DNA of 52,977 nucleotides, taken from the IMG/VR virus record IMGVR_UViG_3300021375_002481, positions 1 through 52,977 of that record; one strand, given 5' to 3'. The DNA comes from a virus. The notes beneath the pieces were generated by a model. It saw only the letters and a list, made by a program, of their open reading frames with translations. It searched no databases and was not told where the DNA came from. A program made the translations under genes and the position numbers. Shown one piece after another: positions 1 to 52,977 of the stretch (the stretch's first letter is position 1; the number at the start of each line of letters is the position of its first letter).

Positions 1-407
1 AACGAATCTGCAATGGCTTGTTTGAATTTTGTTGTACTCCACCCATGTGAACGACTTATCCAATGAATTAAAGTTCCAATTTCTTTACCTGTGTAATCTT
101 TGTCGATATAATCATCTCCTAAGAATCTTATATCAGGATTAATACTTTTTATTAAGAACAAAAGTTCTTCTTCTGTGTTATAACTAAGTATTACAGGATA
201 TATAAACATCATTTCTAACATTTCTCTACGTTCTTCTATTGAAAGAATTGGTTTTTTCTTCTCAGGTCTTTCAATTGTAGGGTCATCGTGTAAAAGTATA
301 TAAACTTCTTCACAATTATCTTTTATCTCCTTAAACATAGCAACATAACCAGGATGTATTACATCAAAGTTACCTGCTATTATTCCTTTTTTTGGTAATT
401 CTTTCAT
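1..407 (-). CDS. Cytidylyltransferase-like nucleotidyltransferase (3' end outside window)
   Basis: The first 135 codons are present; the C-terminus lies beyond base 1. The N-terminus has GNFDVIHPGY, a form of the HxGH nucleotide-binding motif of the cytidylyltransferase superfamily (TagD, RfaE C-domain, CCT). Near the window edge RSHGWSTTKF resembles the RTxGISTT signature that binds the nucleotide triphosphate. Members join CTP or ATP to a phosphorylated sugar or alcohol, giving an activated donor such as CDP-glycerol or ADP-heptose; the substrate cannot be read here. The start ATG overlaps the stop of the upstream GT7-LamG gene as ATGA, so the two are translationally coupled. A role in supplying activated sugar to the neighbouring glycosyltransferases is inference. 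The last H of HxGH is replaced by Y, which could alter activity. Confidence 0.8.
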   Translation of the reverse strand, partial: MKELPKKGIIAGNFDVIHPGYVAMFKEIKDNCEEVYILLHDDPTIERPEKKKPILSIEERREMLEMMFIYPVILSYNTEEELLFLIKSINPDIRFLGDDYIDKDYTGKEIGTLIHWISRSHGWSTTKFKQAIADS

Positions 408-1843
408 AACGTTACAGATATTTTATTTACTAATTTTGTTTTTTTATGTTTTACTTCATCATACATTAATGTATTTAACCCATCGATTCTAAAATTAACT
501 TGGTGCTCTCTCACCTCATTATAATACTTTAATTGATTAATTCGTGTTTCTTGATGTACCCATTTATTACCTATTGAAGAATTTGAATCATGTTTTAGTG
601 ATTTAAACCTTGAATTTCTTCTAAATGGCTTTGGTAAGTATGTTTTAAATGATTGTTTTAGTTTATATAAATAAACGTTCTTTAATGTAGCTTCATATGT
701 TCTACCTAAATCAATACAAGTAGTTTCACTTGATAGTTCTGCAAGTAATTGTGTTGTTAAAAACTCAGATGATTTAAATTTTCCTATATTTCTTATTTTT
801 GGCTTGTGTGGTACATTACTTAATTCTTGTATTTCTTCATCTTCCAATGCAACATCATATATTTCTACATTTGCAATGTTACCATAAAAGAATTCAGTAT
901 TTTCTTTTTTTCCATTTGCAGAACCTATGAATATTTCATCTGATGATAGTGGTAGTATAACATCATCCATTTCAATAGTTTCAACCAATTGACCATTTAC
1001 AAAAAATGAAACAAATTTACCATCTCTATATCTCATTGTAAGATATACCCATGCTTCTCCTATTATATCCGAGTTTATGGAATATGGTTTTTTGTTTATA
1101 TCATAAGTCTGACAAAAGAATCTACGAAAGGAATTGTAAAATAATCCAATGTTGTAGCCTGGTATAGATAGTATTGGGAATTCATCATAATCTTTATTTT
1201 CGTTTAATTTTACTTGCTGTGGTTTTACTAATATTGATATTGTGAAATCATCTTTTAGTAGGGTTGTCTTTTCACCTCTCAACTTGATAAACGAATCTCC
1301 ATTAAATTTAAATGCTTGTAGTTCGTCCGAACCACCCGTTTCGATTTGGTTTTTATCCAATTCTAAATTAGAATCCAAGCATCTTATTAGTAAGTCATCA
1401 TCTTCGAATCCCCATCCCCAATATTCATTAGAGAATCCGTTTATCAATTCGAAATCTTCTTTGTTAAACATAGTTACCCCACCGAAGTAATCAAAGAAGG
1501 TGGTTTCGTAATCATGTTCTTGTAAGTGTGTTGCTAAATGTAATGGTTTATCAGTATAAGAGTAATCAACATCTTCAGGTAACATATCAACATCGTGGAA
1601 TACAAAATAATCACATCCATTTTCAATGGCATGTTTGTATCCTATATTTAGAAGTTTACCTCTATTGAAAGGTTTATCATCTAATTGTTCAATAATAAAG
1701 ATTTGATAATCTAAATTAGTTAGATATTCTCCCATATGTTTTAAGAACCTTTTTAATTGTTGAGGTCTTTTTCTATATGGAATAATAATCCCTAATTTAT
1801 GAGTTATCTTCTTCGTTCGTTTCCTCCGTTGTTCTCTCTGCAT
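404..1843 (-). CDS. GT7-type glycosyltransferase with C-terminal LamG-like domain
   Basis: Residues 17-165 look like a galactosyltransferase-family (GT7, GT-A fold) catalytic domain: LGIIIPYRKRP, the metal-binding DVD at 84-86 inside FHDVDMLP, FGGVTMF, and the acceptor/donor loop WGWGFED at 142-148. Residues about 175-340 resemble a concanavalin/LamG jelly-roll (FTISILVKPQ, WVYLTMRYRDGKFVSFFVNG, FYGNIANVEIYDVAL). The C-terminal ~140 residues are unassigned. The enzyme should transfer a sugar from a UDP donor; the LamG part may hold the glycan acceptor. It is paralogous to the gene at 2035-3525. The chosen ATG makes a 47-base overlap with the preceding small gene; the only alternative close to the domain would be a rare start codon. 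No signal peptide or membrane segment is seen, so action is presumably cytoplasmic. Confidence 0.8.
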   Translation of the reverse strand: MQREQRRKRTKKITHKLGIIIPYRKRPQQLKRFLKHMGEYLTNLDYQIFIIEQLDDKPFNRGKLLNIGYKHAIENGCDYFVFHDVDMLPEDVDYSYTDKPLHLATHLQEHDYETTFFDYFGGVTMFNKEDFELINGFSNEYWGWGFEDDDLLIRCLDSNLELDKNQIETGGSDELQAFKFNGDSFIKLRGEKTTLLKDDFTISILVKPQQVKLNENKDYDEFPILSIPGYNIGLFYNSFRRFFCQTYDINKKPYSINSDIIGEAWVYLTMRYRDGKFVSFFVNGQLVETIEMDDVILPLSSDEIFIGSANGKKENTEFFYGNIANVEIYDVALEDEEIQELSNVPHKPKIRNIGKFKSSEFLTTQLLAELSSETTCIDLGRTYEATLKNVYLYKLKQSFKTYLPKPFRRNSRFKSLKHDSNSSIGNKWVHQETRINQLKYYNEVREHQVNFRIDGLNTLMYDEVKHKKTKLVNKISVTL

Positions 1844-2033
1844 CTCTTGATGGTCTGTTTTCTGAACCTTTAAATTTAATTTTTGCTAAGTTATGGATTT
1901 CCCATAGATTCCATTCAACCTTTTTCTGATGGTCTTTGATGTTTGCATCAAACATCATATCTTCAATTGATTGAACAGATTCTAAAATATCTCCCATAAC
2001 TTCCATGTGTTGTTTGAATTGTTCTTCAGTCAT
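1797..2033 (-). CDS. Small acidic hypothetical protein between two glycosyltransferases
   Basis: The product is 78 residues, acidic at the C-terminus (TEETNEEDNS) and probably helical; I do not recognise it. It begins one base after the stop of the upstream GT7-LamG gene and overlaps the downstream one by 47 bases, so it sits inside a coupled cluster. It has no signal peptide, membrane helix or metal motif. The tight packing and coding-like composition argue that it is real. A role as a small partner of the flanking glycosyltransferases is only a guess. Confidence 0.6.
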   Translation of the reverse strand: MTEEQFKQHMEVMGDILESVQSIEDMMFDANIKDHQKKVEWNLWEIHNLAKIKFKGSENRPSRDAERTTEETNEEDNS

Positions 2034-2034
2034 T

Positions 2035-3525
2035 TTAAGTAATTATTTGAAATAGTGTGTAATTAAGTTCTTCTATTTGTTCTTTCGTTGCTTCATACTT
2101 CAACGAATTTAATCCAATCTCCTTCCAATCTATTTCTTGTGTTAAAATATCGTGGAAAAAGATATCTGCATTTTCTTCAACATCAGGATCATATGAATAA
2201 TATCTTTCAATTATATCCCTATCTCTATTGTGTGTTAAAGAGTTGTATTTACCATCAATTCTGACTGGTAAATATAGTTCATCGGTAACTGCAACTTCTT
2301 CTTTATAAGTTTTTAAACTACCGTTTACTTTTATATGATTCCAATTAGAACCCTTATCTAATATAAGTTTTTTCTTGTAATGTGATGGAAATTCCATGTT
2401 ATCATTTTGATTACCAAAATCAAATATAGATGAAGGTATTAATCCAAAGTGATTTTCTATATATTTTAATGATTCATTTCCATTATAATATAATTCGTTT
2501 ATGTGTTTTGATTCTAATACAGAATTAAATAATATTATGTTAGCTAAATCTATATTAGTTTCTTTATCTGATATTTTAAAGTTTTGATACTCATTAAATA
2601 TTTTAAAATCAGCTGGTATGGTTGTTTCTATTTTTTTACCATTTAGATTTAAAACTAATTTATGTCTTTTTTTATCTAAAATAAAAACAATATGATTCCA
2701 TCTATTTCTAAAATACTCAGTTGCAACTTCATAATTCTTTCTATCAATATCCCATATCTGCGCCATAACTTGTTTTCCGTTGTTTAGAAACAAGCCAGAA
2801 TCTAATCCTTCTATACAAAATAAGTTTTTAATAGTTTCAATATCACCATCATCTTTAAACCATAAAGAAATACTAAAAGATGAATCTATCATATTTTTTG
2901 ATAAATGGTTCATCATACCATGTCCTTGTGATTGCTTATCAAAGTGAACACACTTTAGCTTATGGGTTTTGTTGTTAGTAGATGGTTCTACTTCTTCAAT
3001 TCTGTATGGTAATATATCTAATTCATCGTAATTTGAATAAACTTTATTTAAATCATAAAACTTTTCTAAGTATGCTCCACTTTCTTTTAATCTATAAAGT
3101 AAATCTAAATCCTCAAATCCATAACCCCAATATTCATTAGAATATCCATTAGCTTCTTCAAAATCTTCCCTACTAATTAAAGTTACACCACCAAAGTATT
3201 GTGGATATGGAAGTTTATTTTCATGTACTTGTACTTTAGTTGCAAGATGGGTTGGTTCTAATGGAAACCCATAGTCACATGAATCATCAATTGGTAACAT
3301 ATCAATATCATGAAAGCAAAAATAAGTATATTCCTCTGCTATTTCTTTTACAATAACATTACATAATTTACCATAATTGAATGGTCTATCATCTGTTTGC
3401 TCAGCAATAAAAATATCATATACAATTCCCTTATCCGATAAGAACTCGTGCATATGGGGAACGAAAATATCTAAGTGTTTTTGTCTATCCCTAAATGGGA
3501 CAATGATTGCAAGTTTATCTTCCAT
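2035..3525 (-). CDS. GT7-type glycosyltransferase with LamG-like domain (paralogue)
   Basis: The 496-residue product has an N-terminal GT7-like domain: LAIIVPFRDRQ, the DxD-type DID at 73-75 in FHDIDMLP, YFGGVTLI, and WGYGFED at 133-139. A LamG/concanavalin-like region follows at about 195-360 (SFSISLWFKDDG, RWNHIVFILDKKRHKLVLNLNGK). The C-terminal ~130 residues have no assignment. Architecture and motifs match the neighbour at 404-1843, so the pair arose by duplication and has diverged. The likely reaction is UDP-sugar transfer to a glycan or protein-linked acceptor. An ATATTTATA promoter-like motif lies 16 bases before the ATG, making this the first gene of a short transcription unit running to the cytidylyltransferase. 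Confidence 0.82.
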   Translation of the reverse strand: MEDKLAIIVPFRDRQKHLDIFVPHMHEFLSDKGIVYDIFIAEQTDDRPFNYGKLCNVIVKEIAEEYTYFCFHDIDMLPIDDSCDYGFPLEPTHLATKVQVHENKLPYPQYFGGVTLISREDFEEANGYSNEYWGYGFEDLDLLYRLKESGAYLEKFYDLNKVYSNYDELDILPYRIEEVEPSTNNKTHKLKCVHFDKQSQGHGMMNHLSKNMIDSSFSISLWFKDDGDIETIKNLFCIEGLDSGLFLNNGKQVMAQIWDIDRKNYEVATEYFRNRWNHIVFILDKKRHKLVLNLNGKKIETTIPADFKIFNEYQNFKISDKETNIDLANIILFNSVLESKHINELYYNGNESLKYIENHFGLIPSSIFDFGNQNDNMEFPSHYKKKLILDKGSNWNHIKVNGSLKTYKEEVAVTDELYLPVRIDGKYNSLTHNRDRDIIERYYSYDPDVEENADIFFHDILTQEIDWKEIGLNSLKYEATKEQIEELNYTLFQIIT

Positions 3526-3541
3526 GTAATCGTTGATTATA

Positions 3542-3550
3542 TATAAATAT
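3542..3550 (-). promoter_or_regulatory. ATATTTATA late-type promoter motif before the GT7-LamG gene
   Basis: On the minus strand the motif reads ATATTTATA and ends 16 bases before the ATG at 3525. It sits in the short gap after the radical SAM gene. Its sequence and spacing match the other intergenic copies in this window. Confidence 0.55.
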
Positions 3551-3558
3551 ATAGATTA

Positions 3559-4824
3559 TTAAATTGATGATTTTTGTAGAGCTTCTTTTAATAATGGAAA
3601 CGTATCTCCCCATTTTTCTTTTCTAAATCTATCAACTCGTTCAGTAGTATCTTTAAATACATCAGATTGACCATTATATTCTGCATTATAATATCTACCA
3701 ACAACATCATCATAAAACTCATCAGATAATAATCCTTTAATAGAATCTAACTTTTTTTGTCTTGTTTCTTTTGGTATTATGTTTGCTGATTGATATTCTG
3801 GTGCGTGAACATGATTTGAAATTACTCTCTTAATCATGCCAGTACCATCCAATTTAAACATACCTCTTTTAACCAAGTACTGTGTTAGCTCTTCCATATA
3901 AAGAAAATTATATGAGTTTAAAGTTTGTGTAATTGTATAATAAAAATTATGGTCATTATATTGTGTTAAAAAGTTTTTAATATTATCAATTGTAAGTTGG
4001 AAATTAGCATTTTTTCTAATGTAATCATTTCTATCACCAAAATCATCTACTGATATTGAAATACCTACAAATTGAAAATGTTTAAGTTTCTCTAATGCTG
4101 GTTTTATCTTTTCAAAATCATAATTAGCATTTGTGATATAAAATATTTTCATTTTACTTGCTAATCCATCTTCAATTAATCTATCCAATAACTTAAAGTG
4201 CTTTGGAACTAAAAATGGTTCTCCACCACTAATATGTAATTGGTCTATCATTGGAGAATGATGAATTAATGCATCGTAAAAGGTTTCATCTTCTACCCAA
4301 TCATAATTGGTATAATCCATTGTTTGTAATTCATCATAATTACTTGGAAAGTTTACCTCATCTTTCAACTTCATATAATCAGTAATCCAACTTGTTGATG
4401 ATTCTGCATTACAACTTCTACATTTTAAGTTACAATAGTTACCTAATCGAATCTCTACGTTTCTTAAATCTATTTTTATTTCACCATCTTCTTTTGTTGA
4501 TTTATCAACATCGGTCATGTAAAATGAATCTTTTTGTCTTTTACTTTTACCACCTGCTAATTCTACATCATGACAAGTTTTACAAGCTGGTGGTACTTCA
4601 CCCTCAACCATCTGTTTTCTGATTTGTTTAAATGAATCAGAATTAATAATAGCTGGGATACCTTTACTAATGTTTATTTTTTTATATCCACCATCTGGTG
4701 TTATATCAGATGCAGCAGATTGTCCATGTGCATGATTAGATACACAACATACAGAACAAACTCCATGTGGATGAACACTAATATGCTTCCAAGGTAAATC
4801 ACATAAAAAACGAGTTTCTTTCAT
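3559..4824 (-). CDS. Radical SAM protein with N-terminal SPASM/twitch-like Cys module (array member 5)
   Basis: The radical SAM [4Fe-4S] motif is C131-x3-C135-x2-C138 (NYCNLKCRSC), with GGEP at 200-203 for SAM binding. Ahead of it, residues 7-90 carry C8 with LPW, a CSVCC cluster, and CKTCH at 81-85, resembling a SPASM/twitch auxiliary cluster domain, which in most families follows the core. Such enzymes make SAM radicals to modify peptides, sugars or nucleotides; the substrate here is unknown. It is the most divergent of five consecutive paralogues and last in their operon. Its start overlaps the previous stop as TAATG, so translation is coupled. Iron-sulfur chemistry would rely on host cluster assembly. 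The family call is firm; the biochemical role is open. Confidence 0.88.
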   Translation of the reverse strand: MKETRFLCDLPWKHISVHPHGVCSVCCVSNHAHGQSAASDITPDGGYKKINISKGIPAIINSDSFKQIRKQMVEGEVPPACKTCHDVELAGGKSKRQKDSFYMTDVDKSTKEDGEIKIDLRNVEIRLGNYCNLKCRSCNAESSTSWITDYMKLKDEVNFPSNYDELQTMDYTNYDWVEDETFYDALIHHSPMIDQLHISGGEPFLVPKHFKLLDRLIEDGLASKMKIFYITNANYDFEKIKPALEKLKHFQFVGISISVDDFGDRNDYIRKNANFQLTIDNIKNFLTQYNDHNFYYTITQTLNSYNFLYMEELTQYLVKRGMFKLDGTGMIKRVISNHVHAPEYQSANIIPKETRQKKLDSIKGLLSDEFYDDVVGRYYNAEYNGQSDVFKDTTERVDRFRKEKWGDTFPLLKEALQKSSI

Positions 4825-6125
4825 TAGTATGCTGTACTATTATTTATTGATAAATCATGTGGAATAGAATTATACCAATCTGTATATTCTGGTATAATCT
4901 CTAAAAATCTAAATTTTTCTTCTCTCCCATCATCTAACTTTTCTGTATTCCATTTTAGAAGTTTTTCAATTTCTTCTCTATTCTCAGCCAAAGGTTCTTC
5001 CATGAATCGAAATATACTATCATACTTTTTTCTTAGTTCATCTCTTTCTTGTTCATCTAAAGATTTTAAGTGTTTAAAATATCTTTTTTTGACTTCTTGT
5101 TTTAACTCATCTGGTAAAATGTTGATGTTATAATGATGTGGATTTGTTAATATATTATTTAAATGAATATTCCAATGTTCAACACCCAATGATTTCATAT
5201 GTTCGTAAAATTCAGGAATATACATAACATTAAATATATTGGTTGTACATGATACATGAAAGTTTATGTTCGCATCTAAACACTTTTTTACATTTTCTTC
5301 TATAACATTCCATTTTGTACCTTTTCTTGAATATTCAGCATTTTTTCCGAACCCATCAATGGAAGCAAATATGGTTACATTACCATAATCTTGCTCTATG
5401 AATGGTTTCCACATTTCTATGTTATCATATTTCTTAAACTTTAAATATCCTAAGTTGGTATTATATCTCAATCTTAAATTAGTGTTCCCTACTTCAACTA
5501 ATTTTTGTAAAATATAATAATGCTCTTCCATTAAAAGAGGCTCTCCTCCTGCAAAGTATATCTCTTCTACACTTTCTATAAATTCATCCAAATATGTATC
5601 TATATTTTTCTTAGAATAATCGTTTACATTTATTATTGCTTTCGGTAATGGAGAACCACCATATATTTTTACTTCATCCTCCCACCATTTAGATGATAAA
5701 AATGAACCACACATTCTACACTTCATATTACATAAGTTTGAGAATCTGAAATCCCAATACAGTAATTTAAAATCATCATTATGTCCATCTGCAGATGTAT
5801 TATCCGTTACACTTGGAATAAGGTGTTCAAAGTTTCTGTTAGATGATGTTCTTGTTGAATCTAAGGTGTTTTTTTCTTGTTGATAACACTTTCTACAACT
5901 ATGATGTTGTTTACCTTCTAACATATCTTTACGAATAGATTTCATGGTACCCCCATTCCAAAGTTCTTCCATGGTGTTATCTTTAAGGTTACCAATATCT
6001 TCTCTCCAATCAGTAAGACAACAAGGATATACATTTCCGTTCGGCCATGTGTTTAAATGTATCCATGGTAATACGCAAAATGATTCTGAAATTTTATCTC
6101 CAGGATTTTTTAGCTTTTCATTCAT
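4824..6125 (-). CDS. Radical SAM protein with N-terminal SPASM/twitch-like Cys module (array member 4)
   Basis: The 433-residue product carries the radical SAM motif C132-x3-C136-x2-C139 (NLCNMKCRMC) and GGEP at 193-196. The N-terminal module reads FCVLPW, NGNVYPCC, GNLKDNTMEELWN and CRKC, a close likeness of a SPASM domain placed before rather than after the core. The start overlaps the preceding stop by 4 bases (ATGA), and its own stop overlaps the next start by one base, so it lies in a tightly coupled operon with four paralogues. Of the five, its N-terminal module is the most classical. It probably performs a radical modification on a peptide or glycan intermediate; the substrate is not readable. 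Confidence 0.9.
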   Translation of the reverse strand: MNEKLKNPGDKISESFCVLPWIHLNTWPNGNVYPCCLTDWREDIGNLKDNTMEELWNGGTMKSIRKDMLEGKQHHSCRKCYQQEKNTLDSTRTSSNRNFEHLIPSVTDNTSADGHNDDFKLLYWDFRFSNLCNMKCRMCGSFLSSKWWEDEVKIYGGSPLPKAIINVNDYSKKNIDTYLDEFIESVEEIYFAGGEPLLMEEHYYILQKLVEVGNTNLRLRYNTNLGYLKFKKYDNIEMWKPFIEQDYGNVTIFASIDGFGKNAEYSRKGTKWNVIEENVKKCLDANINFHVSCTTNIFNVMYIPEFYEHMKSLGVEHWNIHLNNILTNPHHYNINILPDELKQEVKKRYFKHLKSLDEQERDELRKKYDSIFRFMEEPLAENREEIEKLLKWNTEKLDDGREEKFRFLEIIPEYTDWYNSIPHDLSINNSTAY

Positions 6126-7489
6126 ATTGCATCTTTTTCTTGTAGTGTTTCGATACTTTTAAACCATTCTATAAATTCCCAAGGAAGATACTCTTCAATT
6201 GGTTTTTGTCTACGCTTAGCATATTGAAAAACAAAGTTTTTAAAATCGTTGTGTTTGTTTTCCATTGCATCTGAATCTTCATATGATACATCAACTTTTC
6301 TTAAATAGGTAACTAATCTTTCGTAGTGATTTATTTCCCATTCTTTCATCCAATCTCTATTTTTATTAACTGCCTTTTCAATTTTATCTGCTAATGAATT
6401 TTTTACATCTTGTGATATTATATTTACAGATTGAAATGATGGAAATCTTAGAATGTTTACACTCATATAGAATGCTTCTTTATCATCAAATTCTTTTCTC
6501 CAATTTACAATTTTTTCTAAAAACTCATCTACACTCCAAATAGATAAAGAAGATATAGTCATCATAATGTGTACTGAATTTATATTTTCTGAATGGTACA
6601 TTCTTAAAATGTTTTTTTCCCACACATCCCAATCAAATCCATCTCTTACAAACTCTTGTAATTCACCAATACATTCTGCAGATGTATAAACATCAAATGA
6701 TTTAAAGTTTTTTGCTGCATCTATCAAGGTATCCATTCTTTCATCTTCCATTATTAAATTGGAATTTACTGCAAAGTTGAATGTTTCGTTATCACACATT
6801 TCAAGTAACTTCCAAAATGATGGTGAACGAGCAGGTTCTCCACCAGATACTCTTAATTCTTGTAATCCTCCTCTTATTTCTTCAAACCATTCGTAGAATT
6901 TTTCTATATATGGGTTGTTAATATTTTTATTACCATATGGCATTGCATGATGACCTGTATTTTTAAAAGTAAACCCACCACTTGTTTTCATGTTCTGATA
7001 CGGTCCTCCTCTTGAAATATCTTGATGCCAAGTTGATGAGAATTCTGCGTTACAATAAGAACAAGCTAAATTACATAAGTTATCGAAAGCAAGTTCAACT
7101 GTTTTTGGAATTACGTTTGCATCCCAAGGCATGTTTTTAATTGCTTTTACTTCTTCATCTGTGTATCTATAAGTTTGATAAACTCTATCAGAAAAAATAC
7201 CACTATCCTTTTTAGCAGCATCTTCTACTCTCCAACAATAAGAACATTCTGCTGGTCTTTCTCCCTCCAACATTTTTTTACGTTGTTCTTTTTTAAATTT
7301 AGTGTTATGTAGAGCGGTTTTGTTTTCTAATAACTCACCTTTTGGAATAGAGTGTGCAAGTGGATGATGACAAGAAGCCGTTCTTCCATTTCCTAACCAA
7401 ATTGATACGTTGTACCATTTTGCTGCACAAAAAGAAGTTGATATGGAATCAATTATTTTTGCTGTATTCTGTAAACTTTTTTCTGGCAT
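6122..7489 (-). CDS. Radical SAM protein with Cys/His-rich N-terminal module (array member 3)
   Basis: The product has 455 residues. The radical SAM motif is C139-x3-C143-x2-C146 (NLCNLACSYC), with GGEP at 216-219. The N-terminal module has FCAAKW (C21), SCHHP (C40), and CSYCWRVED (C82, C85). Compared with members 4 and 5 a CC pair is replaced by CHHP, so an auxiliary cluster or metal would be bound by mixed Cys/His ligands. This CHHP subtype is shared with the two upstream paralogues, marking three closer copies. The ATG gives a 37-base overlap with the upstream gene; a weak TAGG sits just before it. Function is presumably radical modification of an unknown substrate within the operon's pathway. 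Confidence 0.88.
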   Translation of the reverse strand: MPEKSLQNTAKIIDSISTSFCAAKWYNVSIWLGNGRTASCHHPLAHSIPKGELLENKTALHNTKFKKEQRKKMLEGERPAECSYCWRVEDAAKKDSGIFSDRVYQTYRYTDEEVKAIKNMPWDANVIPKTVELAFDNLCNLACSYCNAEFSSTWHQDISRGGPYQNMKTSGGFTFKNTGHHAMPYGNKNINNPYIEKFYEWFEEIRGGLQELRVSGGEPARSPSFWKLLEMCDNETFNFAVNSNLIMEDERMDTLIDAAKNFKSFDVYTSAECIGELQEFVRDGFDWDVWEKNILRMYHSENINSVHIMMTISSLSIWSVDEFLEKIVNWRKEFDDKEAFYMSVNILRFPSFQSVNIISQDVKNSLADKIEKAVNKNRDWMKEWEINHYERLVTYLRKVDVSYEDSDAMENKHNDFKNFVFQYAKRRQKPIEEYLPWEFIEWFKSIETLQEKDAI

Positions 7490-8832
7490 AACCTATAATA
7501 ATTATTTAACTCTTTAAATGTACTTTCAAAATCTGTACCTCTTCGTTTATCATATTCATTCACAAAATTAACGAAATCTTTTCTATGAATATTTGTTTGT
7601 TTTTTATCATATGTGTTTTTGTACATATGTTCAATCAATCCTTGAAGTTGATTTATTTGCTCATTTGTCAAACATCCATCACCATCCTCATACTTACCCC
7701 AAGTTCTTTCTTGAATAAGTTTTTCAACATCTTTTTTAAATTTATCTTTTGTTTCTATATCTAAATTTACAATAGATAAAAATTCAGGATAAATCAAAAA
7801 GTTGTTTACAAATTGTACTTTATTGTAATCAACTTCCTTGTTATAAATAGAACGAAGTTTTAAAAGGTATCTTACAAAATCACAATATGATTCTACTGTT
7901 AAAATGTTTACCGCTGTCATACAAGAAGCAAGTACATTCTTCACATTTGATAAAACCTTTTCTAAATTTTCTTGCCATTTTTCAAACTTCAATCCATATC
8001 TTATATATTCATTTTGCGAACCCATTGATTCACCACTTGTGAATATTTGTATTTCTTTTACTTTACCATCTAACTGATTAAATTTATCTATTAACTTATC
8101 AATCAGATTATCAGGTACCATTAAATTTGTATTTACACAAAAAATTAAATTTTGATTTGGATTTTCAATCAATTCATCCATTACTTTCCAAGTATCTTTT
8201 GATAAAAGTGGCTCACCTCCAGTAATTCTTAGTGTATGTAACTTTGGATAAAGCTCTGGCCACCATTCCCAAAACGCATTAACGTATGGATTTTCTTCTG
8301 TTTGTTTATAGGTTCTTTTATCTTCATCTAATTTATTATAATTTTGTGATGTAGGGTATCCACCATATCTTTCAATCTCTTCTAACCAAGTTGTAGAATT
8401 TGAATGTGTACAATATGCACATTTCATATTACAAGTGTTAGAAAATGAAACCTCTAAATAACTTGGTTCGATATCTCTCGTACCTTTTTCTAAGATTTCA
8501 TCTTTTTTAATTTGAGAAAAAGAATTACCCGATTTGTAAATTCTTTCTGAAAAATAATCATCTCCCAAATCTTCTATTTTCCAACAATACTCACATTCAC
8601 TTGGTCTATCACCACGCAACATCTTTTTCATTTGTTGCTTTTTGTATCGAGTATTATGTAGAGCTTTTGGATTTCTCTTAATTTCCCTTAGTGGTATTTT
8701 ATGTGGTGATGGATAATGACATGAATGGTTATATCCATTCTGTAAGTAAAGTGTTAATTGAGACCACTTTGCTAAACAGAAACTTTTAGATACCTCATCT
8801 AACTCTTCCTTTACCTTTAAATGATGTTTCAT
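7453..8832 (-). CDS. Radical SAM protein with Cys/His-rich N-terminal module (array member 2)
   Basis: The 459-residue product has radical SAM cysteines C134, C138 and C141 (NTCNMKCAYC) and GGEP at 205-208. The N-terminal module has FCLAKW (C19), SCHYP (C38) and CEYCWKIED (C80, C83), so it belongs to the CHxP subtype. It is most similar to array member 1 (shared AFWEWWPELYP and KxQRxxML stretches). It starts by TAATG overlap with that gene's stop. Two similar adjacent enzymes suggest a recent duplication, with the copies either acting on successive positions of one substrate or pairing as a heterodimer; this is inference. Confidence 0.88.
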   Translation of the reverse strand: MKHHLKVKEELDEVSKSFCLAKWSQLTLYLQNGYNHSCHYPSPHKIPLREIKRNPKALHNTRYKKQQMKKMLRGDRPSECEYCWKIEDLGDDYFSERIYKSGNSFSQIKKDEILEKGTRDIEPSYLEVSFSNTCNMKCAYCTHSNSTTWLEEIERYGGYPTSQNYNKLDEDKRTYKQTEENPYVNAFWEWWPELYPKLHTLRITGGEPLLSKDTWKVMDELIENPNQNLIFCVNTNLMVPDNLIDKLIDKFNQLDGKVKEIQIFTSGESMGSQNEYIRYGLKFEKWQENLEKVLSNVKNVLASCMTAVNILTVESYCDFVRYLLKLRSIYNKEVDYNKVQFVNNFLIYPEFLSIVNLDIETKDKFKKDVEKLIQERTWGKYEDGDGCLTNEQINQLQGLIEHMYKNTYDKKQTNIHRKDFVNFVNEYDKRRGTDFESTFKELNNYYRLCQKKVYRIQQK

Positions 8833-10247
8833 TACAGTTTACCACACTCATCATAAAATTCTGCTAATTCTGGAAAGGTTTCTTTAAAGTTAGTACCCCT
8901 TCGTGCATCGTGAGCTTTAAACATATTATAAAAGTTTCTACGAAGCTTATTTTTTTCTTCTTCATCCATTGGTTCATCAAACCAATCAACTATTCTTCTT
9001 ACTTTACCAATTTCAATTTGAGTAAATCCTAAGTAGTGTTCCTTCCAATCTTCAATTTCCCAAAGAGGTTTAACTGTATGTAAGGTTTCCATTTGAACTG
9101 CTATTGATTCCAATGTATCTCTCCACTCTTTCGGTAGAATCTTAACAATTTGGTGTGTTGGATATCTTAGATAAGCAGAATCTAATGTTAAAGATGTAAC
9201 CCAATGTCTATCTGGTGAGTTATGTTTTGTTTTTTGTTCAAACACCCAATCAACTAAATCTGCATATTTTGGAACAGATAATGCATTGAATGTACTCATA
9301 ATTGCAATAGATAGTTTTTTAGTACTTGAAAGTAATTCATCTACTCTTTCTTGCCATACTTCAAAATCTAATCCATTTCTAATATACTCGGCTTGGGTTC
9401 CAAACGTATCTACTGATGTGAATATTGTAAGTTCTTTTATTCTTCCACTTTCTTCTAATTCTGCTAATTTTATTTTTAATCTTTCATATAACTTATCAGG
9501 TATACCTAAGTTTGTGTTGATAGAAAGTTTTAAATTCATGTTTGGATTATCAGTTGTAAGGATATGGTCAATTACTTTCCAAAAATCAGGTGACATTGAT
9601 GGTTCACCGCCCGTAATTCTAAATGTATCCATTTCAGGATAAAGTTCTGGCCACCATTCCCAAAATGCATCAACATATGGATTTGCTTCAGAGTGTTTGA
9701 ATGGCATTTTACCAACTTCTTTGAACCACTCTAAGTTATTAAAGTTATCTGTTGTTGGGTATGCTCCATGTTTCTCTAATTCTTGTACCCAAGCAGATGA
9801 ATATTGAGGTCCACAATAAGAACATTTAAAGTTACACGCATTTGAGAATGCAACTTCTACATATTTTGGGTTGAAGTTTTTTCTCCATCCCATTTCTTTA
9901 ATTTTTTCTAAATGAGGTTTAGACCATGGTTCGAATGATTTATAAGTTCTATCCGAAAACTCAGGTCCACTATCTTCAACTCTCCAACAGTAATCACATT
10001 CATCAGGCCTTTCACCATTTAACATGGCTCTTCTTTGCCTTTTCTTGTGTTTTGTATTATGTAGAGCAGATGGATTTCTTCTTAATTCAAGAAGTGGAAT
10101 TTTATGTGGTACAGGGTGGTGACATGAATGAGTCTCTCCATTTTGTAAGTGAATCGTAACTTGAGTCCATTTTGCTAAACAAAATCCACAACCCGTTTCA
10201 TTCAATGTATCTCTAAAATCGTAGAGCTCTCCTCGGTGGTCTATCAT
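8832..10247 (-). CDS. Radical SAM protein with Cys/His-rich N-terminal module (array member 1)
   Basis: At 471 residues this is the longest of the five. Radical SAM cysteines are C138, C142 and C145 (NACNFKCSYC), with GGEP at 213-216. The N-terminal module shows C20 and C23 in CGFCLAKW, SCHHP (C42) and CDYCWRVED (C84, C87). The start overlaps the stop of the upstream GT2 gene by 4 bases. It is the first of the radical SAM run, which follows a methyltransferase and a glycosyltransferase in the same operon, so the array most likely acts on a sugar, glycolipid or peptide that these enzymes also touch. Substrate and product are not readable from sequence. Confidence 0.88.
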   Translation of the reverse strand: MIDHRGELYDFRDTLNETGCGFCLAKWTQVTIHLQNGETHSCHHPVPHKIPLLELRRNPSALHNTKHKKRQRRAMLNGERPDECDYCWRVEDSGPEFSDRTYKSFEPWSKPHLEKIKEMGWRKNFNPKYVEVAFSNACNFKCSYCGPQYSSAWVQELEKHGAYPTTDNFNNLEWFKEVGKMPFKHSEANPYVDAFWEWWPELYPEMDTFRITGGEPSMSPDFWKVIDHILTTDNPNMNLKLSINTNLGIPDKLYERLKIKLAELEESGRIKELTIFTSVDTFGTQAEYIRNGLDFEVWQERVDELLSSTKKLSIAIMSTFNALSVPKYADLVDWVFEQKTKHNSPDRHWVTSLTLDSAYLRYPTHQIVKILPKEWRDTLESIAVQMETLHTVKPLWEIEDWKEHYLGFTQIEIGKVRRIVDWFDEPMDEEEKNKLRRNFYNMFKAHDARRGTNFKETFPELAEFYDECGKL

Positions 10248-11089
10248 ACTGAAACTATTTTATCTATAAGTATTTCCCATTGAGAATAACTGTGATGATA
10301 ATTATCATCCATATACTCTATATGAAACTCTGGATTGTTGATATCTATTTTATTATCATTTAATTGAATTGCTCTATACATCTTTTTATATTCTTGCCAA
10401 AATGTATATTCTTCTTTTGTATTAGAAACTTCTTTTAATCTTTCCAAAACAGTAGAATCCCATTTAAAGTGATGAACTTGTATAAATCCCTCACCATTAC
10501 CTATTGGGTATTTTTTCTTATGAAATTTACCCCATGAGTTTTTTCCATCTTCACCAACAACAGCATAGTGTTGTCCGTTTGTTACATCAATAGAACCTTT
10601 CATTACACAAACCTTATTTGGACACGCTCCACTCATTGGATATCTAAAAAATCCAGCGTTTGGAAATGCTTTCCATACATCTGTATATTTGTGAACTTTA
10701 GGAAAAGTTCCTTCATTCCCAACTCTATCTATAAATCCACCTGTAATAAATTCCCATCCATTTTGCTCACATTCCTTAATCATTTTACGAATGTTTTTTG
10801 GATATAAATGAAACTCATCATCATCTGCCACTATCCACCATTCATTTGGTTTAGTTTGCTTTACCTTATTATAAAGTTCAGTTACCTTTTCCCAATTAAA
10901 TTTAGGTTCTGTAACAACCATATATGGTTCGATACCACATCGGTTTACTTCTTCAAGTATTCCATCATCATCACTCTGTCTGTAAACTACAACGAAGATT
11001 TCATCTACCATTGATTCGTAATGCTTTAACATATGAGGAAACAAAGTAGTATTGTGGCCTACAACGGTAACTAAATTTAATTTTTGCAT
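10244..11089 (-). CDS. GT2-like (Glyco_tranf_2_4 type) glycosyltransferase
   Basis: The 281-residue product has a GT-A style N-terminus (LNLVTVVGHNTTLFPHMLKH, EIFVVVYRQSDDDG) and the metal/nucleotide-sugar motif ADDDEF at 88-93. The histidine-rich HYAVVGEDG and VHHFKW segments are typical of the Glyco_tranf_2_4 group in phage and capsule clusters. It should transfer a sugar from a nucleotide-sugar donor. It overlaps the upstream methyltransferase gene by 13 bases and the first radical SAM gene by 4, so it is cotranscribed with the array. No membrane helix is visible, so it is probably a soluble cytoplasmic enzyme. Donor and acceptor are unknown. Confidence 0.8.
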   Translation of the reverse strand: MQKLNLVTVVGHNTTLFPHMLKHYESMVDEIFVVVYRQSDDDGILEEVNRCGIEPYMVVTEPKFNWEKVTELYNKVKQTKPNEWWIVADDDEFHLYPKNIRKMIKECEQNGWEFITGGFIDRVGNEGTFPKVHKYTDVWKAFPNAGFFRYPMSGACPNKVCVMKGSIDVTNGQHYAVVGEDGKNSWGKFHKKKYPIGNGEGFIQVHHFKWDSTVLERLKEVSNTKEEYTFWQEYKKMYRAIQLNDNKIDINNPEFHIEYMDDNYHHSYSQWEILIDKIVSV

Positions 11090-11856
11090 CTTTGTATAAA
11101 TGTTAATCCAGTTGAAGCTGGTTTATTTCTTTGTATTCCATTATTAAAGAAATTAAAAATTTCCCAATCATTACCCTCCTTTAACTCTTTGATTAATTTA
11201 GATGGTCCTTCTGCGTATTCTTGGTGATATCCTTCTCGAATATCATCACTTATTATATGTTCTTTTTCAAACGAAGAATCAGTATCATGTATTGATATAA
11301 TTCCATATGGTTTTAATAATTGAGAATATAATTCAAAATCATTCTTTACATCTTCATATGTGTGACCAGCATCTATATGTAGATAATCTATTTTTATATC
11401 CTCTTTTACAAAAAAATTGTAAAATGCCTCTTCGGTAGTTTTTAGTAATAATCTTGGGTCAAAGTTTTTTCTAAAAAATGAATCTTTATCGGTCCAATCC
11501 GTAAACCCTCCTACTCCATTAGATGCATCAACCAAATATGTTGAACCAATATCTCCCCAATTTATATCATTATTTCCATCAAAGATTTCAGCCTCGTATA
11601 AATCAAATCTTGCTTGTGTCATTATTCGTGGAATGAATCCACCACCACTACCTAAACATACACAAACTTTTGCACGAAGATAGTGAATAGCACTATACAC
11701 CAATAACCCATCCCCCATACTTAGTTCAGTAGCACCATGAGTCCAACGGTATTTAATGGGATTATGAACTTCATACTCTTTACCATCATCACCTTCTTTA
11801 GTGTCTAAGTTATTGGTTATGAAGTCTTTTATAAATCTTGTATTGAGAATACTCAT
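11077..11856 (-). CDS. Class I SAM-dependent methyltransferase
   Basis: The Rossmann methyltransferase signature is present: VCVCLGSGGGF (glycine-rich motif I, 65-74), acidic DLYEAEIFDG (motif II), HIDAGHTYEDV at 160-170 and SIHDTD at 188-193. This is the Methyltransf_24 pattern seen with sugar and macrocin-type O-methyltransferases. It has 259 residues and no signal peptide. It is the first gene of a seven-gene operon (methyltransferase, GT2, five radical SAM). The 46-base leader contains two runs of five G and is preceded by ATATTTATA motifs. It probably O-methylates a sugar or other hydroxyl group; radical SAM and O-methyltransferase genes often occur together in natural-product and glycan pathways. 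Confidence 0.8.
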   Translation of the reverse strand: MSILNTRFIKDFITNNLDTKEGDDGKEYEVHNPIKYRWTHGATELSMGDGLLVYSAIHYLRAKVCVCLGSGGGFIPRIMTQARFDLYEAEIFDGNNDINWGDIGSTYLVDASNGVGGFTDWTDKDSFFRKNFDPRLLLKTTEEAFYNFFVKEDIKIDYLHIDAGHTYEDVKNDFELYSQLLKPYGIISIHDTDSSFEKEHIISDDIREGYHQEYAEGPSKLIKELKEGNDWEIFNFFNNGIQRNKPASTGLTFIQRCKN

Positions 11857-11883
11857 TTGTTGTTTTATTGCTTTTAGTGCTGT

Positions 11884-11896
11884 CCCCCAAACCCCC
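11884..11896 (-). other. Paired G5 tracts in the leader of the radical SAM operon
   Basis: In the minus-strand direction the leader has GGGGGTTTGGGGG, 28 bases before the methyltransferase ATG. Such runs are striking in so AT-rich a genome. Two tracts could form half of a quadruplex or pair with C-rich RNA. No function can be assigned. Confidence 0.4.
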
Positions 11897-11902
11897 TACA
11901 AG

Positions 11903-11911
11903 TATAAATAT
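11903..11911 (-). promoter_or_regulatory. ATATTTATA late-type promoter motif before the methyltransferase/radical SAM operon
   Basis: An exact copy of the motif in the gene direction. It ends 46 bases before the ATG at 11856, farther than the usual 15-27 bases. Confidence 0.55.
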
Positions 11912-11931
11912 AGAAGATTAGTAAAAACGTA

Positions 11932-11940
11932 TATAAATAT
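11932..11940 (-). promoter_or_regulatory. Second ATATTTATA motif before the methyltransferase operon
   Basis: A second exact copy, 29 bases upstream of the one at 11903, in the same gap. It may be a tandem promoter or a chance match in AT-rich DNA. Confidence 0.4.
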
Positions 11941-11961
11941 ATAAAAATATATTGAATAATT

Positions 11962-13023
11962 TTAGTAAAAAGAAAGAATTTGAGTACGGACTTGGTCAAT
12001 CCATTTTTCTTTGTTATCAAATTTTTTCATAAACTCTATAAGTTTATTTCTTTCTATTGTACGCTCTTGGTGTGAATCTTTTAAAATTCTTCTAATACAA
12101 TTATCAAATTCATTTTTTGTACTAGCTCTATATTTGTAATCACAATCAATTCCCCAATCTTTATTAAGAATTGGTAATTTTCCATAATCTACTGCTTGAA
12201 AAATAGAATAACCAAATGGTTCTCTAAAATAGGCACCATGAAATATTCCCCAATTCTTACCAAAAAATGAATAATGTATATCAGTATCCCATTGATACAA
12301 ATTAATGGTTGGTAAATTAAATTCCGAAGTTTCTACCATATTTTTAAAATCATACTGACCTGTTAGTGCGTATCCTTTTTTGATTCCATTCATCCAATGT
12401 AAACATTTTCTTGTTTCTGCTCTTGCAGCAAATCCAACCTCTCCATTATTAACATGAGTTGTTAAATCAGCAGGACCTTTAAATTCATAATAATTAGGTA
12501 AAACATATGTAAAGTTTGGATGATTTGATAGTAATTTTGAATTATTTATTCCTATCCAAATTCTTCTTTTACAAGTCATTAAAAATTCATCATACCATTT
12601 TTCATCAACCTTTGTTTGAAACTGTAATCTATCTAATTCCGGTAGTTGATTCCAAACTCCCATCATATCTTTTGGATATGCGTGTACAAAGCAAATACCA
12701 AATTTATCTTCAAACTCCCATAAATGTTTTCTCATATGATAATGAGGATGTAAAAAGTGAACCCAATTAGATTCTTCTCCCCATTTACGAGTTATTTCAG
12801 GATTATCAGCATGAAAGTGATATTTTAAACCAGTAGGTAGTGATGATGGATTAAAATTTGGTGGTTTTTTAGAATCAATAAGTAACCTAAATTTTTTTTT
12901 ATTAGGTAATGTTTTCCATACTTCTTGTAAGAAGTTATTTACCCACATGTCTGCACCACCCTGAACATTATTTCCTGCTCCGGTACAAACTAACAATATC
13001 CAAGGAGAACTTTTTTTAGACAT
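11962..13023 (-). CDS. GT-B (GT4-like) glycosyltransferase
   Basis: The 353-residue product has the GT4 C-terminal donor-site pattern REPFGYSIFQAVDYGKLPIL at 267-286, matching the usual E-P-F-G...EA...G-P-V consensus. The N-terminus has CTGAGNNVQGGADMWVNNFL, typical of the glycine-rich start of GT-B enzymes. FLHPHYH and FVHAYP segments could be acceptor-site parts. It would be a retaining transferase using a nucleotide sugar. It stands alone between the BACON-repeat protein and the methyltransferase operon, with its own ATATTTATA motif 16 bases before the ATG and AGG near the start. Its position beside the tail-fibre genes makes fibre glycosylation a reasonable guess. Confidence 0.75.
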   Translation of the reverse strand: MSKKSSPWILLVCTGAGNNVQGGADMWVNNFLQEVWKTLPNKKKFRLLIDSKKPPNFNPSSLPTGLKYHFHADNPEITRKWGEESNWVHFLHPHYHMRKHLWEFEDKFGICFVHAYPKDMMGVWNQLPELDRLQFQTKVDEKWYDEFLMTCKRRIWIGINNSKLLSNHPNFTYVLPNYYEFKGPADLTTHVNNGEVGFAARAETRKCLHWMNGIKKGYALTGQYDFKNMVETSEFNLPTINLYQWDTDIHYSFFGKNWGIFHGAYFREPFGYSIFQAVDYGKLPILNKDWGIDCDYKYRASTKNEFDNCIRRILKDSHQERTIERNKLIEFMKKFDNKEKWIDQVRTQILSFY

Positions 13024-13039
13024 AATTATAACCTTTTTA

Positions 13040-13048
13040 TATAAATAT
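13040..13048 (-). promoter_or_regulatory. ATATTTATA late-type promoter motif before the GT4-like gene
   Basis: An exact motif copy in the gene direction, ending 16 bases before the ATG at 13023. Confidence 0.55.
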
Positions 13049-13064
13049 ATAAATTAAAATTTTA

Positions 13065-15170
13065 TTATTCTTGTGGAACTTCCGGTGGACCTTCACCCCC
13101 TCCTCCGTCATCAGTACCTTCATGAGTATAAGTTCTTACATAAATATCTATTGATGTTGCTGATGTTACTTGTATTTGGAAAGAACGGTCTGATGTACTA
13201 TTGTTTGTAAGTACTCTAAGAGTTTTATAAACTCCAGTTGTTCCTACTGTTGCTGTTTGGTCTGATGTTGATGTAGTACCCCCACCAGTATTCCATACCG
13301 CATTTGATGTACCTGTTGTAATTTCCCAAGTTACAGTTGAACTATAATCTTGTCTAGCGTAAATATTATATTCTCTATATTGTGATGAATTATTTGATAA
13401 TGTTACTACACTTGTATCACCATTTTCTTCATAACTAACCCCACCATAACTTACATCTAAATTAGAATCTGCTCCTGCTTGTGATAATGAAATTGTGTGG
13501 TCAGTTTCACCTGTTGCTGAAATAGTAACTGTACCTGTTCTAACTCCACCACTATTAGATGTAGCAGTTACTCCAATTGTATGAGTTCCAGCAACACCAC
13601 TTGTTGCACTTAAACTAAAACCAGTACCACTTACTGTGGCTGTCCATGCATAAGAGGTTTCAAGTGTAATATTTTCTGTTTCTCCACCTTGTATAAATGA
13701 AAGTGAAGATGGTGATGCAGTCCAGACAGTTTGAAACAATTGAGTTAATGTTGTGGTATCACTAGCACCACCTGCATTAAAAGTTAAAGTTCGTGTTTTA
13801 TTGGAAGTATCTGTATTGTTTGAGACTGGATAAACATATGCTTGGTATGTTCCACTTGAGGGTGAAGTTACTGATGCTTGGTTTGCAACAATACTTCCTC
13901 CCATCTCCACATATTGATAGGTGTATGTACTTGTTTGGTAAGTATCAACAAATCTCCACTCACTTGTATTACCCAATGTAAATGTTATACCACCACTATT
14001 ATAATTTCCTGCAGTACCAGTTACAGTTTTTGCTACACTTGTTCCACTTTGATTATAATTCCACTCAGCCGGGTCTGTTATATTTGCAGTTGCTGCTGGT
14101 GCACCACCTTGAGAAACTTGTACCGTATGAGTTGATGAATCAATTGAATCTAAAGTTACAGTTACATTTACACTTCTTGTGGATGTACTTGAGTTTGAAG
14201 ATGGATATACATAAAACGTACTATTACTTTCTTTGGTGGATGTAAAACTTGTAGAATCATCTGATATTGTGGAAATATTATAATTTGAAGTTACAGTAAA
14301 GGTAATTCTATCAGTATATGAAGAATCGGTATAAACGAAATTAGAAGTTGAATAATGAACACCTCCTATAAGATTTGTACCTGCTACTGAGAAAGTTGGT
14401 TCTCTTTGTACTCGTACAGTATCAGTTACATTTGCATCTGAAATGTTATCAGGATCAACAGTTACAGTTGCTGTTTTATCAGAAGAAGTAGAATTAGAAT
14501 CTGATTTTACTTCTATAAACTCATCACCAGTACCACTTATGTTAGATGTGGAAAATGAATTACCCGAATTATATATTCTATGAGAAAATCCACTTTCACC
14601 CGATATACTCGCAACCCAAGTTACCACACCTTCGGGGTCAGTTTCTATTTTGTAATGTTCACCTTCACCACCACCATGTCCAAAAGTCATTACACCAGTC
14701 TGTCTTACAATTGTAAGAGTAGCATCATTATCTTCTTGTTGTACTGTTAAGGTTATATTTGTTAAATCAGGTGATTCTAAAGTTATATTCCCACTCCTAC
14801 TTGTACCATCTAAAGGTTGAGCTTGTATAACAATATCAAAAGTATTATCTGTTCCTTCTGAACCAGAACCTAAAGCCACAGTAGCAAATGAAATATTTTC
14901 ATCGTTAATTTTAAAGTTACCATCCGAGGTGTAGGTTATTGTAGAAGTTTGACCACCCTTATCAGCACTGGTTATACTCGTTGGGGATATAGATAATGAT
15001 GTAGCAAAATTATCTAAACTTAATCCAAACAACTCATTCATACCATGGGGAGAGGTTAATCCAAATAATTCTGATGCTGATTCTAAATCTAATTCAGCAT
15101 TTGAACTATTACCTAACTCTTCATTGATATCATCAAATCCTATTGCGTTTCCTTCTTCTGGTAATGGCAT
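13065..15170 (-). CDS. BACON-like Ig-repeat virion protein
   Basis: The 701-residue product consists mainly of repeated beta-sandwich units, several ending in V/L-x-Q (for example ITLTVQQE, HTVQVSQGG, DTTTLTQLF, HTISLSQAG). Within units are patterns such as SPSSLSFIQGGETENITL and GVRTGTVTISATG. This is the BACON domain pattern, named for its abundance in Bacteroidota proteins and known in crAss-like phages. At least five units are discernible from residue ~55 to ~680. The C-terminus ends in a Gly/Glu/Pro-rich stretch (GGGGEGPPEVP). There is no signal peptide. The gene starts by TAATG overlap with the tail-fibre stop, so it is probably an adhesin or fibre accessory that binds a host-surface or mucin-like glycan. 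Confidence 0.75.
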   Translation of the reverse strand: MPLPEEGNAIGFDDINEELGNSSNAELDLESASELFGLTSPHGMNELFGLSLDNFATSLSISPTSITSADKGGQTSTITYTSDGNFKINDENISFATVALGSGSEGTDNTFDIVIQAQPLDGTSRSGNITLESPDLTNITLTVQQEDNDATLTIVRQTGVMTFGHGGGEGEHYKIETDPEGVVTWVASISGESGFSHRIYNSGNSFSTSNISGTGDEFIEVKSDSNSTSSDKTATVTVDPDNISDANVTDTVRVQREPTFSVAGTNLIGGVHYSTSNFVYTDSSYTDRITFTVTSNYNISTISDDSTSFTSTKESNSTFYVYPSSNSSTSTRSVNVTVTLDSIDSSTHTVQVSQGGAPAATANITDPAEWNYNQSGTSVAKTVTGTAGNYNSGGITFTLGNTSEWRFVDTYQTSTYTYQYVEMGGSIVANQASVTSPSSGTYQAYVYPVSNNTDTSNKTRTLTFNAGGASDTTTLTQLFQTVWTASPSSLSFIQGGETENITLETSYAWTATVSGTGFSLSATSGVAGTHTIGVTATSNSGGVRTGTVTISATGETDHTISLSQAGADSNLDVSYGGVSYEENGDTSVVTLSNNSSQYREYNIYARQDYSSTVTWEITTGTSNAVWNTGGGTTSTSDQTATVGTTGVYKTLRVLTNNSTSDRSFQIQVTSATSIDIYVRTYTHEGTDDGGGGEGPPEVPQE

Positions 15171-18100
15171 TACTTTAACCTTTTTATTTCTTCTTGTAAC
15201 TCATCTACTTTTTTATTCAGTTCTTTTATAGCTTCTATAAGTAAAGGAGTTAGTTTTTCATATCGTACTCCATAATAACCATTTACTGAATTTATTTTTG
15301 TTATATGAGGTACAACCTTTTCTACATCTTGTGCAATTACTCCAATATCTTCTCCCTTAAATTGGTGGATATCTTCATGTCCTTCTTTCCAATTAAAGAA
15401 AACTCCTTTTATTTCATTTATTTTATCAAGTGGTTTGTTTATTTCAATAATATTTTCTTTTAATCGTTCATCTGATGTTGCAAAAGCAGTAATATTACCA
15501 GTTGCAGAAATAGAACCTGTAACTGATAATGCATCACCAGTTGTTGAGGTTGGTATTCTTACTAATTTAGTATCAGTTGTTACAACTTGTAATCCTCCTT
15601 TTGTAATTTCTGTAATTGAATTATCCGATGAACCTACCATCGTTAAGGTAGGTGTACTTGTAATTCTTGGTGCACCATAATAAGCTCCAATTCTAGCACC
15701 AGTACCCGATGGTTCGGTATATGCATTAATATCTACATTGGTTATTTTTGTAATTATTCTATAATACTTACTATCTTCTAAAGTTGCACTTAATGAGAAT
15801 GATTGAGAAGTACTTCCTAAATCTGCTGTTGTACCTGAAGAAGTTTGAGATAATGAATATGACCATTCCTTTACATCAGACCAACTGGTAGAACCATTTG
15901 AACTTTTTTGTAAAACTACTTTGATTTTAGCATTAATTAAATGAATGAAAACTGAAGCCGCTACACCTAATATTTCCGATTCTAAATATTTAGTATTACC
16001 ACTATTAAGTACTGGTGCAGATATCGTTCCACTTATTGTAGCAGTTTTTCCATTATAACCACTACCACCAGTTTGGAATCTAATTGGATTTGATGCAAAT
16101 GTACTTGATGTATCTGAGGTAATTCCACTTACATCATCGTATTCTGGCGTTCCTTGAGTAGAATTAGTTCCAGTAAAATATGCATCATTAGTATTTGCTT
16201 CTGGAATCGTACCAGTTATAGATGGAGTACTAACACTATCAATTTCACTTAAGTCATTTTTGTTTTCAATATTAATCGCACCTGCTCCTACTTTTATATG
16301 AGCATTGTTTGAAGAATCACCTGTGTTAATTACAATACCAGAGCTTGGAGATGTTAGTGTTGTACCTGAGAAGTTAAAACCTGCTATCTCACCATCAGTT
16401 GCATCAACAGTACCTTGAATATTTAGAGTATCAGTACCTGCATTCCAATTTAATGAACCATTTGTACCAGCTAATAAGAAATTACCCTCATCATCCATGT
16501 AGGTTTTCCAACCACCATCATAATAACCTAAGTTTGTATTTCCTATATATAAACCTGCTGATGAAGGAGTTTGTGCTGATAGAACAAAATCTGCCGAAGA
16601 TACATCAGGTCCAAAGTTAAATTCCGAAGCACTTACCAATCCATTGGGTAATTGTTCTGAGCCACTTATAATTCCATCCGGTAATTGTCCACTACCACTA
16701 AGTATCCCATTAGGTAATTGTTCCGAACCACTAACGATTCCACCAGGTAGTTGACCAGAACCACTTATTGTTCCACCTGGCAATCCATCAGTTATATCAC
16801 TTCCAGCCTCTAAGGTAATACTACCTACAATTGATAGACTAGAACCATTCCAACTTAATTTATCTCCAAGTGAGAATATATTAGATGAACCAGATGCAAA
16901 GTAGAATGGTGTATCAGTATTATCGTAATTACCATCACCAACATAAATTCTTGAATTAGTTCCATCTAATGTTATACCATTTTCACCAACTCTAAAAGCA
17001 TTAGAGAAATATCCATTTGCTCCACCAATATTTGGTGAGTAAATAATTCCACTATCTATAAAGGTTGTTCCACTTCCATTTTGTATTGCTGTGGAACCAG
17101 ATATTACATCTGCTAAATCATCATTTACTTGATTATTTAAAGTATTTGTATATGAAAATTGTGATGCAGAATATGCCGATGCTGAAGAAAATGTGTTATC
17201 CGCTGATGTTTGTGCTAATGAAGCCGTTGCTTCAGCCAATGAAGCAGAATTGTAAGCTCTTAATGAGAACAACGATGCCGATGATAAGGTATCTGATACT
17301 GCTCCTGGTGTATTAGAAAATTCTATTGAACCTCTAATAGTTAATGAACTACCATCCCAAAGTAACTCATCTCCCAACAATCCATTTTCTATTGAGAAGG
17401 AACCAGTACCAGTATTTCCATCAATACCTAAGAAAATACCATTACCAACATTATATCCTTGTGTACCAGTTGTTGCTCCTTGGTCTATTGAAATATAAGG
17501 GTAGTTAGTTCCACCAGCGATTGTAATATTTGCTGCTGATGCTGAACCACTATTGTTTGTTCCAACATTTATATTGTTTTGTACATAGGATTCTTTGAAT
17601 ATAGCAAGTTCAGCTGCTACAAAGTTAGAACCAGTTCCTAACTCTTCCCAATAATCTGTTGATGATGATGGGTGTTGGAATCCCCCACTATCAGGTCCAC
17701 TTGAAGTAATTGCTAAATAAAATGTATCGTTATAAAGTACAGAATCTTTTCTTGCCAAAGAACCAGTAGTTACTGTATATGTTCTTGTTGTACTATAATC
17801 GCCAGTGAAAACAAGACCAGGCCCATTCGAACCTTCAAGACCAGGTTGACCATCTGCTCCTTCTCTTACAATATTATAATTAGCAGTTCTTGTTAAGGAA
17901 TATGTATCACCAACTTCATCTTTATAGGATACATTTATTTCTAATGATGATGAATCGGTAGTCATCGTACCTGCAACACCACCATATTCATTTGTTGTTG
18001 GGTTAACTTCGTTTGGTGTAATACCAGAACCAGTCACACCAATAATTTTATAAGTATTTTTAGCTAAACTATTATCATATGATACTTCTTCTCCCTCAAC

Positions 18101-21100
18101 ATAAAGTTTTGTAGAACCAGTTGTAAATGTATAAGAAGATGATGGTATCGTTCCATTAGCAAATGCAGGTAATATACCTCTTTCATTAGTTAAATACAAT
18201 AGAACCCCTCCTATGAAAGAAATAGGGGTAATTGTTGTTATATTATCAACTTGTAGTCCAAATTCATCAGAAGCACTAAATTCATATTGAACTGAGCCGG
18301 TTGTTAAATCCAAAGAAGAACCACTTAAAAAGTAAGTTGCAATACCAGTTGTTGAATTATCAGATAAAACAGTTAATGGAGGAGCAATTCCACTATCTGA
18401 TGAAGAATTTGCAGTAATTGTTTCTGTATTAGATGCTAGGTTTTTTCGTTTTACAGTAATTGTAGAACTTTGACCTGATGGATTTAACGTTCCATCACTT
18501 TTCTTATAGGTAAATACATTTCTATTATTATTTACAACTAAATCTGCAATAGGTTGTCCATCTTCTAATCTAAATAATGTTTCATATTCTTCTAAATTAT
18601 CTGCAGATGCAGTGTACATTATAGAACCTACTTCATAATTAACATCACTACCACTAAAGTTTGCAATAGTAACAATCCCACCATTTTCACCAACAGAAGT
18701 CATACCACCAGGATAAGTTCCACTATAAGAAGATGGTTCTATATATTGTCCAGATGAATCAAATGCAGCTGATGCGTATGTTATATTACCAGTTACATTT
18801 TGTTTATTTGCAACTAATCTAATTTGTTGAAATGCTGGGTTTGCTATGGAACCACTATAAAATCTAAAAGCAGTTCTATCTGATTCAAATGTTAAAAGTT
18901 TTAAAGTTCCTAACGTAACTTTGTTACCACCAGTAAATCGTTTGGTTTGTTCAAGTTTAACAGGTATGTAGTTATTATTAACATCATACATTTCAAACTT
19001 GTAATCAAACGTTTCATCTTCTAAGTTTCTATCTTCTTCTTGTAGTGTTTTAAATATTTTTGGAGAGAATCCCGGCTCAGATGCTGGTTTTAAATCTATC
19101 TTAGCTAATTGCCAACCATCTCCTCTTACTTCAAATCCAAGTTTAGCATTGGAAGATTCAAAATCAGATGTAACTAATGATTCTATGGATTGTTTAGAAG
19201 AATAAGCATTTTCAGCAGTTATAGATTTAATATATTGTTTAAAATCTTGAGAACCTGAAGAACCTGTTAAATAAAAATCAATTGTTTTACTAACAATTGT
19301 ATCAGGATCTTTTAAGCTTTGAGATATAAATATAGGGTCACTTGTTTCTGATGTACCAGTTGTTCCATATGCAGAAGATGCAGTATATATTGCATCAATT
19401 CTTTGTACAATTACTTCATTTGGGGTTGCATCTGAAATATTAAGTACATATGGTATATTTAATGGTGAATTTAAAATACTATCAGTTACACCTGGTTCTG
19501 TTTTATCTCCAATATAATTCCCTGCAGATATTGTTGATGGAAAAAATGGATAATCAGTTACAACATCATAAAATATACTCGATGTAGTTGGTGGAATTTG
19601 TTGAGTAAAATAAGAAGCAGATGTAATCGTTGTTGCTTCGGAACCTGAAAGTGCTAATGTATCTTTAGCTGTTCCTATTGGGTTACCATCGATTTCGGAA
19701 ACTAATCCCACTTCTTCCAAATTAGCATTTAATACTTGTCTTGTTCTATTTGTTCTATAATCTAAATAAATGTAATTATATCCACTACCACTTGTTTCAA
19801 AATCAAGTATAACTTGTGAACCACTCTCTAACATATTCAATGGTAAAGATTGAAAGTCATTCGTATCAGTAGCAATTATTGTATAGTTTAAAGAACCACT
19901 TATTGCCTCTACCGCAGATTGTGAAGTTGCTGAATAGTTATAGAACAACATACCATCAGTATTGAAGTTTCTAAATGCCATTGAATTTCTCCAAATCGTA
20001 TTACCCGATTGATAACCAGATTCAGATACAAAAGATTCTATGTGATATTCAACTGAACCAGTACCCGTTGGTAATGATAAAGAACCACTATCTGTAAGTA
20101 AGGATATAATTACAGAACCACTTAAATGGTCATGTTGATTAGTTGTAAGATTAACATATTCGTTTATTAGATTATTAGATTCTACTGTGGATATATCACT
20201 ATGTATAGAACCACTTGGTACAAATCCTTGCTGTACTACTACATTATCATAAACAAAAGAATCTGCATTGATATCACTCGAAGATGATACAGATGATACA
20301 TTGTAAATCTGTCCACTTGAACTATCGAAAGTATAAACATCAGTTACCTCACCATCATCATTTCTAAATAAGTAAGGAATATCTAATGGTGATTGAAAAT
20401 CCAGTGAGCTGGATTCTGAATCAAATACTGGTGTTAGAAAATCCCTACTACTTACTGTTGCTTTTATAAGGGGATATCCTGCTTCTGTATATAAATTATC
20501 ACCTCCTTGGGTTGGTACTCTTGGAACAACAAAACTTGAAGTAGATGTATTTTGAACCGTACTACCAGATAGTTGAAATAAATCATATAGACTGTATCGA
20601 GTAGAAGATGGTTCCATTTCACCAACAGTAATTCTACCAATAAACACCATTACAGAATTATTGAAATCTGCTTCTACAAGATATGCGTACTGAGTATCAC
20701 CATCTATTGTAAGAACGAGTTGCCCATTCTGTATATTTAATGTACCACTAAAATCAGCTTCTGTTCCGTCTGTGAACTCAATTTCACCTGTATTAAAGTT
20801 CATTGAAGTGATATCGTATGATTCTCCATACAATAAATCACCATTCAATCTATCTAATCTTTGTACATTTATTAAATCTGCATTTAGTGGCTCTACACTT
20901 CTATTGGTTCTATAATCAATATGAACATAGTTGTATCCACTTTGTTCGTAAGGTATTATAACTTGAGAACCAGTTCCACTTGAATGCCAAGCTTGTGGCG
21001 TTTGGTAATCACCAGTATCTATTGCTTCTAATTCATATTCAGTTGAACTTCTAAACGATGATAACTCATCTAAGTAAGTTGAACTATTATAATAATAAAA

Positions 21101-22924
21101 TTTAGCATCACCGCCTATGTTTTCAAATGAAAGTAGTGCGAGTTCTTCTGAACCAGATGTGTAAACTTCTGAGTAAATACTAACATCTTTTGGATTACCA
21201 CTCATTGGTATAGTATATGAACCACTATCTAACCAAACGTTAAGAATTAATTCAACACCACCAAATGAACCACTTATAGATACAACGTTTGCATTACTGT
21301 TTGCATCTGTTTGAACTCTTGATGTTGTACCCCAATCACCACTTGTTGTATCAAACGTAAGTGATGTTGATAAATTAGCATCATAAGTATAATCCGAACT
21401 TACAGATGTAAATACCGAACCTGTTGTATTTTGTGGTGTATCAAAGAATGTTGCTCTTGAGTTATCGTAAATATAATTACGAGTTAAATCTTCAGAACCC
21501 GATTGGATTAATATAGAATTAAATCCAGTTACAGTTGTAAATGATACAGGATATATAGACATGACCGAGGGGTCGTATTGATAATACCTAGTTTCTGTAT
21601 ATGATTCGGATACTACCGTAGTTGGTCCTATTATTACATCATTGATAGAACCACTTACAAGAGTATTAAAATTTAATTGATAATCTACTCCTTGAAATAC
21701 TTCAAAAGTATTATTAGTTTCTATATTAACCTTATCAGTTACTATTGAACTACTTGGAATTACTATTCTAATTGATTCAAATAGTAAATCATCATCAAAT
21801 ACTATTTCACTTGATGAACCACTTATTGATACTGATGAAGTTACCCAACTATTTGTAAATGTATTTTCTGTTAATCTACCTGCTCCACCTTCAATTTCAT
21901 TTCCCGGTTGTGATTCATCAACAAGAAGCTCAGCATTAATATCTTCTACTCGAACTTGTTCTAAAAATTTATAATCAGAAACATCAGAACGAGATTTTCT
22001 ATATATCTTAATATTATCTAAGTTACCAGTAAAGGTATCTATATTTTTAAAAACTAATTTTTGATAAGAACCGGTTACTATTGTAGCAGTACTTGTTCTT
22101 CCATCAAAAAATTCAAATGTACTACTATATACAGATGGAGGAAACTCAGATATCTTATTATCTACCACATAAGGTTTATCTACTAAAACTGTATTTTTAT
22201 TTAAAACTTCTTTTACAGTTGCAGAATATCCTAATGATGGTACAGAAATTATATTTTCATCTATTGAACCAGTAAATCCAGGTCCATCTGTAATTTCTAA
22301 TCTATAAAGAGTTCCTGCTCTCCATGTTCTAACATCAGTACCAAGTGGTGGTATATCAGCCCTACCTTGTACCGAACCACTTTGTGTTACCTCTGGTATT
22401 ATTTGCTGTACTAACCCACCCTCTACTTCTTCAATTGTAATCGAAGGTTTTTTATAAAATATAACAGGAGTTTGGTTTGGTTCATTTTTATTTATGTAAA
22501 TTTCTTTTTCCCACTTAACATTATATGCACCATCCCATTCTTTTGGTATTGGTCTTTTGATACCATCTACATCCTCATATTCTTTTAATTCACCCAGAAT
22601 AGTAATCTTTCCAGGTCCAACTGCGATATCGTTATAAACATGAGTTGAAAGAACAACAGAGTTTCCTTCATAATAATCTGGCGTACCCTTACCCGGCTCT
22701 ATATAAAGAGTTTTTCCATCAACATCTACTAATTCCATTTTAATGGCAGTAGATTCTTTTAAGAAAGGAGTCCCTTCCATCGTAAATAAGTTTTTACCCT
22801 CAGTTAGAGTATCTGGAAACTTAGTTACTTTAAAATATTTTGATTTGGGGTCTGTATCGGTTATAAATGTATTATACCCACTTAGATTTTCAAATTCATT
22901 ACCAATTTTTACTATACAAGCCAT
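15170..22924 (-). CDS. Giant tail fibre with C-terminal S74 intramolecular chaperone
   Basis: The product has 2584 residues. Its end carries the Peptidase_S74 module: SDERLKENI from residue 2484, FNWKEG, GEDIGVIAQDVEKVVP, a YEKLTPLLIEAI segment and a terminal coiled coil (ELNKKVDELQEEIKRL). In this family the module trimerises the fibre and then cuts itself off just before the Ser-Asp, here after AFAT. The body is rich in S, T, G and N, with many short 'SGS' turns, collagen-like GADGQPGLEGSNGPG, and five 11-residue tandem repeats. The N-terminal ~150 residues would dock to the baseplate. This is the likely receptor-binding fibre and the largest gene of the window. An ATATTTATA motif and an AGGAA ribosome site precede the ATG. 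Confidence 0.88.
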   Translation of the reverse strand: MACIVKIGNEFENLSGYNTFITDTDPKSKYFKVTKFPDTLTEGKNLFTMEGTPFLKESTAIKMELVDVDGKTLYIEPGKGTPDYYEGNSVVLSTHVYNDIAVGPGKITILGELKEYEDVDGIKRPIPKEWDGAYNVKWEKEIYINKNEPNQTPVIFYKKPSITIEEVEGGLVQQIIPEVTQSGSVQGRADIPPLGTDVRTWRAGTLYRLEITDGPGFTGSIDENIISVPSLGYSATVKEVLNKNTVLVDKPYVVDNKISEFPPSVYSSTFEFFDGRTSTATIVTGSYQKLVFKNIDTFTGNLDNIKIYRKSRSDVSDYKFLEQVRVEDINAELLVDESQPGNEIEGGAGRLTENTFTNSWVTSSVSISGSSSEIVFDDDLLFESIRIVIPSSSIVTDKVNIETNNTFEVFQGVDYQLNFNTLVSGSINDVIIGPTTVVSESYTETRYYQYDPSVMSIYPVSFTTVTGFNSILIQSGSEDLTRNYIYDNSRATFFDTPQNTTGSVFTSVSSDYTYDANLSTSLTFDTTSGDWGTTSRVQTDANSNANVVSISGSFGGVELILNVWLDSGSYTIPMSGNPKDVSIYSEVYTSGSEELALLSFENIGGDAKFYYYNSSTYLDELSSFRSSTEYELEAIDTGDYQTPQAWHSSGTGSQVIIPYEQSGYNYVHIDYRTNRSVEPLNADLINVQRLDRLNGDLLYGESYDITSMNFNTGEIEFTDGTEADFSGTLNIQNGQLVLTIDGDTQYAYLVEADFNNSVMVFIGRITVGEMEPSSTRYSLYDLFQLSGSTVQNTSTSSFVVPRVPTQGGDNLYTEAGYPLIKATVSSRDFLTPVFDSESSSLDFQSPLDIPYLFRNDDGEVTDVYTFDSSSGQIYNVSSVSSSSDINADSFVYDNVVVQQGFVPSGSIHSDISTVESNNLINEYVNLTTNQHDHLSGSVIISLLTDSGSLSLPTGTGSVEYHIESFVSESGYQSGNTIWRNSMAFRNFNTDGMLFYNYSATSQSAVEAISGSLNYTIIATDTNDFQSLPLNMLESGSQVILDFETSGSGYNYIYLDYRTNRTRQVLNANLEEVGLVSEIDGNPIGTAKDTLALSGSEATTITSASYFTQQIPPTTSSIFYDVVTDYPFFPSTISAGNYIGDKTEPGVTDSILNSPLNIPYVLNISDATPNEVIVQRIDAIYTASSAYGTTGTSETSDPIFISQSLKDPDTIVSKTIDFYLTGSSGSQDFKQYIKSITAENAYSSKQSIESLVTSDFESSNAKLGFEVRGDGWQLAKIDLKPASEPGFSPKIFKTLQEEDRNLEDETFDYKFEMYDVNNNYIPVKLEQTKRFTGGNKVTLGTLKLLTFESDRTAFRFYSGSIANPAFQQIRLVANKQNVTGNITYASAAFDSSGQYIEPSSYSGTYPGGMTSVGENGGIVTIANFSGSDVNYEVGSIMYTASADNLEEYETLFRLEDGQPIADLVVNNNRNVFTYKKSDGTLNPSGQSSTITVKRKNLASNTETITANSSSDSGIAPPLTVLSDNSTTGIATYFLSGSSLDLTTGSVQYEFSASDEFGLQVDNITTITPISFIGGVLLYLTNERGILPAFANGTIPSSSYTFTTGSTKLYVEGEEVSYDNSLAKNTYKIIGVTGSGITPNEVNPTTNEYGGVAGTMTTDSSSLEINVSYKDEVGDTYSLTRTANYNIVREGADGQPGLEGSNGPGLVFTGDYSTTRTYTVTTGSLARKDSVLYNDTFYLAITSSGPDSGGFQHPSSSTDYWEELGTGSNFVAAELAIFKESYVQNNINVGTNNSGSASAANITIAGGTNYPYISIDQGATTGTQGYNVGNGIFLGIDGNTGTGSFSIENGLLGDELLWDGSSLTIRGSIEFSNTPGAVSDTLSSASLFSLRAYNSASLAEATASLAQTSADNTFSSASAYSASQFSYTNTLNNQVNDDLADVISGSTAIQNGSGTTFIDSGIIYSPNIGGANGYFSNAFRVGENGITLDGTNSRIYVGDGNYDNTDTPFYFASGSSNIFSLGDKLSWNGSSLSIVGSITLEAGSDITDGLPGGTISGSGQLPGGIVSGSEQLPNGILSGSGQLPDGIISGSEQLPNGLVSASEFNFGPDVSSADFVLSAQTPSSAGLYIGNTNLGYYDGGWKTYMDDEGNFLLAGTNGSLNWNAGTDTLNIQGTVDATDGEIAGFNFSGTTLTSPSSGIVINTGDSSNNAHIKVGAGAINIENKNDLSEIDSVSTPSITGTIPEANTNDAYFTGTNSTQGTPEYDDVSGITSDTSSTFASNPIRFQTGGSGYNGKTATISGTISAPVLNSGNTKYLESEILGVAASVFIHLINAKIKVVLQKSSNGSTSWSDVKEWSYSLSQTSSGTTADLGSTSQSFSLSATLEDSKYYRIITKITNVDINAYTEPSGTGARIGAYYGAPRITSTPTLTMVGSSDNSITEITKGGLQVVTTDTKLVRIPTSTTGDALSVTGSISATGNITAFATSDERLKENIIEINKPLDKINEIKGVFFNWKEGHEDIHQFKGEDIGVIAQDVEKVVPHITKINSVNGYYGVRYEKLTPLLIEAIKELNKKVDELQEEIKRLK
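16619..16783 (-). repeat. Five tandem 33-base repeats inside the tail-fibre gene
   Basis: The encoded protein repeats an 11-residue unit of the form LPxGxxSGSxQ five times, the last copy degraded to LPNGLVSASEF. Codons differ between copies, so protein rather than DNA identity has been kept. The repeats probably form a regular turn or shaft segment of the fibre. Confidence 0.7.
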
Positions 22925-22945
22925 ATGTGATTCCTATTATACCCA

Positions 22946-22954
22946 TATAAATAT
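22946..22954 (-). promoter_or_regulatory. ATATTTATA late-type promoter motif before the tail-fibre gene
   Basis: An exact motif in the minus direction, ending 21 bases before the fibre ATG, with AGGAA between. It forms a divergent pair with the plus-strand copy at 22974. Confidence 0.6.
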
Positions 22955-22973
22955 CTCCAAAAAAACTTATTCA

Positions 22974-22982
22974 ATATTTATA
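22974..22982 (+). promoter_or_regulatory. ATATTTATA motif facing the plus-strand RHH gene
   Basis: The same nonamer, but in plus orientation, 27 bases before the ATG at 23010. It is the only copy I found facing right, and it precedes the only plus-strand gene, which supports a directional function. Confidence 0.6.
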
Positions 22983-23009
22983 CATAGAAATATATAGAAA
23001 GTTATAGAT

Positions 23010-23171
23010 ATGAGAAAATATACCACAATACAGATAAAAAAAGAAACCCATGAACTCTTACAAGGGTATTGTAACGAACATGGGTATAAGTTAAGTGGGT
23101 TGGTTGAAACCCTTATTAAGCAAAAGGTAGGTACACCTAAGCCTCAAAATGTTTTAAAGGTTAGAACCTAA
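23010..23171 (+). CDS. Small ribbon-helix-helix (CopG/Arc-type) putative DNA-binding protein
   Basis: A 53-residue ORF from ATG 23010 to TAA 23171. The pattern fits the RHH fold: a short basic beta strand (KYTTIQIKKET), helix A (HELLQGYCNEHG), a turn (YKLS) and helix B (GLVETLIKQK), followed by a short tail. RHH proteins dimerise and read the DNA major groove with the strand, acting as repressors or nickase accessory factors. It is the only gene on the plus strand. It runs convergently into the SbcD-SbcC gene with an 11-base overlap of the 3' ends, and diverges from the tail-fibre gene. It might regulate the divergent promoters beside it. The fold call rests on pattern only. Confidence 0.65.
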   Translation: MRKYTTIQIKKETHELLQGYCNEHGYKLSGLVETLIKQKVGTPKPQNVLKVRT

Positions 23172-26100
23172 CGTTTGAGAATCCATTTATCTTTTTAATT
23201 TCAATAAGACCATCTACAACATCTCTCATTGAATCGATGTGTGAGATTACCATTACAAAATCAAACTGAGTTTTAAGGTATGTAAACAACATAAATAAAG
23301 ATTGTAGGTTCTCACTATCTAAAGTACCAAATCCTTCATCTATAACGAGGAAATTAGGCCTTGGAAGGTTACATACATTGATTAGAGCTACTCTAATGGC
23401 TAAACCACTAATAAACCTCTCCATACCACTACACATCTCTAAACTCCACCTCTGGTCTCCATATACAAGATATGCGTTGATGTTTCTACCATCGATTTCC
23501 AGCTGCATTCCAAATTCTACAATTTGTGCTAAGATGTTATTTACTTCACCCTCAATCATTGGAAGGGATTTCTCAATCAATTCATATGATACACCATCCT
23601 TACCAAGAGCATTTAAATAGAAATCAAATAACTTAGATTGTTGCTCTAAGTTTTTTACTTCATCAATTCTATCCTCAATTGTTTCTTTTTGATTCTGAAG
23701 AGCTGATACTCTACCATTTAATTTAAGAACATCACTATTGATTCTTTTCAGTTCATCTTTAATACCAGTCTGCTTTTGCCTTACACCAGTAATTTGTTCT
23801 CTTATTTCTTTATTCTTTATTATTTGCTTTTCATTCTTATAATACTCATCAATTAGTTGCGTTTGTTGTGTAACTTGAGTATCTAAACGAATTTCTTCGG
23901 TTTCGGTTGTTGATAACTTGTTGATAAGTTGAGATATTTCTCTGTCTAATTTATCTTCTTTATCTTTAGCATCTTTGTATTTATCCCATTCTTCTTCATA
24001 ATTACTTAACGAATCAATTTTAATAGTTAAATCTAACTTTTCTTTTTCAAATTCTTGTAAGTTATCATTAAAATCTTTTATTTGAGAACCAACCGCATCT
24101 TTAGTTTCTAAAATAGATTTTGAGTTTTCCATACAAACATCACATTCTTCATTATATTTGTGTGAATCTAAATGGTCTTTTCTTTCATATAAGGATTCTA
24201 ATTTTATATTTACTTTTTCTATTTCACCTTCAATAGTACCAATATTTGTTTTAAGGCTAGTTAATGTATTTATTCCCTCTTCTAAATCTTCTTCATCAAA
24301 TTTATCTAATATCTCTTCTAATACAATTTGTTGTTCTTCTCTAAAGGTTATCCTATCTTGTAAAGAACCTTTTGTTGTTTCGAGGCCCTCTACCTTCATT
24401 TCGAGGTTTTTCAATCTTTTTTCTAATTCCTCGATTGAAACCCCACTATCAGAATTTAACTTTACTATCTTTTCATTTAACTTAATAATTTGTCTATTAA
24501 GGATATCATCTTCTTCCTTCAAGGCTTTTTGAGACATCTCTAAAAGTTTGTACTCATTCTTGTCGGTTTTTAATTCAGTGTCGATACTCGCTAATTTTGT
24601 CGTAAAATCATCACTCTTAAATTTTCTGATGAGTGTTGCATTATCCCTATTCTCATCAGCTGCCTTTTGATATAGTTTATCAAAGATATCTACCCCAATG
24701 AATTGAGATAAAATCTCTTTACGTTCACTTTGTGATTTATCTATGAATAGGGCGTTGTTTCCTTGTAGTGAAAGAGCAGTTAAAACGAAATCCTCAAATT
24801 TACCTAAAAACTTCTCTATGTTCTTGTTTGTATCTTTTCTTTGTTCACCATTGAGTGATTCAATAACATCACCATTTTCTCTCCAAAAGTTTACATCAAC
24901 CTTAACAGATGTTTTCTTTCTAACATACTTAGCTTTTCTTTCAATAAAGTAATCTACGCCATCTATCTCAAAAGTAAACTTACAATAGAACATATCCTTA
25001 CGATTGTTAAGAATGTTCTTAGAAATGTTTGTACGAGATGTTTTATCGTAGATACAAAAAGATAGTGCATCCCACATAGATGATTTACCACTAGCGTTGG
25101 GAGCAAAGATACCCATGATACCTTGTGCTTTTTCAAATCTGATTAGGTTATCTTCACCATAGGAGAACATATTAGAGAACTCAAATGTTTTAGGTGTCCA
25201 TAGAATGTTACCTGCTGAATCAGAATCATCAATGTGTCCATTGAGTTCTTTATTTATTTCTGCTATCTTATCCAACTCATCATCTTCTAACAGATATTGT
25301 CTTTCTAAGTAATCTCTGATTAGTTGGTTTTGGAAAGTTTCATCTTTAACGTTACCAACAATGTTTTTGTTTACTTTTTGATTTGTTTTTAATTGTCCGA
25401 TTGTATCGGTTCTTGTTACAGTAACTTCAGCAACTTTAAAAAGTTTCTTTAGTTCGGTGATACATCGTTTCATATCAGATGCATCAGTCCTTGTGAATCG
25501 TAATCGTAATCTTGGATACTTTGGAAGTTTAGTACCAATCTCATCATAGACCCATTGTGGTATCTTTCCTTCAACCACATCAACTGTTAAGAATCCATAA
25601 TCATTATGTAGATGGTGTTCTGTAAAAGTTCGTGTTGGTATATCCCAAAGTAAATAACCATGATTTTCTAATAACTCTCCATGATTTTGCTGAATCATAG
25701 AACCAGCATAAGCAACTTGTTCATATCCTTCACCAAATGTTTGTCGTTTGTGAATATCACCCAACATAGCCATATCGAATCCATCGAACATATCCACTTG
25801 GAATGAGTTAGAGGAAACGGTATAGCCAATATCTGTTTGAGCTTTGTTTACTGGTCCATGAAATAGACAGATTGTATTTTCTCCATCAACGGTATCTCCT
25901 TTAGGCCAATTTTCCTTGTTATCCAATATAGAATAGACAACAAAAGTAAGGTTATGGATATTGTAAATACCAGTATCACGAAGATAATGAATTCTATCAT
26001 TTCCAAGATTTTCGATAATAGGTGTGAGTACATCAAGTCTGTGGGAATTATTTAAATTACAATCGTGGTTACCTGTGATTAACACAGTTTCTCTTAACTT

Positions 26101-26319
26101 TGCACACTCGGTGAGAAACCAACTTATTTCGTGAACAAGTTCAGGTGACATCTCAGTTTTAGCATGAGCAATATCACCAGCAATATAAATGAGGGAATCC
26201 TCAATTTTATCTTCTTTAACTTTTTTTAGGAATTTTTTGAATACCAATCTGTATTCTTTGTGTCTTTGTAGATTTCTAATGTGTAAATCTGCAAGGTGGT
26301 AAACTTTGTTTATAACCAT
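23161..26319 (-). CDS. gp47-gp46: Fused SbcD-SbcC (gp47-gp46, Mre11-Rad50) recombination nuclease
   Basis: One 1052-residue chain holds both subunits. Residues 1-370 are the Mre11/gp47 phosphoesterase: DLH at 11-13, AGD at 47-49, GNHD at 83-86, FHGP at 153-156, GDIH at 187-190. Residues ~375-1052 are the Rad50/gp46 ATPase: Walker A in APNASGKSS (406-414), long coiled coils with the zinc-hook CDVC at 726-729, signature CSGMERF at 963-969, Walker B FLVIDEGF at 990-997 and a D-loop. In T4 these are separate genes whose products resect DNA ends for recombination-dependent replication and host DNA degradation. The ATG overlaps the upstream SGNH gene by 10 bases, in one operon with primase. All key residues appear intact. 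Confidence 0.93.
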   Translation of the reverse strand: MVINKVYHLADLHIRNLQRHKEYRLVFKKFLKKVKEDKIEDSLIYIAGDIAHAKTEMSPELVHEISWFLTECAKLRETVLITGNHDCNLNNSHRLDVLTPIIENLGNDRIHYLRDTGIYNIHNLTFVVYSILDNKENWPKGDTVDGENTICLFHGPVNKAQTDIGYTVSSNSFQVDMFDGFDMAMLGDIHKRQTFGEGYEQVAYAGSMIQQNHGELLENHGYLLWDIPTRTFTEHHLHNDYGFLTVDVVEGKIPQWVYDEIGTKLPKYPRLRLRFTRTDASDMKRCITELKKLFKVAEVTVTRTDTIGQLKTNQKVNKNIVGNVKDETFQNQLIRDYLERQYLLEDDELDKIAEINKELNGHIDDSDSAGNILWTPKTFEFSNMFSYGEDNLIRFEKAQGIMGIFAPNASGKSSMWDALSFCIYDKTSRTNISKNILNNRKDMFYCKFTFEIDGVDYFIERKAKYVRKKTSVKVDVNFWRENGDVIESLNGEQRKDTNKNIEKFLGKFEDFVLTALSLQGNNALFIDKSQSERKEILSQFIGVDIFDKLYQKAADENRDNATLIRKFKSDDFTTKLASIDTELKTDKNEYKLLEMSQKALKEEDDILNRQIIKLNEKIVKLNSDSGVSIEELEKRLKNLEMKVEGLETTKGSLQDRITFREEQQIVLEEILDKFDEEDLEEGINTLTSLKTNIGTIEGEIEKVNIKLESLYERKDHLDSHKYNEECDVCMENSKSILETKDAVGSQIKDFNDNLQEFEKEKLDLTIKIDSLSNYEEEWDKYKDAKDKEDKLDREISQLINKLSTTETEEIRLDTQVTQQTQLIDEYYKNEKQIIKNKEIREQITGVRQKQTGIKDELKRINSDVLKLNGRVSALQNQKETIEDRIDEVKNLEQQSKLFDFYLNALGKDGVSYELIEKSLPMIEGEVNNILAQIVEFGMQLEIDGRNINAYLVYGDQRWSLEMCSGMERFISGLAIRVALINVCNLPRPNFLVIDEGFGTLDSENLQSLFMLFTYLKTQFDFVMVISHIDSMRDVVDGLIEIKKINGFSNVRF

Positions 26320-27011
26320 GTATTAAGTATATAGTTTGCCCACATTTTGTGAGACTCTTTTGTTGGATGTTTTCTTTCGTGAAATGTAGCATTATTTTTA
26401 TTTAAATAATCATACATATTATCCATTTCTTCTTTTAAATATTTTAAACCAAGTTGTTCTTTATCTCTTCCCCATAAATCAATTTTTGATTTAGGTTCTT
26501 TTATATTTTCGTAATGATAGAAAGTATTAAAGAAGTAATAATCAATGCCATTTAATTCACATATTGAAATTAAAGATTGAATATGATTGAATGTTCTAAT
26601 ATAAGATGGTATTAATTCATTTTGATGTAAAATAAATTTATCTTGTTGTTCTGTTGTTTGATTTTCATCAGGACTTCCCCACTTATCATAATCAACCCAC
26701 AATCTATCTTGTACATATTTTTCACCATCCCACCACTCAAATCGTGTAGGTGAAGTCCAGCCAATTAAAACTTTCAATTCATCTGATTTAGACCATCCAT
26801 TGGTTTCATCCCACATTTTATGTGTATTAATCCATTGATAAATATCTCTCATTGCATTTCTAAAAAGATAATCATTTGATGCACCCGATGATGCATTGTT
26901 ACAATCAATTGCTCCTAAGTTATCTGCAACTAATTTAGAAAATCTTTCATTTTCTTTATTTTCTAATTCAGCTCCCCATGTTACTGAATCTCCAATTGAA
27001 TATAATATCAT
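26310..27011 (-). CDS. SGNH/GDSL-type hydrolase
   Basis: The 233-residue product starts with IGDSVTWG (GDS nucleophile block, Ser at 9), has SGASND as the G-x-N-D block (about residues 42-47), and ends with HPTKESHKMWANYI carrying the catalytic-type histidine region. SGNH enzymes remove acyl groups from sugars, lipids or peptidoglycan. There is no signal peptide, so it acts in the cell or in the virion. It is placed between primase (4-base overlap) and the SbcD-SbcC fusion (10-base overlap), a surprising position for an esterase. Possible roles are deacylating a host polymer at lysis or processing a modified metabolite. The fold is fairly clear, the substrate unknown. Confidence 0.75.
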   Translation of the reverse strand: MILYSIGDSVTWGAELENKENERFSKLVADNLGAIDCNNASSGASNDYLFRNAMRDIYQWINTHKMWDETNGWSKSDELKVLIGWTSPTRFEWWDGEKYVQDRLWVDYDKWGSPDENQTTEQQDKFILHQNELIPSYIRTFNHIQSLISICELNGIDYYFFNTFYHYENIKEPKSKIDLWGRDKEQLGLKYLKEEMDNMYDYLNKNNATFHERKHPTKESHKMWANYILNTWL

Positions 27012-27949
27012 AAACTTTTTAATTTTTGTGAAATAATATCAACAAATTGTGTTTCTTCGGATTCTTTTAGTTTAGTGTTTACTTCAGAAAACCCCATATC
27101 AGATGCATCCTTATCTGTGGGTTTAATATTTTTTGTAGTGATTCCTTGATTCTGATACTGGACTGTATATCGTAATGCTTGCTCTTGTGCATCTTCATCC
27201 AATAAAATATTGATATTTTTAACTTCTTTTTTATATATAGTATCATTTAAAGTTTTTGGTACAAACTTACCAAGTAGTGGGATTGCATTTCTCTTCACAG
27301 CCATTGCATCAAATACCCCTTCTACTAAAGTAATTGGTTCGTTCCAATTAATTTGGTTTTCGAACATTATAACATTTTTAGAAACCGGCGGATTCTTATA
27401 CTTAAACTTTTCTTCATCGAATACAGAACGTGCGATGAAGTAATTGAGTCTATTATTGTTATCATAACTTGGAATAATAATACGATTGGCGTAATGACCG
27501 GAATCACAATAACCAATATTATAACGTTTAATATCCCCTTGGCTAATACCTCGTTTTCTTGCATATTCTTTCACCTTTCCAAACAAAGGGTTAACACCCT
27601 TTGGTTTTTTTAATAGTGATTGAAACTCATTTGGTAACCTTAACTCTACCTTTTCTTCTTCAGTATTATTACTATATACAACATAATCATCACCATAAAT
27701 CTCATATATCTTTTTTAACTTATGAGAATCTACGTGCAATCTTCTAAGTAACCTTTGAATACGCTTACCTTTCGCATCACACACCCAACAGTGCCATTGT
27801 TGTGTTTGAATATTTATTTGTAACTTTTTCTTATGATGATGACAAAAAGGACAATAATGTGCTTGTTCATCATTTTTCATTGATGTACCTGGTCCTAAGA
27901 TATCATCTAATATGTTTACAACTGATTGTTTTTCGTGGTGAGAAAGCAT
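27008..27949 (-). CDS. DnaG-type DNA primase
   Basis: The 313-residue product has an N-terminal zinc ribbon (C33-x2-C36 and C54-x2-C57 in YCPFC and CWVC), a central core (ANRIIIPSYDNNNRLNYFIAR), and a TOPRIM domain with VEG at 209-211 and LDEDA at 250-254. It synthesises RNA primers for lagging-strand replication. No helicase domain is fused, so a separate gp41-like helicase must lie elsewhere. It leads the primase/SGNH/SbcD-SbcC operon. Upstream is a close match to a Bacteroidota promoter rather than the ATATTTATA motif, which suggests earlier expression than virion genes. The leader between promoter and ATG is AT-rich without a clear Shine-Dalgarno sequence. Confidence 0.88.
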   Translation of the reverse strand: MLSHHEKQSVVNILDDILGPGTSMKNDEQAHYCPFCHHHKKKLQINIQTQQWHCWVCDAKGKRIQRLLRRLHVDSHKLKKIYEIYGDDYVVYSNNTEEEKVELRLPNEFQSLLKKPKGVNPLFGKVKEYARKRGISQGDIKRYNIGYCDSGHYANRIIIPSYDNNNRLNYFIARSVFDEEKFKYKNPPVSKNVIMFENQINWNEPITLVEGVFDAMAVKRNAIPLLGKFVPKTLNDTIYKKEVKNINILLDEDAQEQALRYTVQYQNQGITTKNIKPTDKDASDMGFSEVNTKLKESEETQFVDIISQKLKSL

Positions 27950-27971
27950 AATTATACTTTTTAACTTGTTA

Positions 27972-28002
27972 CAAAGATACGAAAAATAATTTAAATAACC
28001 AA
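27972..28002 (-). promoter_or_regulatory. Bacteroidota-type promoter (TTG-N20-TATCTTTG) before the primase operon
   Basis: On the minus strand the -33 TTG (28000-28002) and -7 TATCTTTG (27972-27979) are separated by 20 bases, matching the TTG/TAnnTTTG promoter of Bacteroides and Flavobacterium. The box ends 22 bases before the primase ATG. Confidence 0.6.
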
Positions 28003-29073
28003 ATTATTTATATGATTTTTTAATGGAGTGTAAACAATGGTATTGAAAAACTCAACATCATTGTAATATGTTCGTATTTTTTTCTTATTATATTCTAATA
28101 TTTCATTCAGTTCATCTGAATTGTATTTTTTTAATAATTCTTCAGCTGCATTTAATGCTAAATCAATCCTTACTGAATCATCTGCTATATCATAACTCTC
28201 ATCTATGATAGAATTAAATGTTTTAAACCCTAATCTTCTTATTTCATTCAAAGAACCCTTAGAAGAGATTAAAACATATGGAATACCCCAACCTATATTT
28301 CTAAATACTTTTTCTGTTAAGTGAATCATATCATCCCATTGCCAATCACAATCTGCCGTAGATTTTTCATGAAACGTACTGTAATATTCTGATTCAGTAC
28401 AAATGTTTACTTTTCCCCAAAAATAATAATCATCGAGTAAATATTGTCTATTTACATCACAAGTTAAATCATCTCCCTTTAGAAAAGATTCATGTGTATA
28501 ATCAGTATCACCCCATAAGTCATGAGTTGTAGCTGAATTTAAATTTCTTTCTACTATCTTCTTAACTGTTTCTAATTTATGTTGTTTACTTCTTCTATTA
28601 AAACAACTGAAATCATATGTATCTGCTGTATCTAAAGGGTTTTCTTTTTTTACAATATCATTTGATGAGAATTCATAAACAAATGATGGGTAATACCAAG
28701 TATAAAATAATTCACATTCCTTTACACCATCAGTTACGTTGAAAGCGTTATTATACATAAGCAACCTTCGTTTCTTTTCAATACCACATTCATCTAAGTA
28801 TTCGAAAAATGGATAGTAAAGATAGGTTGTTGGATATCCTTCTGATGTATCTGATAAGCAAAATATTAAATTACTATTTGGAGAATATTTTTTTATTATA
28901 GAATATACTTCATCTTTTTGTTGTTGCCAATGTTGATTATCAATCAAAACAATACCCAATTGATTGTTATGTTTTGATACGGGTTTTAGATTGATAAATT
29001 GTTTACAATCCCTTATAAACATTCCCCACCATAGGCCTTCATTATTTAATTCATCTAGATAGTAAAAGTTCAT
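27991..29073 (-). CDS. Glycosyltransferase-like protein (exostosin/fucosyltransferase-type C-terminus)
   Basis: About 360 residues. The segment YDFSCFNRRSKQHK is the start of a domain seen in many phage and capsule proteins. It is followed by VNICTESEYYSTFHEKST, LTEKVFRNIGWGIPYVLISS, and GFKTFNSIIDESYD, a pattern like the donor-binding half of GT10/GT47-type GT-B transferases (TEK...P-F-V/I...L). The N-terminal half is unassigned. The first in-frame start is TTG at 29079, but it lies inside a promoter box, so I chose ATG at 29073. It may transfer fucose or a related sugar; this is moderately supported. No signal peptide is visible. Confidence 0.6.
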   Translation of the reverse strand: MNFYYLDELNNEGLWWGMFIRDCKQFINLKPVSKHNNQLGIVLIDNQHWQQQKDEVYSIIKKYSPNSNLIFCLSDTSEGYPTTYLYYPFFEYLDECGIEKKRRLLMYNNAFNVTDGVKECELFYTWYYPSFVYEFSSNDIVKKENPLDTADTYDFSCFNRRSKQHKLETVKKIVERNLNSATTHDLWGDTDYTHESFLKGDDLTCDVNRQYLLDDYYFWGKVNICTESEYYSTFHEKSTADCDWQWDDMIHLTEKVFRNIGWGIPYVLISSKGSLNEIRRLGFKTFNSIIDESYDIADDSVRIDLALNAAEELLKKYNSDELNEILEYNKKKIRTYYNDVEFFNTIVYTPLKNHINNLVI

Positions 29074-29076
29074 ACA

Positions 29077-29107
29077 CAAATATACAAAAAATTTATGAAA
29101 TATCCAA
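29077..29107 (-). promoter_or_regulatory. Bacteroidota-type promoter (TTG-N20-TATATTTG) beside the glycosyltransferase-like gene
   Basis: TTG at 29105-29107 and TATATTTG at 29077-29084 are separated by 20 bases on the minus strand, the same spacing as before primase. The -7 box ends 3 bases before the ATG at 29073, so the transcript would be leaderless or nearly so. It overlaps the end of the GIY-YIG gene. Confidence 0.45.
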
Positions 29108-29569
29108 ATCTTTTCTGAAAAACTTTCCTAATAGATTATCGTTTAGTGATAACTCATTTGCCAATACATCATGTGCAAATTGTTCTTGTAATTCATAATA
29201 GGTAAGGGATTTCTTATTAGAACAAAATTTAAGGATTCTTAATTCCAATCTATCATTGATATCATCCCTATTATCTTCTTTTAATAATTTTTTATTTTCT
29301 TCAAACCAACTTTTTACAATTTTATTAGATGAACGATACTCTTTCCAATCTGATTCTTTTTCAACCATCTCGTATTTTTTACTTCTCTTATCAGTAAGAG
29401 CAGCAGTTTCTTTTTTACCAAACTTTCGTTTTCTAACTGAAACTACTTGTTTTTTACCAATGTAAAACTCATTTGTTTTACCATTTGTAATTTTATATAT
29501 AAAACCAAATACACCTTCTGGCATATCTGATATTTCTGTTATATACTTTCCGTTATATGTCCAACTCAT
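29093..29569 (-). CDS. GIY-YIG-type nuclease
   Basis: Near the N-terminus GFIYKITN and EFYIGKKQ form the GIY-YIG catalytic pair (GFIY/YIG), followed by a basic stretch and a conserved-looking RSSNKIVKSWFEE. Phage proteins of this type often begin MSW-Y-G, so the second methionine at 29569 is preferred. The upstream ATG at 29590 would only add seven residues and lengthen the overlap with the sulfotransferase gene. GIY-YIG enzymes cut DNA as homing endonucleases, repair factors or host-DNA degraders. This version lacks a recognisable DNA-binding NUMOD module, so a homing role is not proven. It is packed between the sulfotransferase and the glycosyltransferase-like gene. Confidence 0.75.
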   Translation of the reverse strand: MSWTYNGKYITEISDMPEGVFGFIYKITNGKTNEFYIGKKQVVSVRKRKFGKKETAALTDKRSKKYEMVEKESDWKEYRSSNKIVKSWFEENKKLLKEDNRDDINDRLELRILKFCSNKKSLTYYELQEQFAHDVLANELSLNDNLLGKFFRKDLDIS

Positions 29570-30125
29570 AGTTAAAAATTTTGAAATCATTTTTGTACCT
29601 CTCTCGTACCCAATCTTTCATCCACTCTTCTTGATACATATGTTTGTAAAAATTATGTTGATTTAATTGTGGATGTTTATCGTAGATTGAATTACGATTT
29701 AAGTGCGGTAGTGATTCTTGTACTCCTATATTTTGAAAAATATGATTTATATCGTTTTCATAGTTTTCGTATCTACCAACAAAGCTCACCTTTTTATCAG
29801 ATGAACTTCCGTTATTTGTAAAATAGCTTTGGGGAAAGTATAGATAATCGTGTTCGAAAATAGAATCAATAAATTTTCTAACACTTGAGAATCCATTATC
29901 TCTACAATAGTGATAATAGGCAGAAGCAAATCGTGTAAATGGATTTCTAACCATACAAAATATATAGTAATTTTTTATATTATCAAATTTACCTATGTGA
30001 TTGTGAGATTGTGATACAAATTCAGTACCCTCTTGTTTTCTTAAAACCGAAGTAATTGATGTACCTCCAGTTTTAGGTATATGAATATATCCCCATTCTT
30101 TAGAACGGTTAACCAATAAACTCAA
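29553..30125 (-). CDS. Sulfotransferase (PAPS-dependent, Sulfotransfer_2-like)
   Basis: The 190-residue product has the 5'-phosphosulfate loop IHIPKTGGTS (14-23) and the 3'-phosphate loop MVRNPFTRFASAY (58-70), the two PAPS-binding signatures, and a later FVGRYENYENDI segment typical of the family. It should move sulfate from PAPS to a hydroxyl, most likely on a carbohydrate. The first possible start is a TTG at 30125, since an in-frame stop lies just upstream and no ATG precedes the PAPS loop. It follows the virion genes and overlaps the GIY-YIG gene. Sulfated polysaccharides are common in marine bacteria and algae, so surface-glycan modification is plausible but inferred. Confidence 0.8.
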   Translation of the reverse strand: MSLLVNRSKEWGYIHIPKTGGTSITSVLRKQEGTEFVSQSHNHIGKFDNIKNYYIFCMVRNPFTRFASAYYHYCRDNGFSSVRKFIDSIFEHDYLYFPQSYFTNNGSSSDKKVSFVGRYENYENDINHIFQNIGVQESLPHLNRNSIYDKHPQLNQHNFYKHMYQEEWMKDWVRERYKNDFKIFNYELDI

Positions 30126-30136
30126 ATGAGATTAAT

Positions 30137-30325
30137 TTAGTATTTAACATTTGATGAGTAAGGTGTTTGATTTAGTTTACCACCTCTTGCTGCACTAAGT
30201 GCTTTCTCATCTTTAGATAATTTCTTTAAATCAAAATCACCTGCTGAGATAGGAGTTTTATCTTTTCCCGTATCAACTAGTTTTGAAAATTCTGATTTAT
30301 CGTATAAGTCTTTTATTGAAGCCAT
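30137..30325 (-). CDS. Small hypothetical protein at the end of the virion module
   Basis: The 62-residue, lysine-rich product has a central DLKKLSKDEKALSAARGGK segment; I do not recognise the family. It has no signal peptide or membrane helix. It has a good ribosome site (AAAGGAG) and an ATATTTATA motif 23 bases before the ATG, as in the virion genes, so it is very likely a real, late-expressed gene. A minor virion or assembly protein is possible. Confidence 0.7.
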   Translation of the reverse strand: MASIKDLYDKSEFSKLVDTGKDKTPISAGDFDLKKLSKDEKALSAARGGKLNQTPYSSNVKY

Positions 30326-30348
30326 AGTTGTTTCTCCTTTTATATAAG

Positions 30349-30357
30349 TATAAATAT
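30349..30357 (-). promoter_or_regulatory. ATATTTATA late-type promoter motif before the 62-residue gene
   Basis: An exact motif in the gene direction, 23 bases before the ATG at 30325, with AAAGGAG between. Confidence 0.55.
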
Positions 30358-30358
30358 G

Positions 30359-31633
30359 TTATAAATCCATACGAACGATAAAATTTACCGCCATATCTGG
30401 ATATTTCTTTATTGGTTTGGGTAACTTTGCTACAGCTACCAAGTTATTATTATCATCATACAAACCTATTGTTGATACAAATGTTGTTAAATATGAGCCT
30501 GTTGGGTCTGTTAAAGATTTAGAATAATAATCTTCCCAAGAACCTGTTATATAATCGTTTGATTCCGAACTTGTTATAGAACCATAATATTCCGAAACTC
30601 TATCGATTGTAGTTACTTCTCTGATTGGTCTTGTTCTTGAATTCCTAACTAATCTACTACCTTCTCGTATTTCACTTTCTGTAAAATTATATGAACCACT
30701 TAAGGTTGTGGTTACTGCTGATGGGTTTTGTGAGTAATTGAATTCACAATCTCCTGCTTGACAAAGAACCTCTAGTTCATGTATTGTTTTTGTAGAACGA
30801 TATTCTAAATCATAATCAGTAACATCTTGTTCTTGCTCAGCAAGTGTAGTAAATACAATTAACCCATCTGCATAAAACACATTACCTACTTGTACATTTT
30901 CAAGACCAGAACCTAAAAAGTTTAATCCATCTGCTATTGTAATTTGACCTTGACTACCCGTTTGAAATGTATCAGTAAATGCATCCATTCTTTGAATGGT
31001 TCTATCATCTGTATCACCTTCCCAAGTTAGCTTTACCAATGGATTATTAAAATCAATACCATATGGTTGTTGTGCTCTAACGGTAATTGGTTGAGTATCA
31101 TTATCTACAAATACAATATCAACTCCTTTTGAAAAATCATTTTGAAATTGATTCATATCCATTCTGGTCCATTGGTATTCGGTAGTTTTTGCTCTTAAAA
31201 CTCCGTAACCATCATCAGTAACTTCGGAACCAGATGCAACTTGTGGGGATGTTAAACTAATAGAAGTGGGTTTTATTCCTTCACCATATTTTATTTGGTC
31301 TATATCAATTACATAAACAGTTTCTTCTATTCTTCTCTCATTTGAATAATCATATAGATTAGAAATAGGTCCAAACATCTTTACCAAATCATTTTGAACA
31401 AAATACTTATGCCTTATTGATTTGTACATTGGGTGCTTGTGGTAAGAATCTATTATAGAACCACTTATTGTTCTTTCAAACGTTGTAGAATCAAATGCTC
31501 CACTACCACTATGAAGTGCCGATGTTTTATCATAAAGCTTTAAGACAGGATAATCAGCTTCTGATGCATAAAACTTTTTATACACCTTAAAGCTTCTCTG
31601 TTGAACGTTTGATTTAGCTATATTTTTTAACAT
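30359..31633 (-). CDS. Virion structural protein with conserved C-terminal domain (paralogue A)
   Basis: The 424-residue product is Ser/Thr/Gly/Tyr-rich without enzyme motifs, typical of a tail or baseplate protein. Its C-terminal ~150 residues (FNYSQNPSAV..., TFVSTIGLYDDNNNLVAVAK, a final FIVRMDL) match the C-terminus of the next gene upstream (31710-32945), so the two share a domain. It contains a CQAGDCEF pair of cysteines just before that domain. Its own ATATTTATA motif lies 15 bases before the ATG, with GAGGAA between. The function within the virion is unknown; an association with the baseplate is inferred from position. Confidence 0.7.
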   Translation of the reverse strand: MLKNIAKSNVQQRSFKVYKKFYASEADYPVLKLYDKTSALHSGSGAFDSTTFERTISGSIIDSYHKHPMYKSIRHKYFVQNDLVKMFGPISNLYDYSNERRIEETVYVIDIDQIKYGEGIKPTSISLTSPQVASGSEVTDDGYGVLRAKTTEYQWTRMDMNQFQNDFSKGVDIVFVDNDTQPITVRAQQPYGIDFNNPLVKLTWEGDTDDRTIQRMDAFTDTFQTGSQGQITIADGLNFLGSGLENVQVGNVFYADGLIVFTTLAEQEQDVTDYDLEYRSTKTIHELEVLCQAGDCEFNYSQNPSAVTTTLSGSYNFTESEIREGSRLVRNSRTRPIREVTTIDRVSEYYGSITSSESNDYITGSWEDYYSKSLTDPTGSYLTTFVSTIGLYDDNNNLVAVAKLPKPIKKYPDMAVNFIVRMDL

Positions 31634-31648
31634 ACTGTAATTCCTCTA

Positions 31649-31657
31649 TATAAATAT
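31649..31657 (-). promoter_or_regulatory. ATATTTATA late-type promoter motif before paralogue A
   Basis: An exact motif, 15 bases before the ATG at 31633 and just downstream of a terminator hairpin, so transcription is reset here. Confidence 0.6.
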
Positions 31658-31663
31658 ATGGAA

Positions 31664-31690
31664 ACAAAAAACCCCACTCGTGGTGGGGTT
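31664..31690 (-). terminator. Rho-independent terminator after paralogue B
   Basis: On the minus strand the stem AACCCCAC/GTGGGGTT (31690-31683 with 31677-31670) has a 5-base loop and is followed by TTTTG. It begins about 20 bases after the stop at 31710 and just before the next promoter motif. Confidence 0.85.
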
Positions 31691-31709
31691 GATTATAGGT
31701 TAAGTTCTT

Positions 31710-32945
31710 TTAGAAATCAAGTTTAACTTTTATAAGTACTTCTTTATCGAATGATTTTTCAATAGGTTGTGAAGTTTTAGCTACTGCTAAAATTTCATTA
31801 GCATCATTCATCAATCCAATTGCTGTAATATAAGCTCTTGGGTCAGTTTCAAATGATGATTCTTTAAATGAACCATCTGAACCTGTTATGAAAGTTGGAT
31901 TATTAGAAAAGTTAAATTCTCTGTTCTGTGCTCTTACAAAATAATGTGATGTAGAAACGTTTTCTACTCTTCTTGCTTGGAAGTCAGCACCACCTTTTAA
32001 CATCTCATGTAATAAGAATTGATTTTTACCTTCATGTGTAAATGTTTTACTCATATTATTTCCACCTACTGAACCACTATCGATTGATGTACCAACAGTT
32101 GCTTCAAGTGCAGCTGGATTTAAAACTATCAATCCTTGGTCTGGATAAAATAATCCAAATCCTTGTCCGTTAGCTGCTCCAGTTGAATACTTGTTTGCAA
32201 CAGTTGCAGCATTTTCAGTTCCTAAATTAAGTGAACCACTTACGATGTTAAATACTCTACCAGCTTTTCCAACTGAATCTGAGAATTTCTTTCCACTATC
32301 ATCAATAAATTTTTGTGTACCATTAGAACCACTTAAAATGAATTCCATGTTACCTGGATCCATAGTTTCTTTGTATCTAGCACGTGCTACATTTATAATA
32401 TATATATCTTCTGAATTATGAGAATCTCCAGATGCTGATATGAATGAGAAGAAGTTATCATCTTCCTCTAATAAGATAGAACGATATTGAGCGTATGTTG
32501 CTTTTGTTGCTTGAGTAGATGAATCATCATTTGCTAGAGAGGTAGAACCACTACCATATTTGTTACCATATGCCACCGCATATTGTACTTCAGCTGATGA
32601 ATCACTCGCAGGGTCTGTTGAATATACATTTAAGTAGTATTCAGAACTTGCTGCTACTGCTTGAGCTGATGATGTAAAAAAAGTTGATAAAGAACCAGTA
32701 TCACCAGTCCATAAACCAGTTGTTATGGTTTCAACTTTACCTTGTACTGTATCAAACTCACCAAATCTTTTATATACACCAGTAGAAAGAACTCCCCCTT
32801 GAGAAGCAACTTTATCACCACCAGTTAGGTAGTTGTTGATTATACCTGTTAATTGTTCAGAAGTTAGGTTACCATTGTTCTGAGATAGATATGATGCTAA
32901 ATCAGCTGATAAATTTACTCCTGCTTGTCCTTGTATCTGTGCCAT
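31710..32945 (-). CDS. Virion structural protein with conserved C-terminal domain (paralogue B)
   Basis: The 411-residue, Ser/Thr/Ala/Gly-rich product has a C-terminus (FNFSNNPTFITG, AYITAIGLMNDANEILAVAK, final KVKLDF) that mirrors paralogue A. The N-terminal half is alanine/glycine-rich with LSADLASYLSQNNGNLTSEQ, a helical start. No enzyme motif is present. It lies 17 bases downstream of the MAYLDNSEIT gene and shares its transcript, ending at the hairpin terminator. A strong terminator directly after the gene suggests a highly expressed product such as a tail or sheath-associated component; identity is not established. Confidence 0.7.
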   Translation of the reverse strand: MAQIQGQAGVNLSADLASYLSQNNGNLTSEQLTGIINNYLTGGDKVASQGGVLSTGVYKRFGEFDTVQGKVETITTGLWTGDTGSLSTFFTSSAQAVAASSEYYLNVYSTDPASDSSAEVQYAVAYGNKYGSGSTSLANDDSSTQATKATYAQYRSILLEEDDNFFSFISASGDSHNSEDIYIINVARARYKETMDPGNMEFILSGSNGTQKFIDDSGKKFSDSVGKAGRVFNIVSGSLNLGTENAATVANKYSTGAANGQGFGLFYPDQGLIVLNPAALEATVGTSIDSGSVGGNNMSKTFTHEGKNQFLLHEMLKGGADFQARRVENVSTSHYFVRAQNREFNFSNNPTFITGSDGSFKESSFETDPRAYITAIGLMNDANEILAVAKTSQPIEKSFDKEVLIKVKLDF

Positions 32946-32962
32946 CGTTTTTCTCCGTTATA

Positions 32963-33592
32963 TTAATTTGGCTGTACATAAGTAATGGTTACAGGAATAG
33001 TTTGTGAACCACCCGTTTCATTACCATATACAGTAATAGTTGTTTTTATTGTTTGTGTTATACTTGGGTTAGGAACAAATGTAAATGTTTGTCCAACTTC
33101 TATGGCCGCTGTTGTTGTGATTTCTTCTCCTAATGCTAAAGGAACAGTTCCACTTCCTGCTGAAATACCTGAACCTACAACGGAACCTGCGTTTTTATTA
33201 GAGAGAATTATAGTATATCCACTTTGTGTATTACCACTTGGTGAAGTTGTTGGTGTTAGAGAAACTTGACCTGAAGTTTGAGTTACTGAAATAGATGGGA
33301 TACCAAATTCCACCTGTGGAATCTTTTTTGTACCTTTTGGTAAAGTTACCAATTTATATTTCAATACTTGAGTTTCATCTGGTGAAGCTTCTGTTATTGG
33401 GATTGCTTTTATTGCTGCATCATAATAAGCACTACCCTTTGGATGTGCTGGTTCATATAATGAGTAATCTATCTCATCATCTCCCAATGCAAACTTTGTT
33501 ATGTTGATACCCTGACCCGTTGCGAGTAGTTCTCTACCCTTTCTCGTAAGGATAGCATCAACTGTAATTTCTGAATTATCTAAATATGCCAT
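32963..33592 (-). CDS. Virion structural protein of a T4-like marine phage type
   Basis: The 209-residue product has a distinctive N-terminus (YLDNSEITVDAILTRKGREL, then GQGINITKFALGDDEIDY), a pattern I associate with tail/baseplate-type proteins of T4-like marine phages. The remainder is beta-rich and may be an Ig-like or fibre-attachment domain (ITKFALG...ISVTQTSGQVSLTP...TITVYGNETGG). It has no catalytic motif. An ATATTTATA motif lies 25 bases before the ATG with an AGAGGAA ribosome site. It begins a two-gene unit with paralogue B. The exact virion position is unknown. Confidence 0.7.
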   Translation of the reverse strand: MAYLDNSEITVDAILTRKGRELLATGQGINITKFALGDDEIDYSLYEPAHPKGSAYYDAAIKAIPITEASPDETQVLKYKLVTLPKGTKKIPQVEFGIPSISVTQTSGQVSLTPTTSPSGNTQSGYTIILSNKNAGSVVGSGISAGSGTVPLALGEEITTTAAIEVGQTFTFVPNPSITQTIKTTITVYGNETGGSQTIPVTITYVQPN

Positions 33593-33617
33593 AATTTATT
33601 CCTCTGTGTTTTCAATA

Positions 33618-33626
33618 TATAAATAT
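33618..33626 (-). promoter_or_regulatory. ATATTTATA late-type promoter motif before the 209-residue structural gene
   Basis: An exact motif, 25 bases before the ATG at 33592, in the gap after the 1795-residue gene. Confidence 0.55.
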
Positions 33627-33649
33627 AACTATTTTATAAAATTAATTAT

Positions 33650-36600
33650 TTATTTAACATCTACTTCTAAAATAGGTTCACCAGCCCCTCTTCCTGTATC
33701 GGAAACTTTAAGAATATTCGGATTCGTACAGAATGTTTCTATTGGTGATTTACCATCTAAAGTTGTTAAACTTGTTTGTCTTGATGGAGATTTAAATCCA
33801 CGATTTCCGTATTTGCTACCTAATGTACCAACACCCGCTCTTTTACCTCCACTTGCATTTACTCTTTCTACTGCGGTTATAGTTCCACCAAGCTTTCCTC
33901 GTTCTCCAATTTTTGGACCAAATAGTTCTCCAGTTCTTGGGCCAGAGGTAAATCTACCAACTTCAGCAAATACTATATACTTTCTTGTTTTTGTTACTTT
34001 TTGTGTTGTTTCACCTAATGATGCATCATTACTATCTACTTGAATGGGTTCTGAAATTTCAAACTCTTCAGTTACAAGATAAACTTGTTTAGTTTCTTTT
34101 ATTAAAGTACCATTCCCATCTAATTTAGTAATCACAGCGTATCCATTAACTGCAGTAATTCCTGCTAACCCATTTGTTAAACTATCTGGACTTATACCAA
34201 TTTGGTCTTGTGCACCAATTGCCTCAAACTGTTTTAACAATTTATCAACAATTTTAGAATCTGTAATTGTTCCATCAATTAAATCATAAGTTGATACAAA
34301 CGTTGGTGTTAAATTATTAAGTCTACCAATAATATTTGCATAATTACCTTTAAATGTTGGGTTTGATGATGCTATTACACTATCGTATTGATTTTGTAAA
34401 CCTGCTAATTTAATTCTTTCTTTTAATTGTATATCAGCCGGCCATTGTGTTATTGGTATCATAGCAAGTTGCATTGCTTCTCTCAAATCAATTTCTGAAT
34501 CTTGAAATTTAGAACCAAATTCTACTGCTGTTGGTTTTGTTCTCTTAACTTTATTTCTTTCAAGAATATGTGGTTCTATTAATAACCCACTTGTAACAAT
34601 TGCTCTAGCAGGTACAAGAGATTCTAATACTTCAAATAAAGATTGGTCTATATATCTTACTAATTGAATATATTCATATAAATTAAGATTATATCTTTCA
34701 AAATAATAATTTCTTAATTCTCTAAGTTCTTTATATTCGTATTTGTATTCATCACTTGGGTCACCAATATATTGGTCTAATTCAAACTGTCCTATGGATT
34801 TTAAAATATCCATATTAACCTCTTTTACAGGTGAAAAGAATAATCCTAATTTGTTTGTATCAATCGGAGATGTATCAAATGATTTTTTAGTTGAACGGTC
34901 TCTATATGAAAGTGTTAATCCATTTTCTATATCTTCACTTAATCCTTGTTGTTCTTCGAATCTAAATTTTTGTGAAACATTAAACCCACTTGAAGGAACA
35001 TTTGCTGTTACAGTTCTTTCATATGTAGTATAATGATATGGATAACTACTATTACTATCAAAGTTAGATGCGGTTACGAATGGAACTAAATATGATTCAT
35101 TAATAGATACATTTTTAATTGCGGTATCTACATTTCTATCTTTGGGATATTCAAAATCTAAACGAAGAAGTAAATCTTCTGTTGAGGATGAGTGGTGATT
35201 TCCATCAATTGCATCTGGCATCAATGTGTGATTATCTACTCGTGATTCTGATAATGGATATGTCCAATATCTAAACTCATCTATCGAACCAGTAAACGTA
35301 GAACCATCTCCAATCTTTAATGTAGTTTCGGTTTGCCAAATATGATTCTCAACTTCTATTGAAGCAGATACTTCACTTCTAATCCTACCTTGAAATGCTT
35401 CTTTACCTTTTACTGTGAAGGTGTTATTACTTTTTTCAACTACTATTTGAGTATATTCATCATTAAAGAATGGAAAAGCTGATGAGGTTACCATGTATGC
35501 CGATGAACTATCAGCAACAGTCAGTGTCAGTACTCCATTTGTTCCATTTGTATGTTGTACACCAACATTCCATAATGAACTCGTTACGAATGTTTGGTCT
35601 TGTCTTTTATCAGAATTAACTCTAATTTCTACTGCATTCGGATAATCAGATGTTCCACTATATTGTTTCCATGGAACTAATACTGATTCAGACCCACTAA
35701 TGTTTAATGCTGCTGTTCTATCTTCAAATGAAAACTTAGATACACCACCATCAGCATTTCTTGGTCCACCAAACTCCATAATAGTTAACATTGATGATGG
35801 AACCCCATAACAAGCAAGAGCTGCTTTAACTGCTCTACTTGAACCTTTGTGTTTTAAAAGGTATGGTATATTATTAAGTAATCTTCTCCAAACCTGATTT
35901 TGTATTTCTTTACCAGTTAGATTAGATACTGAAGTACCATCAGATGTTTCACCAAAAGCATATTCCCAAAGTGATTGTGCTTTTGCAGGAACTTTAGTAT
36001 CCCACCCTAATGATTCTAACATCTGAGAAAGTAAAGAATCATTTATACCAACATCATATTTATGTTCTAAGTTTTTCTTTTCAGCAATAGCTTTAGTGTA
36101 TAAATAAAGTACATCAAAGTGATGTCCCATCATATTAAAGAACATTTTAAATTCTTCAGAATCTTCAGAATTTTGGATGTGTAGTGGTAAATTGTTTACT
36201 AAATAATCTTTATTATATAAATCATAATTTTGTGCATTATAGCTAACACTATTATACCAATCAGTTGCATCGCTGGAATCTGAAGCGGAAATTAAATTAC
36301 CACCTGCTCCCGGATATGTTAATCCATCTGCAGATGAACTTGTAAATAAGAATGTTTCAAATGCATCAAAATTATCTTTTACTTCTTGAACAGATTCAGA
36401 AGTTCTGTTAATTTCATTTTGTAAAGTTACAGAACCAGTATTAAATGAACCTGACTCTAATTTTTGTATTTTATCTTCGTAAAATTCTATTAATTTAATT
36501 TTATAAATAAAATTATTAACTCTTTCATTTGCAGAAGAATATTTTACAAAATTATTCCATGCCCAAGTTGAATCTGTTTCAACTAAAAGAGAACCACTAA

Positions 36601-39037
36601 CTTCTTTTGATGAACTTACAAATGGTATAGTTAATTTTTTTAAATCAAACCCACTACCACTTACATATTCTGTTAGTAATTTTGTTGATGAAGATGAACC
36701 ACTTGCTATTAAATCATCATATAATTGGTATCCAATATTTTCTCCACCACATACACCTGTTCCAAAGTTCGGTGATAATTCGATACAATCTTCAAATTCT
36801 TCATTTATAATGGTAATTTGTTCTACATATGGAATCGATTGAATCTTAGATACCCAAATTTGTTCATTTGGCTGTACCTCTCTTGGAAGTGGTTCATATA
36901 GTTTAAATACAAGAGTTTTTTCTTCACTTACTTTAGTTCGTTCACCAGTATCTTCACTAAATTCATATTTAGAAAAGGTTTCAAAATCAGTATCCCAAGA
37001 AGCAATTACTTTATTGTTAGCTTCTCCAAAGTGCATTAAGTGAGTTAAATATTTTGAAGAATCTCCTTTTAGTATATCTGTATCAAACATACTACATAAT
37101 GTTTCTTTAATATCTCTTAAAACAACATCTCTTCTTAATTTAATATTACCCTTATCAAAGTTAATTTGAATTGTTTCTGTTTTACCTTCCGTTTTAGAAT
37201 CACCCTCTTCGTTATAAGGAATTAATTTTAATACAAATGTTGCAACATCTAAATCTTCATCTAAACTATTTCCTGCTTTTTTTAATACATCCTTAATATT
37301 AAAAGACTGTACTCCATCTGCTGGTCTTTTTGATGCTAATTTATATTTATCAATTACTTCATTAATGTATATATCTACATAATTTGTATTTATTGAAGTC
37401 CATGAAATTTCAAAATCAACATTATACCCTTGATAATCTTTACCTGTTATTACTTGAGGATACTCTATTGATATGATATCAGGACCTGGTAATAAATCTT
37501 TTCTTTCAGCTCTAAATTTTATTGGAACAATATTTCCACTACCATCTGTATCACTTACTGCTTGAAAATATGCAGTATAATTACCATTTCCATTAAACAA
37601 TTCAGATTGATTTATGGTAACTACACCACTTGTGTTTTGTTTAGATATAGTATCACCAAATGTAAAGTTTACATAACTTGCATTAGTAGAACCAAACCTT
37701 ATAGTAATATCATCACCATTGGGTTGTCCTTCTCCAAAATAAATTATATTAGAATCACCTTCAAGTTGAGCCGTTGTACTTACATCCTTTGGACCAGCAG
37801 CGGTAGTTCCTCTTGTTTCGGTTGAAGGTACATAATAAGTTTCTCTTCTGTACTTATATGTTGGAGTATCTTTTGGTGGGTCTGGAACTGCGGTTTTACT
37901 TACTACAACTTTTAATTTATATTTACCAACCGCTAATGGTTGTGAAAACGATTTATCGTTACCACTTGATAGTAATCCCCCTCCTATATTAAATAATTCA
38001 TATTGATAATTGCAAGTACTATCTGTTCCTGATAATGTTACAGATAATGCTGAACCAATAGAGTTATCATCTACTAATTCTCCACCAGTTTCACCCGCTT
38101 TACCTTTTCCTGATATACTTGTGGATTTATCAGCACCAGTCGTTCTATCAATAGGGTTTAATGTTACATTTGCTGTAACATTATCTGGTGCTTCCAAATC
38201 AATATCAACTAAAATTCCTTTTGGAATATCTGGAATTATTTCTTCTTTTTTAAACTTATATATACCTTTAAATGATGCACCCGATTTTCCTTGTCTTATT
38301 GTTTTTACAATTCCACCATTATTTCTTATTACTACCTCATATAAATTACCACCTGCAGTGTTGGTTACATCCGGATTTGTTTGAGTTGATATTTGAAATT
38401 TATCAGTAGATATACCATATCCTCCGGCTTTTGCTGTAAAAGTTTTTGTTTGAGTAAAATCAGACGAAGACCATGTGGTTTTTGTTTTTCCGTTATTACT
38501 TACATCAAAAGTAATGTTTGGGTCAGAAGCCCAAGTTAATGAAAATGTAAAATGAATTGGAATTGTTGGAAATGATAAACCACTAAAATCCAAATCACCA
38601 AAATCTAAATCAATGTAATCGTTGAGCTTTCCGATATTTCCAATACCAAGTTGATTGAATCCATTTAAGGCTGGGTTTACAATTGGTACAATGGGAGCTG
38701 GTTGTGATATTGGTGCTTGCAATGCACTTATCGGACCAACTGGTAGTGGATTATTCTGTGCGATTTTATCTAAAGCTTCTTCCGCGGATATACTAAAATT
38801 TCTACCATCATTAGTGTTTAAATCAGTAATATTTGCATCTGCAATTCCAAATGTATTATTAAAGGCGGGTTGAGGAGTAGTAGGTAATGATTGAGAAAAC
38901 GCACCACCCATACTCATTGAGTTCATACCACCCGAACCAAAGCTACTTACTGGGTTCCAGCCATATCCAGTCCATTCGTATTGTCCATCGAATGAAATTT
39001 CACCTCGTTGTGTACCTTTATAAGTTGGTATAGCCAT
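33650..39037 (-). CDS. Giant mosaic baseplate/tail protein with tail-protein-I-like and LamG-like regions
   Basis: The product has 1795 residues. The N-terminus carries GQYEWTGYGWNP and then several Ig-like beta repeats (to ~650). A middle part has MFFNMMGHHFDVLYLYTKAI, VWRRLLNNIPYLLKHKGS and RAVKAALACYGVPSSMLTI, the pattern of P2 gpI/T4 baseplate-arm proteins. A LamG-like sandwich follows (FTGSIDEFRYWTYPLSESRV). Then comes a helical segment NYYFERYNLNLYEYIQLVRY with VLESLVPARAIV, and a C-terminal tail. It probably links the baseplate periphery to fibres. There is no signal peptide. An AGGAGAG ribosome site and an ATATTTATA motif precede the ATG. Detailed assignment needs structure-based comparison. 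Confidence 0.75.
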   Translation of the reverse strand: MAIPTYKGTQRGEISFDGQYEWTGYGWNPVSSFGSGGMNSMSMGGAFSQSLPTTPQPAFNNTFGIADANITDLNTNDGRNFSISAEEALDKIAQNNPLPVGPISALQAPISQPAPIVPIVNPALNGFNQLGIGNIGKLNDYIDLDFGDLDFSGLSFPTIPIHFTFSLTWASDPNITFDVSNNGKTKTTWSSSDFTQTKTFTAKAGGYGISTDKFQISTQTNPDVTNTAGGNLYEVVIRNNGGIVKTIRQGKSGASFKGIYKFKKEEIIPDIPKGILVDIDLEAPDNVTANVTLNPIDRTTGADKSTSISGKGKAGETGGELVDDNSIGSALSVTLSGTDSTCNYQYELFNIGGGLLSSGNDKSFSQPLAVGKYKLKVVVSKTAVPDPPKDTPTYKYRRETYYVPSTETRGTTAAGPKDVSTTAQLEGDSNIIYFGEGQPNGDDITIRFGSTNASYVNFTFGDTISKQNTSGVVTINQSELFNGNGNYTAYFQAVSDTDGSGNIVPIKFRAERKDLLPGPDIISIEYPQVITGKDYQGYNVDFEISWTSINTNYVDIYINEVIDKYKLASKRPADGVQSFNIKDVLKKAGNSLDEDLDVATFVLKLIPYNEEGDSKTEGKTETIQINFDKGNIKLRRDVVLRDIKETLCSMFDTDILKGDSSKYLTHLMHFGEANNKVIASWDTDFETFSKYEFSEDTGERTKVSEEKTLVFKLYEPLPREVQPNEQIWVSKIQSIPYVEQITIINEEFEDCIELSPNFGTGVCGGENIGYQLYDDLIASGSSSSTKLLTEYVSGSGFDLKKLTIPFVSSSKEVSGSLLVETDSTWAWNNFVKYSSANERVNNFIYKIKLIEFYEDKIQKLESGSFNTGSVTLQNEINRTSESVQEVKDNFDAFETFLFTSSSADGLTYPGAGGNLISASDSSDATDWYNSVSYNAQNYDLYNKDYLVNNLPLHIQNSEDSEEFKMFFNMMGHHFDVLYLYTKAIAEKKNLEHKYDVGINDSLLSQMLESLGWDTKVPAKAQSLWEYAFGETSDGTSVSNLTGKEIQNQVWRRLLNNIPYLLKHKGSSRAVKAALACYGVPSSMLTIMEFGGPRNADGGVSKFSFEDRTAALNISGSESVLVPWKQYSGTSDYPNAVEIRVNSDKRQDQTFVTSSLWNVGVQHTNGTNGVLTLTVADSSSAYMVTSSAFPFFNDEYTQIVVEKSNNTFTVKGKEAFQGRIRSEVSASIEVENHIWQTETTLKIGDGSTFTGSIDEFRYWTYPLSESRVDNHTLMPDAIDGNHHSSSTEDLLLRLDFEYPKDRNVDTAIKNVSINESYLVPFVTASNFDSNSSYPYHYTTYERTVTANVPSSGFNVSQKFRFEEQQGLSEDIENGLTLSYRDRSTKKSFDTSPIDTNKLGLFFSPVKEVNMDILKSIGQFELDQYIGDPSDEYKYEYKELRELRNYYFERYNLNLYEYIQLVRYIDQSLFEVLESLVPARAIVTSGLLIEPHILERNKVKRTKPTAVEFGSKFQDSEIDLREAMQLAMIPITQWPADIQLKERIKLAGLQNQYDSVIASSNPTFKGNYANIIGRLNNLTPTFVSTYDLIDGTITDSKIVDKLLKQFEAIGAQDQIGISPDSLTNGLAGITAVNGYAVITKLDGNGTLIKETKQVYLVTEEFEISEPIQVDSNDASLGETTQKVTKTRKYIVFAEVGRFTSGPRTGELFGPKIGERGKLGGTITAVERVNASGGKRAGVGTLGSKYGNRGFKSPSRQTSLTTLDGKSPIETFCTNPNILKVSDTGRGAGEPILEVDVK

Positions 39038-39061
39038 TTCTACTTTTCTCTCCTATTAGTA

Positions 39062-39070
39062 TATAAATAT
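39062..39070 (-). promoter_or_regulatory. ATATTTATA late-type promoter motif before the 1795-residue gene
   Basis: An exact motif, 24 bases before the ATG at 39037, with an AGGAGAG ribosome site between. Confidence 0.6.
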
Positions 39071-39098
39071 CTTTATAGTTTATTTATTTACTTTACTT

Positions 39099-41132
39099 TT
39101 ATACTTCAAATTTACCTCCAGTACCACCAGTGTAAACTGTGTCTCCACCCATATTACCAAAACCTAGATTACCTGATGGAACTCCTTCTTGTAATAAATA
39201 ATGCTTTCTAGTTATACCACTACTACTTCTTACTGTAATTGACCCGCCCTTATCTGAAGTTCCTACTTTTCTAAAACAATCTTGTACTTCAATAATTCCA
39301 TTTCCGGTTCCACTATAAGGATGATAATTAATTCCTGCTATACCGGTTGTTGAAACTGTCCAACTATCGGTAGAAGTTACTCTAATTAAGTTTTGACCAG
39401 ATACCGCACCTGTATATGTAAATTTAATAGTTTGTGGTCCATTTGTATTAAATGCTGGTTTCGGTGGAGCTGGTGGATTAGGCGGTGGAGGAGGAGGTGG
39501 TGGACTAACCTTGGTAGTACCAGCTTGTGTTATTTTAACACTTGTAGTTGGGTTACCAGGTAAAGTAGAACTAAAGCTTATAGTACCACTACGTGCAGCA
39601 CCATCGTTTCTCTCAACCTGTACTCTTAATATACAAGCTCCAGTACTATAACCTAAATTTCTTGAACCGAAGGTCAGTTTACACCAACTTGGTAAACCAG
39701 TAATCTTAGCTTGGTGTGCATTTGCACCAAATTTTTTAATATTCGATGGAGATGCTTGTATTTTAATTTGTTGTATTAATCTTCCGTTAGCAGGCGAAGG
39801 ATTGGCTTCATGAAGATTTGCGCTAATACTATATGTTGATGGGCCAGGTGGTGGTGGTGGCGGTGGATTAGGTGGTGGAGGAGGAGGTGGTGGGGGTGCA
39901 GGATATACACACGCTCCATAACTTCCATAATTTGATGCATTTGGGTCTGTACACTTTGGTGGATATACACAAGTACCATCCGAACCATAGTTTGTTGCAT
40001 TTCTATCATCACAGACCTTTACATCTCTATATTTTTTTGTTTGTATATCATAAACACATGATGAAGGTATAGTTGCATTTGGGTTATAATTTTTAGCACT
40101 TGAATCCATACATCCTCGTATTTGTGCTGAGAGTACTGGTGGTTTTGTTGATGCGTACTCATCATTACTTCGTACTGTTCTTAAGATTTTTTTAATCTCA
40201 TCTAATGTAGTTTGTTGAGTTTTTGATTTTAAAGTATTTAATCTTATACTTTGTCTTGGTAATGTAAACTCAGCCGCATCTGATGCCATATTACATATCT
40301 CATCATATACGTTTTCAATATCAAACTCTACACCAAATGAATCACCAGTTGGTTGCCCAAAGTTTGATTCAAATGGATTATAATACTTATTCATACGATA
40401 ATTATCAATAATCTCTTGAAGTAATTTTTTTACTTGTGTTATGTAAATTTCAAAATTTAATAATTTAAATTCCGTTTCTATAAGTTTAATATAATCCTCA
40501 CCCTCAGATATTGTTCCTTTTTTCATCAACATCTTTTTTACAATTTCAGTAACATCAAGTTGATTTACAAAATCATCAAAGAATATTAATATATCTGCAG
40601 TAAATGTTCCACAGTTTACAAAAGTATCATATCTTGCTTGTAAATCTGAATTAGCAATAGCTGTACCATCTTCTACAACAGGCAATACTCGTACTTCAGT
40701 TCTTGAAGGGGATATCTCATGTATCCAAACTTTATCAAACAATCTTGGTTCAGAACCTAATCTTCTATTTAGTAAAGTGATTTGTGTTTTGAATACCCCA
40801 TTAGAATATCCAGCTTCTTTAATAAGTTTTTCGGTATCTATATAATACTCTTTAGCATTATTTGTTTTCTTATTAAACTTATTTTCAGGAACTTTATCAA
40901 AGTAAGCTTTTATATTTTCATCAGTATAAGAAATATATCTTACTTTTTTATCATTTACAATTGCTTGAGGTAATTGATTATCAGAAGCATCATAGATTAC
41001 AAATTCAATGATATCACCAACATCGAATCCGAAATATCCACGCTTGATTTCCTTTTCAAAGATTTGTCTATCTTTGTCATCAAGTCGGTATCCCTTCTTT
41101 TCTACTACTTCTTTAAATCCTTTTATTGCCAT
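39099..41132 (-). CDS. Baseplate-associated protein with Cys repeats, polyproline linkers and BACON-like domains
   Basis: The 677-residue product has an N-terminal ~330-residue domain (KAYFDKVPENKF, ITLLNRRLGSEPRLFDKVWI, ISPSRTEVRVLPV) that looks like a phage baseplate/tail domain. Three short Cys repeats follow (CMDSSAKNYNPNAT..CVY, CDDRNATNYGSDGTCVY, CTDPNASNYGSYGACVY), a pattern common in Bacteroidota surface proteins. Two polyproline linkers flank a BACON-like domain ending KITQAG, and a second such domain ends in HYLLQEG. The modular C-terminus looks like an externally exposed adhesive arm. It likely entered by recombination with host surface-protein genes; this is inference. Confidence 0.75.
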   Translation of the reverse strand: MAIKGFKEVVEKKGYRLDDKDRQIFEKEIKRGYFGFDVGDIIEFVIYDASDNQLPQAIVNDKKVRYISYTDENIKAYFDKVPENKFNKKTNNAKEYYIDTEKLIKEAGYSNGVFKTQITLLNRRLGSEPRLFDKVWIHEISPSRTEVRVLPVVEDGTAIANSDLQARYDTFVNCGTFTADILIFFDDFVNQLDVTEIVKKMLMKKGTISEGEDYIKLIETEFKLLNFEIYITQVKKLLQEIIDNYRMNKYYNPFESNFGQPTGDSFGVEFDIENVYDEICNMASDAAEFTLPRQSIRLNTLKSKTQQTTLDEIKKILRTVRSNDEYASTKPPVLSAQIRGCMDSSAKNYNPNATIPSSCVYDIQTKKYRDVKVCDDRNATNYGSDGTCVYPPKCTDPNASNYGSYGACVYPAPPPPPPPPPNPPPPPPPGPSTYSISANLHEANPSPANGRLIQQIKIQASPSNIKKFGANAHQAKITGLPSWCKLTFGSRNLGYSTGACILRVQVERNDGAARSGTISFSSTLPGNPTTSVKITQAGTTKVSPPPPPPPPNPPAPPKPAFNTNGPQTIKFTYTGAVSGQNLIRVTSTDSWTVSTTGIAGINYHPYSGTGNGIIEVQDCFRKVGTSDKGGSITVRSSSGITRKHYLLQEGVPSGNLGFGNMGGDTVYTGGTGGKFEV
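39843..40115 (-). repeat. Cys-repeat and polyproline segment
   Basis: This encodes three consecutive C.D..A.NY....C.Y units followed by a run dominated by proline (nine and seven consecutive prolines). The proline codons give a GGTGGTGG-like plus-strand tract. A second, shorter polyproline linker lies near 39471-39510. Confidence 0.7.
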
Positions 41133-41145
41133 CTTTATTTTTTAA

Positions 41146-42474
41146 TTAAATATTTTGAACTACTTCATTTTCATTACTTGTAGTACTACTAGAATTTGAA
41201 TATCCCCAATGGTCATGAACTTTTTGGCTACTATACCCTTGCCAATAGTGAGCTCTTAATACTAATTTTTCATTCTTTGGACTAGTGTATGTGATTTTAC
41301 CATCATCAGTTCCTTTCCCAAGGCCCTTTCTCCGGTTTGTTATAATTGCTTTTGATCCTGGTTGAAGTTGACCCGTTGTATCTGGAGTAGCTCCTGGTAT
41401 GGTAATACTCATAGGTAATGTTGAAGGGTCTCCACTTCCATTTAAATTTTGTTTTGTTGCAGTTAACGTTACTGATTCCTCTGATATATTATAGAATGTA
41501 ATTTTCCTACCAGCTAAATGCCCTCTCCAATGTTTTCTCTTATCATCAAAGAAAAACTGCCAATTATTACCACCATCCGTATTAGCTGTATGGGCGGCTT
41601 TATGTCTAGAATGATTTACTAAGTATCCAATTGTACCATCAACTTGCCATGTATTTGGTAAGGCAAAAGATAATAAATCTCTTAAGTTGGTTTGATTTGC
41701 TAAATCTATTTCTGTTTGTGCTGCATCAGCAGCATCAGCAGCTGCTTTTTCTGCAGCTGCTTGAGCATCTGCAGCTGCTTGAGTTTGAATATCTAATATA
41801 TCTAACTGAGCTGCCACTTGTCCTTGTAATGATGCTACAATCTGTCTTAATTGAAGTATCTGTTCTCTTAGAGTATCTTTCTGTGCAGTTAATCCCTCAA
41901 CCTGTGCTTGTAGTGAAACTCTTGCCGCAGTTTCTCGTGTTCCCTTAATAATTGCTTGTGAGAATTTAGAACTTAAATCACCAAAGGAAGTTGCCTGTTG
42001 TTGAAGTTGGTTTTCAGCAATTGCTCTTGCTACTTGAGCTGCATCTAACTGAGAACGTAATGATTGAATCTCACCTTGCAATTGAGATATCTGGGCTTGT
42101 AAATCTCTAATTGTATTATTAGCTTCTGCTAAATCGCTTACTGCTTTATTGTATTTTTCTAATAAATCATCGTATAGTGCTTTAGGAACAACATCTGGTG
42201 TTGGTCTTGGTGGTGGGACTATTAACTCATCAATTACAGTATCAACTGCTTTTTTTAGTTGCTCTTCTTCATACTTAGGTTTTTCAATGAAGTTAGTTAA
42301 TTGACCATCTCTATCACCTTCAATGTGTTCATATGGTTGAGAAGCAGATTGAGAAACTATGGTAGTAGAACCATCAATAAATGTATGAGTTTTAGAAATA
42401 GGGTCCTCAGAGATGATTGCTCGTGAACCACTCTGTGCTAATTCTGAAACTCTAAGTTTATTTTCTAATGCCAT
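41146..42474 (-). CDS. Coiled-coil virion protein with C-terminal beta domain
   Basis: In the 442-residue product, residues ~100-275 form a long heptad-patterned coiled coil (ALYDDLLEKYNKAVSDLAEA, QISQLQGEIQSLRSQLDAAQ), ending in an alanine-rich helix (ADAQAAAEKAAADAADAA). A PPPRPTP hinge sits before it. The C-terminal ~160 residues look like a beta domain with many aromatic and His residues (HYWQGYSSQKVHDHWGY). There is no signal peptide. It is likely a trimeric fibre or whisker-type tail component. It is one base from the DNRLRE-type gene and in the same transcript as gp6 and gp25. No T4 counterpart is clear. Confidence 0.65.
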   Translation of the reverse strand: MALENKLRVSELAQSGSRAIISEDPISKTHTFIDGSTTIVSQSASQPYEHIEGDRDGQLTNFIEKPKYEEEQLKKAVDTVIDELIVPPPRPTPDVVPKALYDDLLEKYNKAVSDLAEANNTIRDLQAQISQLQGEIQSLRSQLDAAQVARAIAENQLQQQATSFGDLSSKFSQAIIKGTRETAARVSLQAQVEGLTAQKDTLREQILQLRQIVASLQGQVAAQLDILDIQTQAAADAQAAAEKAAADAADAAQTEIDLANQTNLRDLLSFALPNTWQVDGTIGYLVNHSRHKAAHTANTDGGNNWQFFFDDKRKHWRGHLAGRKITFYNISEESVTLTATKQNLNGSGDPSTLPMSITIPGATPDTTGQLQPGSKAIITNRRKGLGKGTDDGKITYTSPKNEKLVLRAHYWQGYSSQKVHDHWGYSNSSSTTSNENEVVQNI

Positions 42475-42475
42475 T

Positions 42476-43540
42476 TTATTTCTCTATTGTAAAAGTTAAA
42501 TCCTTATCATCAAAATATTCTATAACACCATCTCTATTAGTTTTAATCTGAATATAGTAATCTCTATTATATTCCCAATTTGTTAAATCTAATTTGAAGA
42601 AGTTACCATTTGAATCACACGAAACTTTTGTGTAATCATCATCAAATGGAATAACTATCTCATCAGTTAATACATCTTTTATCTGATAATAAGTAGTTGA
42701 TGGTAAAAAGTATAAATCTGTATATGAGTATTCATTAGTATATGTTTTAAGAGGATATTTTTCTCTTCCGAAAACTTTGATTGTAGGTTTACTTCCACGC
42801 TTGTATCTAGTCTTTAATCTTTTGAATGTTACATGAATATCATCAGAGGTAAGTTCTGTTAGAGAGCCAGTAGAGAATGAAGAATCATCCCAACCTATTC
42901 TTAGTTTCGGTTGGTATATTGTATTTGTTTCTTTTGAGAAGAATTTTAATTGCCCATAATCATTAGTATCATTTTCTAATGATGTATCGTGTTTTAAAAT
43001 AAATCCCTCATTTGGTAGAGTTCCATCAATCCAAGCATCCATAGTTGTTTTAACATCCATTTCTATATCAGATGATTCGTATGAAAACGATTGTGTTGAG
43101 AATGAACCAGTGAACCAAGTTCCACCTTTACCATTAAATGAACCAGTTGTATCAGATGAATGTTCCTCTAGTGATAACCAATCTTGTCCTGTTCTTACAG
43201 AGTTCCAAGATACGCCATCAGTTGTAATATCATCAAAACGAGTACCAATACCCATTTCCCATGATTGTGTTACTGCATATGCATAAATTGTATAATCGAT
43301 TGGAATTTCAGAAGATTCACATTCTTTAAGAATCATATCTGCTGCACTCATTGTTACTTCACCACTTGCAATAGATTGTGAAAGTGGAGTTGTTTCAAAC
43401 TTAATTACAGAATGTGCAATATCTTTTAAACTTCCATAGTAAGTTTTAGAAACTTCTAAGATTTCATCAAATCCAGTATTCTGAGATGGTTGTTGTAAGT
43501 AAATAGTTGCATCTTTAGATGCTGTTACGAATTGATACAT
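42476..43540 (-). CDS. DNRLRE-type beta-sandwich virion protein
   Basis: The 354-residue product has an N-terminal ~220 residues matching the DNRLRE/disaggregatase-type module: ASKDATIYLQQPSQNTG, then a conserved HSVIKFETTPLSQSI strand, IYAYAVTQSWEMGIGTRFDD, and a final YQPKLRIGWDD. This module occurs in carbohydrate-binding and surface proteins. The rest is beta-rich and unassigned. No catalytic site is visible. It starts by a one-base overlap with the gp6 stop, so it is probably a baseplate-associated binding protein. Presence next to gp6 is unusual compared with T4, where gp7 follows. Confidence 0.65.
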   Translation of the reverse strand: MYQFVTASKDATIYLQQPSQNTGFDEILEVSKTYYGSLKDIAHSVIKFETTPLSQSIASGEVTMSAADMILKECESSEIPIDYTIYAYAVTQSWEMGIGTRFDDITTDGVSWNSVRTGQDWLSLEEHSSDTTGSFNGKGGTWFTGSFSTQSFSYESSDIEMDVKTTMDAWIDGTLPNEGFILKHDTSLENDTNDYGQLKFFSKETNTIYQPKLRIGWDDSSFSTGSLTELTSDDIHVTFKRLKTRYKRGSKPTIKVFGREKYPLKTYTNEYSYTDLYFLPSTTYYQIKDVLTDEIVIPFDDDYTKVSCDSNGNFFKLDLTNWEYNRDYYIQIKTNRDGVIEYFDDKDLTFTIEK

Positions 43541-45573
43541 TATACGACCCTCCCTTTTATATCCTTACCAGGATATTTTAATTCAAATACTGATGGGTCT
43601 AAAGATGGATAAACCATTTTACCTTTAGTTGCTGATTCAATATTGTATTTTATTTTAGAGTATGAACCTCCACATTTATTTACAATTTCACATTTTGGAA
43701 CAGATTGAACTCCCTCTACACCAGCAATTAGTAATTCAATTTCAGAAATATTAATAGCTTGATTAAATGTTGAATTATCAATATTAAAATGCTTTTCAAT
43801 CTCTGTAATACATTGTAGTAGAACTTCTCTTTTGTTATATGAATTATAAACCATTATTTCAAAATCAATTCCTATGTTAATTATAAACCCATTTAATAAA
43901 TTTATACCATCTGTTAACATTCTATATTCTGATAAATATGTTTTTAGATTTTCTTTAACTGCTTGGTTTAAGTTTGTTAAATGTTTATTAGAATTATATC
44001 CTAACACATATAAATTAATAGCAAATGGATTATTTTTTTCTTGATTTGTAGTTTTTCCAACTAAGAACCTTTGAACTTCTGTTTTTATTTCGGTCTCTGT
44101 TTTATTTTCACCTCTTAATTGTTGAACCAATCCTGCAAATTCATCAAGAACATCTGGTGTGTTTAATATTGAAGATGGTGAATTATTATCCAACTCTCCA
44201 TCTGGAGCAACATATGCTTTTGCAATTCCCCCATACTTTGCTGGTAAGGCTAGTGCCCTAACTTGATAATCTTTTCGTGTTACTGCTCTATTTTGTGAAC
44301 CAAAATATGCTAATCCATTCTGTCTAATTTCTTCTAAAGTTTCGGGGCCTCTACCACCACTAGCAGGAATTTCATTTTCAGCCGCAATTGAATTCTTTAC
44401 AGTTCCATACATTTGAAGTTCATCATCATCAAATAAAGATAAATCTTCATCAAATTCAATGTTTGTAATACGCTTAATCTCTCCTTTTGCAACATTTGAT
44501 TCCACACCACCACCAACTAAATATCTTACAGTAAGTGTAGTATTACTTGGTGCTTGTCCGTATGATTTAGTTTTCAAGAAGTTAGCAGGGTCAAATGATG
44601 CACCCAATCTATCAATTGAGTTATTTAATCCCAAACCTACATTTTTAAAATTTGGTAGTAAAGTTTCATCTGAAGATGCTGAATTACCTCCTCCAAAAAT
44701 AATACTTGTTGTATTATCTTCATTTATCTTAGTAGTAAATCTTCTAGAGGTTTTTGTTACTTTTAAAACCTGAGGTACTGATTCTTTAAATTGTGCTAAA
44801 TCTTTATCAAATTGAGAGGTGTTTACATAATCAGTATAAACTAACTCTTGTGCTAAATAAGGAACTTCATACCACTTATTCCCATTAGAATCTCTTACAT
44901 CATATATTTCAATAATATTTTTATCTGAAAAATTTATTGAATCAAACTGTTTAGGGCTATTAAAAGATTTATTTATAATTTTAAGTTCTGCAGAAATTGC
45001 TGAAACATATTTTCTTACTAAATAAAAGGTAGGTTCTTGTAGTTCGTTTCTTTGATATACACTCACTTCTCTATCGGTGATATCATTAAAATCTACAAGC
45101 TCTGTTGTTCTAAAAGAAACACCCGTACTTGATGCTAATTCCATACCTTCTTTAATTCTAAGAAGATATCCTGCATCTAATTCAAATCGATTATCACCAT
45201 CATATAAATCACCACTTGCTTTTCTTTTACTTGGAACAAGTTGATAAACCGACATAGTGGTAAGTGCAGCAGATGTAGTTTTTGGTTTATATCCAAGGAA
45301 GTTAGATAAGTTAATAACATTAGCTCTATCTTCTGCAGAGTGAAGCATTGACTCTTTTAAAGTATCATCTATATAGTAACCAAGAACATCTCCTAAATAA
45401 GATGCCATTTCAATAAACATCATTCCTGGTGATGCTTCATTAAAATCTGAATATGATGTTGGGAAATATGTTTTGGCATACTCAATAAGATTTTCTCTAA
45501 ATTGACCGAAATCTTTATTTAGATATTTTATATCTCTACCCTTATTTTTTTTATTTGTTGTATTTAAAGCCAT
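43540..45573 (-). CDS. gp6: Baseplate wedge protein gp6 (Baseplate_J family)
   Basis: In the 677-residue product the N-terminus FPTSYSDFNEASPGMMFIEM and YLGDVLGYYIDDTLKESML is the standard gp6/Baseplate_J start, and the body carries the family's Baseplate_J region (ARYL-like LTVRYLVGGGVESNVAKGEI, then GGRGPETLEEIRQNGLAYFG). The C-terminal part (MVYNSYNKREVLLQCITEIE) fits the gp6 dimerisation region. gp6 forms the wedge ring that changes conformation on infection. It is 7 bases downstream of gp25, the same partner pair as in T4. The length is close to T4 gp6 (660). Confidence 0.9.
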   Translation of the reverse strand: MALNTTNKKNKGRDIKYLNKDFGQFRENLIEYAKTYFPTSYSDFNEASPGMMFIEMASYLGDVLGYYIDDTLKESMLHSAEDRANVINLSNFLGYKPKTTSAALTTMSVYQLVPSKRKASGDLYDGDNRFELDAGYLLRIKEGMELASSTGVSFRTTELVDFNDITDREVSVYQRNELQEPTFYLVRKYVSAISAELKIINKSFNSPKQFDSINFSDKNIIEIYDVRDSNGNKWYEVPYLAQELVYTDYVNTSQFDKDLAQFKESVPQVLKVTKTSRRFTTKINEDNTTSIIFGGGNSASSDETLLPNFKNVGLGLNNSIDRLGASFDPANFLKTKSYGQAPSNTTLTVRYLVGGGVESNVAKGEIKRITNIEFDEDLSLFDDDELQMYGTVKNSIAAENEIPASGGRGPETLEEIRQNGLAYFGSQNRAVTRKDYQVRALALPAKYGGIAKAYVAPDGELDNNSPSSILNTPDVLDEFAGLVQQLRGENKTETEIKTEVQRFLVGKTTNQEKNNPFAINLYVLGYNSNKHLTNLNQAVKENLKTYLSEYRMLTDGINLLNGFIINIGIDFEIMVYNSYNKREVLLQCITEIEKHFNIDNSTFNQAINISEIELLIAGVEGVQSVPKCEIVNKCGGSYSKIKYNIESATKGKMVYPSLDPSVFELKYPGKDIKGRVV

Positions 45574-45579
45574 AATTTA

Positions 45580-46011
45580 TTATCCCTGAACTACAAACGT
45601 TACGTTATCGGTTTCTATATTATCTCCCATAGAAAACTTAATATCCATACCAACTTGGTTTTTATCTTTCATTTCATCGGTCAATTCAATATTAATTTCA
45701 TCTATTTTTATATACGGTAACCAAAAGCTAACACTTTCAGTTATTACTCTCTGTATATTAGTTTCAAACTCTACATCATCCATTTGTTCAAATAAGAATG
45801 AATGTAATCCCGTTCCAAACTCAGGCTGCATTATTCGTTCTCCCTTTGCAGTTAAAAGAAGATTTCTTAAATTTGTTTTAGCCGCATCAAATGATGAATA
45901 CGTTGGTTTGAACAAAGTGCCACTATTGGTAGGATATTCAAAACCATATGCATAGTTATCGAATTCACTATCCGTATCTTTTACTATTCTTTTTGGTAAA
46001 ACGTATGACAC
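45580..46011 (-). CDS. gp25: Baseplate wedge protein gp25 (GPW_gp25 family)
   Basis: The 143-residue product contains the family core LRNLLLTAKGERIMQPEFGT followed by GLHSFLFEQMDD (51-79), then the C-terminal beta sheet (IKIDEINIELTDEMKDKNQV). gp25 is the conserved baseplate wedge protein, lysozyme-like in fold but not an enzyme, joining the sheath to the baseplate; it is shared by phages, type VI secretion and other contractile systems. It lies immediately before gp6 with an 11-base gap to the upstream gene. Length matches T4 gp25 (132) closely. Confidence 0.93.
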   Translation of the reverse strand: MSYVLPKRIVKDTDSEFDNYAYGFEYPTNSGTLFKPTYSSFDAAKTNLRNLLLTAKGERIMQPEFGTGLHSFLFEQMDDVEFETNIQRVITESVSFWLPYIKIDEINIELTDEMKDKNQVGMDIKFSMGDNIETDNVTFVVQG

Positions 46012-46021
46012 TAATTACTCC

Positions 46022-46591
46022 TTATTTTTTAAATTTTTTAACTAATGCAGAATTATCTCTGTTTAGTATTCTATCCAAACCAGGTAATCCGGTCTGTACA
46101 CCTAATCCACTCTTTTTACTTCCACCAGCAGATGGTATATCTCCATATCCCATTTGTGCTGCCATTGAAGCTTTCATTCCATCTAAACCAGCCCCAGCTC
46201 CTTGTTGAGTAAACTGAATTGTTTTATCCATACTTTCATTTATTGGTTGTTGAAAATTATCTAATACAGATTTTGGAGAAACTCCACCTGATTTTTGTTC
46301 CTTAGTAAATGGTTTGGTATTTCTCAATGCTTCGTTCAATGCTTCATTTTTAGATAAAACCCTTTTAGGTTGCTCGGTTCTTTCATTTTGTAATACTTGT
46401 TCAGCCATTTTGAATGGGTCTACATCTTCACTAACTACATTTTTTGTAGGTTTATTAGAAGTTTTTATTGTACCACTAACCGCTTCAGCAAGTATTGCTG
46501 GAAATTGGTTTTTAAGAAAGTTTTCATGTTTCTTAGCAACTTCAACTTCCACTAATGCCTTTACTACTTTAATTAATTGTTTTTGTTTCAT
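46022..46591 (-). CDS. Hypothetical virion-module protein (189 residues)
   Basis: The product starts with a charged helix (KQKQLIKVVKALVEVEVAKK) and continues with a low-complexity Gln/Gly/Ser-rich middle, ending in a basic tail (ALVKKFKK). I do not recognise the family; a link to gp53-like or scaffold proteins is not supported. It has no signal peptide. It is directly upstream of gp25 and carries its own ATATTTATA motif 27 bases before the ATG, so it likely opens the gp25/gp6 transcript. Confidence 0.65.
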   Translation of the reverse strand: MKQKQLIKVVKALVEVEVAKKHENFLKNQFPAILAEAVSGTIKTSNKPTKNVVSEDVDPFKMAEQVLQNERTEQPKRVLSKNEALNEALRNTKPFTKEQKSGGVSPKSVLDNFQQPINESMDKTIQFTQQGAGAGLDGMKASMAAQMGYGDIPSAGGSKKSGLGVQTGLPGLDRILNRDNSALVKKFKK

Positions 46592-46618
46592 TATTTCTAA
46601 AATTTTCTTTTATCTTAA

Positions 46619-46627
46619 TATAAATAT
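46619..46627 (-). promoter_or_regulatory. ATATTTATA late-type promoter motif before the gp25/gp6 unit
   Basis: An exact motif, 27 bases before the ATG at 46591. Confidence 0.55.
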
Positions 46628-46648
46628 ATCTTTGTTAGTTTTATGGTT

Positions 46649-47608
46649 CTAATCACAATCATCACAACACTTTCTTCTTTCTTCAGCAAGGTCTTGTCTG
46701 AGTTGTGATAATGATTTTTGTAATTCTAAAGCGTTTCTATCCGTTTTTGCATCATCTAATAATTTACCTACTGCTAAGTCAGCTTCAGTAAAAAACCTTC
46801 TTCTTCCCAATACATCTTTTTGAGTTTCTGCTCTAAGTATATCATCCAGATTTGATTCTAAGTTACCTCCACCTGATAATCTTGCCCTAAGTTCATTATC
46901 TATTTGCTCAGAACCACCCCCTTGTTGTCCTGGATTAAATGGTACATTGTTTCCTCCAAAAGTGCTACCATCTAAGGAACCGAAATTACCATCTTCTCCA
47001 AAATTCGAATCACCTCCAAGTTTAAGTGCAGGAAATGGTGTATTTGGTATTGAATATCCAACCCAATTTAAAACACCAGGACCAGGAATTGGTGCTGGTG
47101 CTGAAGGATATAAGGATGTTGTCATATACATTCCCTTTAAACTAAATAAATGTATTTGCATAAACAGAGTCATCATATCTAAAAATATTAAACAAGAATC
47201 CGTTGGAATTTCAAATGGTACATTCGGCCATGTACCGGGTGATGTTACCATAGCTGAATTTGCTATTATATTTTGTACTGAACCAGGTGCTGGTATTAGT
47301 GGGGTAGGGAATGGTAATAAATTTGCACCAGTCCAATATCCTTTTACTGCATTACCAACATCTTTTAAAAAAGCATGTTTAGAAGGAGTTCCCTTAGTAA
47401 GTGCCGTTGTATGAGCTACATTCATTAAAGTAATAAATAAAGGAATGTTTGAAATACCTACTGGATTTTTATGTATTAACTGACCTCCCCTTCGTACACA
47501 CATATCATATTCCATTGCTAACTTTGCGGCATATTGTGGAAATGCAACAACTCCGAGCGGATTGTTCATATATAGTAGCATATTTACTTTGAACAATTTG
47601 AAAGACAT
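46649..47608 (-). CDS. Hypothetical virion-module protein (319 residues)
   Basis: The N-terminal half is hydrophobic and Pro-rich (MNNPLGVVAFPQYAAKLAME, FMQIHLFSLKGMYMTTSLYP), and the C-terminal ~60 residues are a charged helix ending ERRKCCDDCD with a vicinal CC pair. I do not recognise it. It starts four bases after the stop of the OB-fold gene and should be cotranslated with it. It lacks a clear signal peptide. It may be a baseplate hub partner; nothing visible proves this. The cysteine-rich end is unusual for a cytoplasmic phage protein. Confidence 0.65.
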   Translation of the reverse strand: MSFKLFKVNMLLYMNNPLGVVAFPQYAAKLAMEYDMCVRRGGQLIHKNPVGISNIPLFITLMNVAHTTALTKGTPSKHAFLKDVGNAVKGYWTGANLLPFPTPLIPAPGSVQNIIANSAMVTSPGTWPNVPFEIPTDSCLIFLDMMTLFMQIHLFSLKGMYMTTSLYPSAPAPIPGPGVLNWVGYSIPNTPFPALKLGGDSNFGEDGNFGSLDGSTFGGNNVPFNPGQQGGGSEQIDNELRARLSGGGNLESNLDDILRAETQKDVLGRRRFFTEADLAVGKLLDDAKTDRNALELQKSLSQLRQDLAEERRKCCDDCD

Positions 47609-47612
47609 AATT

Positions 47613-48890
47613 TTACTCCGTAAAGTTTTTTATTGATTTTATTTGGTCTAATCGTGCTCTAATCTGTTCAAACTCAGGTAAGTTTAAAGGGCCCTTAGCG
47701 GTAGGTCCAGCTGGAGTTGCATAAATTTGATTTGAAATTGCAGTAATCATTGCATCTAATATATCTACCAAAGTTTGTCCTCTTGCAAATGGTTCTTTTT
47801 GACCAGTACCACCATTTCCACTATCATCAGTATTTAATTTTATTTGACCATTGCCGGTTTTAATAGTAAAATCAGCATCATTTCTGTCAGTAGTAATATT
47901 TACGGTATCACCAAAATCTAAATCTGCTCCAGCATTTCCATTATCAATTGTGAATTTACCATCAGATATGAATCCATAATTTCCTTTTGAGAAAAATATC
48001 ATTTCAGCTGCTTTGGATGAAAGGATAATTCTTTCTGAGTTGATTAGTATCTGGTCTTGTCCTACATATTCCTCTGGTATCTCAAAGTTAATAGGAGTGG
48101 TTTCAAAATTAGATGAACCCCCATCATCAATTAAACCTGGTTGAAATGGTATCTTATAATCTTGCGATGTAAGTGCAATAATAGAACCATCTTTATTTAA
48201 ATCTTCTTCTGTTAGTTCGTTTAGTTTTAAATTATTTCTTCCTTCATCATTTTGTCTATTACGGATAAGAAGTGTTGGTGAAAATGATTGTTCTTCATTA
48301 TTATAAGCAGAAAACCTAATTGATTGTCCAAACCTTGATTGTATTATTTTATCACCTTCATATAAACGTAGTTTATGTACTACCTCTGGTTTAAAATACT
48401 CACCAAGTTTAGAATCTCTTTCAGCAGTATCTGATTGTGCCGTTGATGTTTGAGATACCTCAGAATAAGAATCACTATTTGGTTGTGACTCTTCACTATT
48501 CTCAGATAATTTTTCTTCTACATTTATTTTTGCATTACCAATATTAATATTAGTGCTTGGTATTCTTTTATAATATTCAGTACCACCAACAGATATAAGT
48601 TGAACTGTTTCACCTACTAAGGGTATCCCCTCATCGAGTAACATTGGTGCATAAAAATTTAAATTCTTTTTATTTGGAGTTAAATCATTAAGTTTTCTTA
48701 TTTTAGAATGCCCTATATAAGCATCGGATAATTTAGAACTTTCTTCACTACTACTTATTGTAGGTATATTTTCATCATCTTCATTTAAGATGACGTGCTC
48801 CACAATACCAACATTTATTGATTTTCCACCAATATTAAAATTATTAGATGCTGATTGGTATTGATGTGATATTGATTTTCTAACGGCCAT
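47613..48890 (-). CDS. Baseplate hub/spike-like protein with N-terminal OB-fold-like region
   Basis: The 425-residue product begins with a segment (GIVEHVILNEDDE, YIGHSKIRKL, LLDEGIPLVGETVQLISVGG) that resembles the OB-fold of gp5/gpV hub proteins. A long middle part is beta-rich, with ERIILSSKAAEMIFFSKGNY and short repeats (DGKFTIDNGNAGADLDFGDT) like the beta-helix spike of VgrG/gp5 proteins. The lysozyme domain of T4 gp5 is absent. The C-terminus is a short helical tail. It is one base from the upstream coiled-coil gene. Hub/spike function is inferred from pattern and position. Confidence 0.55.
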   Translation of the reverse strand: MAVRKSISHQYQSASNNFNIGGKSINVGIVEHVILNEDDENIPTISSSEESSKLSDAYIGHSKIRKLNDLTPNKKNLNFYAPMLLDEGIPLVGETVQLISVGGTEYYKRIPSTNINIGNAKINVEEKLSENSEESQPNSDSYSEVSQTSTAQSDTAERDSKLGEYFKPEVVHKLRLYEGDKIIQSRFGQSIRFSAYNNEEQSFSPTLLIRNRQNDEGRNNLKLNELTEEDLNKDGSIIALTSQDYKIPFQPGLIDDGGSSNFETTPINFEIPEEYVGQDQILINSERIILSSKAAEMIFFSKGNYGFISDGKFTIDNGNAGADLDFGDTVNITTDRNDADFTIKTGNGQIKLNTDDSGNGGTGQKEPFARGQTLVDILDAMITAISNQIYATPAGPTAKGPLNLPEFEQIRARLDQIKSIKNFTE

Positions 48891-49300
48891 TACTTACCTA
48901 CCTTCTGCTTAAGTTCTTCTATTTCATTAGTAAGTTCATCAACCTTTAACTCTTGCTCATCTGCAACTTCGTGTATAGTTTCATCCAATTGTTTTAGTAA
49001 TTGTTCTTTTTCATCATCAGATAAAAATCCACTATCTCCTTCGGATTTATTTTGTGCTCCAATAATTCTTTGTGCAATTGCAGCCATCTTGATTAGTGAA
49101 TCATCGTTCTTAACTGATGTATCTACTAAATCTTTTATGATTGGCCCAATTACTGCCATGTCTCCAGCATGCCTAATTACCTTTTTCATTTCAGCGATTA
49201 GTTCAGAGATTCTTTGTTTCTTGTTTACTTGATTATCATAGATATCTTTAAACAATCCACTTAGGTCTTTGCCGGGAAATAATTCGAAATCTGTACTCAT
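48890..49300 (-). CDS. Conserved-type hypothetical protein with helical C-terminus
   Basis: The 136-residue product has an N-terminus (TDFELFPGKDLSGLFKDIYD, KVIRHAGDMAVIGPIIKDLV) of a type I associate with T4-like marine phages, without known function. The C-terminal ~45 residues form an acidic coiled coil (EQELKVDELTNEIEELKQKV). There is no signal peptide or metal motif. It opens the hub-side virion unit and has an ATATTTATA motif 21 bases before the ATG. A role as chaperone or baseplate assembly factor is possible but not shown. Confidence 0.65.
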   Translation of the reverse strand: MSTDFELFPGKDLSGLFKDIYDNQVNKKQRISELIAEMKKVIRHAGDMAVIGPIIKDLVDTSVKNDDSLIKMAAIAQRIIGAQNKSEGDSGFLSDDEKEQLLKQLDETIHEVADEQELKVDELTNEIEELKQKVGK

Positions 49301-49321
49301 TATTTTACCATATTAGTTGTA

Positions 49322-49330
49322 TATAAATAT
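49322..49330 (-). promoter_or_regulatory. ATATTTATA late-type promoter motif before the hub-side virion unit
   Basis: An exact motif, 21 bases before the ATG at 49300, just after a terminator hairpin. Confidence 0.6.
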
Positions 49331-49338
49331 AGTAAATG

Positions 49339-49365
49339 AAAAAACCTCACTTTTTAGGGTGAGGT
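49339..49365 (-). terminator. Rho-independent terminator after the holin-like gene
   Basis: On the minus strand the stem ACCTCAC/GTGAGGT has an 8-base A-rich loop and is followed by a run of Ts. It lies about 27 bases after the stop at 49393 and directly before the next promoter motif. Confidence 0.85.
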
Positions 49366-49392
49366 CTTTAATCAATTGATTTCAATTAATCC

Positions 49393-49626
49393 TTATTTCT
49401 TTTTAAGGATGTGGTATAGAATAAAGGCACCTACTAATCCAAGTAAACCTTCACTACTCAATCCGCCCAAAATACCCATAATGTTTTCCACTACTGAGTT
49501 TTCTGGCCAAAAAGGTATCTGCATTCCTTTGAATAATACTTCAAGTACTACTCCAAGAGCTATGATACTTATACCGATTTCTGTTAATGATTTGGCCCAA
49601 TCGCCAATCTTATTTAGAAATTCCAT
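49393..49626 (-). CDS. Small two-helix membrane protein, holin-like
   Basis: The 77-residue product has two hydrophobic helices, about 16-33 (EIGISIIALGVVLEVLF) and 48-74 (NIMGILGGL...GAFILYHIL), a short polar loop with PFWPENS, and a lysine tail (KKK). This size and layout fit a class II-like holin or a superinfection-related membrane protein; sequence alone does not decide. It has an AGGAGA ribosome site, a Bacteroidota-type promoter candidate ~90 bases upstream, and a terminator behind it, so it is a single-gene transcript. No endolysin gene is next to it, which leaves the holin call tentative. Confidence 0.55.
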   Translation of the reverse strand: MEFLNKIGDWAKSLTEIGISIIALGVVLEVLFKGMQIPFWPENSVVENIMGILGGLSSEGLLGLVGAFILYHILKKK

Positions 49627-49716
49627 ATAGTTCTCCTTTGCTTTAATTAAGAAAATAACTTTTCCATATTACAAAACGTAGGACTGTCCGAAGAATAACT
49701 ATAAGAATGTGATAAT

Positions 49717-49746
49717 AAAAGTATCCAATATATATGGAATCCTCAA
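49717..49746 (-). promoter_or_regulatory. Bacteroidota-type promoter candidate before the holin-like gene
   Basis: TTG (49744-49746), a 20-base spacer, then TACTTTTA, one mismatch from TAnnTTTG. Spacing equals the two better copies at 27972 and 29077. The leader would be about 85 bases. Nothing else is recognisable in the 49627-49775 gap. Confidence 0.35.
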
Positions 49747-49775
49747 TTAGAAGTGTTGATTAAGAAAATATATAT

Positions 49776-49800
49776 AAAAAAACCCACCGAGTGGTGGGTT
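49776..49800 (-). terminator. Rho-independent terminator after the secreted-protein gene
   Basis: A perfect 8-base stem AACCCACC/GGTGGGTT with a 4-base loop and a T run on the minus strand, starting 5 bases after the stop at 49806. T runs on both sides make it possibly bidirectional. Confidence 0.85.
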
Positions 49801-49805
49801 TTTGT

Positions 49806-50144
49806 TTAGTTTATTACTAAGTTTTTCTTTTGATTGGAATTCAATTGAGCTACAATTCTTCTAGCTCTTATCTCTTCATGGTAATATTTTCTATCACCCT
49901 TTGGTTGAATCCAAATCAATTGATTGTTTTCATACTCTGCTATTGCAAAGTCATTTTTCCACAAACCATGTCTTAACCAATCTCCATCATTCATAATGAA
50001 GTAACCAGTTTGTCCATCTTGTTTGTACTTTTTAATTTCTCCCTCAGTTTGGGAGTACATTGAAGTGGTAAATAGTGCTAAGAAAAAAATACACACTAAT
50101 TGTACCATCCTCAAATAGAATAGTTTTTGTGTTTTCATAATCAT
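49806..50144 (-). CDS. Small secreted/periplasmic protein of unknown function
   Basis: The 112-residue product has an N-terminal signal peptide: basic start (KTQKLFYLR), hydrophobic core (MVQLVCIFFLALFTTS) and a YS|Q cleavage site near residue 31-32, the style common in Flavobacteriia. The mature part has GYFIMNDGDWLRHGLWKNDF, a MORN-like aromatic pattern, and a basic C-terminus. I do not recognise the family. An exported phage protein could act in superinfection exclusion, lysis control or surface binding. It is monocistronic, with AGAGGAAG before the ATG and a strong terminator at its end. It may be a captured host gene. Confidence 0.7.
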   Translation of the reverse strand: MIMKTQKLFYLRMVQLVCIFFLALFTTSMYSQTEGEIKKYKQDGQTGYFIMNDGDWLRHGLWKNDFAIAEYENNQLIWIQPKGDRKYYHEEIRARRIVAQLNSNQKKNLVIN

Positions 50145-50199
50145 CTTCCTCTTTATTATAAGTATTCCAATGTTAAGAAAATGTTATGTAAGTGTTAAA

Positions 50200-51906
50200 T
50201 TAGAGTATCTTTTTCTTGATAATATAGTTATGAATTACTAAAATATCCATCTCACAGTTAAGAAATGTTTCTATTGCAGATTTAGGGTCCAATACCATTG
50301 TTTGGTCTTTTAGATTAAATGAAGTATTTATAACAATTGGGTATTCATTACATTTACTTAATTCAGTTAATAAATCATACATTCTATTATGTTGTCTGCG
50401 TGTAAGTGATTGTATTCTAGCAGAACCATCTACATGAGTAATAGCAGGAAGTTTATCTCTATATTCTTCTTTTACCTTCACCACTTGATTCATGTAAGGA
50501 ACTTCTTTACTATAATCAAAGTATTTTGATTGTTCTTCTACTTTTACAATTGGAGCAAAGGGTCTGAATCCTTCTCGTTTTTTTATAACTCTATTTAATC
50601 TTGATTTCATTTGAGGGTCACATGGGTTTGCTAAAATAGAGCGATTACCCAATGCTCTCGAACCAAACTCCATTTTTCCTTCAAACCAGCCAACTACATT
50701 TCCATTTGATATGTGTTGAGCTATTAATGGAATAAGTTTTGAATGAGGTAGTTTAGCATACCAAACATCTTCATCCATTTCTTTTAATACACTTTCCACA
50801 TCTCCATTTGTGTAATGAGGTCCTAAATATGGAGATTTATTATCAGGTTTGTTTTTACCACCAGTATTATAATATACATGAAGTGCTGCACCAATAGCAG
50901 AACCAGCATCAGATGGAGCGGGTGGAATCCAAACATTTTTAAAGTTTGTTTTTTCTAATATCTTTCCATTAGCAGTTCCATTGTAAGCACATCCACCACT
51001 TAAACATAAGTTGTTAGATGAACGAACTGCGAATAATCTATCTACCAATCTGAAGAATAGAAATTCATATTCGTGTTGGAGTGTTGCTGCTAAATCTTTA
51101 TGTGGTTGATTTAAATTATCTTCAGGTAACCTATTTGGAATACCCAAGAGTTTTCCTAACTTCTCGTTAAACATATGAGTATCTGACCAATCAAATGTAA
51201 AATACTCCATGTTTAATTCAAAACCACCATTATCTGTTAGAGTGTATAATTTCCTAAACTTATTGAGAAACTTTTTTGGGTCACCATATGGAGCCAACCC
51301 CATAACTTTGTACTCACCTTCATTTGGTTTGAATCCTAAGAAAGCAGTAAATGTTGAGTATAACATTCCCAATGAATGTGGAAATTTAATTTGTTGTATT
51401 TTTGCTAATTGATTTCCTTCTCCATAATATAAAGTAGTGGTTTCCCATTCACCAACACCATCTACTGAAAGTATTGATGCTTTATCATATGGTGAAGTAT
51501 AAAAAGAATATGCTGCGTGAGATAAGTGATGGTCACAATAATATATTTCTATATTGGGATTAGTAATACCACTTATTTGCTTTTCAAACTTTTCGAATTT
51601 TAATTTATTTCTTTTTAAAATTCTTTTTCTATTAAAGAACTCTGTTACGGGTCCTCGTTTTAAGGATTGTTCAATTCTATCTAATTTGTATTTTGGATTA
51701 TCATAAAAAGAAACTTTTTCAATATCTAATCCTGATATTTTAAATTCTTTATATAACCACTTTATAGTATTGATAGGAAATGATGAGTCGTGTTTTATAC
51801 CTGTGAATCTTTCTTCTTCACAGGCTCCTAAAACCTTTCCATCTTTAATAAGTGCTGCAGCACTATCGTGGTATCCACATGATATTCCTAAAATATAACC
51901 TTCCAT
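50200..51906 (-). CDS. Carbamoyltransferase (NodU/CmcH/TobZ family)
   Basis: In the 568-residue product the N-terminal kinase-like fold shows GISCGYHDSAAALI and ACEEERF; HHLSHAAYS at 126-134 is the catalytic carbamoyl-phosphate/metal motif. The C-terminal Sua5/YrdC-like part has FEGKMEFGSRALGNRSILAN, the family signature. The reaction moves a carbamoyl group from carbamoyl phosphate, through carbamoyl-AMP, to a hydroxyl on a sugar or antibiotic. It begins 6 bases after the gp55-like sigma gene, so it is in the same transcript. In the context of so many glycan enzymes, a carbamoylated sugar on a phage or host glycan is likely, though the acceptor cannot be read. Length is normal. Confidence 0.9.
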   Translation of the reverse strand: MEGYILGISCGYHDSAAALIKDGKVLGACEEERFTGIKHDSSFPINTIKWLYKEFKISGLDIEKVSFYDNPKYKLDRIEQSLKRGPVTEFFNRKRILKRNKLKFEKFEKQISGITNPNIEIYYCDHHLSHAAYSFYTSPYDKASILSVDGVGEWETTTLYYGEGNQLAKIQQIKFPHSLGMLYSTFTAFLGFKPNEGEYKVMGLAPYGDPKKFLNKFRKLYTLTDNGGFELNMEYFTFDWSDTHMFNEKLGKLLGIPNRLPEDNLNQPHKDLAATLQHEYEFLFFRLVDRLFAVRSSNNLCLSGGCAYNGTANGKILEKTNFKNVWIPPAPSDAGSAIGAALHVYYNTGGKNKPDNKSPYLGPHYTNGDVESVLKEMDEDVWYAKLPHSKLIPLIAQHISNGNVVGWFEGKMEFGSRALGNRSILANPCDPQMKSRLNRVIKKREGFRPFAPIVKVEEQSKYFDYSKEVPYMNQVVKVKEEYRDKLPAITHVDGSARIQSLTRRQHNRMYDLLTELSKCNEYPIVINTSFNLKDQTMVLDPKSAIETFLNCEMDILVIHNYIIKKKIL

Positions 51907-51912
51907 TTATTC

Positions 51913-52686
51913 TTATAAGTAATCATTATCTATAAAAGGATTTTCTTCTACATCCTCTTGAGTAGGTTGTTGCCAAAATACTTTTTTATTTGGTTCTCTG
52001 AACTCGCCATACTCTAAATACTCATTTAACATTTTTTTCTGATGCTTTTTCATTACATTTACAACTTTAGTAATGTAGTGAGTTTTACAATCAGTCATTT
52101 CTCTTATAAGTAGATACAAATGCTTTTTGTTAAAGTTTTCTATATGCTCACTTCTACGAAATAATTCAAGTACTGCATCTGCTATTTGTAAATCTCTTTT
52201 TTTAGTAAAAATTGAATTTAAATTATTATCCCAATAAGTTAACATAATGTGCTTAAATTCTTTAAACTCACTATTCTCTTCATTTTCATAGAAATCATTT
52301 TCCGGATTCCAAGTTGGTGGCATTGTAGATAATAAAGAGTTTTGTTTCCACCTTTTATAGTTACCATTGTTTTTTAAAATCAAATGGTTCTTTGCTATAA
52401 TAGTAAAGTAAGAGAATGCTCTACCTTTGCCTTCCTTAAACATATGAATTTTTTCCACCATAGTAGAAACTACTTCCGTTTGTATATCTTTTTTAGGAAC
52501 ATCAAAGTAAGTAAACTTAAATGTATTAATTACATTCTCTGCTAATTTTTCAAAAGGAAACTTAATTCTTGTTTCATATATTTTAGACCTTTCTGCAGGG
52601 TCTTTACTATTGTTGTATTCTACAATTGCTTCTTGTGCAGGACTTCCAAAATATATCTTGGATTTTTTTCTTCTCTTTTTGGGCAT
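51913..52686 (-). CDS. gp55: gp55-like late-transcription sigma factor
   Basis: The 257-residue product has the layout of phage late sigma factors: a conserved region 2-like segment (TEVVSTMVEKIHMFKEGKGR followed by AFSYFTIIAKNHLI) that binds core polymerase and the -10 element, a following NNGNYKRWKQNS loop, and a helical C-terminal part with KHLYLLIREMTDCKTHYITK. The N-terminus is basic (PKKRRKKSKIYFG). T4 gp55 directs host polymerase to late promoters with help from the sliding clamp. Its presence agrees with the ATATTTATA motifs. It is 3 bases downstream of the membrane/coiled-coil gene. The 185-residue T4 protein is shorter, so extra N- or C-terminal parts exist here. Confidence 0.78.
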   Translation of the reverse strand: MPKKRRKKSKIYFGSPAQEAIVEYNNSKDPAERSKIYETRIKFPFEKLAENVINTFKFTYFDVPKKDIQTEVVSTMVEKIHMFKEGKGRAFSYFTIIAKNHLILKNNGNYKRWKQNSLLSTMPPTWNPENDFYENEENSEFKEFKHIMLTYWDNNLNSIFTKKRDLQIADAVLELFRRSEHIENFNKKHLYLLIREMTDCKTHYITKVVNVMKKHQKKMLNEYLEYGEFREPNKKVFWQQPTQEDVEENPFIDNDYL

Positions 52687-52689
52687 ATT

Positions 52690-52965
52690 TTATATTTCTT
52701 CGTTTAAACCTTCTACTACTTTTCGAAGGGCATCAAAAGTTACTCCTACCTCATCATCTTTTTCAAAGGCTTCTTTATTATCAAGCTCTCTCATTCTGGT
52801 AAGTGCATCTTCGACTGAATTCCTTGTTTGATTAACAGTATTTACCAACTTATCTTCAAGTTGTTCGTTTTGTTTTAATAGGTTTCGAACTCCTATTAGT
52901 AGTATAATATTTATTACTACTGAAATACCCACAATAATATTGTAGGTAGTTAATAATTCTATCAT
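52690..52965 (-). CDS. Small membrane-anchored coiled-coil protein
   Basis: The 91-residue product has a single hydrophobic helix at about 6-29 (TTYNIIVGISVVINIILLIG), then a coiled coil (LLKQNEQLEDKLVNTVNQTR) and an acidic tail (FEKDDEVGVTFDALRKVVEG). I associate this general type with T4-like marine phages, but know no function for it. It lies just ahead of the sigma gene, in the same transcript, close to the window edge; the ATG is 12 bases from the end of the window, so its promoter is not visible. Confidence 0.7.
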   Translation of the reverse strand: MIELLTTYNIIVGISVVINIILLIGVRNLLKQNEQLEDKLVNTVNQTRNSVEDALTRMRELDNKEAFEKDDEVGVTFDALRKVVEGLNEEI

Positions 52966-52977
52966 GTTATTGTATAT

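Follow-up and report, generated by a model that had tools for sequence, protein, structure and literature searches.

Multiple radical SAM genes have been described in several groups of phages. The Campylobacter phages CP220 and CPt10 contain 11 and 12 of them, respectively, including an interchangeable five-gene module (PMC2853527), and in marine T4-like phages 12 such genes have been reported for the environmental genome TARA_ERS488813_N000010 (PMC5332604), while radical SAM cassettes, glycosyltransferases and tail fibres are combined in one variable structural region of pelagimyophages, the host recognition cluster, located between VrlC and gp14 in phages with a SAR11 host (PMC7029224). CP220/CPt10 and the 12-gene T4-like genome contradict the preliminary description of the DNA presented here, in which radical SAM genes of phages are said to be known singly. 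The two marine cases resemble our locus by description in having multiple radical SAM genes; the consulted portions of these accounts contain no radical SAM family, gene order, orthology, link to LamG domains or GT7 enzymes, or radical SAM pathway. Arrays of radical SAM genes are met repeatedly in uncultured phages, and in the portions of the literature consulted they are counted only as Fe-S or auxiliary metabolic genes. Among isolates, the Vibrio phages K566/K567 and KVP40 (Schizotequatrovirus) carry several radical SAM proteins of the N_Twi type together with nearby glycosyltransferases. This type is defined by the NCBIfam model NF033640 (N_Twi_rSAM), which describes a domain layout, not a function, and for which no substrate was found in the literature searched.

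The window, i.e. the whole stretch of 52,977 nucleotides that was analysed (IMG/VR record IMGVR_UViG_3300021375_002481), does contain, as previously claimed, five consecutive overlapping radical SAM ORFs on the minus strand at 3559-10247, here designated rSAM A to rSAM E (Table 1). The overlaps amount to 1 (A/B), 4 (B/C), 37 (C/D) and 1 (D/E) bases, and the CxxxCxxC and GGEP motifs each occur exactly once per protein (at residues 131 and 200 in rSAM A). All five pass the Pfam Radical_SAM cut-off and score 288-395 bits against NF033640, whose curated cut-off is 170 bits, with nearly the whole model covered. A SPASM-type Pfam match is located at the N-terminus of rSAM A (residues 8-85) and rSAM B (residues 17-81), with none in C-E, and a C-terminal SPASM domain is found in none of the five. 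In rSAM E, the putative cluster cysteines at positions 23, 42, 84 and 87 in the N-terminal twitch region and at 138, 142 and 145 in the CxxxCxxC motif are all invariant in an alignment of 36 rows, and its AF2 model has a pLDDT of 92.1 and a pTM of 0.89. Compared with relatives on contigs L006-L008, dN/dS is about 0.07-0.22 for each of the five genes. Judged from their sequences, A-E are thus intact radical SAM enzymes of the single family NF033640, maintained under purifying selection and with predicted catalysis, and the retained motifs and low dN/dS rule out pseudogenes. Pairwise identities of 24-42% and separate clades, in which each of A-E groups with its counterparts from other phages, likewise identify them as old paralogues and exclude a recent tandem duplication. 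Nor is the array an assembly artefact, because the independent contigs L006-L008 hold the same five genes in the same order.

Table 1. Features of the radical SAM cassette and its surroundings in the window.
Feature	Position	Strand	Length	Matches and remarks
CTP_transf_like nucleotidyltransferase	3..407	(-)		PF01467 43.6 bits; cut by window edge
Second GT7 with C-terminal LamG domain	404..1843	(-)		PF13733, PF02709 and PF13385 over cut-off
sm3, small charged protein	1797..2033	(-)	78 aa	no known family; recurs in 62/80 loci
GT7-LamG (beta-1,4-galactosyltransferase-like)	2035..3525	(-)		PF13733/PF02709 over cut-off; PF13385 just under
rSAM A	3559..4824	(-)	421 aa	NF033640 313.9 bits; array position 5
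rSAM B	4824..6125	(-)	433 aa	NF033640 395.4 bits; array position 4
rSAM C	6122..7489	(-)	455 aa	NF033640 288.5 bits; array position 3
rSAM D	7453..8832	(-)	459 aa	NF033640 325.0 bits; array position 2
rSAM E	8832..10247	(-)	471 aa	NF033640 344.9 bits; array position 1
GT2-type glycosyltransferase	10244..11089	(-)		PF13704 25.8 bits (E 1.6e-5), just missing cut-off 27.5
Methyltransf_24-type methyltransferase	11077..11856	(-)		PF13578 43.5 bits
GT-B fold (GT4-like) glycosyltransferase	11962..13023	(-)		AF2 model pLDDT 86
Probable structural/adhesin protein, upstream of cassette	13065..15170	(-)		weak BACON-type PF13004, 22 bits; cut-off 25
Large tail-fibre/baseplate protein, upstream of cassette	15170..22924	(-)	2584 aa	phrog_8215, phrog_5668, phrog_14572

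Among viral contigs, rSAM E has 413 related stretches. Over 80 related viral loci, C, where the members are present, precedes A/B and is itself preceded by E, and membership comprises E only (23 loci), EC (7), ECB (20), ECA (5), ECAB/ECBA (16), EDCBA (5, the complete order, in loci other than the window) and the exceptions BE/EB (4). Membership looks nested, as would fit later steps needing earlier ones, with the nestedness confounded by the recovery of these loci with rSAM E as query and by several of them ending at contig edges; A/B assignments near 30% identity hold at group level only. Queries of the viral contigs, limited by an exact-pattern search, gave only three near relatives with rSAM A and no match with a K566 radical SAM protein. 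A second phage group has 4-8 such radical SAM genes together with carbamoyltransferase, DegT aminotransferase and epimerase genes, and no sm3 match was obtained in it.

The partner genes are equally recurrent: in the 80 loci, GT7 is present in 78, the GT2-type enzyme in 64, sm3 in 62, a LamG protein of family f5 or f14 in 58 and the methyltransferase in 57. The latter directly precedes the GT2 gene in 54 loci, the exact order methyltransferase-GT2-sm3-GT7-GT7-rSAM is found in 41, and the cassette lies among tail genes in most loci. The array is conserved, has fixed partners and gives the picture of one multi-step system, as the preliminary description envisaged. Even a solo E-type gene retains the methyltransferase/GT2/sm3/GT7/GT7 surroundings; in phages, the homologues do not stand alone in unrelated contexts. 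Both enzymes named earlier as neighbours were recovered, the methyltransferase by its Pfam match and the glycosyltransferase because, despite its own score, 11 of 12 homologues match the GT2 family PF13704. The unit also reaches beyond the span first noted, taking in the two GT7-LamG genes, sm3, the nucleotidyltransferase and the GT-B glycosyltransferase. For the last of these, which has no Pfam match and whose family is present in 13 loci including the window, the top Foldseek/PDB matches are sucrose-phosphate synthase, BshA, PimA and MshA.

The window GT7 proteins contain the Pfam N and C domains of the family and the DxD (DIDMLP) and WGxGxED-type motifs, and share their catalytic region with beta-1,4-galactosyltransferases 7 and 1, whose structures are matched by the protein next to rSAM A with E about 1e-32. 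Only the phage GT7s have a LamG-like domain after the catalytic region, and their galactosyltransferase activity is predicted. Such lectin-like domains occur in three settings, namely on the GT7s, as stand-alone genes within arrays, and fused to the first radical SAM protein in two related contigs, L080 and L081, with two such domains on the E-type enzyme. Profile comparison makes the f5 and f14 proteins LamG-like, since hhalign aligns them with the GT7 C-terminal domains at 97-99% probability, with controls under 1%.

Set against the described systems, the window has the tail fibres and glycosyltransferases that mark pelagimyophage-type clusters (an upstream tail-fibre gene and the enzymes above), and shares with CP220/CPt10 a five-gene radical SAM module, which in CP220 is accompanied by genes of the nucleotide-sugar transferase type. 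However, the CP220/CPt10 radical SAM proteins are shorter, have their motif near the N-terminus and give weak or no matches to the N_Twi models built here, which rules out that the array is of the same type. Identities between K566 radical SAM proteins and the array proteins examined are only about 20-23%. Searches of 50,697 isolate phages with the cassette genes examined matched nothing save weak radical SAM similarities in Vibrio phages, and were negative for GT7-LamG and sm3. The ordered array and its partners lie outside what NF033640 models; no paper was found on 'twitch domain-containing radical SAM' with phage or on 'N-terminal twitch', and in the literature a colinear orthologous radical SAM array, fixed partners or a radical SAM-lectin fusion was not found described.

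The conserved array and its partners point to an uncharacterised multi-step tailoring pathway, acting most probably on a surface sugar. We give about an even chance to the reading that A-E work as consecutive steps of a single glycan-tailoring pathway, with their genes lying in the host-recognition (tail-fibre) region and the phage being myovirus-like; the partner genes favour this glycan option among those first proposed. Its substrate, individual reactions, order of action and site of display (virion or host surface) we infer as follows. The GT2, two GT7-LamG and one GT4-like enzyme would build a glycan, with the LamG domains, whether on GT7s, stand-alone or fused to rSAM E, holding the acceptor glycan or glycoprotein. 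In every radical SAM enzyme the CxxxCxxC [4Fe-4S] cluster would cleave SAM and the N-terminal 'twitch' cluster would serve redox or substrate contact, and each enzyme might alter the sugar by its own radical reaction (dehydrogenation, epimerisation or deoxygenation); E would act first, C next (after an intervening D in some cases) and A/B last. Capping may fall to the methyltransferase, and the finished glycan would be shown on the virion tail or the surface of the infected host.

This glycan pathway is consistent with N_Twi-type radical SAM genes near GT8- or GT4-type genes in K566 and KVP40, with polysaccharide-type clusters around some bacterial homologues (L100, L143, L158) and with the sugar-acting enzymes BlsE, AprD4 and DesII among the fold matches. 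It is also supported by the partner genes of the second phage group and, in the window, by the GT4-like enzyme and by a carbamoyltransferase and a sulfotransferase encoded elsewhere. Against it, the best structural matches are the peptide maturases SkfB and SuiB, LamG domains have protein ligands as well as sugar ligands, and the surroundings of most single-copy bacterial homologues are of mixed kind and not chiefly sugar-related, with no dominant family among 114 neighbours scanned. All five named enzymes share the radical SAM core fold with the array proteins, in which the accessory cluster domain is instead N-terminal, and with TM-scores of only about 0.3-0.4 the fold does not settle sugar versus peptide. 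The main rival, which we consider unlikely, is protein modification, whereby the radical SAM enzymes alter residues (epimerisation, cross-link, thioether) of sm3 or of a tail-fibre/baseplate protein that is GT7-glycosylated too. Besides the SkfB and SuiB matches, the frequent retention of sm3 speaks for it; SPASM/twitch radical SAM enzymes characterised so far are mostly peptide-acting, and beta4GalT7, one of the closest GT7s of solved structure, acts on protein-linked xylose. However, sm3, the sole size-fitting precursor candidate beside the array, has a conserved middle with variable, charged ends and lacks the typical RiPP core, being neither Cys/Gly-rich nor repeated; the second array-bearing group gave no match to it, and the overlapping genes leave no room inside the array for another precursor. 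The secondary structure of the rSAM E model also suggests no obvious leader-peptide-binding winged helix.

One variant of the glycan pathway, which we also consider unlikely and whose probability falls within that of the pathway, is a glycan made for the host surface (O-antigen/capsule), excluding superinfecting phages, instead of for the virion. The pelagimyophage study proposes such a role for the glycosyltransferases of the host recognition cluster (PMC7029224), but the tail-gene setting of most loci fits virion decoration at least equally, and no transporter, ligase or polymerase genes were recognised in the cassette. Coupled expression suggested by the gene overlaps would also suit a hetero-oligomer with A-E as subunits, some structural rather than sequential catalysts; the motifs and low dN/dS kept in all five and the occurrence of E alone or with only C, which means that partners are not obligatory, make this very improbable. 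Least credible is a nucleotide-level function, either viperin-like nucleotide synthesis or DNA base hypermodification: weak viperin-model matches and the presence of viperin among the fold matches speak for it, but the scores are far below the viperin cut-off and the array is flanked by sugar and tail genes rather than by nucleotide or DNA-modification genes. Viperin-like defence itself (NF038283) is ruled out, the window reaching at most 34.8 bits against a cut-off of 180.

If the arrays encode a glycan pathway with ordered steps and a link to tail fibres, this would account for the retention of many costly Fe-S enzymes by a virus, assign a function to NF033640 and make new radical enzymes available for sugar modification. 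More tentatively, and with a less than even chance, the array could be an ordered, non-redundant, LamG-scaffolded assembly line of up to five to eight radical SAM enzymes acting serially on one glycan or glycoprotein and yielding a surface structure not known from elsewhere; lineages would gain or lose enzymes and so alter that structure, as part of an arms race between phage and host or between phages. In related cassettes, PDB profile searches with families f7, c1 and c4 gave nothing convincing, and family f17, without a match by sequence, has a predicted GT-B fold.

Five consecutive radical SAM (rSAM) genes, named A to E, were borne out at 3559-10247 as minus-strand ORFs with neighbours overlapping by 1-37 bases, in a 52,977-base virus record that also carries tail-fibre, baseplate-wedge and other phage genes. 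CxxxCxxC and GGEP are found in every one, all five pass the curated cut-off of Pfam Radical_SAM, and their scores with NF033640 (N_Twi_rSAM, twitch domain-containing radical SAM protein) are 288-395 bits against a curated cut-off of 170. Pairwise identities among A-E are 24-42% and dN/dS is ~0.07-0.22 for each versus near relatives; they are five intact paralogues of one family, with conserved order and partners. A wider unit surrounds them (table), beginning after a 105-base AT-rich gap, and since adjacent genes in it either overlap or are separated by no more than 33 bases, the whole is likely on one transcript. Upstream, 11962-13023 gave no match in Pfam, and its AlphaFold model (pLDDT 86) resembles GT-B glycosyltransferases such as sucrose-phosphate synthase, BshA and PimA (145 structure matches at E <=0.001).

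Genes of the rSAM unit, in gene order
Feature	Position	Strand	Remark
MT	11077-11856	-	Methyltransf_24-type methyltransferase
GT2	10244-11089	-	glycosyltransferase
E	8832-10247	-	rSAM
D	7453-8832	-	rSAM
C	6122-7489	-	rSAM
B	4824-6125	-	rSAM
A	3559-4824	-	rSAM
GT7-LamG (first after array)	2035-3525	-	PDB matches to beta-1,4-galactosyltransferases 7 and 1, E ~1e-32 (the one GT7 tested)
sm3	1797-2033	-	small charged protein
GT7-LamG (second)	404-1843	-
Cytidylyltransferase-like gene	3-407	-

Using E as query against viral contigs, 413 related stretches were obtained and 80 loci retained, with 1 to 8 rSAM-family genes per locus and at least five in 33, a tally that takes in 22 divergent members without GGEP, of which the two tested were under the NF033640 cut-off. 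Some divergent rSAM-like proteins late in arrays have a GxGDP-type motif in place of GGEP (L058 14581-15606; similar in ~13 tree rows), with scores below that cut-off where tested. Partners recur as GT7 (78/80), GT2 (64/80), sm3 (62/80), LamG-like families f5/f14 (58/80) and MT (57/80), in the exact order MT-GT2-sm3-GT7-GT7-rSAM in 41 of the 80, from which the window departs in having its GT7s after the array. The sm3 family has a middle motif like LEERKVKALEKIANSLDALTxWFEEIDKxEWSxR; the protein encoded in the window diverges from this, and ends in NRPSRDAER plus an acidic tail. The rSAM array is real, widespread and conserved.

In a 205-member rSAM tree, built by a quick method without bootstrap and showing some long branches, each of A-E falls in its own clade with members from other phages. 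Array orders, from reciprocal best members in each locus, were E (23 loci), EC (7), ECB (20), ECA (5), ECAB/ECBA (16), EDCBA (5; near relatives L006-L008 and two others) and BE/EB (4), with E being the query, contig ends cutting some loci, near-duplicates present among the contigs, and the assignment of A and B, where identity is near 30%, holding only at group level. This order and the apparent nesting of membership suggest stepwise extension of a pathway.

Phage rSAM genes had been taken in the preliminary description to be known singly, which does not hold: Campylobacter phages CP220 and CPt10 have 11 and 12, including a five-gene interchangeable module (PMC2853527), whose tested proteins, unlike A-E, are not of N_Twi type. 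Further reports describe a T4-like environmental genome with 12 (PMC5332604), rSAM cassettes varying between pelagimyophage host recognition clusters (PMC7029224) and abundant rSAM and glycosyltransferase genes in Tasman Sea viral contigs (PMC7150976). Multi-rSAM phages are thus not new; the searchable literature yielded no account of the colinear array or of the cassette that goes with it, nor of the rSAM-LamG fusion described below.

By family knowledge, the CxxxCxxC cluster would be the site of SAM cleavage, and a further cluster may lie at the N-terminus, its four putative Cys ligands in E being invariant over 36 aligned rows. E could be modelled with confidence (pLDDT 92.1, pTM 0.89); its PDB neighbours are distant (TM-scores ~0.3-0.5) and include enzymes acting on peptides (SkfB, SuiB) and on sugars (BlsE, AprD4, DesII), besides viperin and MoaA. 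Among predicted viral structures the best were rSAMs from uncultured phages, with target-normalised TM reaching 0.86, and KVP40 Q6WHP4 at 0.74; hence the modelled fold supports family membership, not any substrate.

Genomic context gives sugars about an even chance of being the rSAM substrate, and a protein or peptide is judged rather unlikely. Families f5 (194 aa) and f14 (248 aa), encoded after the first rSAM in related cassettes, had no useful match in Pfam; with the C-terminal LamG domains of GT7 they gave hhalign probabilities of 97-99%, versus <1% for unrelated cassette families. In L080/L081, a 931-aa ORF (8594-11386, plus strand) joins a pair of LamG-like domains to an rSAM of E type, and LamG is so tied both to glycosyltransferases and to the first rSAM. 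Of all single clues to a carbohydrate-bearing target shared by these enzymes, the LamG ties are the strongest, short of proof because LamG domains can bind proteins too. If sugars are modified, the product may be displayed either on the virion or on the host surface. For the glycosyltransferases of the pelagimyophage host recognition clusters, modification of host O-chains is what the authors of that study favour (PMC7029224).

Most of the 78 viral loci in a second group carry 4-8 such rSAMs (at least five in 62); the group has no matches to GT7, LamG, sm3 or MT, and is accompanied by carbamoyltransferase, SGNH, DegT aminotransferase and epimerase genes. E, sm3, GT2 and a single GT7 were searched against 50,697 isolate phage records with no match, and for rSAM B and a relative of E the only matches were in Vibrio phages K566/K567, at ~20-23% identity; in K566 and KVP40, N_Twi-type rSAMs adjoin glycosyltransferase-type genes. 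Bacterial genomes gave 286 matching stretches, mostly single-copy with mixed neighbours, some within polysaccharide-type clusters, and some MAG contigs with matches are probably phage. MAG contigs L102, L136 and L101, with assignments to Bacteriovoracaceae and Elusimicrobia, likewise hold arrays with 4-8 matches to the rSAM model, and may be host or phage DNA.

Elsewhere in the window, all on the minus strand, lie a NodU/CmcH-type carbamoyltransferase (50200-51906), of a family present in related rSAM cassettes too; a Sulfotransfer_2 protein (29553-30125; PF03567, 60.3 bits), possibly a carbohydrate sulfotransferase, overlapped by a SegE-like GIY-YIG endonuclease (29093-29590; PF19835); and, near a primase and amid virion genes, a single 1052-aa ORF (23161-26319) joining a metallophosphoesterase to an SbcC/gp46-like ATPase.
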